Assembly: GCA_020444545.1 (NCBI GenBank)
Contig: JAHLKT010000010.1
Coordinates: 1 to 45,657 of the forward strand
Source of the DNA: Desulfarculaceae bacterium
Lineage (GTDB): Bacteria > Desulfobacterota > Desulfarculia > Desulfarculales > Desulfarculaceae
Length of the DNA: 45,657 nt
Reading direction: 5' to 3'
The notes beneath the pieces are model-generated. The model did not search any database and was not told where the DNA came from. It saw nothing but the letters and a program-made list of their open reading frames with translations. The position numbers and the translations under genes were made by a program. This document shows, in pieces, positions 1 to 45,657 of this stretch; positions within the stretch are counted from its first letter, which is position 1, and each line of letters opens with the position of its first letter.

Positions 1-113
1 GAACCGAGGCCCTCAACAAAAAAGCCCTCGCCGCCGGCGTGAAGCTGGCCAAGGATTTCGTTCCCCTTTCGCCGTTCGGCGCGGGTGGGGAAATGGAAAT
101 GGAAGACATTTAA
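1..113 (+). CDS. C-terminal end of a truncated upstream gene, possibly a TRAP substrate-binding subunit
   Basis: An open frame enters from the left edge and stops at TAA 111-113. The readable tail is about 36 residues, ending in GAGGEMEMEDI. It is too short to assign by itself. It lies 51 bases before a fused TRAP permease, and such permeases are normally preceded by their TAXI- or DctP-type periplasmic receptor, so a receptor C-terminus is a reasonable inference. Only the frame and stop are seen directly. Confidence 0.5.
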   Translation, partial: TEALNKKALAAGVKLAKDFVPLSPFGAGGEMEMEDI

Positions 114-164
114 GAGCACGAAGTTCGACCAGCTATGAGACTCTCCGGCTAAAAGGTATTTGCC

Positions 165-2066
165 ATGGCAGCAGAAGCCAAACTGAAAATCGAAAAACCC
201 AAGAGCCCCCCGTTCCCCATGCTCATCCGGATCATCGCCGTGGCCATGAGCGTGTTCCAGCTCTACACGGGTGTGTTCCAGATGACCGCCATGAACCAGC
301 GGGTGACTCACGTCACCTTCGGCCTGGTCCTGATCTTTTTGATCTACGGCTGGAAGCACGAAAAGAAGCTCAAGATTTCCTGGGACGGCTATCTGCTGGC
401 GGGAGGCGTGCTGGCCCTGGGCGTATACGTGCTCTGCACCTGGTTCACCAAGGTGGGCAACATGGGCATGAGCCCGCCGTTCTACCAGCTGGTGCTGGGC
501 GCCATCTTCATCCTGTTGTGCATGGAGGCCTCGCGGCGCACCCTGGGCTGGGTCTTCCCCATCATCGCCGCGGTGTCCATGCTCTACGCCCGCTTCGGCG
601 AGATAATGCCCGACATCATCGCCCATAAGAACTACCCCCTCGAGCGGCTGATCGACAGCATGTTCATCACCACCGAGGGCATCTACGGCATGCTGGCGGG
701 CATCTCGGCCACCTACATCTTCCTGTTCATCCTCTTCGGGGCCATGCTGCGCGAGGCTGGAGGCGGCGAGTTTTTTATCAACCTCTCTTTCAGCGTCTTC
801 GGCCACGTGCGGGGTGGACCGGCCAAGATCGCGGTGGTAGCCAGCTCCCTGTTCGGCATGCTCTCGGGCAGCGGCACGGCCAACGTGGCCGGCACCGGCC
901 AGATCACCATCCCTCTTATGAAGAAGAACGGCTACTCCGGCACCTTCGCCGGGGCGGTGGAAGCGGTGTCCAGCGCCGGCGGCCTTTTGATGCCGCCCAT
1001 CATGGGCAGCGCGGTGTTCATCATCATGGAGATATTGGGGGTCAACTATCTCACCATCATGAAGGCGGCGGGGCTCTCGGCCTTGCTCTACTACACCGGC
1101 CTGTTCCTGATGATCGACGTGGAGGCGCAGAAGCGGGGCATGACCGGCATGCCCAAGAGCGAGCTGCCCAGCTTCAAGCAGACCATCAAGGAAGGCTGGT
1201 TCTTCCTCATCCCCATCGCGGTGCTGATCTTCTTCCTGGCCTACTCCAAGGTCTCGGTGACCCGGGCCGCCTTCTGGGCCACCATCGCCGTGCCCCTGTG
1301 CACCATCCTGGGGGGCAAGGCGCGCATGATGACCCCGCGTCAGGTGCTGCTGGGCCTGCAAAACGGGGCGCTCACCGCCCTGCCCGTGGTGGCCATCCTG
1401 GCCTTGGGCGGCGTGGTGCTGGGCATGATCACCCTCACCGGCCTGGGGCTGATGATGTCCTCCATGCTCATCGACCTCTCGGGCGGCAACCTGCTGGTGC
1501 TCTTGTTCCTCACCATGATCGCCTCGTTCATCCTGGGCATGGGGGTGCCTCCGGTGGCCGCCTACATTGTGCTGGCTATCCTGGTGGTGCCCGCCCTGAT
1601 CAACATGGGGGTCTATCCCCTGGCCGCCCACCTGTTCGTGTTCTACTTCGCCACCATGGCGGGGATCACACCACCAATGGCGCCAGACGCCTTCGTTGCG
1701 GCGGGCATATCCGGGGCGCCCATGATGCGCACCGCTTTCACCGCCTGCCGCCTGGCCCTGGTCATCTTCCTGATCCCCTACATGTTCGTGTACAACAACG
1801 CGCTGTTGTTGGTGGGCGATTGGACCAAGATCGTCCAGGTGTGCTTCACCGCCTTCATCGGGGTGCTGGGCCTGGCCTACGCGGTGCAGAACTACCTCTT
1901 CGGCAAGCTGAACTTCATCTACCGCATTCTCCTGTTCGTGGGCAGCGCCATGCTCATCTACCCCAGTTGGATAACCGACATCGCCGGCGGCTGCATAGTG
2001 GTGGGCATCTACCTCCTGCGCTCTCCCAAGATGCGGTCCATGCTCTTCTCGCAGCAGCGGGCCTAG
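165..2066 (+). CDS. TRAP transporter fused permease (4TM/12TM, DctQM type)
   Basis: This 633-residue, strongly hydrophobic protein has many predicted membrane helices from about residue 20 to 625, the size of the fused small-plus-large TRAP permeases that pair with TAXI receptors. The large-subunit signature LSGSGTANVAGTG lies near residues 233-245 and is followed by an IPLMKKNGY motif. A second glycine-rich re-entrant signature, GMGVPPVAAY, lies near 457-466. These permeases use an ion gradient to import organic acids delivered by a periplasmic receptor. The start ATG has AAAAGG upstream. The gene sits in a run of closely spaced + strand catabolic genes, so the substrate is probably the carboxylate degraded by them; the substrate itself cannot be read from the sequence. 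Confidence 0.93.
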   Translation: MAAEAKLKIEKPKSPPFPMLIRIIAVAMSVFQLYTGVFQMTAMNQRVTHVTFGLVLIFLIYGWKHEKKLKISWDGYLLAGGVLALGVYVLCTWFTKVGNMGMSPPFYQLVLGAIFILLCMEASRRTLGWVFPIIAAVSMLYARFGEIMPDIIAHKNYPLERLIDSMFITTEGIYGMLAGISATYIFLFILFGAMLREAGGGEFFINLSFSVFGHVRGGPAKIAVVASSLFGMLSGSGTANVAGTGQITIPLMKKNGYSGTFAGAVEAVSSAGGLLMPPIMGSAVFIIMEILGVNYLTIMKAAGLSALLYYTGLFLMIDVEAQKRGMTGMPKSELPSFKQTIKEGWFFLIPIAVLIFFLAYSKVSVTRAAFWATIAVPLCTILGGKARMMTPRQVLLGLQNGALTALPVVAILALGGVVLGMITLTGLGLMMSSMLIDLSGGNLLVLLFLTMIASFILGMGVPPVAAYIVLAILVVPALINMGVYPLAAHLFVFYFATMAGITPPMAPDAFVAAGISGAPMMRTAFTACRLALVIFLIPYMFVYNNALLLVGDWTKIVQVCFTAFIGVLGLAYAVQNYLFGKLNFIYRILLFVGSAMLIYPSWITDIAGGCIVVGIYLLRSPKMRSMLFSQQRA

Positions 2067-2082
2067 GAAAGGAGCGGGCGTC

Positions 2083-2865
2083 ATGGCCGAGAAGTCGTAC
2101 TTGATGGACATGACCTGGCAGGAGGTCGCGGCGGCGATTACGCCCCAGACGGTGGTGGTGGTGCCCCTGGGCTCGGCCGAGTTGGAAGGCACCCATCTGC
2201 CGGTGGGGGTGGACACCATTGCCGCCGACGGCGTGGCCGCGCGCCTGGCGGGCCTGGACAACGTGATCATCGGGCCCACCCTGCCCATCGGCTACTCCAA
2301 GTGGTTCCTGCCCTACCCGGGTACCATCTCCCTGGAGCAGGAGACCCTGATCCGGGTGCTGGAGGACTACGCCCGCAGCCTGGAGCGCCACGGAGTGCAG
2401 CGCCTGGTGTTTTTGAACTCGCACAAGGGCAACAACGCGGCCGTGGAAACGGTGGCCCACACCCTGGTGGACGAGTTCGACATGAAGGTGGGGATGCTCA
2501 ACGTCTGGCAGCTGGCCGGTCAGCTAACCGCGAAGACCGAGCTGGTGGTCGAGGGCGGCTTCCGGCACGGCGGGGAGATCATGGCCTCGCTGATGCTGGC
2601 TCTCCGGCCCGAGACGGTGGTCAAAGGCGAGATGCGGCCCGATGCGGTCAAGCAGGACGCGGCCTCTGCCTTCACTTTCAAAAATTCGCTGGGCGACGCG
2701 GAGTTCGAGGGCGCGGTGCAGACGGTGTTCCGCGACATCCGCGACGTGACCGACACCGGCACCATGGGCGACCCCAGCGCGGGCAGCGCACAGCGGGGCG
2801 AGGCCATCCTGGACCTGGTGGCCGGCTACGCCAAGCGCTATTTGGCCGAGTTCAGCAAACTATAG
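2083..2865 (+). CDS. Creatininase-family amidohydrolase
   Basis: This 260-residue protein has the creatininase fold signature, PLGSAELEGTHLPVGVD, at residues 28-44. It is followed by a LNSHKGNNA segment in the position of the family NGHxGN motif and by GGFRHGGEIMASLML. Family members bind two metals and hydrolyse cyclic or linear amides, although many act on unrelated substrates in cofactor or sugar pathways. The canonical E-x-H metal pair reads E33-L-E35 here, so the usual His ligand is replaced by Glu. AGGAAAGGAG precedes the ATG. The gene lies 16 bases after the TRAP permease and before an MmgE/PrpD gene, so it probably acts on the imported compound or a derivative. The specific reaction is unknown. 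Confidence 0.85.
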   Translation: MAEKSYLMDMTWQEVAAAITPQTVVVVPLGSAELEGTHLPVGVDTIAADGVAARLAGLDNVIIGPTLPIGYSKWFLPYPGTISLEQETLIRVLEDYARSLERHGVQRLVFLNSHKGNNAAVETVAHTLVDEFDMKVGMLNVWQLAGQLTAKTELVVEGGFRHGGEIMASLMLALRPETVVKGEMRPDAVKQDAASAFTFKNSLGDAEFEGAVQTVFRDIRDVTDTGTMGDPSAGSAQRGEAILDLVAGYAKRYLAEFSKL

Positions 2866-2888
2866 ATTATGCTTCGGGGAGAAGAGAC

Positions 2889-4271
2889 GTGAGCGACCAA
2901 AGCGGGGCGAGCCTGACCGAGGCCTTGATCGATTTTTGCGCGGACACCGGCTGGGAGCAGGTGCCCACCGAGGCCCGGGAGTATGCCAAGCTGTTGATCA
3001 TGGACACCCTGGGCGTGGCCCTGCCCGGCCGCCTGGCCCCGGGCTGCCCCGGCGTGGCCGAGCTGGCCGGGCGCTGGGGCGGGGAGCCGCTGTCCAGCCT
3101 GCTTTTCTCCGGGCGCAAGATTTCGCCGCCCCTGGCCGCCCTGGCCAACAGCACCATGATGCACGCCCTGGATTTTGACGACACCCTGGACGCCTCGGCC
3201 CTGCACTGCATGGTTTCGGTGCTGCCCGCCGCCCTGGCCGTGGCCGAGGCCGAAGGCCCCATCGACGGCCAACGCTTCATCACCGCCATCGCCCTGGGCG
3301 TGGACATGATTTGCCGCCTGAGCCTGGCTATCAACACTCCTCTCTCCTGGATACGCACCGCTACCTGCGGCTCTTTTGGCGCGGCCACCACGGCGGCCAA
3401 ACTCCTGGGCCTGGACCGGGACGGCCTGGCCAATGCCCTGGGCGTGGTCTACGCCATGACCTCGGGCAACGCCCAGGGGCTCATCGAGGGGCGCCTGGTA
3501 AAGCGGATGCAGCCCGCCTTCGCGGCCCAGGCCGGAGTGGAGGCCGCCTATCTGGCCCAGGCGGGCATTACCGGCAGCCGCGACTTTCTGGAAGGCCCCT
3601 ACGGCTTCTACAACCTCTACGAAAAGGGGCGCTACGACCCGGCCCCGGTGCTGGAGGGCCTGGGCAGCCGTTTCATGATCAGCGAACTGAGCCTCAAGCC
3701 CTATCCCTGTTGCCGCATGACCCATTCTGCCATCGGCGCGGCCCTGGAGCTGGAGCCCCTGCTGGAGGGCAGGGCGGGGGAGATCACATCCATCGCGGTG
3801 AGCGCCTCCAGCATGGTGGCCGAGATGGTGGGCAAGCCCCTGGTGCTGGGCGACAACCCCCAGGTGGACGCCCAGTTCAGCATCCCCTATACCGTGAGCG
3901 CCGCTTTGCTCAGGGGCGACGTGTTCCTGGGCGACTTCGAGGTGGATAGCATCAACGACCCCGCCGTGCTGGAGCTGGCCGCCAAGGTGAAGGTCACCGC
4001 CGATCCCATTGTGCCGGCCAAGGACCTGATGCGCGCGGCGCTCAGCGTTCAACTGAAAGGCGGCGAGAGCTTGGAGAGCCTGGTGGAGGCGCCTTTGGGC
4101 AACCCGGCCAAGCCCATGGACCTGGCCCTCTGCAAGGAAAAGTTCGCCAAGTGCCTGGCCTACAGCGGCCTGGCCATGAGTGGGGAGCAGAGCGAGGCCT
4201 TGCTCGCATTTATCGAAGGCCTGGACCAGGCCCCGGACGCCGGGGCCATGGCCGGGATGCTGGGGGCCTGA
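2889..4271 (+). CDS. MmgE/PrpD family protein (2-methylcitrate dehydratase-like)
   Basis: The chosen start is GTG 2889, preceded by GGGGAGA and 23 bases after the previous stop; the same frame runs open far upstream, but that part is only a shadow of the creatininase gene. The product is 460 residues, normal for the family. The signature segment ALDFDDTLDASALH lies near residues 96-109, and a CCRMTHSAI stretch follows in the second half. Relatives include 2-methylcitrate dehydratase, cis-aconitate decarboxylase and iminodisuccinate epimerase, all acting on di- or tricarboxylates without iron-sulfur clusters. In this operon it could dehydrate or epimerise a hydroxycarboxylate brought in by the TRAP system. 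The exact substrate is not determined. Confidence 0.9.
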   Translation: MSDQSGASLTEALIDFCADTGWEQVPTEAREYAKLLIMDTLGVALPGRLAPGCPGVAELAGRWGGEPLSSLLFSGRKISPPLAALANSTMMHALDFDDTLDASALHCMVSVLPAALAVAEAEGPIDGQRFITAIALGVDMICRLSLAINTPLSWIRTATCGSFGAATTAAKLLGLDRDGLANALGVVYAMTSGNAQGLIEGRLVKRMQPAFAAQAGVEAAYLAQAGITGSRDFLEGPYGFYNLYEKGRYDPAPVLEGLGSRFMISELSLKPYPCCRMTHSAIGAALELEPLLEGRAGEITSIAVSASSMVAEMVGKPLVLGDNPQVDAQFSIPYTVSAALLRGDVFLGDFEVDSINDPAVLELAAKVKVTADPIVPAKDLMRAALSVQLKGGESLESLVEAPLGNPAKPMDLALCKEKFAKCLAYSGLAMSGEQSEALLAFIEGLDQAPDAGAMAGMLGA

Positions 4272-4274
4272 GCC

Positions 4275-4973
4275 GTGGCCGCCCTGCACCAGGTATTCGA
4301 CCAGGCGGCGGCGGGCTACGACGCCCTGCGTTCCCGGGTGATCCCCTGCTTTCAGGATTTTTATGGAACCATTGCCCGCCTGGTGCCCGGCGGCTCTGAA
4401 AGGGAGCCCGCCGTATTGGACCTGGGCGCGGGCACCGGCCTGGTGAGCGCGGTGGTAAAGGCCGCCAGGCCGGGCTGCCGCATCCTGGCCGTGGACGAGT
4501 CGGCGGGCATGTTGCAGCGCCTGGAAGAGCGCTTCGCGGGCGACGAGCAGGTTAGCACCATGGTCCTGGACTATGGCACCGGCATCCTGCCCGGCGGCTG
4601 GGACCTGATCGTATCGGCCCTGTCCATCCACCACCTGGACGACCCAAGCAAAAAACGGCTCTTCGCGCGGCTCTTCGACCGCCTCGAGCCGGGCGGCTGG
4701 TTCATCAACGCGGACCTGGTGCAGGGCTCTTCCCAGGAGGTGGAGCGCGGCTACCAAGAGGCCTGGCGCGAGCACCTGGAGGCCAGCGGAATCCCGCGCG
4801 AGGAGCTGGACGAGATTTATCAACGCATGACCTACGACCGCACCGCTTCTCTGGAGGCCCAGCTGATCTGGCTGCGGGGCTGCGGCTTCGTGGATGTGGA
4901 CTGTCACTACAAGTACAACAACTTCGCGGTGTACGCCGGGCGCCGTCCCGGCGGGCCGCAAGCGGCGCATTAG
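4275..4973 (+). CDS. Class I SAM-dependent methyltransferase
   Basis: This 232-residue cytoplasmic protein starts at GTG 4275, three bases after the PrpD-like stop, so translational coupling is likely. Motif I of the Rossmann methyltransferase fold, VLDLGAGTGLVSAVV, is near residues 51-65. An acidic residue follows in ILAVDES, and a post-motif region contains SALSIHHLDD. It resembles generic methyltransferase_11/25 type enzymes, and no substrate-defining feature is visible. Its place inside a catabolic operon with a URO-D-like methyltransferase downstream may point to modification of an intermediate or of a cofactor. That link is only inferred from position. Confidence 0.85.
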   Translation: MAALHQVFDQAAAGYDALRSRVIPCFQDFYGTIARLVPGGSEREPAVLDLGAGTGLVSAVVKAARPGCRILAVDESAGMLQRLEERFAGDEQVSTMVLDYGTGILPGGWDLIVSALSIHHLDDPSKKRLFARLFDRLEPGGWFINADLVQGSSQEVERGYQEAWREHLEASGIPREELDEIYQRMTYDRTASLEAQLIWLRGCGFVDVDCHYKYNNFAVYAGRRPGGPQAAH

Positions 4974-4984
4974 GCGGTAAACAG

Positions 4985-6397
4985 ATGGCCCTGAGCGGGA
5001 AAAAGATAAAGAAGGACCTGGCCGAGTTTTTGGGCGAGAAGTACGTCTTCGACGACGCGCCCACCAACCTGGTCTACGCCAAGGACGTGATGCCCTACGA
5101 CCTGGAGGAGCGCAACCTGCCCTACGCGGTGGCCCGCCCGGCCGACGCGGCCCAGATCGGCCAGGTGCTGATCTACGCCAATAAACATAAGATCCCGGTG
5201 CACATCCACGGCTCGGGCACCTCCCTGGTGGGCCTGGCCCGGCCCAAGGCGCGGGGCATCGTTCTGGACACCGCCCGCTTGCAGAGCATGGAGGTGTTTC
5301 CCGAGCGCTCCTATTTCGAGGCCGGGGCCGGGGTGCATTTGGCCAAGGTGCGCGCGGCCATCGCCCCTTACAAGGCCATGCTGCCCATCTTCCCGGGCAG
5401 CGAGCTGGTGGCCACCATCGGCGGGAGCATTTCGGTTAACACCAGCGCCCACGGGGTGGACTGCGCCCTGGGCAAGCCGGGCGACTACGTCTTGGGCCTG
5501 GAGGTGGTCCTGCCCACCGGCGAGGTGATCCAGACCGGCACCGAGAGCCTGCGCCGCCCGGCCGGGGTGGAGCTGACCAAGGTCATGGTGGGCTGCGAGG
5601 GGCTCTTGGGGGTGATCACCAAGGTGCGTATGCGTCTGCTGCCCCAGCCCTGCACCGCCAACATCGTGGCCTACTACGACAAGACCGAGGATATCCTGGC
5701 CACGGTGATGGAGATGTACCGCCAGGGCATCAGCCCGCCCATGTTCTTCGAATACCTTGACGAGACCTCCTCCAAGATCGGTTTCGAGGCGGTGGGCCTG
5801 GAGCCGCCCAGCGGCGCGGTGGCCATGATGTGTTTGCACGCGGACAACCCCGAGGGCTGCCGGGCCAAGGCGGAGCACTTTTTGAACTTCGTGGAAAAGA
5901 GCAACCCGCGCTCGGCCGAGATAACCGACGACCCGGTGCGCTGGGGCAAGGTGTGGAGCTCGCGGGCCGAAGCGGGCAACTACGTCTACCGCCAAGGCTC
6001 CACCTTCGGCTCCGAGGTGACCCCGCGAGTGGACAAGCTCTTGGACGCCTTCCAGGAGACGCGCCATTTCATCGAGCACCTGGAAGCCTACCCCAACCCG
6101 CAGTTCATCTCCTTCGGGCACATCGGCGCGCCCACCCTGCATGGCTACGCCTTCTGGCCCACCAAGGACATCCCCAGCGAGGCCAAGAAGGCCATCACCT
6201 TGGAGGTGCGGGCCAAGTCCGAGGCCATCAACGCCAAGTACGGCGGATGCGGAGGGGAGTGGGGCCTCACCGCCCAGCGGGCCGATTTCCTCAAGCTGCG
6301 CTACGGGCCGGAGTATTACCAGGCCCTGGTGAACCTGAAGAAGGCCTTTGACCCCAACAACATCTTGAACCGCGGCAATTTAGAGGGATGGTTGTGA
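4985..6397 (+). CDS. FAD-linked 2-hydroxyacid oxidase/dehydrogenase (GlcD-like)
   Basis: This 470-residue protein combines an N-terminal PCMH-type FAD-binding domain (about residues 40-225) with a FAD-oxidase C-terminal domain (about 230-470). The FAD-binding segments include HGSGTSLVGLA near residue 75 and PGSELVATIGGSISVNTSAH near 138, and the C-terminus has the typical FDPNNILNRGNLE. Relatives are glycolate oxidase GlcD and D-lactate dehydrogenases, which oxidise alpha-hydroxy acids and pass electrons to iron-sulfur partners. The next two genes overlap it and encode exactly such partners, so the three probably form one complex. The substrate is unknown; a hydroxy acid made by this operon is likely. 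Confidence 0.9.
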   Translation: MALSGKKIKKDLAEFLGEKYVFDDAPTNLVYAKDVMPYDLEERNLPYAVARPADAAQIGQVLIYANKHKIPVHIHGSGTSLVGLARPKARGIVLDTARLQSMEVFPERSYFEAGAGVHLAKVRAAIAPYKAMLPIFPGSELVATIGGSISVNTSAHGVDCALGKPGDYVLGLEVVLPTGEVIQTGTESLRRPAGVELTKVMVGCEGLLGVITKVRMRLLPQPCTANIVAYYDKTEDILATVMEMYRQGISPPMFFEYLDETSSKIGFEAVGLEPPSGAVAMMCLHADNPEGCRAKAEHFLNFVEKSNPRSAEITDDPVRWGKVWSSRAEAGNYVYRQGSTFGSEVTPRVDKLLDAFQETRHFIEHLEAYPNPQFISFGHIGAPTLHGYAFWPTKDIPSEAKKAITLEVRAKSEAINAKYGGCGGEWGLTAQRADFLKLRYGPEYYQALVNLKKAFDPNNILNRGNLEGWL

Positions 6398-6732
6398 AAC
6401 TGAGCCCCGACCCCAAAAAGGCGCTGCTCACCGAGCTGAACAAATGCCGGGCCTGCCGCTTTTGCGTGGACGTGTGCCCGACTTATCAGGTCAGCGGTGG
6501 GCTGGAGGCCTTGTCCTCCTTTGGGCGCATCCAGATAATCCGTCACCTGCTCACCGGGATGCTGGAGCTGGACGACTCCTTGAGCTACGCCCTGTACTCC
6601 TGCTTGCAGTGCCGACGCTGCGAGAACACCTGCAAGGCCAAAGGCCAGGCCCTGGACATCTGCCAGATCATCCAGCAGGCCCGGGCCTACCTGGCCCCGG
6701 ACTACGCCAAGGAGGTGGCCGATGGCGTCTAA
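6388..6732 (+). CDS. Small dicluster ferredoxin-like electron carrier (GlcF N-terminal part)
   Basis: This 114-residue protein has two complete [4Fe-4S] motifs: C20-x2-C23-x2-C26-x3-C30 followed by Pro, and C72-x2-C75-x2-C78-x3-C82. The spacing and the 40-residue insert are those of the N-terminal ferredoxin part of GlcF/HdrC-type proteins. It overlaps the FAD oxidase by 10 bases and the following CCG-domain gene by 11, so the three genes are translationally coupled. ATG 6388 has its GAGGG too close; GTG 6394 has better spacing and could be the real start. Together with the next protein it reconstructs a split GlcF-like subunit that would take electrons from the flavoprotein. Confidence 0.88.
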   Translation: MVVKLSPDPKKALLTELNKCRACRFCVDVCPTYQVSGGLEALSSFGRIQIIRHLLTGMLELDDSLSYALYSCLQCRRCENTCKAKGQALDICQIIQQARAYLAPDYAKEVADGV

Positions 6733-7729
6733 CACCCGCCGGGTCATCTCCCAGGCCCTGAGCACCCTGCAACGCAACACCCTGAGCACCGGCGATCCCC
6801 TGGGCTTCAACCAGGTCTACTGGACCGACTGGTCCCAGGGCCTAAGCCTGCCCAAGGACGGCTCGCCCTGCATGTACACCGGCCGCATGTATCAGATGCT
6901 GCCCTACGCCGGACAGGCGGCCAAGCTGGCCAACCGCTACCAGGGCCTCCTGGCCTGCCCGGGCATGAGCCAGATAATGAGCTGGGGCAACCGGGTGGCC
7001 GGGGAAAAGACCATCCGCCGCATGGCGGGCACCGGCGGCGAGATCGCCACGCGGGCCCAGAGCGCCCTACGCGGCATCTCGGCGGGGCTCAGGGCCATTG
7101 GCCTGGAGCCGGGCTACCTCTACGACGCCGAGCCCTACAGCGGGGTGCTCCTGCACGAGCTGGGGGCGGACCCCGGCGCGCGCACCCAAGCGGGCCGCCT
7201 GGGCGCCTTGTTCCAGAGCAAGGGCGTGAGCGAGGTGGTGGCCGTGGACCCGCACACCGTGCATTTTTTGCGCGACGACTTCCCCGAGGTGCTGGAAGGC
7301 GCGGGGGTGAAGCTCAGCCATTACCTGGAGCTCCTGGCCTCGGAGGCCGAGCGCCTGGCTCCCAAGACCGCGCTGCCCATGAAGGAGGTCGTGGTTCACG
7401 ACTCCTGCGTCATGGCCCGTCACCTGGGCATCGTGGAGCAGACCCGCCAGGTCGCCGAGGCCCTGGGTCTGAGGGTGATCGAGCCGCCCAACCACGGCCA
7501 GGACACGGCCTGCTGCGGCGGGCCCATTGAATATGGTTTCGAGGAGCTCTGCGCCGAGGTGTCGCTGATGCGGGCCCGCGAGCTGGCCGGGGCGGGCAGC
7601 CAGGTGATGGTTACCTGCCCCATCTGCCTGCTCAATCTATCGCGCCACGAGCGCGAGGCGGGCCTCCGGGTATGGGACCTGGGCGAGTTGTTGGATCTGG
7701 CCTTGGGCGGCGGCAAAGACGCCGCGTAA
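6722..7729 (+). CDS. CCG-domain (Fe-S)-binding oxidoreductase subunit (GlcF/HdrB-like C-terminal part)
   Basis: This 335-residue protein starts at an ATG with a strong AAGGAGGTG. Its second CCG domain is intact, with HDSCVMARHLG near residue 225, TACCGGP near 262 and CPIC near 298. The first CCG repeat is degenerate: where ECCG would be expected it reads EPYSGV, and the flanking cysteines are missing. It could therefore hold only one noncubane or [4Fe-4S] centre. CCG proteins in GlcF, LutA and HdrB/D pass electrons between flavins, quinones or thiol/disulfide couples. Coupling to the FAD oxidase and the small dicluster protein indicates a three-subunit hydroxyacid dehydrogenase. There are no membrane segments. 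Confidence 0.87.
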   Translation: MASNTRRVISQALSTLQRNTLSTGDPLGFNQVYWTDWSQGLSLPKDGSPCMYTGRMYQMLPYAGQAAKLANRYQGLLACPGMSQIMSWGNRVAGEKTIRRMAGTGGEIATRAQSALRGISAGLRAIGLEPGYLYDAEPYSGVLLHELGADPGARTQAGRLGALFQSKGVSEVVAVDPHTVHFLRDDFPEVLEGAGVKLSHYLELLASEAERLAPKTALPMKEVVVHDSCVMARHLGIVEQTRQVAEALGLRVIEPPNHGQDTACCGGPIEYGFEELCAEVSLMRARELAGAGSQVMVTCPICLLNLSRHEREAGLRVWDLGELLDLALGGGKDAA

Positions 7730-7750
7730 CCGAACAGCTTAGAGGAAATC

Positions 7751-8797
7751 ATGGACAGCCAAGAGCGCGTGGACTGCCTTTTCAAGGGGCGCCGTACGGA
7801 TCGGGTGGGGCTGCACGCCCTGAGCAACGCCTTTAACAGCGTGAACGCGGGCTACGAAGCCAGCATCGCCTACACCGATGCGGCCAAGGGTTTCGAGGCC
7901 ATGTACTGGACCTACCAGCAGTACGACTGGGACCTATACATCCAGTATTGCCTGCATTCGGTGACCGCGGTCATGGACTTCGGCGGCAAGGTGCGCATGC
8001 CCAAGGGGCCCTACGAGGGGGCCCTGGTGGTGGAGGAGCACCCCATGGCCGGGCCGGGCGACTACGACAAGCTGAGCCTGCCCGACCCGCGCACGGCGGG
8101 GCGCATCCCCCAGGCCCTGGACTATGCCCGCTTGCAGCACGCCCACGGCCTGCCCGCCACTTTCTTCAGCCGCTCGCCCTTCACCTTCGCGGCCAACTTC
8201 GTGGGCCTGGAGACCTTTGCCAAGTGGCTGTTCAAGGAAAAGGCGCTTTGCTTCCAGCTCATGGACCTGGCCCTGGAGCACATGATCCGGGTGTTGGGGG
8301 TGTGGGTGGAGGAGTTCGGGGCGGACAACGTGTGGCTGTGGATCAGCTCTCCCAGCGAGTCCAACCAGATCCTCTCGCCGCGCTTCTTCGAGCAGTTCGC
8401 GCTGCCCTACCACGCCAAGCTGCACGAGCAGGTCAAGGAGCTAGGCGTCAAGCGCTTCGGGTTCCACATCTGCGGCGACCAGAACAAGAACTTGCCCGCC
8501 CTGGCCGAGGCCGCGCCCTGGCCCCACCCCTCGCTGCTCAGCTTCGGGCACGAGGTGGACCTGGAGCTGGCCGCCCACTACTTCCCCCGCGACATCATTT
8601 ATGGCAACATCGAGCCGTCCTACATCCAGACCGCCACGCCCCAGGCGGTGTACGACCTGGCCAAGGAGACGCTGCTCAAGGGCAAGCGCCTGGACAACGG
8701 CTTTGTGTTGGGCACCGGCTGCGGCCTGCCCTGCACCGCGCCCGCGGCCAAGGTCTTCGCGGTGACCAAGGCGGTGCGCGACCACGGGAGCTATTAG
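7751..8797 (+). CDS. Uroporphyrinogen decarboxylase-family (MtaA/CmuA-like) methyltransferase
   Basis: This 348-residue protein belongs to the URO-D superfamily. It carries the zinc-thiolate set of the corrinoid-related methyltransferase branch: H239-x-C241 in GFHICGD and C324 in GTGCGLPCTAP. True heme HemE enzymes lack these residues, so a methyltransferase or related lyase role fits better than tetrapyrrole synthesis. GAGGAAA precedes the ATG. It is the last gene of the operon and converges on the sigma-54 regulator. No corrinoid protein gene is seen next to it, although a DUF1638 gene, a family often near corrinoid methyltransferases, lies 8 kb downstream. The methyl donor and acceptor are unknown. 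Confidence 0.85.
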   Translation: MDSQERVDCLFKGRRTDRVGLHALSNAFNSVNAGYEASIAYTDAAKGFEAMYWTYQQYDWDLYIQYCLHSVTAVMDFGGKVRMPKGPYEGALVVEEHPMAGPGDYDKLSLPDPRTAGRIPQALDYARLQHAHGLPATFFSRSPFTFAANFVGLETFAKWLFKEKALCFQLMDLALEHMIRVLGVWVEEFGADNVWLWISSPSESNQILSPRFFEQFALPYHAKLHEQVKELGVKRFGFHICGDQNKNLPALAEAAPWPHPSLLSFGHEVDLELAAHYFPRDIIYGNIEPSYIQTATPQAVYDLAKETLLKGKRLDNGFVLGTGCGLPCTAPAAKVFAVTKAVRDHGSY

Positions 8798-8819
8798 GAG
8801 CGGGGAGTAGGGCGGGGGG

Positions 8820-10235
8820 CTATTTGAAGCGGCTCTCCGCCTGGATGCCCAGGGCCTTCATCTTCTTCCACAGCGTCACCCGGCTAATGCCCAGGAGGCT
8901 CGCAGCCTCCTCGCGGCGGCCCTCGCTCTGGCGCAGGGCCGCGATGATGCGCTCGCGCTCTTCGTCCTCTTTGCCGCCCGCCCGGGACGGGGCGGTCTTG
9001 GCGGCCGGGTCCAAGGCCGGAGCCTCGCCGTGCAGGGTCTCGGGCAGATGCTCTGGCAGGATGATCCCACCGGGGCAGAGCACCACCGCGTACTCCAGGG
9101 CGTTGATCAACTCGCGCACATTGCCCGGCCAGGCATAGGCCATCATCAAATCCATGGCCCGCTTGTCCAGGCCGTGAATCTCCTTGCCGCTGCGTTGCAG
9201 TATGCGCTTGAGCAGGGTCTCCACCAACAGGGGCACGTCCTGACGGCGCTCGCGCAGGGCCGGGGTGTGGATGGGCACCACCGCCACTCTATAGTAAAGA
9301 TCCTCGCGGAAGCGGCCCTGGGCCACCAGCTCACGCAAGTCGCGGTGGGTGGCCGAGATGATGCGCACGTCCACCGGGATGGGGCGCAGGTCGCCCACCC
9401 GCTCGATGACCTTCTCTTGCAGCACCCTTAGCAGCTTCACCTGGGTGGCCGGGGGTAGGTCGCCCACCTCGTCCAAAAAGAAATCGCCCCCCTTGGCCGC
9501 CTCGAAGCGGCCCATGCGGTTGGAGTCCGCTCCGGTGAAGGCGCCCTTCACGTGGCCGAAGAGCTCGCTTTCCAGCACGTTCTCGTTGAGCGCCGCGCAG
9601 TTCACCTTGATCAGCGGCCCGCCCGAGCGGCGGCCCAAGCGGTGCAGGGCCTCGGCCACCATCTCCTTGCCCGTGCCGCTCTCCCCGGTGATGAGCACCG
9701 GCGCGTCGGAATCGGCCGCGCTCTCCACCAGGCTGAACAGGCTGAGCATGGCCGGCGAGCGCCCCACCATGCCTTGGAATTCCTGGTCCAGAGCCATCTG
9801 GCGGCGCAGGCTGACCAGCTCGCGCTCCCGGGCCACCACCTCGCTGAGGTCGGTGAGCGTCTCCACCCCGCCCATGGGCTGGCCCTCGTCGCCTTGGATC
9901 ACCGCCGCGTTCTTGACCACGTACAGCGGCGATCCGTCCTTTTTGCGCAGGGTGCAGCGGCAGCGCTTGATGGCCCCTTCCTTGAACAGGCCGCAGCGGG
10001 GCTCGCCTTTTTTGGTGCGCGGGTAGTCGCAGGAGTCGCACTCCAGCAGGGAGCAGGAGCGCCCCACCAGTTCGTCGGCGCTGTAGCCGGTGAGCTCCTC
10101 AAAGGCCGGGTTCACGCTGACGATGAGCCCGCCCGGGTCCACCACCATGAGCCCGTCCTGCATGGTGTTGATCACGGTGCGCCAGTATTGGTTGTACTCG
10201 TCGCCGGCTTTCAGGGGGGCCATTTTTCCCGCCAT
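8820..10235 (-). CDS. PAS-domain sigma-54-dependent transcriptional activator (Fis family)
   Basis: The domain order is an N-terminal PAS sensor, a central AAA+ domain and a C-terminal Fis-type HTH. Numbered from ATG 10235, Walker A GESGTGKE is at 184-191, the sigma-54 contact loop GAFTGA at 231-236, Walker B FFLDEVG at 252-258, and the HTH ends in [17 protein letters not shown]. The PAS part holds six cysteines within about 34 residues (C61, C66, C69, C81, C92, C94), which suggests a redox or metal sensor. An upstream in-frame TTG 10259 would overlap a dyad, so ATG 10235 or 10223 is preferred. The gene is divergent from an operon carrying a -24/-12 promoter, which it very likely activates. 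There is no receiver domain. Confidence 0.93.
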
Positions 10236-10250
10236 GTTCGGGTAACGAAT

Positions 10251-10291
10251 GTTAATCAAATATTAACGCGAGTTCAGGGTTAAGTAAACTC
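10251..10291. promoter_or_regulatory. Candidate enhancer (UAS) for the sigma-54 activator
   Basis: There is a perfect dyad, GTTAAT and ATTAAC around five bases, at 10251-10267. A second weaker inverted repeat (GAGTT and AACTC, 12-base gap) lies at 10270-10291, with a further GGTTAA copy just after it. The first dyad centre is about 104 bases upstream of the -24 element at 10363, a usual enhancer distance. It sits beside the start of the sigma-54 activator gene, so autoregulation is possible. Binding is inferred, not shown. Confidence 0.5.
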
Positions 10292-10360
10292 TGGTTAAAG
10301 CGGCAACGAGCGCGAAATTTTAACTACCTAAAAACACAGCAAAACTAAGGCGGTCACTTT

Positions 10361-10377
10361 TTGGCACCGCTCTTGCT
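10361..10377 (+). promoter_or_regulatory. Sigma-54 (-24/-12) promoter
   Basis: TTGGCACCGCTCTTGCT matches the RpoN consensus, with GG at 10363-10364 (-24) and GC at 10375-10376 (-12) at the exact required spacing. The predicted transcript starts near 10388, just before a strong AAGGAGGT at 10395-10402 and the ATG at 10410. It faces the TusA/Hdr operon and lies divergent to the sigma-54 activator gene, which is strong contextual support. Confidence 0.85.
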
Positions 10378-10409
10378 CCTAATGGGGCCAACCCAAGGAG
10401 GTTCGGCCC

Positions 10410-10685
10410 ATGCCAACCAGCCCGGACAAATTCAACGTCACCGCGCGCATCGACACCCAGGGGCAGAGCGCCGCCTGGTCCATTCTCTGCGCCGAGCGGG
10501 CGGTTGAAGAACTGGAGCCGGGCCAGGTGCTGGAGGTGAGCATCAGCGACCCCCAGCTGGCCATCGACCTGCCGCGCATCCTGCATCAGCGGGGCGAGAT
10601 ATTGCTCTCCACCCCCCAGGAAGGCGGCGTTCGTTTGTACGTGCGGCGGAGCGCCAAAAGCGGCGGCCCGCAAAACATTGCTTGA
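10410..10685 (+). CDS. TusA-like protein lacking the catalytic cysteine
   Basis: This 91-residue protein aligns over its whole length with TusA/SirA sulfur carriers and with the next gene. IDTQGQSAAWSILCAERA (residues 14-31) matches the VDARGSACPGPLLEAKKA pattern of its neighbour. The invariant Cys-Pro dipeptide is replaced by Ala21-Ala22 and the second Pro by Ser; a lone Cys27 lies two turns later. It therefore cannot act as a normal persulfide carrier through the usual residue. It may be a regulatory, scaffold or hetero-partner version of the true TusA that follows. It is the first gene after the sigma-54 promoter and has an excellent ribosome-binding site. Confidence 0.75.
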   Translation: MPTSPDKFNVTARIDTQGQSAAWSILCAERAVEELEPGQVLEVSISDPQLAIDLPRILHQRGEILLSTPQEGGVRLYVRRSAKSGGPQNIA

Positions 10686-10703
10686 ATCCATAGGAGGAAG
10701 ACC

Positions 10704-10958
10704 ATGTCAGAGTTGCTCAGCGAAGTCCCCGAAACCGCTTCCAGTGTCGACGCGCGCGGCAGCGCCTGCCCCGGCCCCCTGCTTGAGGCCAAAAAGGCCA
10801 TCGGCAGCGTGATGGTGGGCGAGGTCCTGGAAGTCATGTCCAACGACCCGGGCACCAAGGACGACATTCCCATCTGGGCCAAGAAGGTGGGCCACGAGTA
10901 CCTGGGCCACGCCGAGGCCGACGGCTACGAGCGCATCTTCGTGCGCCGCCAGAAGTAA
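10704..10958 (+). CDS. TusA-family sulfur carrier protein
   Basis: This 84-residue protein has the canonical motif DARGSACPGPLLEAKKAI, with catalytic Cys22 followed by Pro. It then shows the typical VGEVLEVMSNDPGTKDDIPIWAKKVGH core of the two-layer alpha/beta fold. TusA proteins carry sulfur as a persulfide between cysteine desulfurases, DsrE-type proteins and target enzymes. AGGAGGA precedes the ATG, and the gene lies 18 bases after its cysteine-less paralog. Together with a DsrE-like gene in the same operon it suggests a sulfur or thiol relay feeding the Hdr-like proteins. This is inferred from family knowledge and gene order. Confidence 0.9.
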   Translation: MSELLSEVPETASSVDARGSACPGPLLEAKKAIGSVMVGEVLEVMSNDPGTKDDIPIWAKKVGHEYLGHAEADGYERIFVRRQK

Positions 10959-10963
10959 GCGCC

Positions 10964-11386
10964 ATGGACGCCTGCGCCAAGAAGCATCCCGTCCTGATCC
11001 TGGCCACCGAGGACTGCTCCTACCCCGGAGCCAACTCGGTGGGCCAGGCCCACCAGGGCTACCCGGACAACACCTATATCATCCGGACCCCCACGCCGGC
11101 CCTGTTCCCGGAGAAGTTCTATCTGGACTGCTTCGAAAAAGGCGTCGGCGGAATCATCATCATGTCCTGCGGGGTGGAGTGTCCCTACGAGGGCGCCTAT
11201 CCGGCCCTGGCCAAGCGGGTGGACCGCATCTACGCCTTGATGAAGGAAAAGGGCCTGGACATCCGGCGCCTGCGCCTGACCGCCATCTGCACGGTGTGCA
11301 ACCGCGCCTTCATCAAGGAGGTGAACCAAATGAGCCAGGTGGTGGAGGAGCTGGGAGCTCCGGGCAGCGAGGCCAAGGCGGCCTGA
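10964..11386 (+). CDS. MvhD/FlpD-like hydrogenase iron-sulfur subunit
   Basis: This 140-residue protein resembles the MvhD/FlpD family, which carries a [2Fe-2S] cluster and bridges HdrA to an electron-donating dehydrogenase. Cysteines lie in ATEDCSYPGAN near residue 19, in MSCGVECPYEG near 67-71 and in AICTVCNRAF near 107-110. The first site lacks the common CxxC form, so cluster ligation may differ. The start ATG is five bases after the TusA stop, and two HdrA-like genes follow. In methanogens and sulfate reducers this pairing marks flavin-based bifurcating Hdr complexes. No hydrogenase or formate dehydrogenase gene is visible nearby, so the partner is unknown. Confidence 0.83.
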   Translation: MDACAKKHPVLILATEDCSYPGANSVGQAHQGYPDNTYIIRTPTPALFPEKFYLDCFEKGVGGIIIMSCGVECPYEGAYPALAKRVDRIYALMKEKGLDIRRLRLTAICTVCNRAFIKEVNQMSQVVEELGAPGSEAKAA

Positions 11387-11410
11387 GCGGCCGGAAAGGG
11401 TTTGTGGGAA

Positions 11411-12718
11411 ATGGTAAGCATGGAAACTCAACAATTCGACAGCCTGGTGCTGGGCGGCGGCATAGCCGGCCTGGCCGCGGCCCTGGACCTGGCCGAGGCT
11501 GGCTACCGGGTGGCCGTGGTGGAGCGCGACGCCAGCATCGGCGGCAAGATGATCCGTTTGTCCAAGGTGTTTCCCACCCTGGACTGCGCCTCCTGCATCA
11601 CCACCCCCAAGATGGCCGCCGCGGCCCACCACCCCAACATCACCCTGTTCACCCTGTGCCGCCTGGAAGGGGCCGAGCGCGCGGAAGGCAAGCTCCGGGC
11701 GCGGGTGACCCAGCTGCCCCGCTACGTGGACCCGGCCAAATGCATCGGCTGCCGCCAGTGCGAGTACGAGTGCCCGGTGATGGTGGACGACCAGGAGCAG
11801 GGCGGCTTCACCGCGCGCAAGGCTATTTACATTCCTTTCTCCAACGCCATCCCCCAGCTGGCGCTCATCGACCGTGAGCACTGCATGATGTGCGGCAAGT
11901 GTTCCTCGGTGTGCCCCACCGGCGCGGTGAATCAGCTGATGCAGGAGGAGGAGTTCGTCATCGAGGCCGAGACCATGGTGCTCTCCACCGGCTTCGAGCT
12001 GATGGAAGACTTCCCGGAGCGGGCCTACGGCGCGCCCGGCCTGGGCGACAACGTGATCTCCAGCTTGCAGATGGAGCGCCTCCTGGCCCCGCACGGGCCT
12101 TACATGCGCGTGCTTAGGCCCGGGGACGGCAAGGAGCCCGAGTCCATCGCCTTTATTCAGTGCGCGGGCAGCCGCGATCTGCAACTGGGCAAGCCCTACT
12201 GCTCGCGGGTGTGCTGCATGTACGCCATCAAGCAGGCCATGCTGCTTTCGGGCGCGCTGCCCCTGGCCGACCTGACCATCTACTACATGGACATCCGGGC
12301 CTTCGGCAAAAACTACGAGCAGTTCTACATGAACGCCAAGGCCATGGGCGTGGAGTTCGTCAAGGCCAAGCCCATCATCGCGGGCAATAACCCCGACGGC
12401 TCGGTGGTGCTGCGCTACGAGGACCAGGAGGGCGGCACCGGAGCCCAGAGCCGCGAGCACGACCTGGTGGTGATGTCCCTGGCCATGCTGCCCGCCTTCC
12501 AACCCGAGGGCATCGTGCCGGTGAGCGCGGCGGGCGACGGCTTCCTGGACGTGCCCAGCCCCAAGCTGGCCCCGACTCTGACCGAGGCGCAAGGGGTCTT
12601 CACCTGCGGCGCGGCGGCCGGCCCCAAGGACATCGTGGACAGCATCGCCGAAGCGGGCGCGGCCGCATTGGGCGCGGCCAAGTACATGGCCGCTCAGCGC
12701 GGCGGCCAAGCGGCCTAG
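11411..12718 (+). CDS. HdrA-like FAD/iron-sulfur oxidoreductase (short form)
   Basis: The chosen start is ATG 11411, with GAAAGGG about ten bases upstream; ATG 11420 is an alternative. The 435-residue product has an FAD-binding GxGxxG-type motif in LGGGIAGLAAALDLA near residues 13-27. A DCASCITTPKM segment (C59, C62) and two [4Fe-4S] motifs, C111/C114/C117/C121 and C158/C161/C164/C168, follow. It resembles the QmoA/HdrA family that moves electrons between flavin and iron-sulfur clusters in the cytoplasm. The later YCSRVCCMYA segment is also typical of HdrA proteins. It is adjacent to MvhD-like and larger HdrA-like genes, so a multi-subunit complex is likely. Confidence 0.88.
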   Translation: MVSMETQQFDSLVLGGGIAGLAAALDLAEAGYRVAVVERDASIGGKMIRLSKVFPTLDCASCITTPKMAAAAHHPNITLFTLCRLEGAERAEGKLRARVTQLPRYVDPAKCIGCRQCEYECPVMVDDQEQGGFTARKAIYIPFSNAIPQLALIDREHCMMCGKCSSVCPTGAVNQLMQEEEFVIEAETMVLSTGFELMEDFPERAYGAPGLGDNVISSLQMERLLAPHGPYMRVLRPGDGKEPESIAFIQCAGSRDLQLGKPYCSRVCCMYAIKQAMLLSGALPLADLTIYYMDIRAFGKNYEQFYMNAKAMGVEFVKAKPIIAGNNPDGSVVLRYEDQEGGTGAQSREHDLVVMSLAMLPAFQPEGIVPVSAAGDGFLDVPSPKLAPTLTEAQGVFTCGAAAGPKDIVDSIAEAGAAALGAAKYMAAQRGGQAA

Positions 12719-12736
12719 CGGACGGGAGATAGATAG

Positions 12737-14632
12737 ATGAGCAAGCTTAACGAAGGCCAGGAGGCTCCCAAGATCGGGGTGTATGTCTGCCACTGCGGGG
12801 GCAACATCTCCGACCACGTGGAGATCGACAAGGTGGTGGAGCAGGCGGGCGGTCTGGCCAACGTGGCCGTGGCCCGCGACAACAGCTTCATGTGCTCCGA
12901 CCCCGGCCAGGAGATGATCATAGAAGACATCACCTCGGGCAAGGTGAACCGCATCGTGGTGGCCTCCTGCGCCCCGGCCCTGCACGAGGCCACCTTCCGG
13001 GGGGCCATCGCCCGGGCGGGGCTTAACCCCTACCTCTATGAGCACGCCAACATCCGGGAGCAGGTCTCCTGGGTGCACCATGGCGCGGGGGCCACGGACA
13101 AGGCCGCCGCCCTGGTGGCCGCCGCGGTGGGCAAGGCCGGCGAGCTGGAGGCCCTGGAGCCGATCCGGGTGGAGGCCGAGGCCCACGCCACGGTGATCGG
13201 CGGGGGCGTGGCCGGCCTGAGCGCGGCCCGCGACCTGGCCGCCCAGGGCCTTCGGGTGGCCCTGGTGGAAAAGAGCCCCTTCCTGGGCGGACAGGTGGCC
13301 CAGCTGGACAAGACCTTCCCCAGCAACGAGGGAGCGGGCGAGGTGCTATCCGCCCTGGCCGCGCAGGTGCTGGCCGACGAGCGCATCACGGTCTACACCT
13401 GCGCCGAGCTGGCCGAGTACTCGGGCTATGTGGGCAGCTTCAAGCTGAAGCTGAGGCGCACCCCGCCCGGCGGCGAGGCGCTGGAGCGCCTGAGCCTGGC
13501 CGCCGACGCCGCGCCGGGAGATTTCGTGCCCTTTGTGGGCGTGATCGCCGGGCCCGCGCCCGAGGCTGTCGAGGAGATGGAGTTGACCAGCGGGGCCATT
13601 GTCTTGGCCACCGGGTTCGAGCACTACACCCCGCCCCAGGGCGAGTACGCCTATGGCGAGCTGGGCGAGGTGATTACCTTGCCCGAGCTGATCCGGCTAA
13701 TGGCCGACGAGAGCGCCACGGGTGAAAAGCTCGTGGTGAACGGCAAGACCGTCAACAGCCTGGCCCTGATCCACTGTGTGGGCAGCCGGCAAATTCCGGG
13801 CGTGCATGAGCCCGGCCCCAGCGGCGAGCTCAACCAGCAATGCTCCCGGGTGTGCTGCACGGCCAGCCTGCAAGCGGCCTGCGAGCTGCGGGAGCGCTTC
13901 CCCGAGACCAACGTTTTCGAGTTCTATCGCGATATCCGAACCTATGGCCGGGGGCACGAGGATTATTACCTCAATGCCAGCCGCTCCGGCGTGGTCTTCG
14001 CGCGTTTCGCGCCCGAGGCCCCTCCCCGCATCGAGGCGGGCGGCGAGGACAGCGCCCTCACCGTGACCGTGCCGGATCTGCTCTTGGCCGGCGAGGAGCT
14101 GGCCATCGGGGTGGACCTGGTGGTGCTGGCCGTGGGCATGGAACCCCGCGACAACCAGGAGCTGGTGGAAAAGATGAAGCTGCCCCTGGGCGCGGACCGC
14201 TTCCTCCTGGAGGTGCATCCCAAGCTGCGGCCCGTGGAGCTGCCCGCGGCGGGCATCTATCTGGCCGGGGCCTGCCAGGCGCCCATGGACAGCAGCGAGG
14301 CGGCCAACGCGGCCGGTGCGGCCGCGGCCAAGGCCGGGGCCATCCTCAGCGCCGGGTTCGTGGAGTTGGACCCCTTTGTGGCCGAGATCGACTCGGACAA
14401 GTGCGTGGGCTCCGGGGCCTGTATGGAAGCCTGCCTTGCCGAGGGGGCCATCGAGATGGTCGACACCCCGGCGGGCCAGCGGGCCCAAGTCAACCCGGCC
14501 CTGTGCATGGGCTGCGGGGTGTGCGTGGCCGCCTGCGAGCAGAACGCCATCGAGCTCTCCGGCTGGACCCTGGGGCAATACGAGGCCATGGTCGACGCCA
14601 TCGTGGCCCAAACCGCGTCGCAAGGAGCGTGA
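12737..14632 (+). CDS. HdrA-like FAD-dependent heterodisulfide reductase subunit A (long form)
   Basis: This 631-residue protein has the HdrA N-terminal YVCHCGGNISD segment near residues 16-26, an FAD motif VIGGGVAGLSAARDLA near 154, a QQCSRVCCTASLQ segment, and a C-terminal ferredoxin domain. The last [4Fe-4S] motif is complete (C590, C593, C596, C600). The preceding one is altered to C556-V-G-S559-G-A-C562-x3-C566, so its second ligand is Ser, which could give a three-Cys or shifted-potential cluster. HdrA is the flavin site of electron bifurcation in heterodisulfide reductases. GGGAGA precedes the ATG. Together with the short HdrA, MvhD-like and HdrD-like proteins it suggests a cytoplasmic electron-confurcating complex. 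Confidence 0.9.
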   Translation: MSKLNEGQEAPKIGVYVCHCGGNISDHVEIDKVVEQAGGLANVAVARDNSFMCSDPGQEMIIEDITSGKVNRIVVASCAPALHEATFRGAIARAGLNPYLYEHANIREQVSWVHHGAGATDKAAALVAAAVGKAGELEALEPIRVEAEAHATVIGGGVAGLSAARDLAAQGLRVALVEKSPFLGGQVAQLDKTFPSNEGAGEVLSALAAQVLADERITVYTCAELAEYSGYVGSFKLKLRRTPPGGEALERLSLAADAAPGDFVPFVGVIAGPAPEAVEEMELTSGAIVLATGFEHYTPPQGEYAYGELGEVITLPELIRLMADESATGEKLVVNGKTVNSLALIHCVGSRQIPGVHEPGPSGELNQQCSRVCCTASLQAACELRERFPETNVFEFYRDIRTYGRGHEDYYLNASRSGVVFARFAPEAPPRIEAGGEDSALTVTVPDLLLAGEELAIGVDLVVLAVGMEPRDNQELVEKMKLPLGADRFLLEVHPKLRPVELPAAGIYLAGACQAPMDSSEAANAAGAAAAKAGAILSAGFVELDPFVAEIDSDKCVGSGACMEACLAEGAIEMVDTPAGQRAQVNPALCMGCGVCVAACEQNAIELSGWTLGQYEAMVDAIVAQTASQGA

Positions 14633-14634
14633 TC

Positions 14635-14928
14635 ATGACTCCCGAAGAACGCAAGGCGGCCCTCAAGGCCCTGAAGCAAGAGCGGTCCGAGGCCATCAAG
14701 GCCAACGCGGCCCAGGCCAAGCACCAGAGAAAAGACATGGGCCTGATCCGCGAACGCCTGGCCCAAGGACCGGCCACCGCGCCCGAGATCGCCGAGGCCA
14801 CCGGCCTGAGCCCCAAGCAGGCCATGTGGTATCTGGCGGCCATGCGCAAGTACGGCCAGGTAAACGAGGCCGCCAAAAGCGGCGACTTTTTCAACTATGA
14901 GCTTAGCTCCCCGGCCGAGGCTTGCTGA
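14635..14928 (+). CDS. Small winged helix-turn-helix-like protein
   Basis: The ATG lies two bases after the HdrA stop, so expression is coupled. The 97-residue product begins with a highly charged helical segment (ERKAALKALKQERSEAIKANA). A probable winged helix follows, with GPATAPEIAEATGLSPKQAMWYLAAMRKYGQVNEA (residues about 42-76). The helix-turn-helix resembles those used to bind DNA, but small domains of this type also occur in redox operons with no proven regulatory role. It could autoregulate the Hdr/TusA operon. I do not recognise a named family beyond the fold. Confidence 0.7.
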   Translation: MTPEERKAALKALKQERSEAIKANAAQAKHQRKDMGLIRERLAQGPATAPEIAEATGLSPKQAMWYLAAMRKYGQVNEAAKSGDFFNYELSSPAEAC

Positions 14929-14972
14929 GGAGCTGGGCAACAAAACCGCATTAATTGGAAAGGAAACATCTC

Positions 14973-15344
14973 ATGTCCGAGCAGACTGAAAAGATCGTCT
15001 ACATCTCCACCAATGGCCCCGAGAACCCGGAGAAAGCCTCCCTGCCTTTCGTGCTGGCCAACGCGGCCATGGCCATGGAAGTGGAGGCGGTGGTGGCCTT
15101 GCAGGGCGTGGCCGTGACCCTGGCCAAGGAAGGCTGCTTGCAGCACGTCTTCGCCGCCGGGCTGCCCCCGCTCAAGGAGCTGGTGGAAAACTTCCTGGCC
15201 CAGGGCGGCCGCCTCATGGTCTGCGTGCCCTGCATCCGCGAGCGCAAGATCGACGAAGCCGACCTGATCCAGGGCGTGGAGATGATGGCCGCGGCCAAGC
15301 TGACCGCCGAGATCCTCGAAGCCAACGCCACCCTGGTCTACTAG
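14973..15344 (+). CDS. DsrE-family sulfur-relay protein
   Basis: The ATG at 14973 is preceded by GGAAAGGAAA, a better start than the upstream in-frame TTG. The 123-residue product has the alpha/beta DsrE pattern: IVYISTNGPENPEKASLPFVLANAA, a hydrophobic strand, then FLAQGGRLMVCVPCIRERKI. Cysteines at 55, 84 and 87 include a CxxC in the expected loop. DsrE-type proteins bind or transfer sulfane sulfur and often pair with TusA. Its place between HdrA-like and HdrD-like genes fits a sulfur-carrier role for the complex. It lacks DsrF/DsrH neighbours, so it is not the classical sulfur-oxidation trio. Confidence 0.8.
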   Translation: MSEQTEKIVYISTNGPENPEKASLPFVLANAAMAMEVEAVVALQGVAVTLAKEGCLQHVFAAGLPPLKELVENFLAQGGRLMVCVPCIRERKIDEADLIQGVEMMAAAKLTAEILEANATLVY

Positions 15345-15379
15345 AACCCGCCGCGTTAGCGCGGCCCAAGGAGCCAGCC

Positions 15380-16528
15380 ATGGCAGAGTTCCCCTTTTTG
15401 GAAGTAAACGAGGCTATCCGGCTATATGGCGGCGAGGACCTGAACGCCTGCATGCAGTGCGGTCTGTGCGCTTCGCTTTGCCCCTGGCGGGAGGTGGAGA
15501 GCCCCTTCTTCGCCCGCCAGATGATCCGCCTGGGGCAGCTGGGCCTGGAAGGCTACGAGTCCGACGAGGTGCTCTTCGGCTGCACCACCTGCAACAAGTG
15601 CGTGATCAACTGCCCCCGCGAGGTGGACATTATCGGGATCATGCGCGCCATGCGGGCCATGGTGGCCGAGGCGGGCATTCGGCCCGAGCCCCTCAAGACG
15701 GCCAGCGGATCTTGCCACGCCAACGGCAACCCCTGGTCCGGCAAGCGGGAGGACCGCCTGGCCTGGGCCAAGGGCCTGGAGGTGCCGGCCTACGGTCCCG
15801 ACACCGAGTACCTTTTGTTCGTGTGCTGCACCTCTTGCTACGACCAGCGCAGCCAGAAGATCGCGCGCAGCGTGGCCCGTCTGTTGGACGCGGCCGGGGT
15901 CTCCTGGGGCGTCATCGGCGCGGAGGAGAGCTGCTGCGGCGAGAGCATCCGGAAAAGCGGCGACGAGGAGCTGTTCTCGAAGCTGGCCGGAGCCAACGTG
16001 GAGCTGTTCAACCGGCACGGGGTCAAGAAGATCATCACCACCAGCCCCCACTGCCTCAAGACCTTTAGCGCCGATTACCCCGAGCTGGGCGGCGATTACG
16101 AGGTGATCCACTCCAGCCAGCTCCTGGCCCGCCTGGCGGCCGAAGGCAAGCTGAAGCTCAGGGGCGGCGACGGCCGCAAGGTGGCCTTCCACGACCCCTG
16201 TTATCTGGGGCGCCACAGCGGGGTGTTCGAAGAACCCCGCGAGCTGCTCACGGCAGCGGGCGCGGAGGTGGTTGCTCTGCCCCGGGAGAAGGATTTCTCC
16301 CTGTGCTGTGGCGGGGGCGGCGGCCGGGTGTGGATGGAAACTCCCCGGGAGCAGCGTTTCAGCGTGCTCCGGGTGAACGAAGCGGCCTCGGCCGGGGCCG
16401 AGGTGCTGGCGACCTCCTGCCCCTATTGCATCTCCCTGTTGGAAGACAGCCAAAAGACCGAGGGGCTTAGCGAGAGCCTCGAGGTTTTGGAGCTGAGCGA
16501 GCTGCTGGCCCAAAACCTGGCCGACTAA
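15380..16528 (+). CDS. HdrD/HdrB-C-like iron-sulfur protein with CCG domains
   Basis: This 382-residue protein has two [4Fe-4S] motifs at its N-terminus: C24/C27/C30/C34 and C68/C71/C74/C78. Two CCG domains follow. The first has ESCCGES and SPHC, the second HDPCYLGRH, SLCCGGGGG and SCPYC. This order matches HdrD, or HdrC fused to HdrB, whose noncubane cluster pair reduces disulfides of cofactor thiols. No membrane partner such as HdrE is nearby, so the complex is likely soluble. AAGGAG precedes the ATG. In this operon it could reduce a disulfide or persulfide held by the TusA or DsrE proteins, which would be new chemistry; this is an inference. Confidence 0.87.
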   Translation: MAEFPFLEVNEAIRLYGGEDLNACMQCGLCASLCPWREVESPFFARQMIRLGQLGLEGYESDEVLFGCTTCNKCVINCPREVDIIGIMRAMRAMVAEAGIRPEPLKTASGSCHANGNPWSGKREDRLAWAKGLEVPAYGPDTEYLLFVCCTSCYDQRSQKIARSVARLLDAAGVSWGVIGAEESCCGESIRKSGDEELFSKLAGANVELFNRHGVKKIITTSPHCLKTFSADYPELGGDYEVIHSSQLLARLAAEGKLKLRGGDGRKVAFHDPCYLGRHSGVFEEPRELLTAAGAEVVALPREKDFSLCCGGGGGRVWMETPREQRFSVLRVNEAASAGAEVLATSCPYCISLLEDSQKTEGLSESLEVLELSELLAQNLAD

Positions 16529-16540
16529 CCGGACCGAGGG

Positions 16541-16565
16541 GCGGACCGGGGCGGGCCCGGTCCGC
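16541..16565 (+). terminator. Strong hairpin between the HdrD-like and DUF1638 genes
   Basis: There is a perfect 10-base inverted repeat (GCGGACCGGG and CCCGGTCCGC) with a five-base loop. No T-run follows, so full termination is unlikely. It may attenuate transcription or protect the upstream mRNA from 3' decay, giving less DUF1638 product than Hdr proteins. Confidence 0.45.
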
Positions 16566-16590
16566 TCCGCCCTTTGCAAGGGAGCACAAC

Positions 16591-17226
16591 ATGGCGAACC
16601 CTGATTTCAGCAACACGGCCATCGTGGCCTGCGGAACCATGAGCCCGGAGCTTAATCACCTCAAGACCGAGGGATGGCTCAACGCGGGCAAGATCGTCTA
16701 CACCACCCCGGGCCTGCACCAGAACTGCCCAGAGCTGGAGCGCCAGCTGGCCGAGGCGGTGGAGCGGGTCAAGGACGAGTACGAGCGGGTGATCGTGGTT
16801 TACGGCGGCAAGTATTGCTACGTGAACGCGGCCGAGCCCACCCGCACCATGGCCCAGGTGATCGACGGTCTGGGCCCCAAGGTGCGGCGGGTGCAGGCCA
16901 CCCACTGCATGGACATGGTGGCCTCCGAGGCCGAGCGCGAGGAATTGGCCGGTGGCCAGAAGGTGTGGTGGATGACCCCGGGTTGGGTCAAGTACCGCTC
17001 CAAGGTGTTCGAGGGCTGGGACCAGGGCATTGCCAACGAGAATTTCCCGCGCCACACCGGCGGGGCCTGGGTCCTGGACGGCATCGGTCTCTGCGAGGAA
17101 TACCTCAACGAGCGCCCCGAGGAGATCCTGGACTACTCGGACTGGATGGGCATTCCCTTGCAGGGCGTGCCGGTGAGCCTGGAACGCTTCAAGGCCCTGC
17201 TCTCCGAGGCCCTGGAGGCGGAGTAG
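16591..17226 (+). CDS. DUF1638 domain-containing protein
   Basis: This 211-residue protein has the DUF1638 pattern: AIVACGTMSPELNHL at residues 9-23, TTPGLHQNCPELE near 39-51, YGGKYCY near 71-77, then QATHCMDM. The conserved His and Cys residues suggest metal or cofactor binding. The family is common in methanogens and acetogens and is often found with corrinoid methyltransferases, but its function is unproven. AAGGGAG precedes the ATG. It is the last gene of the sigma-54 operon, after a strong hairpin, and converges on the BKACE operon. The URO-D-like gene of the upstream operon is a possible functional partner. Confidence 0.8.
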   Translation: MANPDFSNTAIVACGTMSPELNHLKTEGWLNAGKIVYTTPGLHQNCPELERQLAEAVERVKDEYERVIVVYGGKYCYVNAAEPTRTMAQVIDGLGPKVRRVQATHCMDMVASEAEREELAGGQKVWWMTPGWVKYRSKVFEGWDQGIANENFPRHTGGAWVLDGIGLCEEYLNERPEEILDYSDWMGIPLQGVPVSLERFKALLSEALEAE

Positions 17227-17249
17227 GGGACACGCGGCCGGCGCGGAGA

Positions 17250-17268
17250 CCCGGGGGCCAGCCCCGGG
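17250..17268. terminator. GC hairpin between convergent operons
   Basis: A seven-base stem (CCCGGGG and CCCCGGG) with a five-base loop sits between two convergent stops (17226 and 17275). There is no T-run, so it is a weak terminator candidate, possibly acting on both strands. Confidence 0.35.
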
Positions 17269-17274
17269 AGGGGC

Positions 17275-18210
17275 TCAGTAGTTGACCTGGTCCAATCCCT
17301 TGAGGCCCAGGATCTGGCGGGCCTCGTCCGGAGTGGCCGGTTCTATGCCGAACTCGCGGGCGATGCGGATGATCTTGGCCACCTGCTCACCGCTGTTCTT
17401 GGCCAAGACGCCCTTTTCCAAATACAGGTTGTCCTCCAGGCCCACCCGGGCGTTGCCGCCCATTAGCAGGGCGTGGGTGGTCAGGGGGAACTGGAAGCGC
17501 CCCGCGGCGCAGACCGACCACACGAAGTCGCCTATCTGGCGGCGGGCCGTCTCCAGCAAATGCACCAGATGTTCGATGGTGGCCGGGATGCCGCCCAGGA
17601 TGCCCAGCACGAATTGCAAATACACCGGGGTTTGCACGTGGCCGTCCTTGATCAGCTGGGCCAGGTTGTTGATCATGCCCACGTCGTAAATCTCGAACTC
17701 GGGCTTGGTGCCGTGTTGGCCCATTATCGAGACGAACTTGCGCATGGTGTAAAAGGTGTTGGGGAAAATGAAGTCCTCGGTGGCGCGCAGGTACTCCTCC
17801 TCCCAGTCGTGCTTCCAGTCCTTGCCTTTGCCCGCGATGTGGAACAGGGCGAAATTAAGCGAGCCGGCGTTGAGCGAGGCCAGCTCCGGCTCCAGGGAGG
17901 CCACCACCTTGGAGCGGTTCTCCACCGGCTCGCCCAGGCGGCCGCCGGTGGTGGTGCATAGCACGATGTCGCAGCGCTTCTTCACCTCGCCGGCCACCTT
18001 GCGGTAGATATCCTGATCCGCGTTGGGTATGCCGGTCTGCTCGTCGCGCACGTGCAGATGGGCCACCGCTCCGCCGGCCTCGTACACCGACATGATGTCC
18101 GCGATAAGCTCCTCGGCGGTCACCGGCAGGTGGGGCGACATGGAGGGCGTGTGGATGGAGCCGGTCACCGCGGCGGTGATGACGGCCTTGTTGCTATATT
18201 GCTCCGGCAT
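17275..18210 (-). CDS. BKACE-family beta-keto acid cleavage enzyme
   Basis: The start ATG 18210 follows GAGGTG; the frame stays open upstream only because it overlaps the previous gene. The 311-residue product has the GSIHTPSMSPHLPVT segment at residues 17-31 and the zinc-binding HLHVR with H51 and H53, both hallmarks of the 3-keto-5-aminohexanoate cleavage family. These enzymes condense a beta-keto acid with acetyl-CoA and release acetoacetyl-CoA or another CoA ester plus a shortened product. It is the last gene of an operon with a 3-hydroxyacyl-CoA-dehydrogenase-family enzyme, a Liv transporter and a threonine-dehydrogenase-like SDR. That context suggests catabolism of a beta-hydroxy acid such as carnitine or a hydroxy-amino acid; the exact substrate is open. 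Confidence 0.92.
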   Translation of the reverse strand: MPEQYSNKAVITAAVTGSIHTPSMSPHLPVTAEELIADIMSVYEAGGAVAHLHVRDEQTGIPNADQDIYRKVAGEVKKRCDIVLCTTTGGRLGEPVENRSKVVASLEPELASLNAGSLNFALFHIAGKGKDWKHDWEEEYLRATEDFIFPNTFYTMRKFVSIMGQHGTKPEFEIYDVGMINNLAQLIKDGHVQTPVYLQFVLGILGGIPATIEHLVHLLETARRQIGDFVWSVCAAGRFQFPLTTHALLMGGNARVGLEDNLYLEKGVLAKNSGEQVAKIIRIAREFGIEPATPDEARQILGLKGLDQVNY

Positions 18211-18232
18211 GGGATTCACCTCGGCTGTTGGC

Positions 18233-19189
18233 TTAGTTAGGCTGCATGGCGCGGAAATCGGCGATGAACTGCTCCACCATGCCGGGCAGGTCGTACCCGG
18301 CTTGCCAGCCCCATTCTTGGCGCGCCCTGGAATCATCGAGCTGTAGCTGCCCCAGTTGGCTCAACATGCGGTTGATTCGGGGATCGGGCGCGAAGCTCAG
18401 GCGAGCCCCCGGCACCCGGGCGCTCACCTCGTCCACCAGCTCCTGGGCCGAATACGAGGGCTTCATCCCCGTGATGTTGTAGACCCTGGTCTTGATGCCG
18501 GTCTCCGGCGCGTTGCCCAGCTCCCACAGGGCCCGCACCGTGTCGCGGTAGTAGATCACCGGGCAGCGGGTGTCCGGCTCCACCAAAATCTCGTAGGGCA
18601 GTCCTTGCAAGGGCCTTTCGATGGCCCAGCAATTGTAGATGGACATGTGGGGCACCTTGGAACCGGGCCCTACCACCGAGGGCACCCGGACGGCCCGGAA
18701 GTCCAGGCCGAAGCGGCGATGCTGGAACATGCCCAGTTGTTCGCAGGAGAGCTTGCACACCCCGTACATGCTGGTGGGATGCTCCACGCTGGCCTCGCTC
18801 ACCGGCCCGGGGGGCAGGTCCTGGCCGTAGACCGCGATGCTGCTGGCGAAGACCAGGCGCTTGACGCCGCAAAGCCGGGCCGCCTCCAGCAGGCGGTAGG
18901 TGCCGTGGATGTTCACCTCGAAGGCGGCCCAGGGGTCCAACTCCGAGGGAACCGAGAGGAGCCCTCCCAGGTGATAGACGGTGTCGACCTCGCGGCGGCG
19001 CAATATCTCCACCAGGGAGGAAAGACTGTTCAGGGACGAGGGCTGATACTCCACGGCCTGAGCGATGTCGGCCATGGCCGGCCCGGGCGGGGCCGGGTCC
19101 AACAGAAGGGGGCGCTGCCCCTCGGCCACCGCCGTGCGGGCCAGCTGCGAACCGATGAAACCGGTGCCTCCGGTGATGAGAATGGTCAT
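18233..19189 (-). CDS. Extended SDR, NAD-dependent epimerase/L-threonine dehydrogenase-like
   Basis: This 318-residue protein has the Rossmann motif TGGTGFIG at residues 6-13 and the catalytic YxxxK in SMYGVCK near 142-146, with the upstream SSIAVYG serine. The length and the YNITGMKPSYSAQELVDEV segment resemble the short-chain L-threonine 3-dehydrogenases as well as UDP-sugar epimerases. Next to BKACE, oxidation of a beta-hydroxy-amino acid to a beta-keto acid is more likely than sugar chemistry, but this is inferred. It lies 22 bases upstream of the BKACE start, in the same operon. Confidence 0.85.
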   Translation of the reverse strand: MTILITGGTGFIGSQLARTAVAEGQRPLLLDPAPPGPAMADIAQAVEYQPSSLNSLSSLVEILRRREVDTVYHLGGLLSVPSELDPWAAFEVNIHGTYRLLEAARLCGVKRLVFASSIAVYGQDLPPGPVSEASVEHPTSMYGVCKLSCEQLGMFQHRRFGLDFRAVRVPSVVGPGSKVPHMSIYNCWAIERPLQGLPYEILVEPDTRCPVIYYRDTVRALWELGNAPETGIKTRVYNITGMKPSYSAQELVDEVSARVPGARLSFAPDPRINRMLSQLGQLQLDDSRARQEWGWQAGYDLPGMVEQFIADFRAMQPN

Positions 19190-19221
19190 GGCGCGCCCGC
19201 TGCTCCCATTGAGTTGGAAAC

Positions 19222-19262
19222 CGTTGGCCGGTCCCGCCTTCCCGTGGCGGGACCGACCAATG
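19222..19262 (-). terminator. Long hairpin downstream of the substrate-binding protein gene
   Basis: A 10-base stem (CGGTCCCGCC and GGCGGGACCG) with a seven-base loop is extended by TTGG/CCAA and G-T and C-G pairs after one mismatch. It lies between the binding-protein stop and the SDR start. No T-run follows on the - strand. Such hairpins usually stabilise the abundant binding-protein message and limit read-through. Confidence 0.5.
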
Positions 19263-19293
19263 GGTTGATGAAATAGCTGGGTGTTTTGTTAAA

Positions 19294-20502
19294 CTACTTG
19301 TCCAGGCCAGGGCACCCGGTTTCCCCGCAAGGCACCGCGATCTTCTCCGCGGGCACCATGGTGGGGGTCCCCACGAAAGCGTGGGGGAAGTAGGGGTTCT
19401 TGGCCACCACCGGTGCGATCCAGATAGGCTGCTGCACCTGGTGGTCGCAAGCACGCATGGTCCATTTCCCGGCCGGCCCGTCGTAGGTAAGGCCTTCCCA
19501 AGCCTTAATGACGTCACTCACCTTGGCGGTGCCGGCCTTTTTCACAGCCTCAGCCCAGAACATGGTGGCCAGGTAGGACTTGCCCCGCAGCCAGGTGGGG
19601 TAGTAGCCCTTGGCCTTCTTGAAACCATCCACGAACTCCTTGTTGGCCTTGCCGGGGATGGTGACCATGTAGATCTCGGCGCCCACGCTGCCGATAACGG
19701 CCTCGTCGTTGGCCACGGCCTTGATCACGTTCTCGTCGTTGGCAAAGTAGCAGGCGAACTTGGCCTTGAGGCCCAGGGGCTTGGCCTGCTTGAGCAGCAG
19801 GGCCATGTCGCTGCCCCAGTTGGAGGTGAACACCACCTCGGCGCCCGAGTTGATGATCTGGCTGACGTAGGGGGCGAAGTCCTTGGTGCCGATGGGATGC
19901 AGCACCTTGCCCACGATCTTGGCCTTCGGGTTGAGCTCGGCCAGCTTCTTGATGAAGGCCGCGGTGGCCTGCTGGCCGAAGGAGTAGTCCTGGGCGATGG
20001 TGAAGACCTTGGTGAAGCCCTGGCTGGCCACCCAGTTGGCCAAAGCGTAGGACTGGGTGTCGGTGTTGGCGCAGGCCCGGAAGAAGTGCTTGTTGCACTT
20101 GCTGCCGGTAAAGCTGGCCGCGGCCATGCCGTAGGAGATGAACATGCCGTCGTTTTTGGAAGCCAGGGTGGTCACGGCGCCGCCCACCGAGCTGCCGGCG
20201 CCGCCCATGAAGTACTTGACGCCTTTCTTCATCATCAGCTTGGTGGCCTTGCGGGTGGCCACGGCGGGTTTCAGCTCGCTGTCCACCGCGATCACCTCGA
20301 CCTTTTGGCCGTTGAGGCCGCCGGCCTTGTTGATGACCTCGGCGGCGTACTGCACCCCTTCCAGGTAGCGGTCGCCGATGTCCTTGAAGGCGCCGGAGAA
20401 CGGCTCCATCACCGCCAGTTTGATGGTCCCTCCCGCCAGGGACGCCGTGGCGGTGAACACCGCCAGCAGCAGGACCATTCCCACAATAATTACTTTACGC
20501 AT
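19294..20502 (-). CDS. ABC transporter substrate-binding protein (Liv/Leu-Ile-Val-binding type)
   Basis: The start ATG 20502 follows GGGAGGGAAC. The 402-residue precursor has a clear signal peptide (MRKVIIVGMVLLLAVFTATASLAGG) and then GTIKLAVMEPFSGAFKDIGDRYLEG, the start of a type I periplasmic binding protein. Family members bind branched-chain amino acids, amides, urea or aromatic and other organic acids. The ligand cannot be read. The gene follows LivF by 48 bases on the - strand, so the five Liv components form one unit. Given the BKACE and dehydrogenase partners, the ligand is likely the hydroxy acid consumed by this operon. Confidence 0.92.
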   Translation of the reverse strand: MRKVIIVGMVLLLAVFTATASLAGGTIKLAVMEPFSGAFKDIGDRYLEGVQYAAEVINKAGGLNGQKVEVIAVDSELKPAVATRKATKLMMKKGVKYFMGGAGSSVGGAVTTLASKNDGMFISYGMAAASFTGSKCNKHFFRACANTDTQSYALANWVASQGFTKVFTIAQDYSFGQQATAAFIKKLAELNPKAKIVGKVLHPIGTKDFAPYVSQIINSGAEVVFTSNWGSDMALLLKQAKPLGLKAKFACYFANDENVIKAVANDEAVIGSVGAEIYMVTIPGKANKEFVDGFKKAKGYYPTWLRGKSYLATMFWAEAVKKAGTAKVSDVIKAWEGLTYDGPAGKWTMRACDHQVQQPIWIAPVVAKNPYFPHAFVGTPTMVPAEKIAVPCGETGCPGLDK

Positions 20503-20550
20503 CTCAAGTTCCCTCCCTTGTTCAGGTAACGTGGCCAACTATGAACCTGG

Positions 20551-21261
20551 TTAAACCTCCAGGTATGTCTGGCGCACCTCTTCAGCGGCGACCAACTCCT
20601 GTCCGTCGCCCTGGAAAACGATGCGCCCCTTGGACATGATGAAAAAGCTTCCGGCCAGCTTCAGGGCCGCCTTGTAGTTCTGCTCCACCATCAGAATGGT
20701 CACCCCGCTGTGGCTGATGGCGGCCAGCATCTCCAAGACCGCCTCGGCCACCAGGGGGGCCAGCCCCTCGGTGGGTTCGTCCACCAGGATCAGGTCGGGG
20801 TTGCCCATCAGGGTGCGGGCCATGGTGAGCATCTGCTGCTCCCCGCCCGACAGATGGCCCCCCTTGTTGTCCCGCCGCTCGGCCAGGCGGCCGAAGGAAT
20901 CGAAGACCCTCTCCACGGTCCAGGGCTCGTAAGCGAGGTCCCCGCGGTGAGGCTTGATTCCGATGCGAAGGTTTTCCAGCACGGTGAGCGATTTGAAAAT
21001 GCGCCGCTCCTCGGGCACGTAGCCCAGGCCCAGCTGGGAGATCTGGAAGGGCTGGCGCCCCACCAATTCCTGGTCCTTGAAGCGCACGCTGCCTTGGCGC
21101 GGCTTCACCATGCCCATGATCGACATCAAGGTGGTGGACTTGCCCACTCCGTTGCGCCCCAGGAGGCAGGCCAGGCCGCCCCGGGCCAGCTCCAGGTTCA
21201 CCCCCTGCAGGACGTGGCTTTTACCGTAATAGCTGTGCAGATCGTTGACCTGGAGAATCAT
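20551..21261 (-). CDS. livF: Branched-chain-type ABC transporter ATP-binding protein LivF
   Basis: This 236-residue ATPase has Walker A GRNGVGKST, the ABC signature LSGGEQQ and Walker B LILVDEPTEGLAP. The short length and the ERRIFKSLTVLENL segment mark the LivF rather than the LivG branch. The start ATG overlaps the LivG stop by four bases (ATGA), so the two are translationally coupled. It powers import by the LivH-LivM channel together with LivG. Confidence 0.93.
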   Translation of the reverse strand: MILQVNDLHSYYGKSHVLQGVNLELARGGLACLLGRNGVGKSTTLMSIMGMVKPRQGSVRFKDQELVGRQPFQISQLGLGYVPEERRIFKSLTVLENLRIGIKPHRGDLAYEPWTVERVFDSFGRLAERRDNKGGHLSGGEQQMLTMARTLMGNPDLILVDEPTEGLAPLVAEAVLEMLAAISHSGVTILMVEQNYKAALKLAGSFFIMSKGRIVFQGDGQELVAAEEVRQTYLEV

Positions 21262-22019
21262 TCGGTTCCCTCCCCCAGGTAGGCATCCTTGACCCTTTGG
21301 TCGCAGCGGATTTCCTCGGGGTCGCCGCAGGCCAGGATGACCCCGTAGTGCAACACGGAGATGCGGTCGGCCAGGGTGAATACCACGTTCATGTCATGCT
21401 CGATGATGATGCAGGCGATGTTTTCGGTCACTCGGCCTATCATCTGGATGGAGTCCTCGGTCTCCTTGCGGCTCATGCCCGCGGTGGGCTCGTCCAAGAG
21501 CACCAGCTCGGGGTCGCAGGAGAGGGTCACCCCCAGCTCCAGGGCCCGTTGCTGACCATAGGCCAGCTCCTGGGCCGGGACGTCCCGATACTCCAGCAGG
21601 CCGATGCGCTCCAGTATCTCCTCGCTGCGTTGGGCCAACTGCTTGTCTTGATGAGGGCGCTTGAGCAGGTTGTAGCGCAGGCCCTGTTTGGAGCGGACCC
21701 CGGCCAGGACGTTGTCAAAGGCCGTGAGCTGCGAAAAGATGTTGGTGATCTGGAAAGAGCGCGCCATGCCCAGGCGGGCCCGGGTGTAGGCATTTGACGA
21801 GGAAATATCGCGGTCCTTGAAGATCACCGCGCCCGAGGTGGCGGGGAACTTGCCGCTGATCACGTTGAACAGGGTGGTTTTTCCCGCGCCGTTGGGGCCG
21901 ATGACCGCGAAACGCTCCCGCGCCCCCACTTCGAAGTTGACCCCGGTGAGCACCTGAAGGCCCGAGAAGTTCTTGCGGACCTCGTCTACTTTCAGAATGG
22001 GATCCTCAGTGGTTCTCAT
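21258..22019 (-). CDS. livG: Branched-chain-type ABC transporter ATP-binding protein LivG
   Basis: This 253-residue ATPase has Walker A GPNGAGKTTLFN and Walker B VLLDEPTAGMS. The signature motif is unusual, reading AYGQQRALE where LSGGQQ-like sequence normally stands, a form common in LivG proteins. The C-terminal HYGVILACGDPEEIRCDQRVKDAYLG tail is also typical. The ATG lies within the 3' end of LivM (14-base overlap). It forms a heterodimer with LivF to energise uptake. Confidence 0.93.
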   Translation of the reverse strand: MRTTEDPILKVDEVRKNFSGLQVLTGVNFEVGARERFAVIGPNGAGKTTLFNVISGKFPATSGAVIFKDRDISSSNAYTRARLGMARSFQITNIFSQLTAFDNVLAGVRSKQGLRYNLLKRPHQDKQLAQRSEEILERIGLLEYRDVPAQELAYGQQRALELGVTLSCDPELVLLDEPTAGMSRKETEDSIQMIGRVTENIACIIIEHDMNVVFTLADRISVLHYGVILACGDPEEIRCDQRVKDAYLGEGTE

Positions 22020-23001
22020 CAGGTCCTCGCTCGTGGTTGTTGGCTCCGCGCAGCCTGGCGGCCAGGCTTTTGGCCAGACCCGAGAGCCCGCCCGGCGCGA
22101 ACAGCACCATCAGGATGAACAGGACTCCCATGATCAGGGGCCAGTTCTCGGTCAGGTCGCTGAGGAAATCCTGGACGTAGGTGTAAAAGACCGCGCCCAC
22201 GATTGGCCCCACGAAGCTGGCCGTGCCGCCTATGTAGGTCATGAGCAAAACCTTGGTGGTCATGGCGATGCTCACTGCGTCCTGGGACACGAAGGAGTTG
22301 AACACGGCGTAAAAGGAACCGGCCAGGCCGGCCAGGGCGCCGGCGATGATGAACAGGTTGAGACGGGCCACGTTGGTGTTGTAGCCCAGGAAGCGCATGC
22401 GCTCTTCGTTTTCCCGGATCAGGAGCACCGACTGTCCCATGGCGGTGCGGGTGAAATACCAGCAGTAGGCCACGGCCAGGCCTATGACCACCACGGTCAG
22501 GTAATACATGTCGATGGGGTTGGAGGGGCTCAGCTGGAACAGCCCCAGGTTCACCGCCGGGGGGGAGATGCTCAGCCCGTCGTCGCCGCCGGTCACGGTG
22601 TGCCACTTGACCGCGATGGCGAAAACCAGGGCGTTGAAGGCCAGGGTGAGCAGGGCGAAGGGGGTGCCCTTGACCCTGAGCAGCAACAGGCCCACCACCA
22701 GGCCCACCATGGCGGTGAACCCCGTGCCCAGGGCCACGGCCAGGAACAAGGGGATGCCGGCCAGGTGGTTCAAGGCCAGGGCCGTGGCAAAGGCCCCCAC
22801 CCCGAAGAACATGGCGTGCCCAAAGGAAAGCAGGCCGGCATAACCCAACAGCAGGTTGTAGCTCACCGCGTAGAGGGAAAAGATTATGGCCTCGGTGATC
22901 AGGCGCAGTTGAAAGGGCGGCATGATCCAGGGCATGGCCGCCAACAGGGCCAGGCCCAGGGGCAAACCCCAGCGGGATACGGCGGATTTGGCGGCGGGCA
23001 T
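22006..23001 (-). CDS. livM: Branched-chain-type ABC transporter permease LivM
   Basis: This 331-residue membrane protein has about eight to ten hydrophobic helices and the LivM segments SYNLLLGYAGLLSFGHAMFFG and GPIVGAVFYTYVQDFLS. The start overlaps the LivH stop by one base. It pairs with LivH to form the channel for the periplasmic binding protein. Confidence 0.92.
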   Translation of the reverse strand: MPAAKSAVSRWGLPLGLALLAAMPWIMPPFQLRLITEAIIFSLYAVSYNLLLGYAGLLSFGHAMFFGVGAFATALALNHLAGIPLFLAVALGTGFTAMVGLVVGLLLLRVKGTPFALLTLAFNALVFAIAVKWHTVTGGDDGLSISPPAVNLGLFQLSPSNPIDMYYLTVVVIGLAVAYCWYFTRTAMGQSVLLIRENEERMRFLGYNTNVARLNLFIIAGALAGLAGSFYAVFNSFVSQDAVSIAMTTKVLLMTYIGGTASFVGPIVGAVFYTYVQDFLSDLTENWPLIMGVLFILMVLFAPGGLSGLAKSLAARLRGANNHERGPDENH

Positions 23002-23861
23002 TATTGCTTCTCCCCGAACAGGCCCTCGGGCTTGACCACCAGCACCAGGGCCATGAGCATGTAGATCAGGGCCAGGGAGAACTGCGGGAACAGGATCACC
23101 CCGAAGGATTGCAACTGGCCGATGATGAACGAGGCCAGCACCGCGCCCCCCAAACTGCCCATGCCGCCCACCACGATGACCACGAAGGCGTCGATGAGGA
23201 TGGACTCGGCCATGCCGGGGAAAACGCTGAGCAGGGGGCCGGCTGCCACTCCGGCGAAGCCCGAAAGCGCGGCCCCCACCGCGAACACCCCCATGAACAC
23301 CAGGGGTACGTTGATGCCCAGGGCCTCCACCATGGCGCTATCGTCCACCGCCGCCCGCACGATGATGCCGATGCGGGTCTTGAACAGGACCAGGGCCATG
23401 GCCAGGCCCAGGGCCACGGCCACCGAAAAGAGGAACAGGCGGTACACCGGATAGGTGATGCCCATGAATTGGACCGTGCCCGCCAGGAAGCCGGTGATGG
23501 TCATGGCCTGGGGGCTGGTGCCCCAGATCCACTTCACGCCCTCGTGGATGATGTAGGCGATGCCGAAGGTCAACAGCAGCTCGTGGACATGCCCCAGCAC
23601 GTGGACCTTGCGCAGGAGGAAGCGCTCGATCACCGCGCCGATGAGCATGAGCAGCAGGGGGCTGATGATCAGGGCCAGCCAGAAGTTCCCGATGACCTGC
23701 ACCAGGGAATAGGCGAAATAGGCGCCCAGCATATAGAAAGACGCGTGGGCGAAGTTGAGCACGTTCATCATGCCGAAGACCAAGGTGAGCCCGGAGGAAA
23801 CCAGGAACAACAACCCGGCGTAGGCCAGTCCGTGCAGGAAAAAGACCGCGATTTCACTCAT
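23001..23861 (-). CDS. livH: Branched-chain-type ABC transporter permease LivH
   Basis: The likely start is ATG 23861 (MSEIAVFFLHGLAYAG); the longer open frame to 23915 overlaps the 3' end of the dehydrogenase gene and has no clear start support. The 286-residue product is almost entirely hydrophobic and has the LivH features GLTLVFGMMNVLNFAHASFYMLGA and VVIVGGMGSLGGAVLASFIIG. It forms the second half of the import channel with LivM. Confidence 0.92.
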   Translation of the reverse strand: MSEIAVFFLHGLAYAGLLFLVSSGLTLVFGMMNVLNFAHASFYMLGAYFAYSLVQVIGNFWLALIISPLLLMLIGAVIERFLLRKVHVLGHVHELLLTFGIAYIIHEGVKWIWGTSPQAMTITGFLAGTVQFMGITYPVYRLFLFSVAVALGLAMALVLFKTRIGIIVRAAVDDSAMVEALGINVPLVFMGVFAVGAALSGFAGVAAGPLLSVFPGMAESILIDAFVVIVVGGMGSLGGAVLASFIIGQLQSFGVILFPQFSLALIYMLMALVLVVKPEGLFGEKQ

Positions 23862-23907
23862 GGCGTCACCCCGATCACGTTGCCCTTCCCTTGGATGCGG
23901 GAGCCAT

Positions 23908-24867
23908 TCATTCACCTTCCCCCGAAAGAACCACTTGCAGGATTTTCACCAGGACCTCGTCGCGCTGGGACAGGAGCGCGCTGAGTTTCTCCGGAGGCCA
24001 GGAATGGAACCCTTGGCCGGTCTTGGCGCCCAACTGGCCGGCGCGGAACTTTTCGGCCAGCAGGGGAGAGGGCTCCGGCGAGCAGTCCAGCTCGGCCAGG
24101 AAGTCCTTGTGGATCTCGTAGGTCAGATCCAGGCCGGCCAGGTCGGCGGTGGCCAGGGGCCCCAGGAAGGCCATGCGCAGGCCGAAGCAGTAGCGCACCA
24201 CGTCGTCCACGTCCTCGGGGCTGGCGATGCCGCGCTCCACCAGCTGGATAGCCTCCCGCCACAGGGCGTGCTGCATACGGTTGCCGATGAAGCCGGGCAC
24301 GTCCTTGAGCACCTTGATGGGCTTTTTGCCCACCTCGGCCAAGAGGTCGCACATGGCCGCGAAGGCCTCGTCCGAGGTGGCCGGCGACTTGATCACCTCC
24401 ACCCCGGGCACCACATGGGGCGGGTTCCAGAAATGGGTGCCCAGCACCCTTTCGGGGTGGCGGAGGCCCTGGGCGATCTTTTGGATGCTGATGGTGGAGG
24501 TGTTGCTGGCCAGGATGCAGGACGCCGGGGCCTCTTCTTCCAGGGCCGCGAATATCTTTTGCTTGAGGGCCAGGTTTTCGCTCACCGCCTCGATGATGAA
24601 ATCGCGCTCTTGGCACAGCCCGGCCAGGTCTTGGCACAGGGTGATGTTGGCCAGGGCCCGCTCCATTTGCTCCGGAGTTACCAGGCCCAGCTTGATCAGC
24701 ACCGCGAAGCTTTGCCGGATGCGCTCCGGGGCCGAGGCCAGCACCGCCTGGTCCTGGTCGTAGAGCGTGACCAGGCAGCCTCCCCGGGCCAGCAGCTGGG
24801 CGATGCCGTGGCCCATGAGACCCGCGCCCAGCACCCCGACCTTGTGTTGCCTATCCATGTGTGCCAT
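23908..24867 (-). CDS. 3-hydroxyacyl-CoA dehydrogenase-family enzyme (carnitine-dehydrogenase-like size)
   Basis: This 319-residue NAD enzyme has the Rossmann motif GVLGAGLMGHG near residues 11-21, the SNTST segment at 121-125, and the catalytic His145 in GTHFWNPPHVVPGVEVI. It is slightly longer than classic HBD proteins. The WNPPH variant is seen in relatives that oxidise free beta-hydroxy acids, such as L-carnitine dehydrogenase or L-gulonate dehydrogenase. Genomic pairing with BKACE fits an enzyme making the beta-keto acid that BKACE cleaves. ATG 24858 is an alternative start. It is the first enzyme gene after the XRE regulator and precedes the Liv genes. Confidence 0.88.
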   Translation of the reverse strand: MAHMDRQHKVGVLGAGLMGHGIAQLLARGGCLVTLYDQDQAVLASAPERIRQSFAVLIKLGLVTPEQMERALANITLCQDLAGLCQERDFIIEAVSENLALKQKIFAALEEEAPASCILASNTSTISIQKIAQGLRHPERVLGTHFWNPPHVVPGVEVIKSPATSDEAFAAMCDLLAEVGKKPIKVLKDVPGFIGNRMQHALWREAIQLVERGIASPEDVDDVVRYCFGLRMAFLGPLATADLAGLDLTYEIHKDFLAELDCSPEPSPLLAEKFRAGQLGAKTGQGFHSWPPEKLSALLSQRDEVLVKILQVVLSGEGE

Positions 24868-24885
24868 TGCCTCGCCGTTCGCGGT

Positions 24886-25443
24886 TCAGGGGACGATGAT
24901 GACCATCAGGCATTTGACGTCCTGGTCGCCGGCCGCCACTCCGTAATGCTCGATGCCGGAGTCGAAGTAGATGCAGTCGCCGGTCTCCACCAGGTACTCG
25001 TCGGTGCCGTGGGTGAAATGCATGGTCCCCTCCAAAACGAACATCATCTCCTCGCCGTCGTGCCGAAACACCGCAGTGTCGGGATTGTCGGCCGGGATGG
25101 TGAGCAGGTAGGGCTCCATGCGTTTGTGGGGATACTTGTGGGCCAGGGTCTCGTAGGAGTAGCCGAAGGAGGTGCCGTTGCGGGCCATGGGCCGCCGCTC
25201 GGCGGACTTGACCAGGGAGGCGGAGATTCTCTCCTGGCTCTCGCCCAGGAGCTCGGAAAGGGTGGCTCCCAAGGCCTTGGCGATGACGACCAGGGTGGAC
25301 AGGGGGGGAGATTTGGGGGAGTTCTCCAGCTTGGACAAATAGCCCTTACTGAGGCCGGTTTTCTGGGCCAGGTCTTCCAGGGAAAGACCGGCCGCCTTGC
25401 GCATCCCGCGAAGGTTTTTCCCTATCTCTTTTTCTTCCAGCAC
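24886..25443 (-). CDS. XRE-family regulator with C-terminal cupin domain
   Basis: This 185-residue protein starts at GTG 25443 behind TAGGAGC. An HTH domain covers about residues 10-65 (LRGMRKAAGLSLEDLAQKTGLSKGYLSKLEN). A cupin sensor domain covers about 110-185, with FRHDGEEMMFVLEGTMHF and CIYFDSGIEHYG. Such regulators bind a small molecule in the cupin barrel and control the adjacent catabolic operon. It is the first gene of the - strand operon. An inverted repeat 130 bases upstream is a likely operator. Confidence 0.92.
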   Translation of the reverse strand: MLEEKEIGKNLRGMRKAAGLSLEDLAQKTGLSKGYLSKLENSPKSPPLSTLVVIAKALGATLSELLGESQERISASLVKSAERRPMARNGTSFGYSYETLAHKYPHKRMEPYLLTIPADNPDTAVFRHDGEEMMFVLEGTMHFTHGTDEYLVETGDCIYFDSGIEHYGVAAGDQDVKCLMVIIVP

Positions 25444-25519
25444 CTGTTGCTCCTAGCTCCGATCAGTCCGGGGAAACAACCGGACAAGGTCTCCCAAAAG
25501 GATACAATTGCAGCCAACG

Positions 25520-25548
25520 ATAATAAATAAATATGTAATATCAGTTAA
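25520..25548 (-). promoter_or_regulatory. Candidate sigma-70 promoter of the XRE/BKACE operon
   Basis: On the - strand there is TTAACT (25543-25548) and TATTAT (25520-25525) with a 17-base spacer, in an AT-rich island within GC-rich DNA. The predicted start is about 70 bases before the GTG of the XRE gene. Confidence 0.45.
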
Positions 25549-25574
25549 ATCCATTGGTTGCATGAATCAGCTAT

Positions 25575-25591
25575 GTTTCCTATATGGAAAC
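25575..25591. promoter_or_regulatory. Candidate operator: GTTTCC-N5-GGAAAC dyad
   Basis: A perfect six-base inverted repeat with five-base spacer TATAT lies just upstream of the proposed -35 of the XRE gene. The symmetry and position fit a dimeric XRE-cupin protein acting on its own operon. The rest of the 25444-25650 gap holds only AT-rich promoter sequence. Confidence 0.55.
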
Positions 25592-25650
25592 TCTAAGTTA
25601 ACCTCGGAGCGGATGTCAAGCCCCACCTGGTCGCGGGGCATTCGCCCGCC

Positions 25651-26907
25651 CTAGCCGCCGGAGGAATCCGGCGTTTCGCCGGCGGAGTCCTTGATCGGCT
25701 GCAAAACGGCCGCCACCAAAAGCTTGGTCGCCTGATCGATCTCTTCCATCTTGTCCGCGTCTGATGACTCCCGCACGATGAGCCAGCGCAGGGCCATGTG
25801 GCTGAAGGCTCCCAGGAACAAGTTGCGGAACACGCGGGAGTCCGCTTCCGGCCGGAACACGCCGGCTTCCTGGCCTTGGACGATAACGTCCTCTACCAGG
25901 CCGAAGTAGCGCTTGAAGGTGGCAAAGGATTTGGAACCGTAGAAGCGCGCGGTCAGCTGCAACTCCAGCAGGAAGACCTTCAGGAACTGCCGCTCCTGCA
26001 AAAAGCTGGTGTAGTGAAACCTGATCAGGCGCTTCAGGCGGCGCACCGGGTCCTTGATCTCGAAGGCGTCGGAGGCCTGCTGGAAGTAGCGCGAAAAATG
26101 CTCTTCCGGGATGGAGAGCAGCAGGTCTTCCTTGCTGTCGAAGTAATCGTAGACCGTGCCGTCGGCCACCTGGGCCAGCTTGGCGATCTCGGAGATCTTG
26201 GCCTTGTTGTAGCCTTTCTCGGCAAAGACTTGGATCGCGGCCTGGATGATGACGTTTCTTTTCTTGCCCCGGCTGGAAACCTGGGCGGGGGTGGGCAGGA
26301 GCATGTGCAGGCACAGGTCCGCGAGGTCCTCGAAGTCCTGCTCGCTGCTCTCCACCTCGCCGCTGCCCAGCTGGAGAACGCTCTCCATGTCCAGGGCGCC
26401 CAGCACCGCGTCGCGCATGAGGGTGAGCTTTACGTCGTCGCGGAAGACCTTTTCCCGTCTTCCCTGATCCAGGATGTCCATGAGGATGCCGGCGTACTCC
26501 CGGATGAGCTTGTAGGCCTCCGAGTCGTAGAAGTCTTGGGAAGAGCGGCATTCCAACAGGAGCAAACGGGCATAGCCGGCGTGGGCGTCGTTGAAGTGCA
26601 GGTGGAACCAGATCATCTTGCGAAGGCGGCTCACCGGGTCGGAGATGCCGGTCAGGTGGTCCTTGAGCTGGACCAAAACGTCGCGCAGACGCTCCTCGGG
26701 AATGGAGAACAGCAGGTCCTGCTTGCCCTTGAAGAACTGATAAATGCCCGAGTCCATCACGCCGGCCTTGACGGCGATCTCCGAAATGGAGGTTTCGGCG
26801 GGTCCCTTTTGGGACATGATCTCCTCGGCGGCGTCCAGAATGCGCTGGCGCTTTTCGGCCCTGCCGCCGGTTTCGGAAACTATGTACTTGGGCTTGTTCA
26901 TGGGCAT
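25651..26907 (-). CDS. Tandem double-TetR transcriptional regulator
   Basis: The 418-residue product (ATG 26907; GTG 26910 is also in frame) holds two complete TetR modules in one chain. The first HTH spans about residues 20-70 (ISEIAVKAGVMDSGIYQFF) and the second about 216-268 (ISEIAKLAQVADGTVYDYF). Both are followed by the same phrase, LL(F/L)SIPEE, and by parallel ligand-domain helices (DPVSRLRKMIWFH and DPVRRLKRLIRFH), so an internal duplication is clear. Normal TetR proteins are about 200 residues and dimerise, so this chain may act as a built-in dimer. It lies 28 bases after the acyl-CoA ligase stop, in the beta-oxidation operon it probably represses. Confidence 0.9.
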   Translation of the reverse strand: MPMNKPKYIVSETGGRAEKRQRILDAAEEIMSQKGPAETSISEIAVKAGVMDSGIYQFFKGKQDLLFSIPEERLRDVLVQLKDHLTGISDPVSRLRKMIWFHLHFNDAHAGYARLLLLECRSSQDFYDSEAYKLIREYAGILMDILDQGRREKVFRDDVKLTLMRDAVLGALDMESVLQLGSGEVESSEQDFEDLADLCLHMLLPTPAQVSSRGKKRNVIIQAAIQVFAEKGYNKAKISEIAKLAQVADGTVYDYFDSKEDLLLSIPEEHFSRYFQQASDAFEIKDPVRRLKRLIRFHYTSFLQERQFLKVFLLELQLTARFYGSKSFATFKRYFGLVEDVIVQGQEAGVFRPEADSRVFRNLFLGAFSHMALRWLIVRESSDADKMEEIDQATKLLVAAVLQPIKDSAGETPDSSGG

Positions 26908-26937
26908 CACCTACCGCTCCGCTCCCTGGCCCCCCCC

Positions 26938-28509
26938 TTAGCCATAAAGCTTTTTGATCTGTTGTTTGAGTATCTTTCCCGTGCCTCCCCGGGGGAGGTC
27001 CTGGACCACTTCGGCCTCCCGGAGCGCCTTGAAGTGGGCCATGTTATCACGGGTGAAATCCACGATGTCCTTGGCGGTCAGGCTGGCCCCGGGCTTGAGC
27101 ATCACCACCGCCTTGGGCACCTCGCCCCAGCGGTCGTCCTTTTTGCCGATGACCGCGCATTCCAGGATGTCGGGGTGGGAGTAGAGCACCTTTTCGATCT
27201 CCAGGGAGGAGATGTTCTCCCCTCCGCTGATGATGATCTCCTTGAGCCGGTCCTTGATGTAGAGCGAGCCGTCCTCGCCCATGGCCACCAGGTCGCCGGT
27301 GTGGTACCAGCCGCCCTCCATGGACTCGGCGGTGTCCTCGGGCTTGTTCAGATAGCCCTTCATCACCATGTCCCCGCGCACCAAGAGCTCGCCCACCGAC
27401 TCACCGTCCCAGGGCAGCGCCTCGCCCTGGGGGCCGGAGACCTTGAAGGTGACGCCGCACAGGGGGAAGCCCCAGGTCTCGTGGCAGCGGTGGCGCAGGG
27501 TCTCCTGGTCCAGGTCCGGGGGCAGCTCGGGCAGGGCGATGAGCGGGCAGGTCTCGCTCATGCCGAAGCCGCCGTGCACCGTACAGTCCAGGGCCTCCTC
27601 GGCCCGGGGGAACATGCCGGTGGGGGCCGGAGCCCCGCCGATGAGCACGTCGCGCAGGCTGCTCAGGTCGTACTCGCCCAGGTTGGGCAGCTCCAGAATG
27701 GCGGTGAGCATGGTGGGCACGATGTAGAAGCGGGTGACGCTTTCTTCCTGAACCAGGCGCAGCACGCCCTCGGCGTCGAACTGCTTCTGCATCACGTGGC
27801 AGCCGCCCTTGCCCACCAGGTAGTGGGGAACCCCCCAGCCGTTGACATGGAACAGGGGGATCAGGTGGAGTTGCACGTCGGTCTCGTAGATGGGCATGGA
27901 GGCCATGGCCGTGAGGGCGTGCAAATACAGGTTGCGGTGGGTGAGCAGCACGCCCTTGGGCGGCCCGGTGGTGCCGCTGGTGTAGAACAGCTCGGCCGGG
28001 TCGTCTTCCTCGAAGGGGAAGGTGAAAGGCTCGGCGGGCGGCCGGGGAGCGGATTGCTCCAGCAGCTCGTCGTAGGTGGCCCCGCACCAGGCGGGAGCGT
28101 TCTCGTCCTCCTCCAGCAAAAAGACGCGGCCCGCGGCGCTGCTGTTCTCCACAAAGGAGGCCACCTTGTCCACCAGGTTGGGATGCACCAGCAGGGCGGC
28201 CGGTTGGGCGTCCTGAAAGATGTATTCCAGGTCCTCGGGGCTCAGCCGGATGTTGAGCGGCAGGAGCACCGCGCCGATCTGGGGCACGCCGAAGTAGCAC
28301 TCCAACAGGCGGTGGCAGTTGTAGCCCAGGAAAGCCACCCGGTCCCCGGGCTTGATGCCCAGGCCCACCAGGGCGTCGCTCAGGCGCTCCACCCGCTGGC
28401 CGAACTGGGCGTAGCTCCATCTTTGGCCCCCGCAGACCACGGCGGTGCGCCGGGGAAACACGGTCAGGGCTCTTTCCAAAAAGCGTATGGGGGTAAGAGT
28501 GATGTTCAT
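26938..28509 (-). CDS. Acyl-CoA synthetase (AMP-forming), fatty or aryl acid ligase
   Basis: The start ATG 28509 begins MNITLTPIRFLERAL; the frame is open upstream only within the next gene. The 523-residue product has the AMP-binding motif YTSGTTGPPKGVLLTHRN near residue 174, YHTGDLVAMGEDGSLYIKDRLKEI near 405, and the C-terminal lysine in GGTGKILKQQIKKLYG. It activates a carboxylic acid to its CoA ester via the acyl-adenylate. Together with the acyl-CoA dehydrogenase, thiolase and hydroxyacyl-CoA dehydrogenase of the same operon it starts a beta-oxidation-type route. Chain length or aromatic nature of the substrate is not evident. Confidence 0.9.
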   Translation of the reverse strand: MNITLTPIRFLERALTVFPRRTAVVCGGQRWSYAQFGQRVERLSDALVGLGIKPGDRVAFLGYNCHRLLECYFGVPQIGAVLLPLNIRLSPEDLEYIFQDAQPAALLVHPNLVDKVASFVENSSAAGRVFLLEEDENAPAWCGATYDELLEQSAPRPPAEPFTFPFEEDDPAELFYTSGTTGPPKGVLLTHRNLYLHALTAMASMPIYETDVQLHLIPLFHVNGWGVPHYLVGKGGCHVMQKQFDAEGVLRLVQEESVTRFYIVPTMLTAILELPNLGEYDLSSLRDVLIGGAPAPTGMFPRAEEALDCTVHGGFGMSETCPLIALPELPPDLDQETLRHRCHETWGFPLCGVTFKVSGPQGEALPWDGESVGELLVRGDMVMKGYLNKPEDTAESMEGGWYHTGDLVAMGEDGSLYIKDRLKEIIISGGENISSLEIEKVLYSHPDILECAVIGKKDDRWGEVPKAVVMLKPGASLTAKDIVDFTRDNMAHFKALREAEVVQDLPRGGTGKILKQQIKKLYG

Positions 28510-28522
28510 GTGCCTTGCCCTG

Positions 28523-29386
28523 CTACCGCTTGGAGTAATCGTGCCAGCCCCGGCCGGTCTTGCGGCCCAGGTGGTTGGCGTTGACTTTCTGCTTGAGCAC
28601 CGGCCGGGGCCGGAAGCGCTCGCCATAGGCCTCGAAGAGAATCTCCTGCACCCAGAGGTTCAGGTCGTTGCTGGTCAGGTCCATGAGGGTGTAGGGGCCC
28701 ACGGGATGACCCAGGCCCAGCTTGCAGGCGATGTCCACGTCCTCCACCGAGGCCACGCCCTCCTCGACCAGGCGGTTGGCCTCGATCCACATGGCGTGCA
28801 GCAGGCGGTTGACCGCGAAGCCGGGCACGTCCTTGACCCGAATGGGGGTCTTGCCGATGAAGCGGCAGGCCTCGCTCATCTGGGCCACCGCCTCCTCGCC
28901 GGTCTCCAGGCCGGGGATCACCTCCACCAGCTTCATCACCGAGGCCGGCGAGAAGAAATGGGCCCCCAGGAAGCGGGAGCGCCGCTCCGGGCCGAGGCCG
29001 GCGGCCAAGAGGGTGATTGGCAGGGAGGAGGTGTTGCTGGCCAGCAAGCAAGTAGGAGGGCATACCTGGTCAGCGCCCCGCCAAATCTCCCTCTTGACCG
29101 CCAGATCTTCGAACACCGCCTCGATCACCAGCTCGGCCCGGGCCAGGGGGGCCAGCTCCCCGGCGGGCGCGATGCGCTCCAGGGCGGCGTCCTTGGCCCC
29201 GGCCTCCAGGCGGCCCTTGGCGATGGCCTTGTCCAACACCGCGCCCAGGCGGTCCTTGCCCTTTTGGGCGGCCTCCAGGTGTTGGTCGATCAGCTCCACC
29301 CTGCAGCCGGCCAGGGCGAAGCACAGGGCGATCTCCGCGCCCATCATGCCCGCCCCGATCACGCCGATGTTTTTAAGCTCGCTCAT
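28523..29386 (-). CDS. 3-hydroxyacyl-CoA dehydrogenase (Hbd/PaaH-like)
   Basis: This 287-residue enzyme has the NAD motif GVIGAGMMGAEIAL at residues 8-21, SNTSS near 115 and LGAHFFSPASVMKLVEVI with the catalytic His. The C-terminal domain carries KDVPGFAVNRLLHAM and the final GRKTGRGWHDY. The size and motifs are those of Hbd/PaaH enzymes oxidising 3-hydroxyacyl-CoA to 3-ketoacyl-CoA. It lies 13 bases before the ligase and 32 bases after the thiolase in the same - strand operon. A second member of this family at 23908-24867 belongs to a different subgroup. Confidence 0.93.
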   Translation of the reverse strand: MSELKNIGVIGAGMMGAEIALCFALAGCRVELIDQHLEAAQKGKDRLGAVLDKAIAKGRLEAGAKDAALERIAPAGELAPLARAELVIEAVFEDLAVKREIWRGADQVCPPTCLLASNTSSLPITLLAAGLGPERRSRFLGAHFFSPASVMKLVEVIPGLETGEEAVAQMSEACRFIGKTPIRVKDVPGFAVNRLLHAMWIEANRLVEEGVASVEDVDIACKLGLGHPVGPYTLMDLTSNDLNLWVQEILFEAYGERFRPRPVLKQKVNANHLGRKTGRGWHDYSKR

Positions 29387-29418
29387 GCTGTCCGCTCTCG
29401 CTTTCCGGTCCGCCGGCC

Positions 29419-30630
29419 TCAGGCCACCTTGATGAGGCAGGCGTCGGCCTGGGCCAGACCCCCGCAGATGGAGGCCAGGGCGTAGCCGCCGCCCCGCCGC
29501 CGCAGCTCGTACATCAGGGTCATGATCAAGCGGGCCCCGCTGGAGGTGTTGGGGTGGCCGATGGCTATGGCGCTGCCGTTGATGTTGGTCTTGGCGCGCA
29601 CCGCCTCGGTCTTGGCCGCGTCCTTGCCGCCCAGCATCAGGGTGGAGACCAGGGGCACCGCGGCGAAGGCCTCGTTGATCTCCATGACCGCCACGTCGTC
29701 CAGGCCGATGCCCCCCAGCTCCAGGGCCTTGAGGCTGGCGTAGGCCGGGCCCTCGGGCATGCGGTTGGGGGCGATGGCGATGGAGGACATGGACACGATC
29801 TCGGCCAGGGGCTCCAGGCCCAGGGCCTCGGCCCGCGCCCGGGTCATGAACAGGATGGCCGTGGCCCCGTCGTTGAGTCCCGGCGCGTTGCCCGCGGTGA
29901 TGCCCTGGCAGCCGTAGATGCCCGGCAGCTTGGCCAGCTTTTCCAGGCTCACGTCCGGGCGGTACTGCTCATCGATATTGAGCACCCGCTCCTCGCCCTT
30001 GGGCTGGGGCAGGCTCAGGGTCATCATTTCCTCTGCAAACTTGCCCGCCTCCCAGGCAGCCCCGTAGTTCTGGTGGCTGCGCTGGGCCCACTCGTCCTGC
30101 TCCTGGCGGCTGACGCCGTACTCGGCGGCCACGTTGTCCGAGTCCACGGACACGGGGTTGAAGTCCTTGTAGCCCAGGGCATAGAGGGGGTCTTCCATGT
30201 TCACGTCGCCCAGGCGGAAGCCCTTCCACCTAAGGCCACGCACGATCAGGGGCTCCTGGCTGAAGGAGGTGGCCCCACCGCCGATGGCCGAGCTGATCTC
30301 GCCGGCCATCATGGCCCGGCAGCCCAGGTGCACCGCGCTCATGGCCGAAACGCAGGCCTTGTCCAGGGCCAGAGAGGGGGTTTCGGCGGGCAGCCCGGCC
30401 TTCAGCAGGGTCTGGCGGGCCGCCACGGGGGTGTAAACGTCCTTGCAGACGGAGGTGTCGCCAACCCCCCAGAAAACCTCATCAACTTCCTTGCCGTCCA
30501 CGCCGGTCCGGGCCAGCACCTCGCGCATGGGCAAGGCGCCCAGGTCGAAGTAGTCAAACTCGCGCAGGGCGCCGCAGTATTTGCCGAATGGGGTTCTGGT
30601 GGCCCCAACGATCACGATATCCTTGTACAA
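29419..30630 (-). CDS. Thiolase (acetyl-CoA acyltransferase)
   Basis: This 403-residue protein probably starts at TTG 30630, with GGGAAG upstream and no in-frame ATG nearby. The nucleophile is Cys93 in LDKACVSAMSAVHLG, and the other catalytic residues are His359 in IGHPNTSSGAR and Cys389 in CGGLAQADA. It cleaves 3-ketoacyl-CoA with CoA in the degradative direction. The position between the acyl-CoA dehydrogenase and hydroxyacyl-CoA dehydrogenase genes supports this. An enoyl-CoA hydratase gene is missing from the operon. Confidence 0.92.
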   Translation of the reverse strand: MYKDIVIVGATRTPFGKYCGALREFDYFDLGALPMREVLARTGVDGKEVDEVFWGVGDTSVCKDVYTPVAARQTLLKAGLPAETPSLALDKACVSAMSAVHLGCRAMMAGEISSAIGGGATSFSQEPLIVRGLRWKGFRLGDVNMEDPLYALGYKDFNPVSVDSDNVAAEYGVSRQEQDEWAQRSHQNYGAAWEAGKFAEEMMTLSLPQPKGEERVLNIDEQYRPDVSLEKLAKLPGIYGCQGITAGNAPGLNDGATAILFMTRARAEALGLEPLAEIVSMSSIAIAPNRMPEGPAYASLKALELGGIGLDDVAVMEINEAFAAVPLVSTLMLGGKDAAKTEAVRAKTNINGSAIAIGHPNTSSGARLIMTLMYELRRRGGGYALASICGGLAQADACLIKVA

Positions 30631-30691
30631 TGTCTGAGCTTCCCGGTGTTAAGGTGTCGTCGTCCTTGGTGTTTTGCCTGTGGGGCCGCCC

Positions 30692-31837
30692 CTAGGCCAG
30701 CAGATCGTTGGCGATTATGGAGCGCTGAATCTGATTCGTGCCTTCATAAATTTGAGTAATCTTGGCGTCGCGCATCATGCGCTCCAAGGGGAACTCCTGG
30801 GTGTAGCCGTAACCGCCCAGGAGTTGCACCGCGTCGGTGGTCACGCTCATGGCCGCGTCCGAGGCGCTCCACTTGGCCATGGAGGCCAGCTTTTTGATCT
30901 CGCGCGAATCGGGCTCCTGGTCGATGAGGGAACAGGCCCTATAGACCATGGTGCGGGCCAGCTCCACCTTGAGGGCCATCTCGGCCACCATCCACTGCAC
31001 GCCCTGGAAGTTGCTCAGCGGCTGCTTGAACTGCTCGCGCTCCTTGATGTAGGCCACTGCATGGTCCAAGGCGCCCTGGGCGATGCCCAAGGCCTGGGCC
31101 CCCACCAAGGGGCGGGTGTAATTGAAGGTTTTCATTAAGGTATAGAAGCCGCTTCCCGGCTCGCCCAGGAGGTTGGCCTCGGGCACCCAGCAATCCTCGA
31201 ACACCAGCTCGCGGGTATCGGAGCCCCGGATGCCCAGCTTGTGCTCCTGCTTGCCCACCGTGAAGCCCTCGGTGTCCTTGGGCACCACCAACAGGCTGAT
31301 GCCCCGGTGGCCTTTGGCCTTGTCCGTATAGGCCACCACGGTGGTGTAGTCGGCCACCCCGCCGTTGGTGATGAATATCTTGCTGCCGTTGATCAGATAG
31401 CCGCCGTCCTGCTTCACCGCGGTGGTGCGGATGCCGGTCACGTCCGAGCCGGCTCCCGGTTCGGTGATGGCGCAGGCTCCGAGGGACTCTCCTTCAGCCA
31501 TGGGCCGAAGGAAATTCTGTTTCTGCTCCTCGTTGCCGCCCAGGAGAATGGGGTCCGTGGCCAGCCCCTGGGTAGTCAGGATCACCGAGGTGGAGGCGCA
31601 GGAGCGGGCCACTTCCTCCACCACCAGGGCCATGGCCAGCATGCCGGCGCCGGCTCCGCCGTACTCCTCGGGGATGTGTACGCCGAGTAGGCCGTTTTCT
31701 TGTAATATACGCTTGTTATCCCAGGGAAACTCGCCGTTGGCGTCCACGGAGGCCGCCCGGGGCGCGAACTCGTTCTCGCTGATTTTCCGGATGCTGTCGC
31801 GTAGAAGAATCAACTCCTCGGAAAATTGAAAGTCCAT
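30692..31837 (-). CDS. Acyl-CoA dehydrogenase
   Basis: This 381-residue flavoprotein has the family signatures [20 protein letters not shown] near residues 116-135 and [20 protein letters not shown] near 343-362. The catalytic base is Glu365 in [10 protein letters not shown], the position of short- and medium-chain acyl-CoA dehydrogenases. It makes the 2,3-enoyl-CoA and passes electrons to ETF. It is the first gene of the beta-oxidation operon, with a promoter just upstream. GAGGATC precedes the ATG. Confidence 0.94.
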
Positions 31838-31878
31838 TTTTCAGATCCTCGTGGATGTTTAGGGCTAGTCAGGAGGTA

Positions 31879-31908
31879 GTTATAGCAATCCGCTAAAATG
31901 TGTGTCAA
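31879..31908 (-). promoter_or_regulatory. Sigma-70-like promoter of the beta-oxidation operon
   Basis: On the - strand TTGACA (31903-31908) and TATAAC (31879-31884) are separated by 18 bases. The transcript would begin near 31872, about 35 bases before the acyl-CoA dehydrogenase ATG. No clear TetR dyad was found at the promoter. Confidence 0.6.
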
Positions 31909-32186
31909 CAAAAATAATAACTGAATAAAATTCTAAAATGGCAGTGCCGTTGGATGGGCTTGGTGAGGGGGGGTGGTGTTTAAGTGAGAGAATATACTGT
32001 ATAAATAATTGGTAGGCCAGGGCGGCAACTCTCTGTAGGCTGAAATTGCGTTCGGAATTGGGCCTGAAAAATTATCTAAGCTTGGGCTGGAGCGGGGCAA
32101 GGGCCCACGGACAGGCGAAGCGCTCCGGGATTGCCGGATGCGTTAATGCCGGAACTGGGAGGGGTAGGGACTGAACGGAATGGAAC

Positions 32187-32214
32187 AGGCGGTTAGCGAC
32201 TCCGCTAACCGCCT
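32187..32214. terminator. Perfect 12-base stem-loop beside the tRNA remnant
   Basis: AGGCGGTTAGCG and CGCTAACCGCCT flank a four-base loop. On the + strand GATAATTTT follows, a weak T-run. It lies 9 bases from the CCA end of the tRNA remnant, where it may once have ended the tRNA transcript on the - strand. Confidence 0.6.
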
Positions 32215-32222
32215 GATAATTT

Positions 32223-32272
32223 TGGTAGGCCGGACGGGATTTGAACCCGTGACTTCCACCGTGTGAGGATGG
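32223..32272 (-). pseudogene. Truncated tRNA-Val(CAC) 3' half, probable att site remnant
   Basis: On the - strand the segment reads as tRNA positions 27-76. It has a five-pair anticodon stem (CCATC with GGTGG, one wobble), anticodon CAC in loop CTCACAC, a five-base variable loop AAGTC, a perfect T stem ACGGG/CCCGT with loop TTCAAAT, acceptor strand CCGGCCT, discriminator A and encoded CCA. The D arm and the 5' acceptor strand (expected AGGCCGG) are absent; the upstream DNA is AT-rich and unrelated. Integrases of many islands recombine in the anticodon-to-3' part of tRNA genes and leave this kind of copy. Confidence 0.8.
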
Positions 32273-32333
32273 CAATCACACAAGACCTTAAAAACATTAC
32301 TATAACAATAAGATACAAAGCACAAAAAGCACG

Positions 32334-32354
32334 ATAGCCTACAAATAGCCTACA
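32334..32354. repeat. Short direct repeat, two copies of ATAGCCTACA
   Basis: Two identical 10-base copies (32334-32343 and 32345-32354) are separated by one base. They lie between the tRNA remnant and the integrase stump, where arm-type integrase binding sites are often found. The function is only suggested by position. Confidence 0.5.
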
Positions 32355-32400
32355 TTTTCTCATGGCTTGAGCTCGTGGCGACCGGTCCATAGAGGGATGG

Positions 32401-32511
32401 TCACGACCTTTTTGCCTCAAGCAATGCCCCCAGGCTTTCCATGGCCGACTCGGACTGCTCTTGGTCCAGATGGCTGTACCGGAGGAACACGGCCAGGGTC
32501 TTGTGGCCTGT
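32401..32511 (-). pseudogene. C-terminal remnant of a tyrosine recombinase (integrase)
   Basis: On the - strand the frame ending at TGA 32401-32403 encodes GHKTLAVFLRYSHLDQEQ and then about 18 more residues. This matches the last part of phage-type integrases, in which LGHKTLxxTxRYxHL contains the catalytic tyrosine. The match begins abruptly at the GHK motif; a stop codon lies three codons upstream (32518-32520) and none of the Arg-His-Arg catalytic region is present. It is therefore a stump, not a working gene. Its stop faces the tRNA-Val remnant 128 bases away, the usual arrangement at an att junction. Confidence 0.75.
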
Positions 32512-32579
32512 TGGCGGTCATGACGACAGAGCGGCGCGAGGGGCGCAAAAACTCTGGGACTTAGACTCCTAATTTGACC

Positions 32580-32609
32580 TGTTATATGCCAAGCTCATCG
32601 CGCTATAAT
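32580..32609 (+). promoter_or_regulatory. Possible promoter for the first Tm-1-like gene
   Basis: A perfect -10 box TATAAT lies at 32604-32609, with only a poor -35 (TGTTAT, spacer 18). It would start transcription near 32616, about 57 bases before the ATG at 32673. The ribosome-binding site there is also weak (AAAGAG). Confidence 0.35.
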
Positions 32610-32672
32610 CTTCGTGGTCTCTAGGGGGAATAGCGCTTCGACCACCGGTACCCGCCAGTCGAAAAAGAGCTG

Positions 32673-33848
32673 ATGATTACCCAGGCCGCAATAGCAGTAA
32701 TGGGCACCCTTGACTCCAAGGGTGATGAACATCTTTTTTTAAAGGAGGGCATCGAGCGGAGGGGTTATCGGGCGCTGACCATCAATGTGGGCACCCGCAC
32801 CGCTCCGGCCTTTACCCCGGACCTGGACCTGCGACCCACTCGGGTGGAAAGCAGGGACCAGGCCATAGCCGCCACTATCCAGCGGGCCCGCCATGCCCTG
32901 GCCGAGCTTTTCGCTCGGGGCCATATCCGCGGCGTCATCTCCGCCGGCGGGGGCAGCGGCACCCACTTGGTCACCAGCGTCATGAAGGTGCTGCCCCTGG
33001 GGGTGCCCAAGGTGATGGTGTCCACCGTGGCCGCCCATGACATGGCCCAGGTGGTGGGCACCAAAGACATCACCATGATGCACAGCGTGGGCGACCTGCT
33101 GGGGGTCAACTCCCTCACCGGTCTGATCCTGGACCGGGCCGCGGGCGCCATCTGCGGCATGGTGGCCCGGGATTGGCAGGGGACGGCGGGCAAACGGCGC
33201 ATCGGCTTGAGCATGTTCGGGTTCATCACCCCAGCGGCCGAGGCAGTCAAGGAACGGCTGGAAGCCCATGGTTACGAGGTAATCGCCTTTCACGCCAACG
33301 GCATCGGCGGTTTGGCCCTGGAGGAGTTGGCCGCCGAGGGCCGCTTCGACGCCATCCTGGACCTGGCGCCCCACGAATTGGCCGACACCCTCAAGGACGG
33401 CTACTGCAGGCTCATCGGCCCGGGCCGTCTGGAGCCCTGCCCTGGGAACGGCATTCCTCGCCTAGTGGTGCCCGGCGGCCTGGACTGCGCGGTGCTGGAG
33501 TTCACCCGCGACACGGTGCCCCCTGAATACGCCCACCGCAAGATATTTTTTTATGACTTCCGCTCGGCGGTGCGTTTGAGCCGGGAGGAAACTCTCTTTC
33601 TGGCCAAGCAACTGGGAGACAAGCTCAACCGCGCCGTTTCACCGATCAAGGTGCTCATCCCCTTGGGAGGATGGTCCGCGGCCGATGGTTCCGGCGCTCC
33701 CTTGCACGACTCGGCTTTGAGCCGTGCCTTTATCGACCAATTGCGCGGAGATCTGCGTCCGGAGATCGCGGTGGAAGAGGTGGAGCATCACATCAACGAC
33801 CCCGCCTTTGCCGCCGTGGCGGCGCTGGCCATGATCGGAATGCTCTAG
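32673..33848 (+). CDS. Tm-1-like ATP-binding domain protein (UPF0261), copy 1
   Basis: This 391-residue protein begins AAIAVMGTLDSKGDEHLFLKE, the typical opening of UPF0261. Further family segments are GVISAGGGSGTHLVTSVMK near residue 90, LGVPKVMVSTVAAHD near 110 and a C-terminal domain with VLIPLGGWSAADGSG. The N-terminal half is related to the tomato Tm-1 resistance protein, whose domain binds ATP; the bacterial function is not established. It has no membrane or signal segment. It converges on the ubiD gene and has a paralog at 41844-43085 inside the phenylphosphate-synthase operon, which hints at a shared role in aromatic carboxylation. Confidence 0.85.
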   Translation: MITQAAIAVMGTLDSKGDEHLFLKEGIERRGYRALTINVGTRTAPAFTPDLDLRPTRVESRDQAIAATIQRARHALAELFARGHIRGVISAGGGSGTHLVTSVMKVLPLGVPKVMVSTVAAHDMAQVVGTKDITMMHSVGDLLGVNSLTGLILDRAAGAICGMVARDWQGTAGKRRIGLSMFGFITPAAEAVKERLEAHGYEVIAFHANGIGGLALEELAAEGRFDAILDLAPHELADTLKDGYCRLIGPGRLEPCPGNGIPRLVVPGGLDCAVLEFTRDTVPPEYAHRKIFFYDFRSAVRLSREETLFLAKQLGDKLNRAVSPIKVLIPLGGWSAADGSGAPLHDSALSRAFIDQLRGDLRPEIAVEEVEHHINDPAFAAVAALAMIGML

Positions 33849-33892
33849 CCCTTTAGTCATCAGGGGATATTTTTTTCACTGGCCGCAAGTGA

Positions 33893-33924
33893 ACGGCGGA
33901 CCCGCCCTGGGGCGGATCCGCCGT
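33893..33924. terminator. Terminator hairpins between convergent genes
   Basis: The main stem pairs ACGGCGGA with TCCGCCGT and continues as CCGCC/GGCGG after one mismatch, with a four-base loop. Just before it, CCCT/AGGG followed by seven T (about 33849-33877) is a plausible + strand terminator, and TTCACT/AGTGAA (about 33876-33893) with an A-run forms a - strand counterpart. Together they separate the Tm-1-like gene from ubiD. Confidence 0.6.
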
Positions 33925-33952
33925 GATTGTCTAGTTAAAGTTTCCGGGTCGC

Positions 33953-35362
33953 TTACTCGAATCCCAGCTCCGACCAGCGCGCTTCGACCTTCTTGACCAC
34001 ATCGGGGTCGAGCGCGATGGGGATGGGCTTGTCCTTCCAGTCATAGGGTATGGTGGCGTCCAGCAGCAGGCGGCCGGTGATGTCGCGGGTGCTGATGGGC
34101 AGCGAGGGGTCCAGAGGAGTGGAGCGTCCCCGCTTGATGACCTGGCTCCGATTGGGCTGGAAACGGAAGGCCAGGGCGTACATGACCCGGGGGATGTCCC
34201 AGGGGTCGATGTCCTCGTCCACCACGATGACGGTCTTGAGGCCGTAGGCCCCCATCTCCGTGGAGATGGCCGCGGTGAGCACCTGGTCGGCGTGGCCGGG
34301 GTACATCTGCTTGACCGAGATGATGGCCAAAAAGCGGCCCGAGCCTTCGGGCGGGCAGTAGACCGAACGGATGCCGGGTATCTTCATGGCCTTGAGCTGC
34401 TGCCACAGGGTGGCCCCATAGGACAGGGCCATGGTCATGTGGGTGTCGGTGACCGCCCGCCCCACGGTGGTTCCCCACATGATGGGGTTGTCGCGGTGGG
34501 TGATGCATTTGACGTCGATGAAGTTGCGCGGATCGGTGCCCACCCCGGAGTAATAGCCGGTGTACTCGCCGAAGGGCCCTTCCTCCATGAACTTCTCGGC
34601 GTCGACCTCTCCCTCCACCACGATCTCGGCATGCGCCGGGATGGGCAGGTCCACCGTTTCACCAGGCACCACCTCCACCGCCTGGCCCCTTATGGCGCCG
34701 GCCACGTCGTACTCGCTGGTGAAGGCCGAGAGGCGGGCCGCTCCCAATATGAACAGCAAGGGGTCGCAGCCCACGATGGAGGCCACGGGCATGGGCTTGC
34801 CCAGGGCCTGGTACTTCTTGAGCATTATGTCGGCGTGCTTGCCCTTGATGAACTGGGTGCCCAGCTTGTCCTTGCCCAACAGCTGGGAGCGGTAGGTGCC
34901 CAGGTTGACCCAGCCCGTCTCAGGATCCTTGGTGATGATGAAGTGGGCGGTGCCGAAGAAGCGGCCGCCGTCCAGGGGATACCACTTGGGCACCGGGAAC
35001 TTGTACAGGTCGACATCGTCGCCGGTGAGGATGTTCTGCTTGCAGGGGGCCGAGTCTCGATCCACCTCCACCGGCGGCAGCAGATCATCGCCCACCTCAA
35101 CCCATTTTTCCATGATTTGGACCAGGGAGGAGCTCCTGGGCATGCCCATGATCACCGCCAGCCGTTCGGCGGTGGTGCACACGCTGGTTATGACCGGGGT
35201 GTCGTAGTCCTTTACGTTTTCAAACAACAAGGCGGGGCCGCTCTTCTCCTCGTTGAGCTTGGCGATGTGGGAAAGCTCAAGGTCCCAATCCACCTCGGCT
35301 TTAATTCGGTGCAGGATGCCTTCCTGCTCACACGCGGCAATAAAATCCCTCATGTCCTTCAT
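33953..35362 (-). CDS. UbiD-family prenyl-FMN decarboxylase/carboxylase
   Basis: This 469-residue cytoplasmic enzyme has the UbiD start FIAACEQEGILHRIKAEVDWDLELSHIAK, the central SIVGCDPLLFILGAARL and EIVVEGEV segments, and FGEYTGYYSG. These lie in the region of the cofactor-binding Arg and acidic catalytic residues. UbiD enzymes use prenyl-FMN for reversible (de)carboxylation of aromatic acids. The phenylphosphate carboxylase subunits PpcA and PpcB belong here, as do 4-hydroxybenzoate and gallate decarboxylases. UbiX and LpdD genes that would supply its cofactor are 9 kb away in the same locus. AAGGAGGGAG precedes the ATG, and a LysR gene lies upstream on the same strand. Confidence 0.92.
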   Translation of the reverse strand: MKDMRDFIAACEQEGILHRIKAEVDWDLELSHIAKLNEEKSGPALLFENVKDYDTPVITSVCTTAERLAVIMGMPRSSSLVQIMEKWVEVGDDLLPPVEVDRDSAPCKQNILTGDDVDLYKFPVPKWYPLDGGRFFGTAHFIITKDPETGWVNLGTYRSQLLGKDKLGTQFIKGKHADIMLKKYQALGKPMPVASIVGCDPLLFILGAARLSAFTSEYDVAGAIRGQAVEVVPGETVDLPIPAHAEIVVEGEVDAEKFMEEGPFGEYTGYYSGVGTDPRNFIDVKCITHRDNPIMWGTTVGRAVTDTHMTMALSYGATLWQQLKAMKIPGIRSVYCPPEGSGRFLAIISVKQMYPGHADQVLTAAISTEMGAYGLKTVIVVDEDIDPWDIPRVMYALAFRFQPNRSQVIKRGRSTPLDPSLPISTRDITGRLLLDATIPYDWKDKPIPIALDPDVVKKVEARWSELGFE

Positions 35363-35448
35363 AGAAACTGCTCCCTCCTTGTCGCCCTCGGGCGGGTTAA
35401 ACGTGCAAAAGCACCTCCCCTAATGGGGCGTTTTGTACAATCGCCTTA

Positions 35449-35478
35449 AATATGAGGAAGATAGGCCCGCAAAGTCAA
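35449..35478 (-). promoter_or_regulatory. Candidate promoter of ubiD
   Basis: On the - strand TTGACT (35473-35478) and CATATT (35449-35454) are 18 bases apart. The transcript would start near 35442 and carry an 80-base leader with two small hairpins (35403-35414 and 35417-35428). The weak -10 fits an activator-dependent promoter. Confidence 0.5.
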
Positions 35479-35500
35479 CTCATATAATATTATGCACACT

Positions 35501-35515
35501 ATAACTATAAGTTAT
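35501..35515. promoter_or_regulatory. Candidate LysR-type box upstream of ubiD (T-N11-A)
   Basis: ATAACTATAAGTTAT has arms of six bases and contains T-N11-A. Its centre, 35508, is about 66 bases upstream of the predicted ubiD start, the usual LysR recognition position. A similar dyad stands on the other side of the LysR gene. The remainder, 35516-35744, is AT-rich and shows nothing else recognisable. Confidence 0.6.
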
Positions 35516-35744
35516 ATTAAGGCAGTTAATTTACGCGATCGTAAGCTTGAGCTGCTCTGGTATCTGCTTAAAATACATAAAAAAATATTGCAATTCAATT
35601 TGGGAAGGCAACCGTAGTCAGCGTTGAATAGTGTTGGACATTAAATGTGAAAGCATAAATTGGATTGTTATAAGCAGGTGACGATTCGCTGGCGGGGCGG
35701 GGTGGCGCGGGCGGTTTCTGGTCTGGGATGGTTGGGAGCCAGGG

Positions 35745-36629
35745 TCAAGCCTGGTCCTGATAGAGCAGATTCAAGAAGGCTTTTGCCGGCCGCGACAACT
35801 CGTGGCCCTTTAGAACGGCGGTGCAGATATCCAGGCTGGGCTGCTCCCCCTGCAAGGTAAAGGTGGCTATGCGGCCGGCCCGAATCTCCGCTTCCGTCCC
35901 GGAGCGGGTCAAAAAGGAAATGCCCTGTCCCTGGGCCACCTGCTCCTTGATCACCTCGGCATTGCTGGTTTCAAACACGATGATGGGCTTCGCGCGGTGG
36001 CTCCGGTAAAGGTCGGCCACCACCTTGCGGGTGCCCGAGCCCTTTTCCCGCATGATGAAGGGTTGGGAGGCCATGGCTTTGAAGGGAACATTTTTTTGGC
36101 GGGCCAAGGGATGCTCGGGGGCCACGATGGGTATCAGCACTTCGTTGCGGAAGGATTTAAACTCCACCCGCCGCACCCGGCCCGGAGCCGCGATCACCGC
36201 CACCTCGATGTCCAGGGACCAGAGGCGCCTGGCCATCTCCCGGGAACTGCCCTCGATCAAAACAATGTTTACCAAAGGATAGTTGCTTTGGAAGCGGGCC
36301 AAAAGGGGCGGCATTATGGTGCGGGCATAGGTGCGGGCGGTGCCCAGTTTGAGGGTGCCCTTTTTGACCAATCTCATCTGTTTAATGGCCTGAGTGGCCT
36401 CCTCTTGCAGCTTGAATATCTTGCGGGCGTGGACCAGTAAAACCTCGCCCGGCTCGGTGAGCACCAACTTTTTGCCCAGGCGAGCGAAAAGCTTCACTCC
36501 TAAGTCTTCTTCCAGGTTGCGGATCTGTGCGCTGACCGCAGGCTGGGTTACGTTAAGTTTTTCCGCTGCCTGGGAGAAGTTCAGGGCCTGCGCGGCGTGG
36601 AAAAAAGTGTGTAACTGGTTCAAATTCAT
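35745..36629 (-). CDS. LysR-family transcriptional regulator
   Basis: This 294-residue protein has the N-terminal winged HTH (MNLNQLHTFFHAAQALNFSQ onward, AAEKLNVTQPAVSAQIRNLE) at residues 1-60 and a LysR effector-binding domain from about 90 to 290. It stands between ubiD (same strand, downstream) and the divergent phenylphosphate-synthase operon. Dyads of the T-N11-A type lie before both targets. A role as activator of aromatic carboxylation genes in response to a phenolic inducer is likely, but the ligand is unknown. Confidence 0.92.
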   Translation of the reverse strand: MNLNQLHTFFHAAQALNFSQAAEKLNVTQPAVSAQIRNLEEDLGVKLFARLGKKLVLTEPGEVLLVHARKIFKLQEEATQAIKQMRLVKKGTLKLGTARTYARTIMPPLLARFQSNYPLVNIVLIEGSSREMARRLWSLDIEVAVIAAPGRVRRVEFKSFRNEVLIPIVAPEHPLARQKNVPFKAMASQPFIMREKGSGTRKVVADLYRSHRAKPIIVFETSNAEVIKEQVAQGQGISFLTRSGTEAEIRAGRIATFTLQGEQPSLDICTAVLKGHELSRPAKAFLNLLYQDQA

Positions 36630-36705
36630 GGCTTGATATTAGGCCAGCCTCTAAGTAATGTCAACCTGTAAAATTAAGCGTGAAGATGTAACCACATGGA
36701 AATAC

Positions 36706-36741
36706 ATGATCTAATACAATTAGATCATAAGTTAAACTTAT
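36706..36741. promoter_or_regulatory. Two abutting perfect dyads upstream of ppsA, candidate LysR sites
   Basis: The first dyad (36706-36728) has 10-base arms ATGATCTAAT and ATTAGATCAT around three bases. The second (36727-36741), ATAAGTTAAACTTAT, is a seven-base-arm palindrome with T-N11-A. A weak TTGATG/CATGAT promoter pair (36764-36769, 36788-36793) would place the start near 36800, about 66 bases from the second dyad. The rest of the 36630-36982 gap is AT-rich, with one further 10-base palindrome, CATGATCATG, at 36788-36797. Confidence 0.65.
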
Positions 36742-36982
36742 AAGAACAATAATTTTATTTGGCTTGATGTTTGGCAAAGCCATGAGCCATGATCATGACG
36801 TAATTCAATCCGCCATTTGAAATAGGTAAATCATGCAGCGGACGGTTGGCTCGAATATTTTCATTCTTACGCCGGCTCTTTGGTTGTTGAGTAATGGAAA
36901 GATTTTTGGCGGTTTCCCACGGTCCTAAACAAAGGGGGCACCCCTTTTTTCCGAGGCATTCTATTCAGAGGGAGATAGGGCT

Positions 36983-38830
36983 ATGGGCGAAAGTAAATTG
37001 AAGTTTCCCGACCCGCACGAGGTAGAAAAGATTCCTGGTACCGAGGGTTGGGAGCGAATGTTCCCCTATCAGTATCCGTTCGTGACCGACGACCCGGAAC
37101 GCGAACAGTACGAAAAGGGGATGTTCTGGTTTTATGACGGGCTGCATTACCCTGAGCCTATTTATCCCTTTGACATAATTTGGGACGAGGCCTGGTATCT
37201 GGCCCTGTCCCAGTTCAACACCCGAATCTTCGCCGTGCCTCCGGTATATGGCGTGGATCACCGCATCATCAACGGTTACATCTACATTTCGCCGGTGCCG
37301 GTGACCGACCCCGCCGAGATCGAGGCCCGGGTGGGCCATTTCATGGAGAGGGCCGGCTACTACTACGAGAATTGGAACAAACTCGAGGGGCAGTGGGTCA
37401 AGAAGCTCGAGGGGATCATCTCCGACCTGGAGGCCCTCAAAATCGATCCCCTGCCCGAGCTGGAAGACAAGTCGGTGGTCATGGAGGGCTTGGGCAAGTC
37501 CAAGGGCTATGACCTGCTCCATGCCTACGACAAGCTGATCGATCTGGGCCTGCTCTGCTGGCAGTACCACTTCGAGTTCTTGAACCTGGGCTACGCGGCC
37601 TACGTGACCTTCCTGGACTTCTGCCAAAAAACCTTCCCGGACGTCCCCCTGCAGCGGGTCACCCAGATGGTCTCGGGCATCGACGTGATCATGTACCGCC
37701 CGGACGAGGAGCTCAAGAAGCTGGCCCGGGCGGCGGTGGATCTAGGGGTGGATGACATCGTCAATTCCGGCAAGAAATTTGTCGAGGTAAAGGCCGAGCT
37801 GGAGAACTCGCCAAACGGCAAGGAATGGCTCCAAGCCTTCGAAAAGGCTCGCTATCCTTGGTTCTGGACCTCCACGGGCACCGGTTGGTACCACCACGAC
37901 AAATCCTGGAACGACGACCTGGACATCCCCCTGGCCTCCCTGTGCATCTACGTGGACAAGGTCAAGGCGGGCAAGCCGATTGAGCGGCCCATGGACGATG
38001 TCATCAAGGAGCGCGACCGCATCACCGACGAGTACCGCGCCTTGCTGCACGACGAGGAGGCCAAGGCCGGCTTCGAACAGCTGCTGGGCACCGCCCGCAC
38101 CGTGTTCCCCTATGTCGAGAACCATCTGTTCTATGTGGAGCATTGGTTCCATTCGGTGTTCTGGAACAAGATGCGCGAGGTGGCGGCCATTCTCAAGGAC
38201 TACGGGTTCATCGAGGAAATTGAGGATGTCTGGTATCTCAAGCGGGCCGAGATCAAGGAGGCCTTGTGGGACGTGGTCACCGCCTGGGCCACCGGCGTCA
38301 AGCCGCGCGGCCCCCAGGTGTGGCCGCAGGAAATCGCCTGGCGCAAGGGGGTAATGGACAAGTTCCGCGAGTGGACTCCCCCCGCGGCGGTGGGCACCGC
38401 GCCCGAGGTGATCCAAGAGCCTTTCACCGTGGTCCTGTGGGGCGTCACCAACGACTCCCTCAAGGCCTGGGCCGAGGTGGATGCGGCCGGCGACCCGGAT
38501 TCGGTGAACCAGCTCACCGGCTTCGCGGGCAGCCCCGGCGTGGTCGAGGGCAAGGCCAGGGTGTGCCGCACCGTGGCCGAGATAGGCCAGCTGCAAGAGG
38601 GCGAAATTTTGGTGGCGCCCACCACCTCGCCCTCCTGGGCCCCGGCTTTCCAAAAGATACAAGCGGCGGTCACCGACGTCGGCGGGGTCATGTGTCACGC
38701 GGCCATCGTCTGCCGGGAGTACGGCATGCCCGCGGTGGTGGGCACCGGCCACGGCACCAGCATTATCAAGACCGGCATGACCCTCAAGGTGGACGGCGGC
38801 ACCGGCAAGGTGATCATTGTAGAACGTTAA
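36983..38830 (+). CDS. ppsA: Phenylphosphate synthase subunit A-like protein (PEP-utilizing mobile domain)
   Basis: This 615-residue protein (about 70 kDa) ends in the phosphohistidine swivelling domain of PEP synthase-type enzymes. TDVGGVMCHAAIVCREYGMP contains the likely phosphorylated His572, and FAGSPGVVEGKARV precedes it. The first 500 residues do not look like the PEP synthase ATP-grasp or PEP-binding barrel but match the phenylphosphate synthase alpha subunit in size and layout. In Thauera the homolog transfers the beta-phosphate of ATP to phenol through this His. The ATP-grasp partner follows at 38930. The substrate could be phenol, a cresol or catechol. A good ribosome-binding site, GAGGGAGAT, precedes the ATG. 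Confidence 0.88.
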   Translation: MGESKLKFPDPHEVEKIPGTEGWERMFPYQYPFVTDDPEREQYEKGMFWFYDGLHYPEPIYPFDIIWDEAWYLALSQFNTRIFAVPPVYGVDHRIINGYIYISPVPVTDPAEIEARVGHFMERAGYYYENWNKLEGQWVKKLEGIISDLEALKIDPLPELEDKSVVMEGLGKSKGYDLLHAYDKLIDLGLLCWQYHFEFLNLGYAAYVTFLDFCQKTFPDVPLQRVTQMVSGIDVIMYRPDEELKKLARAAVDLGVDDIVNSGKKFVEVKAELENSPNGKEWLQAFEKARYPWFWTSTGTGWYHHDKSWNDDLDIPLASLCIYVDKVKAGKPIERPMDDVIKERDRITDEYRALLHDEEAKAGFEQLLGTARTVFPYVENHLFYVEHWFHSVFWNKMREVAAILKDYGFIEEIEDVWYLKRAEIKEALWDVVTAWATGVKPRGPQVWPQEIAWRKGVMDKFREWTPPAAVGTAPEVIQEPFTVVLWGVTNDSLKAWAEVDAAGDPDSVNQLTGFAGSPGVVEGKARVCRTVAEIGQLQEGEILVAPTTSPSWAPAFQKIQAAVTDVGGVMCHAAIVCREYGMPAVVGTGHGTSIIKTGMTLKVDGGTGKVIIVER

Positions 38831-38837
38831 TCCCGCG

Positions 38838-38864
38838 CCCGGCCGCCCCGGCGGGGCGGCCGGG
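38838..38864 (+). terminator. Strong hairpin between ppsA-like and ppsB-like genes
   Basis: A perfect 12-base stem (CCCGGCCGCCCC and GGGGCGGCCGGG) with a three-base loop starts eight bases after the subunit A stop. There is no T-run. It probably protects the subunit A message or reduces read-through into subunit B. Confidence 0.5.
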
Positions 38865-38929
38865 TTACGCCATGCTTGCCGTGGACAAGGCGCCCCTGGC
38901 CTTTTGCGGCGAGCCATCACGGAGCACGC

Positions 38930-40018
38930 ATGAGCCGAACTCAACCCCTGGTTTGCTGGTTTCAAGAGTGCCACAAGGACTCGGTGCCCCTGGTGGGCGG
39001 CAAGAACGCATCCTTGGGCGAGTTGATCAACGCGGGCATCCGGGTCCCTCCGGGCTTTGCGGTCACCACCGAGGCCTATCGGCGCTTTATCAGCCAGGGC
39101 GGGGTGGACCGCGAGATCAAAGACGCTTTGGCCGGGTTGGACCATGAGGACTCCGCCGCCTTGGACCAGGCCAGCTCCCGCATCAGAGGCTTGATCGAAT
39201 CCTGCCCCATCTCCACCGAGCTCGAAGACCACATCGCCGATTACTACCGCCGGTTGTCCAAGATCTGCGGACTTCCCGCGTCTCCGGTGGCGGTGCGTTC
39301 CAGCGCCACCGCCGAGGATCTGCCCGGGGCCAGCTTCGCCGGCCAGCAGGATACCTACCTGTGGATCCGCGGGGCCGAGGGGGTGCTGGAGCACGTGCGT
39401 AAGTGCTTCTCCAGTCTTTTCACCGCCCGGGCCATCGCCTACCGCATCAAGATGGGCTTTGCCCAGGAAGAGGTGGCCCTGAGCGTGGGCATCCAAAAGA
39501 TGGCCAACGCATTCACCGCCGGGGTCATGTTCACCCTCAATCCGGCCAACGGCGACCGCTCAATGATCGTCATCGATTCCAATTTTGGTTTCGGGGAGTC
39601 GGTGGTTTCCGGCGAGGTCACCCCGGACAACTTCCGGGTGGACAAGGTGACCATGGAGATCGTGGACAAGACCATCTCCAAGAAAGAAGTCTACTACACC
39701 CTGGAGCCGGCCGAGCACTGTTCGCGCAAATTCACTCTTCCCAAAGAGCGGCAGATGTCCCAGTCCACCATCGACAAGGACGTGCTCGAGCTGGCCCGCA
39801 TGGGCAAGATCATCGAACAGCATTACCGATGCCCCCAAGACATAGAGTGGGCGGTGGATAAAGACATGCCTCAGACCGGCAGCGTGTTCATTTTGCAGAG
39901 CCGGCCGGAAACGGTCTGGAGTTGCAAGTCGTCGGACAAGCCGCCCGAGACGGGGAAGAAGAAGACGGCCATGGATCATATTTTGTCCAATCTCATGATG
40001 GGCAAGAAGCTCTCTTAA
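38930..40018 (+). CDS. ppsB: Phenylphosphate synthase subunit B-like protein (ATP-grasp)
   Basis: The start ATG 38930 follows GGAG at five bases; the longer frame to 38876 lacks support. The 362-residue product is the N-terminal ATP-binding part of PEP synthase alone. It has LVGGKNASLGELINAGIRVP near residue 20, AVRSSATAEDLPGASFAGQQ near 118 and ILQSRPETVWS at about 337-347. Subunit B of phenylphosphate synthase has this size and supplies pyrophosphoryl transfer to the His of subunit A. Gene order (swivelling domain first, ATP-grasp second) is the reverse of PEP synthase, so this is not a broken PEP synthase. Confidence 0.88.
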   Translation: MSRTQPLVCWFQECHKDSVPLVGGKNASLGELINAGIRVPPGFAVTTEAYRRFISQGGVDREIKDALAGLDHEDSAALDQASSRIRGLIESCPISTELEDHIADYYRRLSKICGLPASPVAVRSSATAEDLPGASFAGQQDTYLWIRGAEGVLEHVRKCFSSLFTARAIAYRIKMGFAQEEVALSVGIQKMANAFTAGVMFTLNPANGDRSMIVIDSNFGFGESVVSGEVTPDNFRVDKVTMEIVDKTISKKEVYYTLEPAEHCSRKFTLPKERQMSQSTIDKDVLELARMGKIIEQHYRCPQDIEWAVDKDMPQTGSVFILQSRPETVWSCKSSDKPPETGKKKTAMDHILSNLMMGKKLS

Positions 40019-40070
40019 GGGGTTCAGCCCGGGAGAGGGCGCCGGGAAGTTGCATATCGCCTGTTAAACA

Positions 40071-40094
40071 CGGCTGCGAGGGCCCGCGCAGCCG
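40071..40094 (+). terminator. Hairpin between ppsB-like and ligase genes
   Basis: CGGCTGCG and CGCAGCCG form an eight-base stem around an eight-base loop in the 171-base gap before the ligase. There is no T-run, so attenuation or mRNA processing is more likely than full termination. Confidence 0.4.
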
Positions 40095-40189
40095 GCAAAT
40101 CCAGGCCAGTCAGATCGAGACAAAGGGGCGGTGTCCGCCGGCCCTACACGGGAAGCTACGCCCAAAAACAGGCAAGGAGGCCAGCCAAA

Positions 40190-41842
40190 ATGAAGCCGAT
40201 CAGATACACCCAAGCCATGATCGACGAGTTCAAGGGCGATGGCTATTGGACCGACGAGACCTTCTTCGACTTTTACGACCGCAACGCAACTCAATTGGGT
40301 GACAACGAGGCCTTGGTGGACTCGCAGTACAGGGTCACCTGGGCCCAGGCCAAGGATCTGACCAACGCCATAGCCACCGCCTGGGCCGAGGGCGGCCTGC
40401 CCAAGGACGCCCGGGTGATCATCCAGTCGCCCAACAGCGTCTACGGCTTCCTGGCCCGCATCGCCGCCGAGCGGGCCGGGCTCATTTCCCTGACCGTGTA
40501 CCCCTATCTGCGGCAGCGCGAGTTGGAATACATGATGGAGCTCACCCAGGCCTCAATGGTGGTGATCCCCCACGTGTACCGCAAGTTCGACTACCTGGAG
40601 ATGTACAAGGGGTTCATGCAAAAGTTCCCCAGCCTGAAGCAGGTTTACCTGTTCGACGAACAGGTGCCCGCGGCAGCTCCGGAAGGCACCAAGAGCCTGG
40701 TGGCCACCTCCCAGGAGTACCTGGGCCGCATCGACCTGGGGCTTTTGGATTCGCGCCGCCTGGACACCACCGGCGACGTGGCCCTGTTGACCACCACCAC
40801 CGGCACCACCGGCATTCCCAAGCTGGTGGAGTGGCCCATCGCCTCGCGGGTGTGCACCGCCAAGGGGCGCATCGACATCTGGGGCCTGAATCAGGACGAC
40901 ATCACCATGGCCGTGGCCCCCCATGCCGGCGGCGCGGCCGGCACCCTGACCTACTTCGCCGCGCCCATGGCCGGGGCCAAGACGGTGATGCTCGAGGAGT
41001 TCGACCCCCACCTGGCCTTGGAGGTCATGGCCAAGGAGAAGGTCACGGCCATCGGGGTGGTGCCCACCCACCTGGTGCGCATGCTGGAGCAGGACATAGA
41101 GTCTTTCGACCTGTCCAGCCTGCGCTTCATTCGTTCGGCCGGCGGCTATCTGCCTCCCAAGGTGGCTTCCGAGGCCGAGGAGCGCTTCGCGGCAGCCATC
41201 ACCAGCGACCTGGGCACCCAGGACGTGGGTTCGGTGAGCGGCTGCCGGGTCACCGATTCGGTGGAGGTGCGGCGCGGCTCGGTGGGCCGCCCCCTGCCGG
41301 GCAACGTGGTCAAGCTGCTTGATGACGACGGCAAGCAGGTACCCGATGGAGAGCCCGGGGTGTTGTGGTTCAGGGGCCCCCATGCCCCGGCCGGCTATTA
41401 CCGCGACGAGGATCTCACGGCCACGGTTTTCAACCCGGACGGCTGGAGCACCACCGGCGACATCGTCAAGCTCGACCAGGAGTGCCTGTGGATCATGGGC
41501 CGTAAAAAGGACATGATCATCCGCGGCGGCCAAAACATCTATCCCGCCGAGCTCGAGGGGATGCTCAACAACCATCCCGCCGTGGGCTCGGTGGCGGTGG
41601 TGGGCATGCCCGACGAGGAGATGGGCGAAAAGACCTGCGCCTACGTGACTCCCAAGCCCGGGGCTTCGTTCAGCTTCGCGGACATGGTGGAATTCCTGCT
41701 GAGCAAGCAGATCTCCAAGTACAAGCTTCCCGAGCGCTTGGAGATCATCGAGGACATGCCCACGGTGGGCGACTCGGGCAAGATAAACAAGGAAGACCTG
41801 AAAAAGGATATCGCGGCCAAGCTCGCGGCGGAAAAGGCCTGA
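40190..41842 (+). CDS. Aryl-acid AMP ligase (EntE/DhbE-like; possible hydroxybenzoate-CoA ligase)
   Basis: This 550-residue adenylate-forming enzyme has LLTTTTGTTGIPKLVEW near residue 200, STTGDIVKLDQECLWIMGRK near 422, and IIRGGQNIYPAELEGML. A C-terminal Lys motif, GDSGKINKEDL, follows. Its overall pattern, including the RYTQAMIDEFKGDGYWTDET opening, resembles 2,3-dihydroxybenzoate-AMP ligases, which activate hydroxylated benzoates. In an anaerobic phenol or catechol locus it would activate 4-hydroxybenzoate or protocatechuate to its CoA ester for the reductase encoded downstream. AAGGAGG precedes the ATG, and the next gene starts two bases after its stop codon. Confidence 0.85.
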   Translation: MKPIRYTQAMIDEFKGDGYWTDETFFDFYDRNATQLGDNEALVDSQYRVTWAQAKDLTNAIATAWAEGGLPKDARVIIQSPNSVYGFLARIAAERAGLISLTVYPYLRQRELEYMMELTQASMVVIPHVYRKFDYLEMYKGFMQKFPSLKQVYLFDEQVPAAAPEGTKSLVATSQEYLGRIDLGLLDSRRLDTTGDVALLTTTTGTTGIPKLVEWPIASRVCTAKGRIDIWGLNQDDITMAVAPHAGGAAGTLTYFAAPMAGAKTVMLEEFDPHLALEVMAKEKVTAIGVVPTHLVRMLEQDIESFDLSSLRFIRSAGGYLPPKVASEAEERFAAAITSDLGTQDVGSVSGCRVTDSVEVRRGSVGRPLPGNVVKLLDDDGKQVPDGEPGVLWFRGPHAPAGYYRDEDLTATVFNPDGWSTTGDIVKLDQECLWIMGRKKDMIIRGGQNIYPAELEGMLNNHPAVGSVAVVGMPDEEMGEKTCAYVTPKPGASFSFADMVEFLLSKQISKYKLPERLEIIEDMPTVGDSGKINKEDLKKDIAAKLAAEKA

Positions 41843-41843
41843 C

Positions 41844-43085
41844 ATGTCAGCCGCGATACTGCTCATATCCACCCTGGACACCAAGGCCCAGGAAACCCGC
41901 TACCTGCGCCAGCGCATGGAGCGGGGCGGGGCCGAGGTTTTGCTCATGGACCTGTCCATGGGCGCGGCCTCGGATGAGAGCTGCGAGATTCCGCCCAGCG
42001 AGGTGGCCGCCGCCGCGGGGTGGAAAATCGAAGACATCCGGGCCTCCCGGGAGCGGGCCAAGATAACCGCGGCCATGATCCAGGGCGCAGTGAACATCGC
42101 CTCGGAGCGTTTCGCCGGTGGACGGCTGGACGCGGTGGTGGGCCTGGGCGGCTCCACGGGCTCCCTGATGGCCACGGAGGTGATGCGGGCCTTGCCCTTC
42201 GGCCTGCCCAAGCTTATGATTTCCTCTACAGCCGCACTGCCCGGTTTGGCCACCCGCTACATCGACACCGGGGATCTGCTTTTGTTCCACACCGTGGTGG
42301 AGATCGCCGGGCTTTCGCCCCTGCTGACCAGCGTGCTGGACCGGGCCGCCGCCGCGGCCTTGGCCCTGGCCAAGGTGCCGGTGATCAACCCCGAGGCGGT
42401 CGGGGGCCAGGGCCTGGTGGCCATGAGCATGTTCGGCCCTTGCGAGCGCTGCGCCCACCAGGTGCGCCTGAAGCTGGAGGAAAAGGGGTTCCAGGTCATC
42501 GGGTTTTCCGCCGCCGGGGTCTGTGACCGGGCCATGGAGGATATGATCGCCCAAGGCTACTTCGCGGGGGTGGTGGACCTGGCTCCGGGCGGCGTGGGCG
42601 AGCACCTGTTGGGGGGCATGCGCTCGGCCGGGCCCCACCGCCTGGAGGCGGCGGGCAAGCGGGGCATCCCCCAGGTCATCGCGCCCAGTGGGGTGAACCT
42701 GATGAGCCCGCGCAAGTCCCGCTACAAGCCCGATTATCACCAGCGCCGCAAATACGACTTGGACAAACTGAGGACTTTCCTGCGCCTGGACCCGGAGGAG
42801 CTTCGGGAAGTGGCCCAGGCCTTCGCGGACAAGCTGAATCAGGCCCAGGGGCCGGTGACCGTTTTGGTGCCCACACAGGGCTGGTGCTCCTTTGACCGCG
42901 AGGGCGGATCGGTCTTTGCGCCGGAAGAAGACCGGATCTTTACCCAAGAGCTCAGGGCCCGGCTCAAGCCCGGGGTAACCCTGCGCGAGGTGGACGCCAA
43001 CTTGGAGGACGACGCCTTCGGGGATGCGGTGGAAGAGGCCTTTTTGGATTTGCTGCCGCCGGTCGAAGTCGGGCTAGAGGCATAG
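41844..43085 (+). CDS. Tm-1-like ATP-binding domain protein (UPF0261), copy 2
   Basis: This 413-residue paralog of the protein at 32673-33848 shares the opening ILLISTLDTKAQETRYLRQR, the GLGGSTGSLMATEVMRALPF loop and the C-terminal VLVPTQGWCSFDREGG. It starts one base after the ligase stop and ends one base before the Nudix gene, so it is fully embedded in the phenylphosphate-synthase operon. The two copies differ strongly in sequence between motifs. UPF0261 function is unknown; Tm-1 of tomato binds ATP. A role in nucleotide-dependent activation or protein folding in this pathway is possible but unproven. Confidence 0.85.
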   Translation: MSAAILLISTLDTKAQETRYLRQRMERGGAEVLLMDLSMGAASDESCEIPPSEVAAAAGWKIEDIRASRERAKITAAMIQGAVNIASERFAGGRLDAVVGLGGSTGSLMATEVMRALPFGLPKLMISSTAALPGLATRYIDTGDLLLFHTVVEIAGLSPLLTSVLDRAAAAALALAKVPVINPEAVGGQGLVAMSMFGPCERCAHQVRLKLEEKGFQVIGFSAAGVCDRAMEDMIAQGYFAGVVDLAPGGVGEHLLGGMRSAGPHRLEAAGKRGIPQVIAPSGVNLMSPRKSRYKPDYHQRRKYDLDKLRTFLRLDPEELREVAQAFADKLNQAQGPVTVLVPTQGWCSFDREGGSVFAPEEDRIFTQELRARLKPGVTLREVDANLEDDAFGDAVEEAFLDLLPPVEVGLEA

Positions 43086-43086
43086 C

Positions 43087-43632
43087 ATGGCCAAACCCTG
43101 GCCCTTGATAAGTTCACAAACAGTCAGCGACGTGGGGCTGTTTTCCGTCACCCGCGACCGGGCCCTTTCGCCGCGCACCAAACAAGAGCGGGACTTTTGG
43201 GTGGTGCACATGCCAGATTGGTTGCACATGGTGGCGATCACCGCGCAAGGGCTGCTGGTGCTGGTGCGGCAATACCGCCACGCCAGCCGGCGTAGCGGCC
43301 TGGAGGTGCCCGGAGGGCTGCTGGACGCTTCGGACCCAGACCCGGCCGCGGCCGCGGCCCGCGAGCTCAGGGAGGAAACCGGCTATGCCGGCGGCCAGGT
43401 GGCCGATCTGGGCACCTACTGGCCCCAGCCCGCCTTGCTGGCCAACCGGGTCCACTTTTTCGCGGCCTCCGGGGTGGAGCTGGCCGGCGACCAGGAGCAG
43501 GACGCGGGCGAGGACTTGGAGGTGGTTTTGGCCGGGCCCGGGGAGCTGGAGAGGCTGTTGGCCAGCGGCGAGATTCACAACGCCATGAGCGTAATGGCTT
43601 TGGGCCTGGCCCGTCAGGCCGGAGTGCTTTAG
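43087..43632 (+). CDS. Nudix hydrolase (ADP-ribose pyrophosphatase-like)
   Basis: This 181-residue protein carries the Nudix box in VPGGLLDASDPDPAAAAARE followed by LREETGYAGG, slightly longer than the canonical 23-residue box. LVRQYRHASRRSGLEVPGG upstream is typical of ADP-ribose pyrophosphatases. It hydrolyses a nucleoside diphosphate linked to another group. In this operon it may remove a damaged nucleotide or hydrolyse a by-product; no direct evidence is visible. It lies one base after the Tm-1-like stop. Confidence 0.85.
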   Translation: MAKPWPLISSQTVSDVGLFSVTRDRALSPRTKQERDFWVVHMPDWLHMVAITAQGLLVLVRQYRHASRRSGLEVPGGLLDASDPDPAAAAARELREETGYAGGQVADLGTYWPQPALLANRVHFFAASGVELAGDQEQDAGEDLEVVLAGPGELERLLASGEIHNAMSVMALGLARQAGVL

Positions 43633-43642
43633 GGGAGGGGAA

Positions 43643-44314
43643 ATGATTCTGCGCAACTGGATGGAAAGGGAACCGGTCACCGTCGCCAGCGACACCCTGG
43701 TGGCCGAGGCTATCTCCTTGCTGGTGGAGGAGAACCTGCGGGCCTTGCCGGTGGTGGACGATGGAGTGCTGCGGGGCCTGGTGACCCGCAAGGATTTACA
43801 GGGCTGCGCCACCGCCGTGGCCCGGGCCCAGAACGAGCACGAGAACGACTACTTTCTCCACCGCCTGAGGATCAAGGACATCATGATCCGCATGCCCAAC
43901 ACGGTGGAAGTAGGGGACACGGTGGAGTCTTGCATGCTCAAGGGGCAAGAGGAGCTCATCCGCAACTACCCGGTAATGGATCAGGGGAAGTTGGTGGGCA
44001 TGATCTCCTCGCTGGAACTCTTTTCAGCCCTGAGCAGCATTCTGGGGGCCAATGAAATCTGGTGCGGCATCACCTTGGAGGCCATGCCCATAGAGAGCGG
44101 CACCATCGCCAAGGTGACCCAGGTGGTGGAGGATACCGGCGCGATTCTTTTCGGCGTTTTCACTATGCGTCTGCCTGGCGTGGAGGGGAAACGGATCATC
44201 CTGCGTTTTGACGGGGGCGCTGATGTGGAAACGGTGGCCCGGGCCCTGGAGCAAGCCGGCTACCGGATTTTCGAAAAAACCAATGCCGTGCAAACTTGCG
44301 GCCATGAATCATAA
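43643..44314 (+). CDS. ppsC: CBS-domain protein, phenylphosphate synthase subunit C-like
   Basis: This 223-residue (about 24 kDa) protein has a CBS pair, roughly residues 1-60 (WMEREPVTVASDTLVAEAIS) and 70-135 (IKDIMIRMPNTVEVGDTVES). A C-terminal ACT-like segment (ESGTIAKVTQVVEDTGAIL onward) follows. The phenylphosphate synthase gamma subunit, which stimulates the A-B pair, has this size and CBS content. CBS domains usually bind adenine nucleotides, so it may sense ATP or AMP. It lies after the Nudix gene with GGGGAGGGGAA before the ATG. Confidence 0.78.
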   Translation: MILRNWMEREPVTVASDTLVAEAISLLVEENLRALPVVDDGVLRGLVTRKDLQGCATAVARAQNEHENDYFLHRLRIKDIMIRMPNTVEVGDTVESCMLKGQEELIRNYPVMDQGKLVGMISSLELFSALSSILGANEIWCGITLEAMPIESGTIAKVTQVVEDTGAILFGVFTMRLPGVEGKRIILRFDGGADVETVARALEQAGYRIFEKTNAVQTCGHES

Positions 44315-44338
44315 GGCAAGCGGCGGGATGATTTCGGC

Positions 44339-44716
44339 ATGAACACCGTCACGGTAAAAACCGCCGCCGGGCGCTACAACTTGGAAGCATCGGCGGTATG
44401 GATCGGCCCTGATCTTCTGGTCTACGTGTGGGGCGGCGAGGCTCCCCACATCGGGTCGGTGGCCATGGCCACTCCGCGGCCCAGCCTGGCCGATCCCGCG
44501 CGCGCCAGCTCCACCGCCTCGGTGTTCACCTACGTGGGCCACAAGGAAGACGCCCTGGCCAAGGGGATGGCCGAGCGGCTCTCCGCCGCCTTGGAGGCCA
44601 AGGTGGTGGTGACGGCGGGCATTCACTGGGACGGCCTGGACCGGACGGGCATCGGGCAGGTGGTGGACAACAGCGAGGCTCTGCTGGCCCTTTTGCTGGC
44701 GGAGCTGAGCAAGTGA
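44339..44716 (+). CDS. LpdD-like prenylated-flavin chaperone/UbiD accessory protein
   Basis: This 125-residue protein shows the LpdD-type pattern: GEAPHIGSVAMATPRPSLAD near residues 33-52, ASVFTYVGHKEDALAKGMAE near 60-79 and VVVTAGIHWDGL near 88-99. LpdD occurs with UbiD-type gallate decarboxylases and helps handle or deliver prenyl-FMN. The stop overlaps the UbiX start by four bases (GTGA), so the two are coupled. It most likely serves the UbiD enzyme encoded at 33953-35362 or others outside the window. Confidence 0.75.
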   Translation: MNTVTVKTAAGRYNLEASAVWIGPDLLVYVWGGEAPHIGSVAMATPRPSLADPARASSTASVFTYVGHKEDALAKGMAERLSAALEAKVVVTAGIHWDGLDRTGIGQVVDNSEALLALLLAELSK

Positions 44717-45291
44717 GGGAGTCTGTGGGACAGTTGCCGTTAGTGCTGGGCATCAGCGGAGCCAGCGGAGTGATCTACGGGGTGGAGGCGCTCAAGGTGC
44801 TTCGGGATCTTGGGCAGCCCTGCCATCTTATCCTTAGCGAGGCCGGTGCGCGCAACCTGGCCATCGAGACGGACTACACCGTGGAGCAGGTCAAGGGCAT
44901 GGCCGCCAAGGTTTACGAGGTGGGAGACGTGGGGGCCGCGGTGGCCAGCGGCTCCTTCCGCCACCGGGGCATGTTGGTGGCTCCCTGCACCATCAAGACG
45001 CTCTCGGCCATTGCCAACTCCTTTAACTACAACCTGCTCATCCGGGCGGCCGACGTTTGCCTTAAGGAGCGCCGCCCCCTGGTGCTCATGGTGCGCGAGA
45101 CGCCCTTGCACAAGGGTCATTTGGAGCTGATGAGCAGGGCGGCGGATATGGGGGCGGTGATTCTGCCGCCGGTGCCGGCCTTTTATCACCGGCCCCAGAG
45201 CATCATGGACCTGATCCACCAGAGCATCGGCAAGGCTCTGGACCTTCTGGGCATCGAGCACGATCTGTTTAGGCGCTGGGACGGCCAATAG
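44713..45291 (+). CDS. ubiX: UbiX-type flavin prenyltransferase
   Basis: The start is GTG 44713 (GTG 44725, preceded by AGGGAG, is an alternative), overlapping the LpdD-like stop. The roughly 192-residue product has GISGASGVIYGVEAL, VAPCTIKTLSAIANSFNYNL and LVLMVRETPLHKGHLELM, then VILPPVPAFYHRPQSIMDLI. These are the FMN and prenyl-phosphate binding segments of UbiX. It makes prenyl-FMN from FMN and dimethylallyl phosphate, the cofactor required by UbiD. Its presence here supports an active UbiD-based aromatic carboxylation or decarboxylation route. Confidence 0.93.
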   Translation: MRESVGQLPLVLGISGASGVIYGVEALKVLRDLGQPCHLILSEAGARNLAIETDYTVEQVKGMAAKVYEVGDVGAAVASGSFRHRGMLVAPCTIKTLSAIANSFNYNLLIRAADVCLKERRPLVLMVRETPLHKGHLELMSRAADMGAVILPPVPAFYHRPQSIMDLIHQSIGKALDLLGIEHDLFRRWDGQ

Positions 45292-45322
45292 GCGCCCGGC
45301 ATTTTATTCGCGGAGGCCAAGC

Positions 45323-45657
45323 ATGCTTCTACCCAAGTTTGCCTTTCACCAACCGGCCGGCGTGGCCGAGGCGCTGGAGATCATGGCGCAGTACGGTGAA
45401 CGGGCGGCAATCATCGCCGGCGGCACTGATCTGCTGGTCAACATGAAACACGGCAAGCTGGCTCCGGCCCAGCTCATCGGCCTTGAGCGCCTTGATGATC
45501 TGGCCGGGCTGAGGGCGGAGGGCGACGCGCTGGTGGTGGGGCCCCGCCTCACCGCCTCGGCCCTGGCCGTCAGCGCGGAGCTTAGCGGCGCGGCCAAGGT
45601 TCTGGCCCTGGGCGCGGGCGCGGTGGGCTCGCCCCAGGTGCGCAACCGGGCCACGGT
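45323..45657 (+). CDS. FAD subunit of a xanthine-oxidase-family enzyme, probably 4-hydroxybenzoyl-CoA reductase beta (5' part)
   Basis: The ATG follows GCGGAGG; the gene runs off the right edge after 111 residues. The readable part has LPKFAFHQPAGVAEALEIM, the FAD-binding AGGTDLLVNMKHG at residues 32-44 and GSPQVRNRAT near the end, all typical of CoxM/HcrB FAD subunits. Such subunits occur in CO dehydrogenase, xanthine dehydrogenase and 4-hydroxybenzoyl-CoA reductase. Following phenylphosphate-synthase, UbiX and aryl ligase genes, HcrB is the best guess, as 4-hydroxybenzoyl-CoA reduction is the next step of anaerobic phenol degradation. Confidence 0.75.
   Translation, partial: MLLPKFAFHQPAGVAEALEIMAQYGERAAIIAGGTDLLVNMKHGKLAPAQLIGLERLDDLAGLRAEGDALVVGPRLTASALAVSAELSGAAKVLALGAGAVGSPQVRNRAT

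Follow-up and report, generated by a model that had tools for sequence, protein, structure and literature searches.

A displaced tRNA-Val(CAC) 3′ half marks one end of a probable phenol-degradation island in a Desulfarculaceae genome

How did the 3′ half of a tRNA-Val(CAC) gene come to lie beside the last codons of an integrase gene, and do the genes around it owe their place to a mobile element? The question is raised by the genome of a Desulfarculaceae bacterium (GCA_020444545.1), in which the window analysed here, 45,657 nt read on the forward strand, is the whole of contig JAHLKT010000010.1 (contig C10 of genome G000, an assembly of 11 contigs and 4.38 Mb; other G-numbers denote the compared relatives). 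ARAGORN predicts no complete tRNA gene within this window. A preliminary description made from the sequence alone had taken the tRNA piece and the integrase stump for a decayed island boundary. We conclude that window positions 32223-32511 are very probably the far end (attR side) of an island of ~19.5 kb, inserted by a tyrosine integrase in the 3′ half of tRNA-Val(CAC) and carrying a predicted phenol pathway as its cargo. The boundary comprises the following features:

Window 32186-32215, no strand assigned: original tRNA-Val terminator hairpin, CAGGCGGTTAGC...GCTAACCGCCTG, now beyond the displaced fragment
Window 32223-32274, minus strand: displaced tRNA-Val(CAC) 3′ half, the att core, an exact 52-bp direct repeat of G000:C2:2840-2891
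Window 32334-32359, minus strand: two direct repeats GTAGGCTAT at 11-bp spacing, putative arm-type integrase sites, with a partner set at G000:C2:2744-2780
Window 32404-32511, minus strand: C-terminus of a tyrosine integrase, 36 residues (TGHKTLAVFLRYSHLDQEQSESAMESLGALLEAKRS) holding the RYSHL tyrosine, truncated upstream

A genome search with window 32150-32520 as query located an intact tRNA-Val(CAC) at G000:C2:2840-2914, with which the fragment shares 52 bp, all identical; within the window the match to tRNA-Val(CAC) measures 55 bp at 98% (E = 5e-18). The fragment begins on the 5′ side of the anticodon stem, ends with CCA and includes the anticodon stem-loop, the T-arm and the acceptor end. 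For anticodon-centred (“A” class) attachment sites the shared segment is expected to span the anticodon stem-loop (PMC4383910), an expectation that fits a fragment beginning just before the anticodon stem and ending at CCA. The preliminary description was right that the tRNA piece is real and that it represents the segment copied by integrases, to which the exact 52-bp identity adds weight, with the amendment that the anticodon stem-loop is covered besides the T-arm and acceptor end; the lack of a matching tRNA gene, which it had named as counter-evidence, is not what was found. Given the join of contig C10 to contig C2 that is argued for below, the fragment lies on the 3′ side of the intact tRNA-Val in the same orientation. 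Read in the sense of the tRNA, the intact gene runs into C2:2839 and down to 1, and the fragment runs into window 32222 and downwards; by this geometry the island starts at window 32275, reaches the end of the contig and takes in whatever links that end to C2:1. The proposed island boundary holds, in that the two tRNA-Val copies are direct repeats bracketing an island with matched arm repeats.

The short direct repeat that had been remarked between the fragment and the integrase tail proved to be the GTAGGCTAT pair at 11-bp spacing (in plus-strand form, ATAGCCTAC at window 32334 and 32345). The 26-mer that holds both copies has just two occurrences in the 4.38 Mb, one at each island end and each ~60 bp inward of the tRNA sequence, the fragment in one case and the intact tRNA-Val in the other; it is absent from 29 relatives with <=3 mismatches allowed, a reversed control also giving zero; a third, imperfect copy of GTAGGCTAT adjoins the C2 repeat set. 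Paired and spaced in this way, the repeats look like the arm-type sites of an integrase. The two tRNA copies are also followed by different terminators. Hairpins similar to the CAGGCGGTTAGC hairpin that now follows the fragment stand after the intact tRNA-Val in G004, G005, G007 and G016, whereas the intact gene in G000 C2 ends in a different hairpin, AAGGAGTTAGC...GCTAACTCCTT, which adjoins the arm repeats. A conserved hairpin after the fragment and a different one after the intact gene imply that an element replaced the 3′ half of the tRNA together with its terminator.

The integrase stump is likewise real: a six-frame comparison matched it to a 416-aa integrase of G010 (80% identity) and to a partial integrase of G008 (77%), both genomes being members of the family and both integrase frames matching PF00589. 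Pfam gave no match to the stump alone, for which 36 aa is too short. Its stop codon faces the arm-type repeats, the order being stop codon, repeats and att core. The similarity ends upstream of TGHKT, so the integrase gene was probably cut by a deletion. All PF00589 matches of the G000 genome lie outside the sequenced parts of the island, which hold only the 36-aa remnant; with all but the last 36 codons deleted, the island is fixed in place unless an integrase acts in trans. Of the integrase-bearing island that the preliminary description had proposed to look for between the tRNA copies, the other end and the island itself exist, the integrase is decayed, and the sequenced parts contain no intact one. 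Downstream of the stump's best integrase relative, in G010:C290:44000-62999 (L210) at 8850-9320, TCTACTCCAT repeats stand at 11-bp spacing, and the same stretch contains a terminator and an apparent tRNA-Asp 3′ fragment.

The gene block to the right of the fragment, from 32275 to the contig end, lies inside the element inserted at tRNA-Val(CAC), as the preliminary description had supposed for the flanking genes in general. Its genes, and those at the other end on C2, are (families assigned by Pfam and NCBIfam):

Window 32673-33848, plus strand: UPF0261 (Tm-1-like) protein
Window 33953-35362, minus strand: beta subunit of phenylphosphate carboxylase, UbiD family (TIGR02724; score 506 bits, cut-off 469)
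Window 35745-36629, minus strand: LysR-type regulator
Window 36983-38830, plus strand: PpsA-like subunit of phenylphosphate synthase, with a PEP-utiliser mobile domain and ~70% identity to Aromatoleum homologues
Window 38876-40018, plus strand: phenylphosphate synthase PpsB-like subunit (PPDK_N)
Window 40190-41842, plus strand: AMP-forming acyl-CoA synthetase, from its context likely a 4-hydroxybenzoate-CoA ligase
Window 41844-43085, plus strand: second UPF0261 protein
Window 43087-43632, plus strand: NUDIX hydrolase
Window 43643-44314, plus strand: CBS-domain protein, likely PpsC-like, an assignment from domain and context only
Window 44704-45291, plus strand: UbiX flavin prenyltransferase
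Window 45323-45657, plus strand: start of HcrB (4-hydroxybenzoyl-CoA reductase beta subunit), running off the contig end into a collapsed repeat
G000:C2 from position 1, in order: end of HcrA, ARMT1-like phosphatase, third UPF0261 gene (C2:1390-2598), arm repeats, terminator, intact tRNA-Val

The gene families predict an anaerobic pathway from phenol to benzoyl-CoA. Phenol would be converted to phenylphosphate by Pps and then to 4-hydroxybenzoate by a UbiD/UbiX-type carboxylase; the ligase would form 4-hydroxybenzoyl-CoA, from which Hcr would yield benzoyl-CoA. For the last enzyme, the start of HcrB and the end of HcrA are present and the middle is missing from the assembly; the best match of the G006 HcrA homologue among solved structures is 1rm6, which we take to be the Thauera 4-hydroxybenzoyl-CoA reductase. 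For the phenylphosphate carboxylase alpha subunit present in Thauera (TIGR02723), no protein of the genome reaches the cut-off, the best score being 241 bits against 565. The island contains three divergent UPF0261 genes, of which the first two also accompany the cluster in G006 and G011.

The order of the contigs was established by comparison. The right end of C10 lies in hcrB and has its end sequence in common with the left end of C4, and the left end of C2 lies in the end of hcrA and is common with the left end of C6 (the ends concerned are C10 3′, C4 5′, C2 5′ and C6 5′; window 45323-45657); such a pattern is expected when a repeat present in two copies collapses into one, leaving two ways in and two ways out. 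The ~3.3-kb repeat holds the rest of hcrB, hcrC and hcrA, the sequence resuming at G000:C2:1. The cluster is colinear in three relatives, G006, G011 and G008, where the start of HcrB and the end of HcrA lie 3.3 kb apart, and in G006 an ARMT1-like gene follows HcrA as it does in G000 C2. In G001, which is without PpsA, the homologues of C4 and C6 are on one contig, C28, ~3.5 kb apart. The colinearity in the relatives and the linkage on G001:C28 together indicate that C4 pairs with C6 and C10 with C2, and the alternative pairing (C10 to C6, C4 to C2) was rejected on the same gene order and on G001:C28; the predicted join of C10 to C2 rests on this order and on the exclusion of its rival. Elsewhere the G000 assembly lacks an hcrA as similar as would be expected (best 42%), which fits the hcr repeat having been left out. 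The island is thus window 32275-45657, the unassembled ~3.3-kb hcr repeat and C2:1-2839, or 13.4 + 3.3 + 2.8 = ~19.5 kb, of which the ~3.3 kb is estimated from relatives. Within the unassembled ~3.3 kb the two hcrBCA copies must hardly differ, although their flanks do (~84% nt, 81-82% aa); the hcr sequences suggest that gene conversion may have taken place between the island genes and a resident copy.

The distribution of the cargo is patchy. PpsA (E < 1e-40) was found in 6 of the 60 genomes, G000 included, and in one of seven congeners, G006. There the colinear cluster (L169 = G006:C1:1005000-1024999, 11960-13102) lies ~5 kb from a tRNA-Arg(CCG) that has a different, 340-aa integrase directly beside it, with ~4 kb between integrase and cargo. 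A tRNA-Arg 3′ duplicate was not found beyond the G006 cluster, where only a similar terminator hairpin occurs (G006:C1:995554), so that the G006 copy is tRNA-linked but not delimited, and not a proven island. Recent transfer of the cargo between the G000 and G006 lineages was tested with four-fold sites and is unsupported: identity is 59-82% for the cargo, 66-83% for core genes and 57-83% for core and flanking genes taken together, and cargo divergence so close to core divergence does not indicate recent exchange. The GC content of the cargo, 0.62, is slightly below that of its neighbours (0.64-0.68) and equal to that of another stretch of the genome.

To the left of the fragment the picture is different. 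In G005 the tRNA-Val and its terminator are followed directly by homologues of window 17226 down to 8820, and in G000 a further 15 kb (window 17275-32184) intervenes between the conserved terminator and this block; it is made up of an ABC-transporter and beta-keto-acid block (17275-25443), located elsewhere in G001, G005, G006 and G013, and of a fatty-acid oxidation block (~25650-31840). Except for the block 8820-17226, none of the left-flank proteins of the window is found beside tRNA-Val in the relatives. The 15 kb is an unrelated change, inserted or rearranged. A second tRNA-Val island to the left was considered and is unsupported, the window containing no second tRNA-Val fragment, including near 17.2 kb, the start of the block shared with G005. 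The suggestion that the flanking blocks were delivered by the element is therefore correct for the right block and not for the left, since the conserved terminator and the G005-type block stand there. Comparison with relatives did not show the fragment to be a fixed feature of them, the outcome that had been named as adverse; the tRNA-Val site differs among them, and G005 is without the insert.

These observations can be combined in a simple scheme. The chromosomal tRNA would have recombined with the attP of the element, which would have given a new tRNA 3′ half and its own terminator, completing the gene now on C2, while displacing the old 3′ half with its terminator to the opposite end of the island, which lies in the window. 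The integrase gene would have occupied this far end and pointed at the att core, arm-type sites lying on both sides, and a later deletion would have removed all but its last 36 codons. It is likely that the lost integrase brought the cargo in as one unit, although an element already degraded might instead have acquired the cargo afterwards.

In its full form, this last alternative holds that the att pair and the integrase belonged to an ordinary prophage or island which the phenol cluster joined later, possibly at the very moment the integrase was lost; we regard this account as rather unlikely. The integrase is cut ~160 bp from the first cargo gene, the same cluster stands in G006 beside a different tRNA and a different integrase with ~4 kb in between, and G001 has a homologous left end (84%, 171 bp) without PpsA, all of which would be in keeping with late entry, but around the cargo, which comes within ~150-310 bp of both arm regions, we noticed no further pair of repeats such as a later insertion would have left. 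That the cluster is instead ancestral to the genus and vertically inherited, merely relocated to tRNA-Val by rearrangement, with the fragment an unrelated old insertion, seems to us improbable: the synonymous divergence of the cargo from G006 equals that of core genes, and other rearrangements have occurred beside tRNA-Val, but the vertical reading needs losses in G001-G005 and G007, and the cargo sits exactly between two matched sets of att core and arm repeats. Short pseudogene pieces of tRNAs do occur, yet a chance or degenerate duplicate arising with no integrase involved is hardly credible here, being refuted by exact 52-bp identity over the segment that integrases copy, in the right orientation, with matched arms, an integrase tail and a swapped terminator.

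An island inserted as a unit by a tyrosine integrase would be of a familiar kind. Islander describes tRNA-gene-targeted islands as an intact tRNA and a displaced 3′ fragment with an integrase ORF, over 2-200 kb (PMC4383910). The G000 island resembles these in its intact tRNA regenerated by the element, the displaced fragment downstream in the same orientation with the island between, the tyrosine integrase at one end and the core over the anticodon stem-loop, and its ~19.5 kb is within the size range; it differs in having only a 36-residue integrase remnant and in being split over two contigs, and with a remnant only, Islander's integrase filter would probably miss it. In Geobacter metallireducens an aromatics island of 300 kb has been delimited by composition and absent orthologues (PMC1924859). 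It shares with the G000 island the genes for phenylphosphate synthase and carboxylase and has tRNA genes, a pseudo-tRNA and integrase genes nearby (PMC1924859), whereas the G000 island is ~19.5 kb, with ends placed to the base and a compact phenol-to-benzoyl-CoA set. Within the literature covered, which was mostly open access, the Geobacter case was the only relevant one for a phenol cluster in a tRNA island; the G000 island is a tRNA-targeted catabolic island of a known kind, with the Geobacter island as the closest published parallel found. The clusters of Thauera and Aromatoleum are similar in that PpsA is ~70% identical to that of Aromatoleum, UbiD fits the phenylphosphate carboxylase beta model and Hcr, going by the 1rm6 match of the G006 homologue, is probably of the Thauera type; they differ in that G000 is without an alpha subunit at the cut-off and has hcr and three UPF0261 genes within its phenol cluster. 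Here the edge of an anaerobic phenol-degradation island is placed to the base in a family of sulfate reducers, and the locus suggests how the phenol trait can become patchy within a genus.

The same tRNA gene is occupied in G001, where an element of 41 kb with an intact integrase lies between the tRNA-Val(CAC) (~C9:58600-58675) and a fragment near C9:100150-100203. As in G000, the integrase adjoins the displaced fragment and converges on it, repeats are present at both ends (GTACACACC, at 11-bp spacing), and the element has its own terminator; unlike the G000 island, it has an intact integrase, different repeats, more than twice the length and no PpsA. Beyond the G001 fragment the sequence is 84% identical over 171 bp to the left end of the G000 island, including the AAGGAGTTAGC hairpin and GTAGGCTA repeats, and this homologous end implies that an element related to that of G000 sat in the G001 tRNA-Val, with a second element stacked on top. 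On another contig, G001:C13 (L177), the last 29 bp of a tRNA-Val gene stand at 8622-8694 together with a terminator of the CAGGCGGTTGGC type; the older G001 element probably had its far end here before it decayed.

A 9-bp direct repeat pair (at least 8/9 matching) at 11-bp spacing is found at +54 to +70 from the tRNA end in 7 of 21 tRNA-Val(CAC) 3′ flanks, each with a different sequence, the flanks having been collected by similarity search and not as a random sample. Spacings of 10, 12 and 13 give 1, 0 and 0 such pairs, and shuffling predicts 0-8% per locus; the displaced G000 fragment, as expected, has no such pair on its chromosomal side. To judge from these flanks, tRNA-Val(CAC) is probably a recurrent integration hotspot for elements with different integrases. 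More speculatively, and with a little less than an even chance of being right, the gene may serve the family as a standing port for metabolic modules, used by many unrelated integrases, each element bringing its own tRNA 3′ end, terminator and 11-bp-spaced arms at +54 to +70; the phenol module would then move between ports (Val here, Arg in the sister species G006) and become fixed once its integrase is deleted. Paired 11-bp-spaced repeats and a swapped terminator can reveal tRNA islands after integrase loss, which integrase-dependent finders would miss. The flanks with such pairs include those of G001, G002, G008, G013, G014 and G017, and the pairs are a possible signature of arm sites that has no need of an intact integrase.
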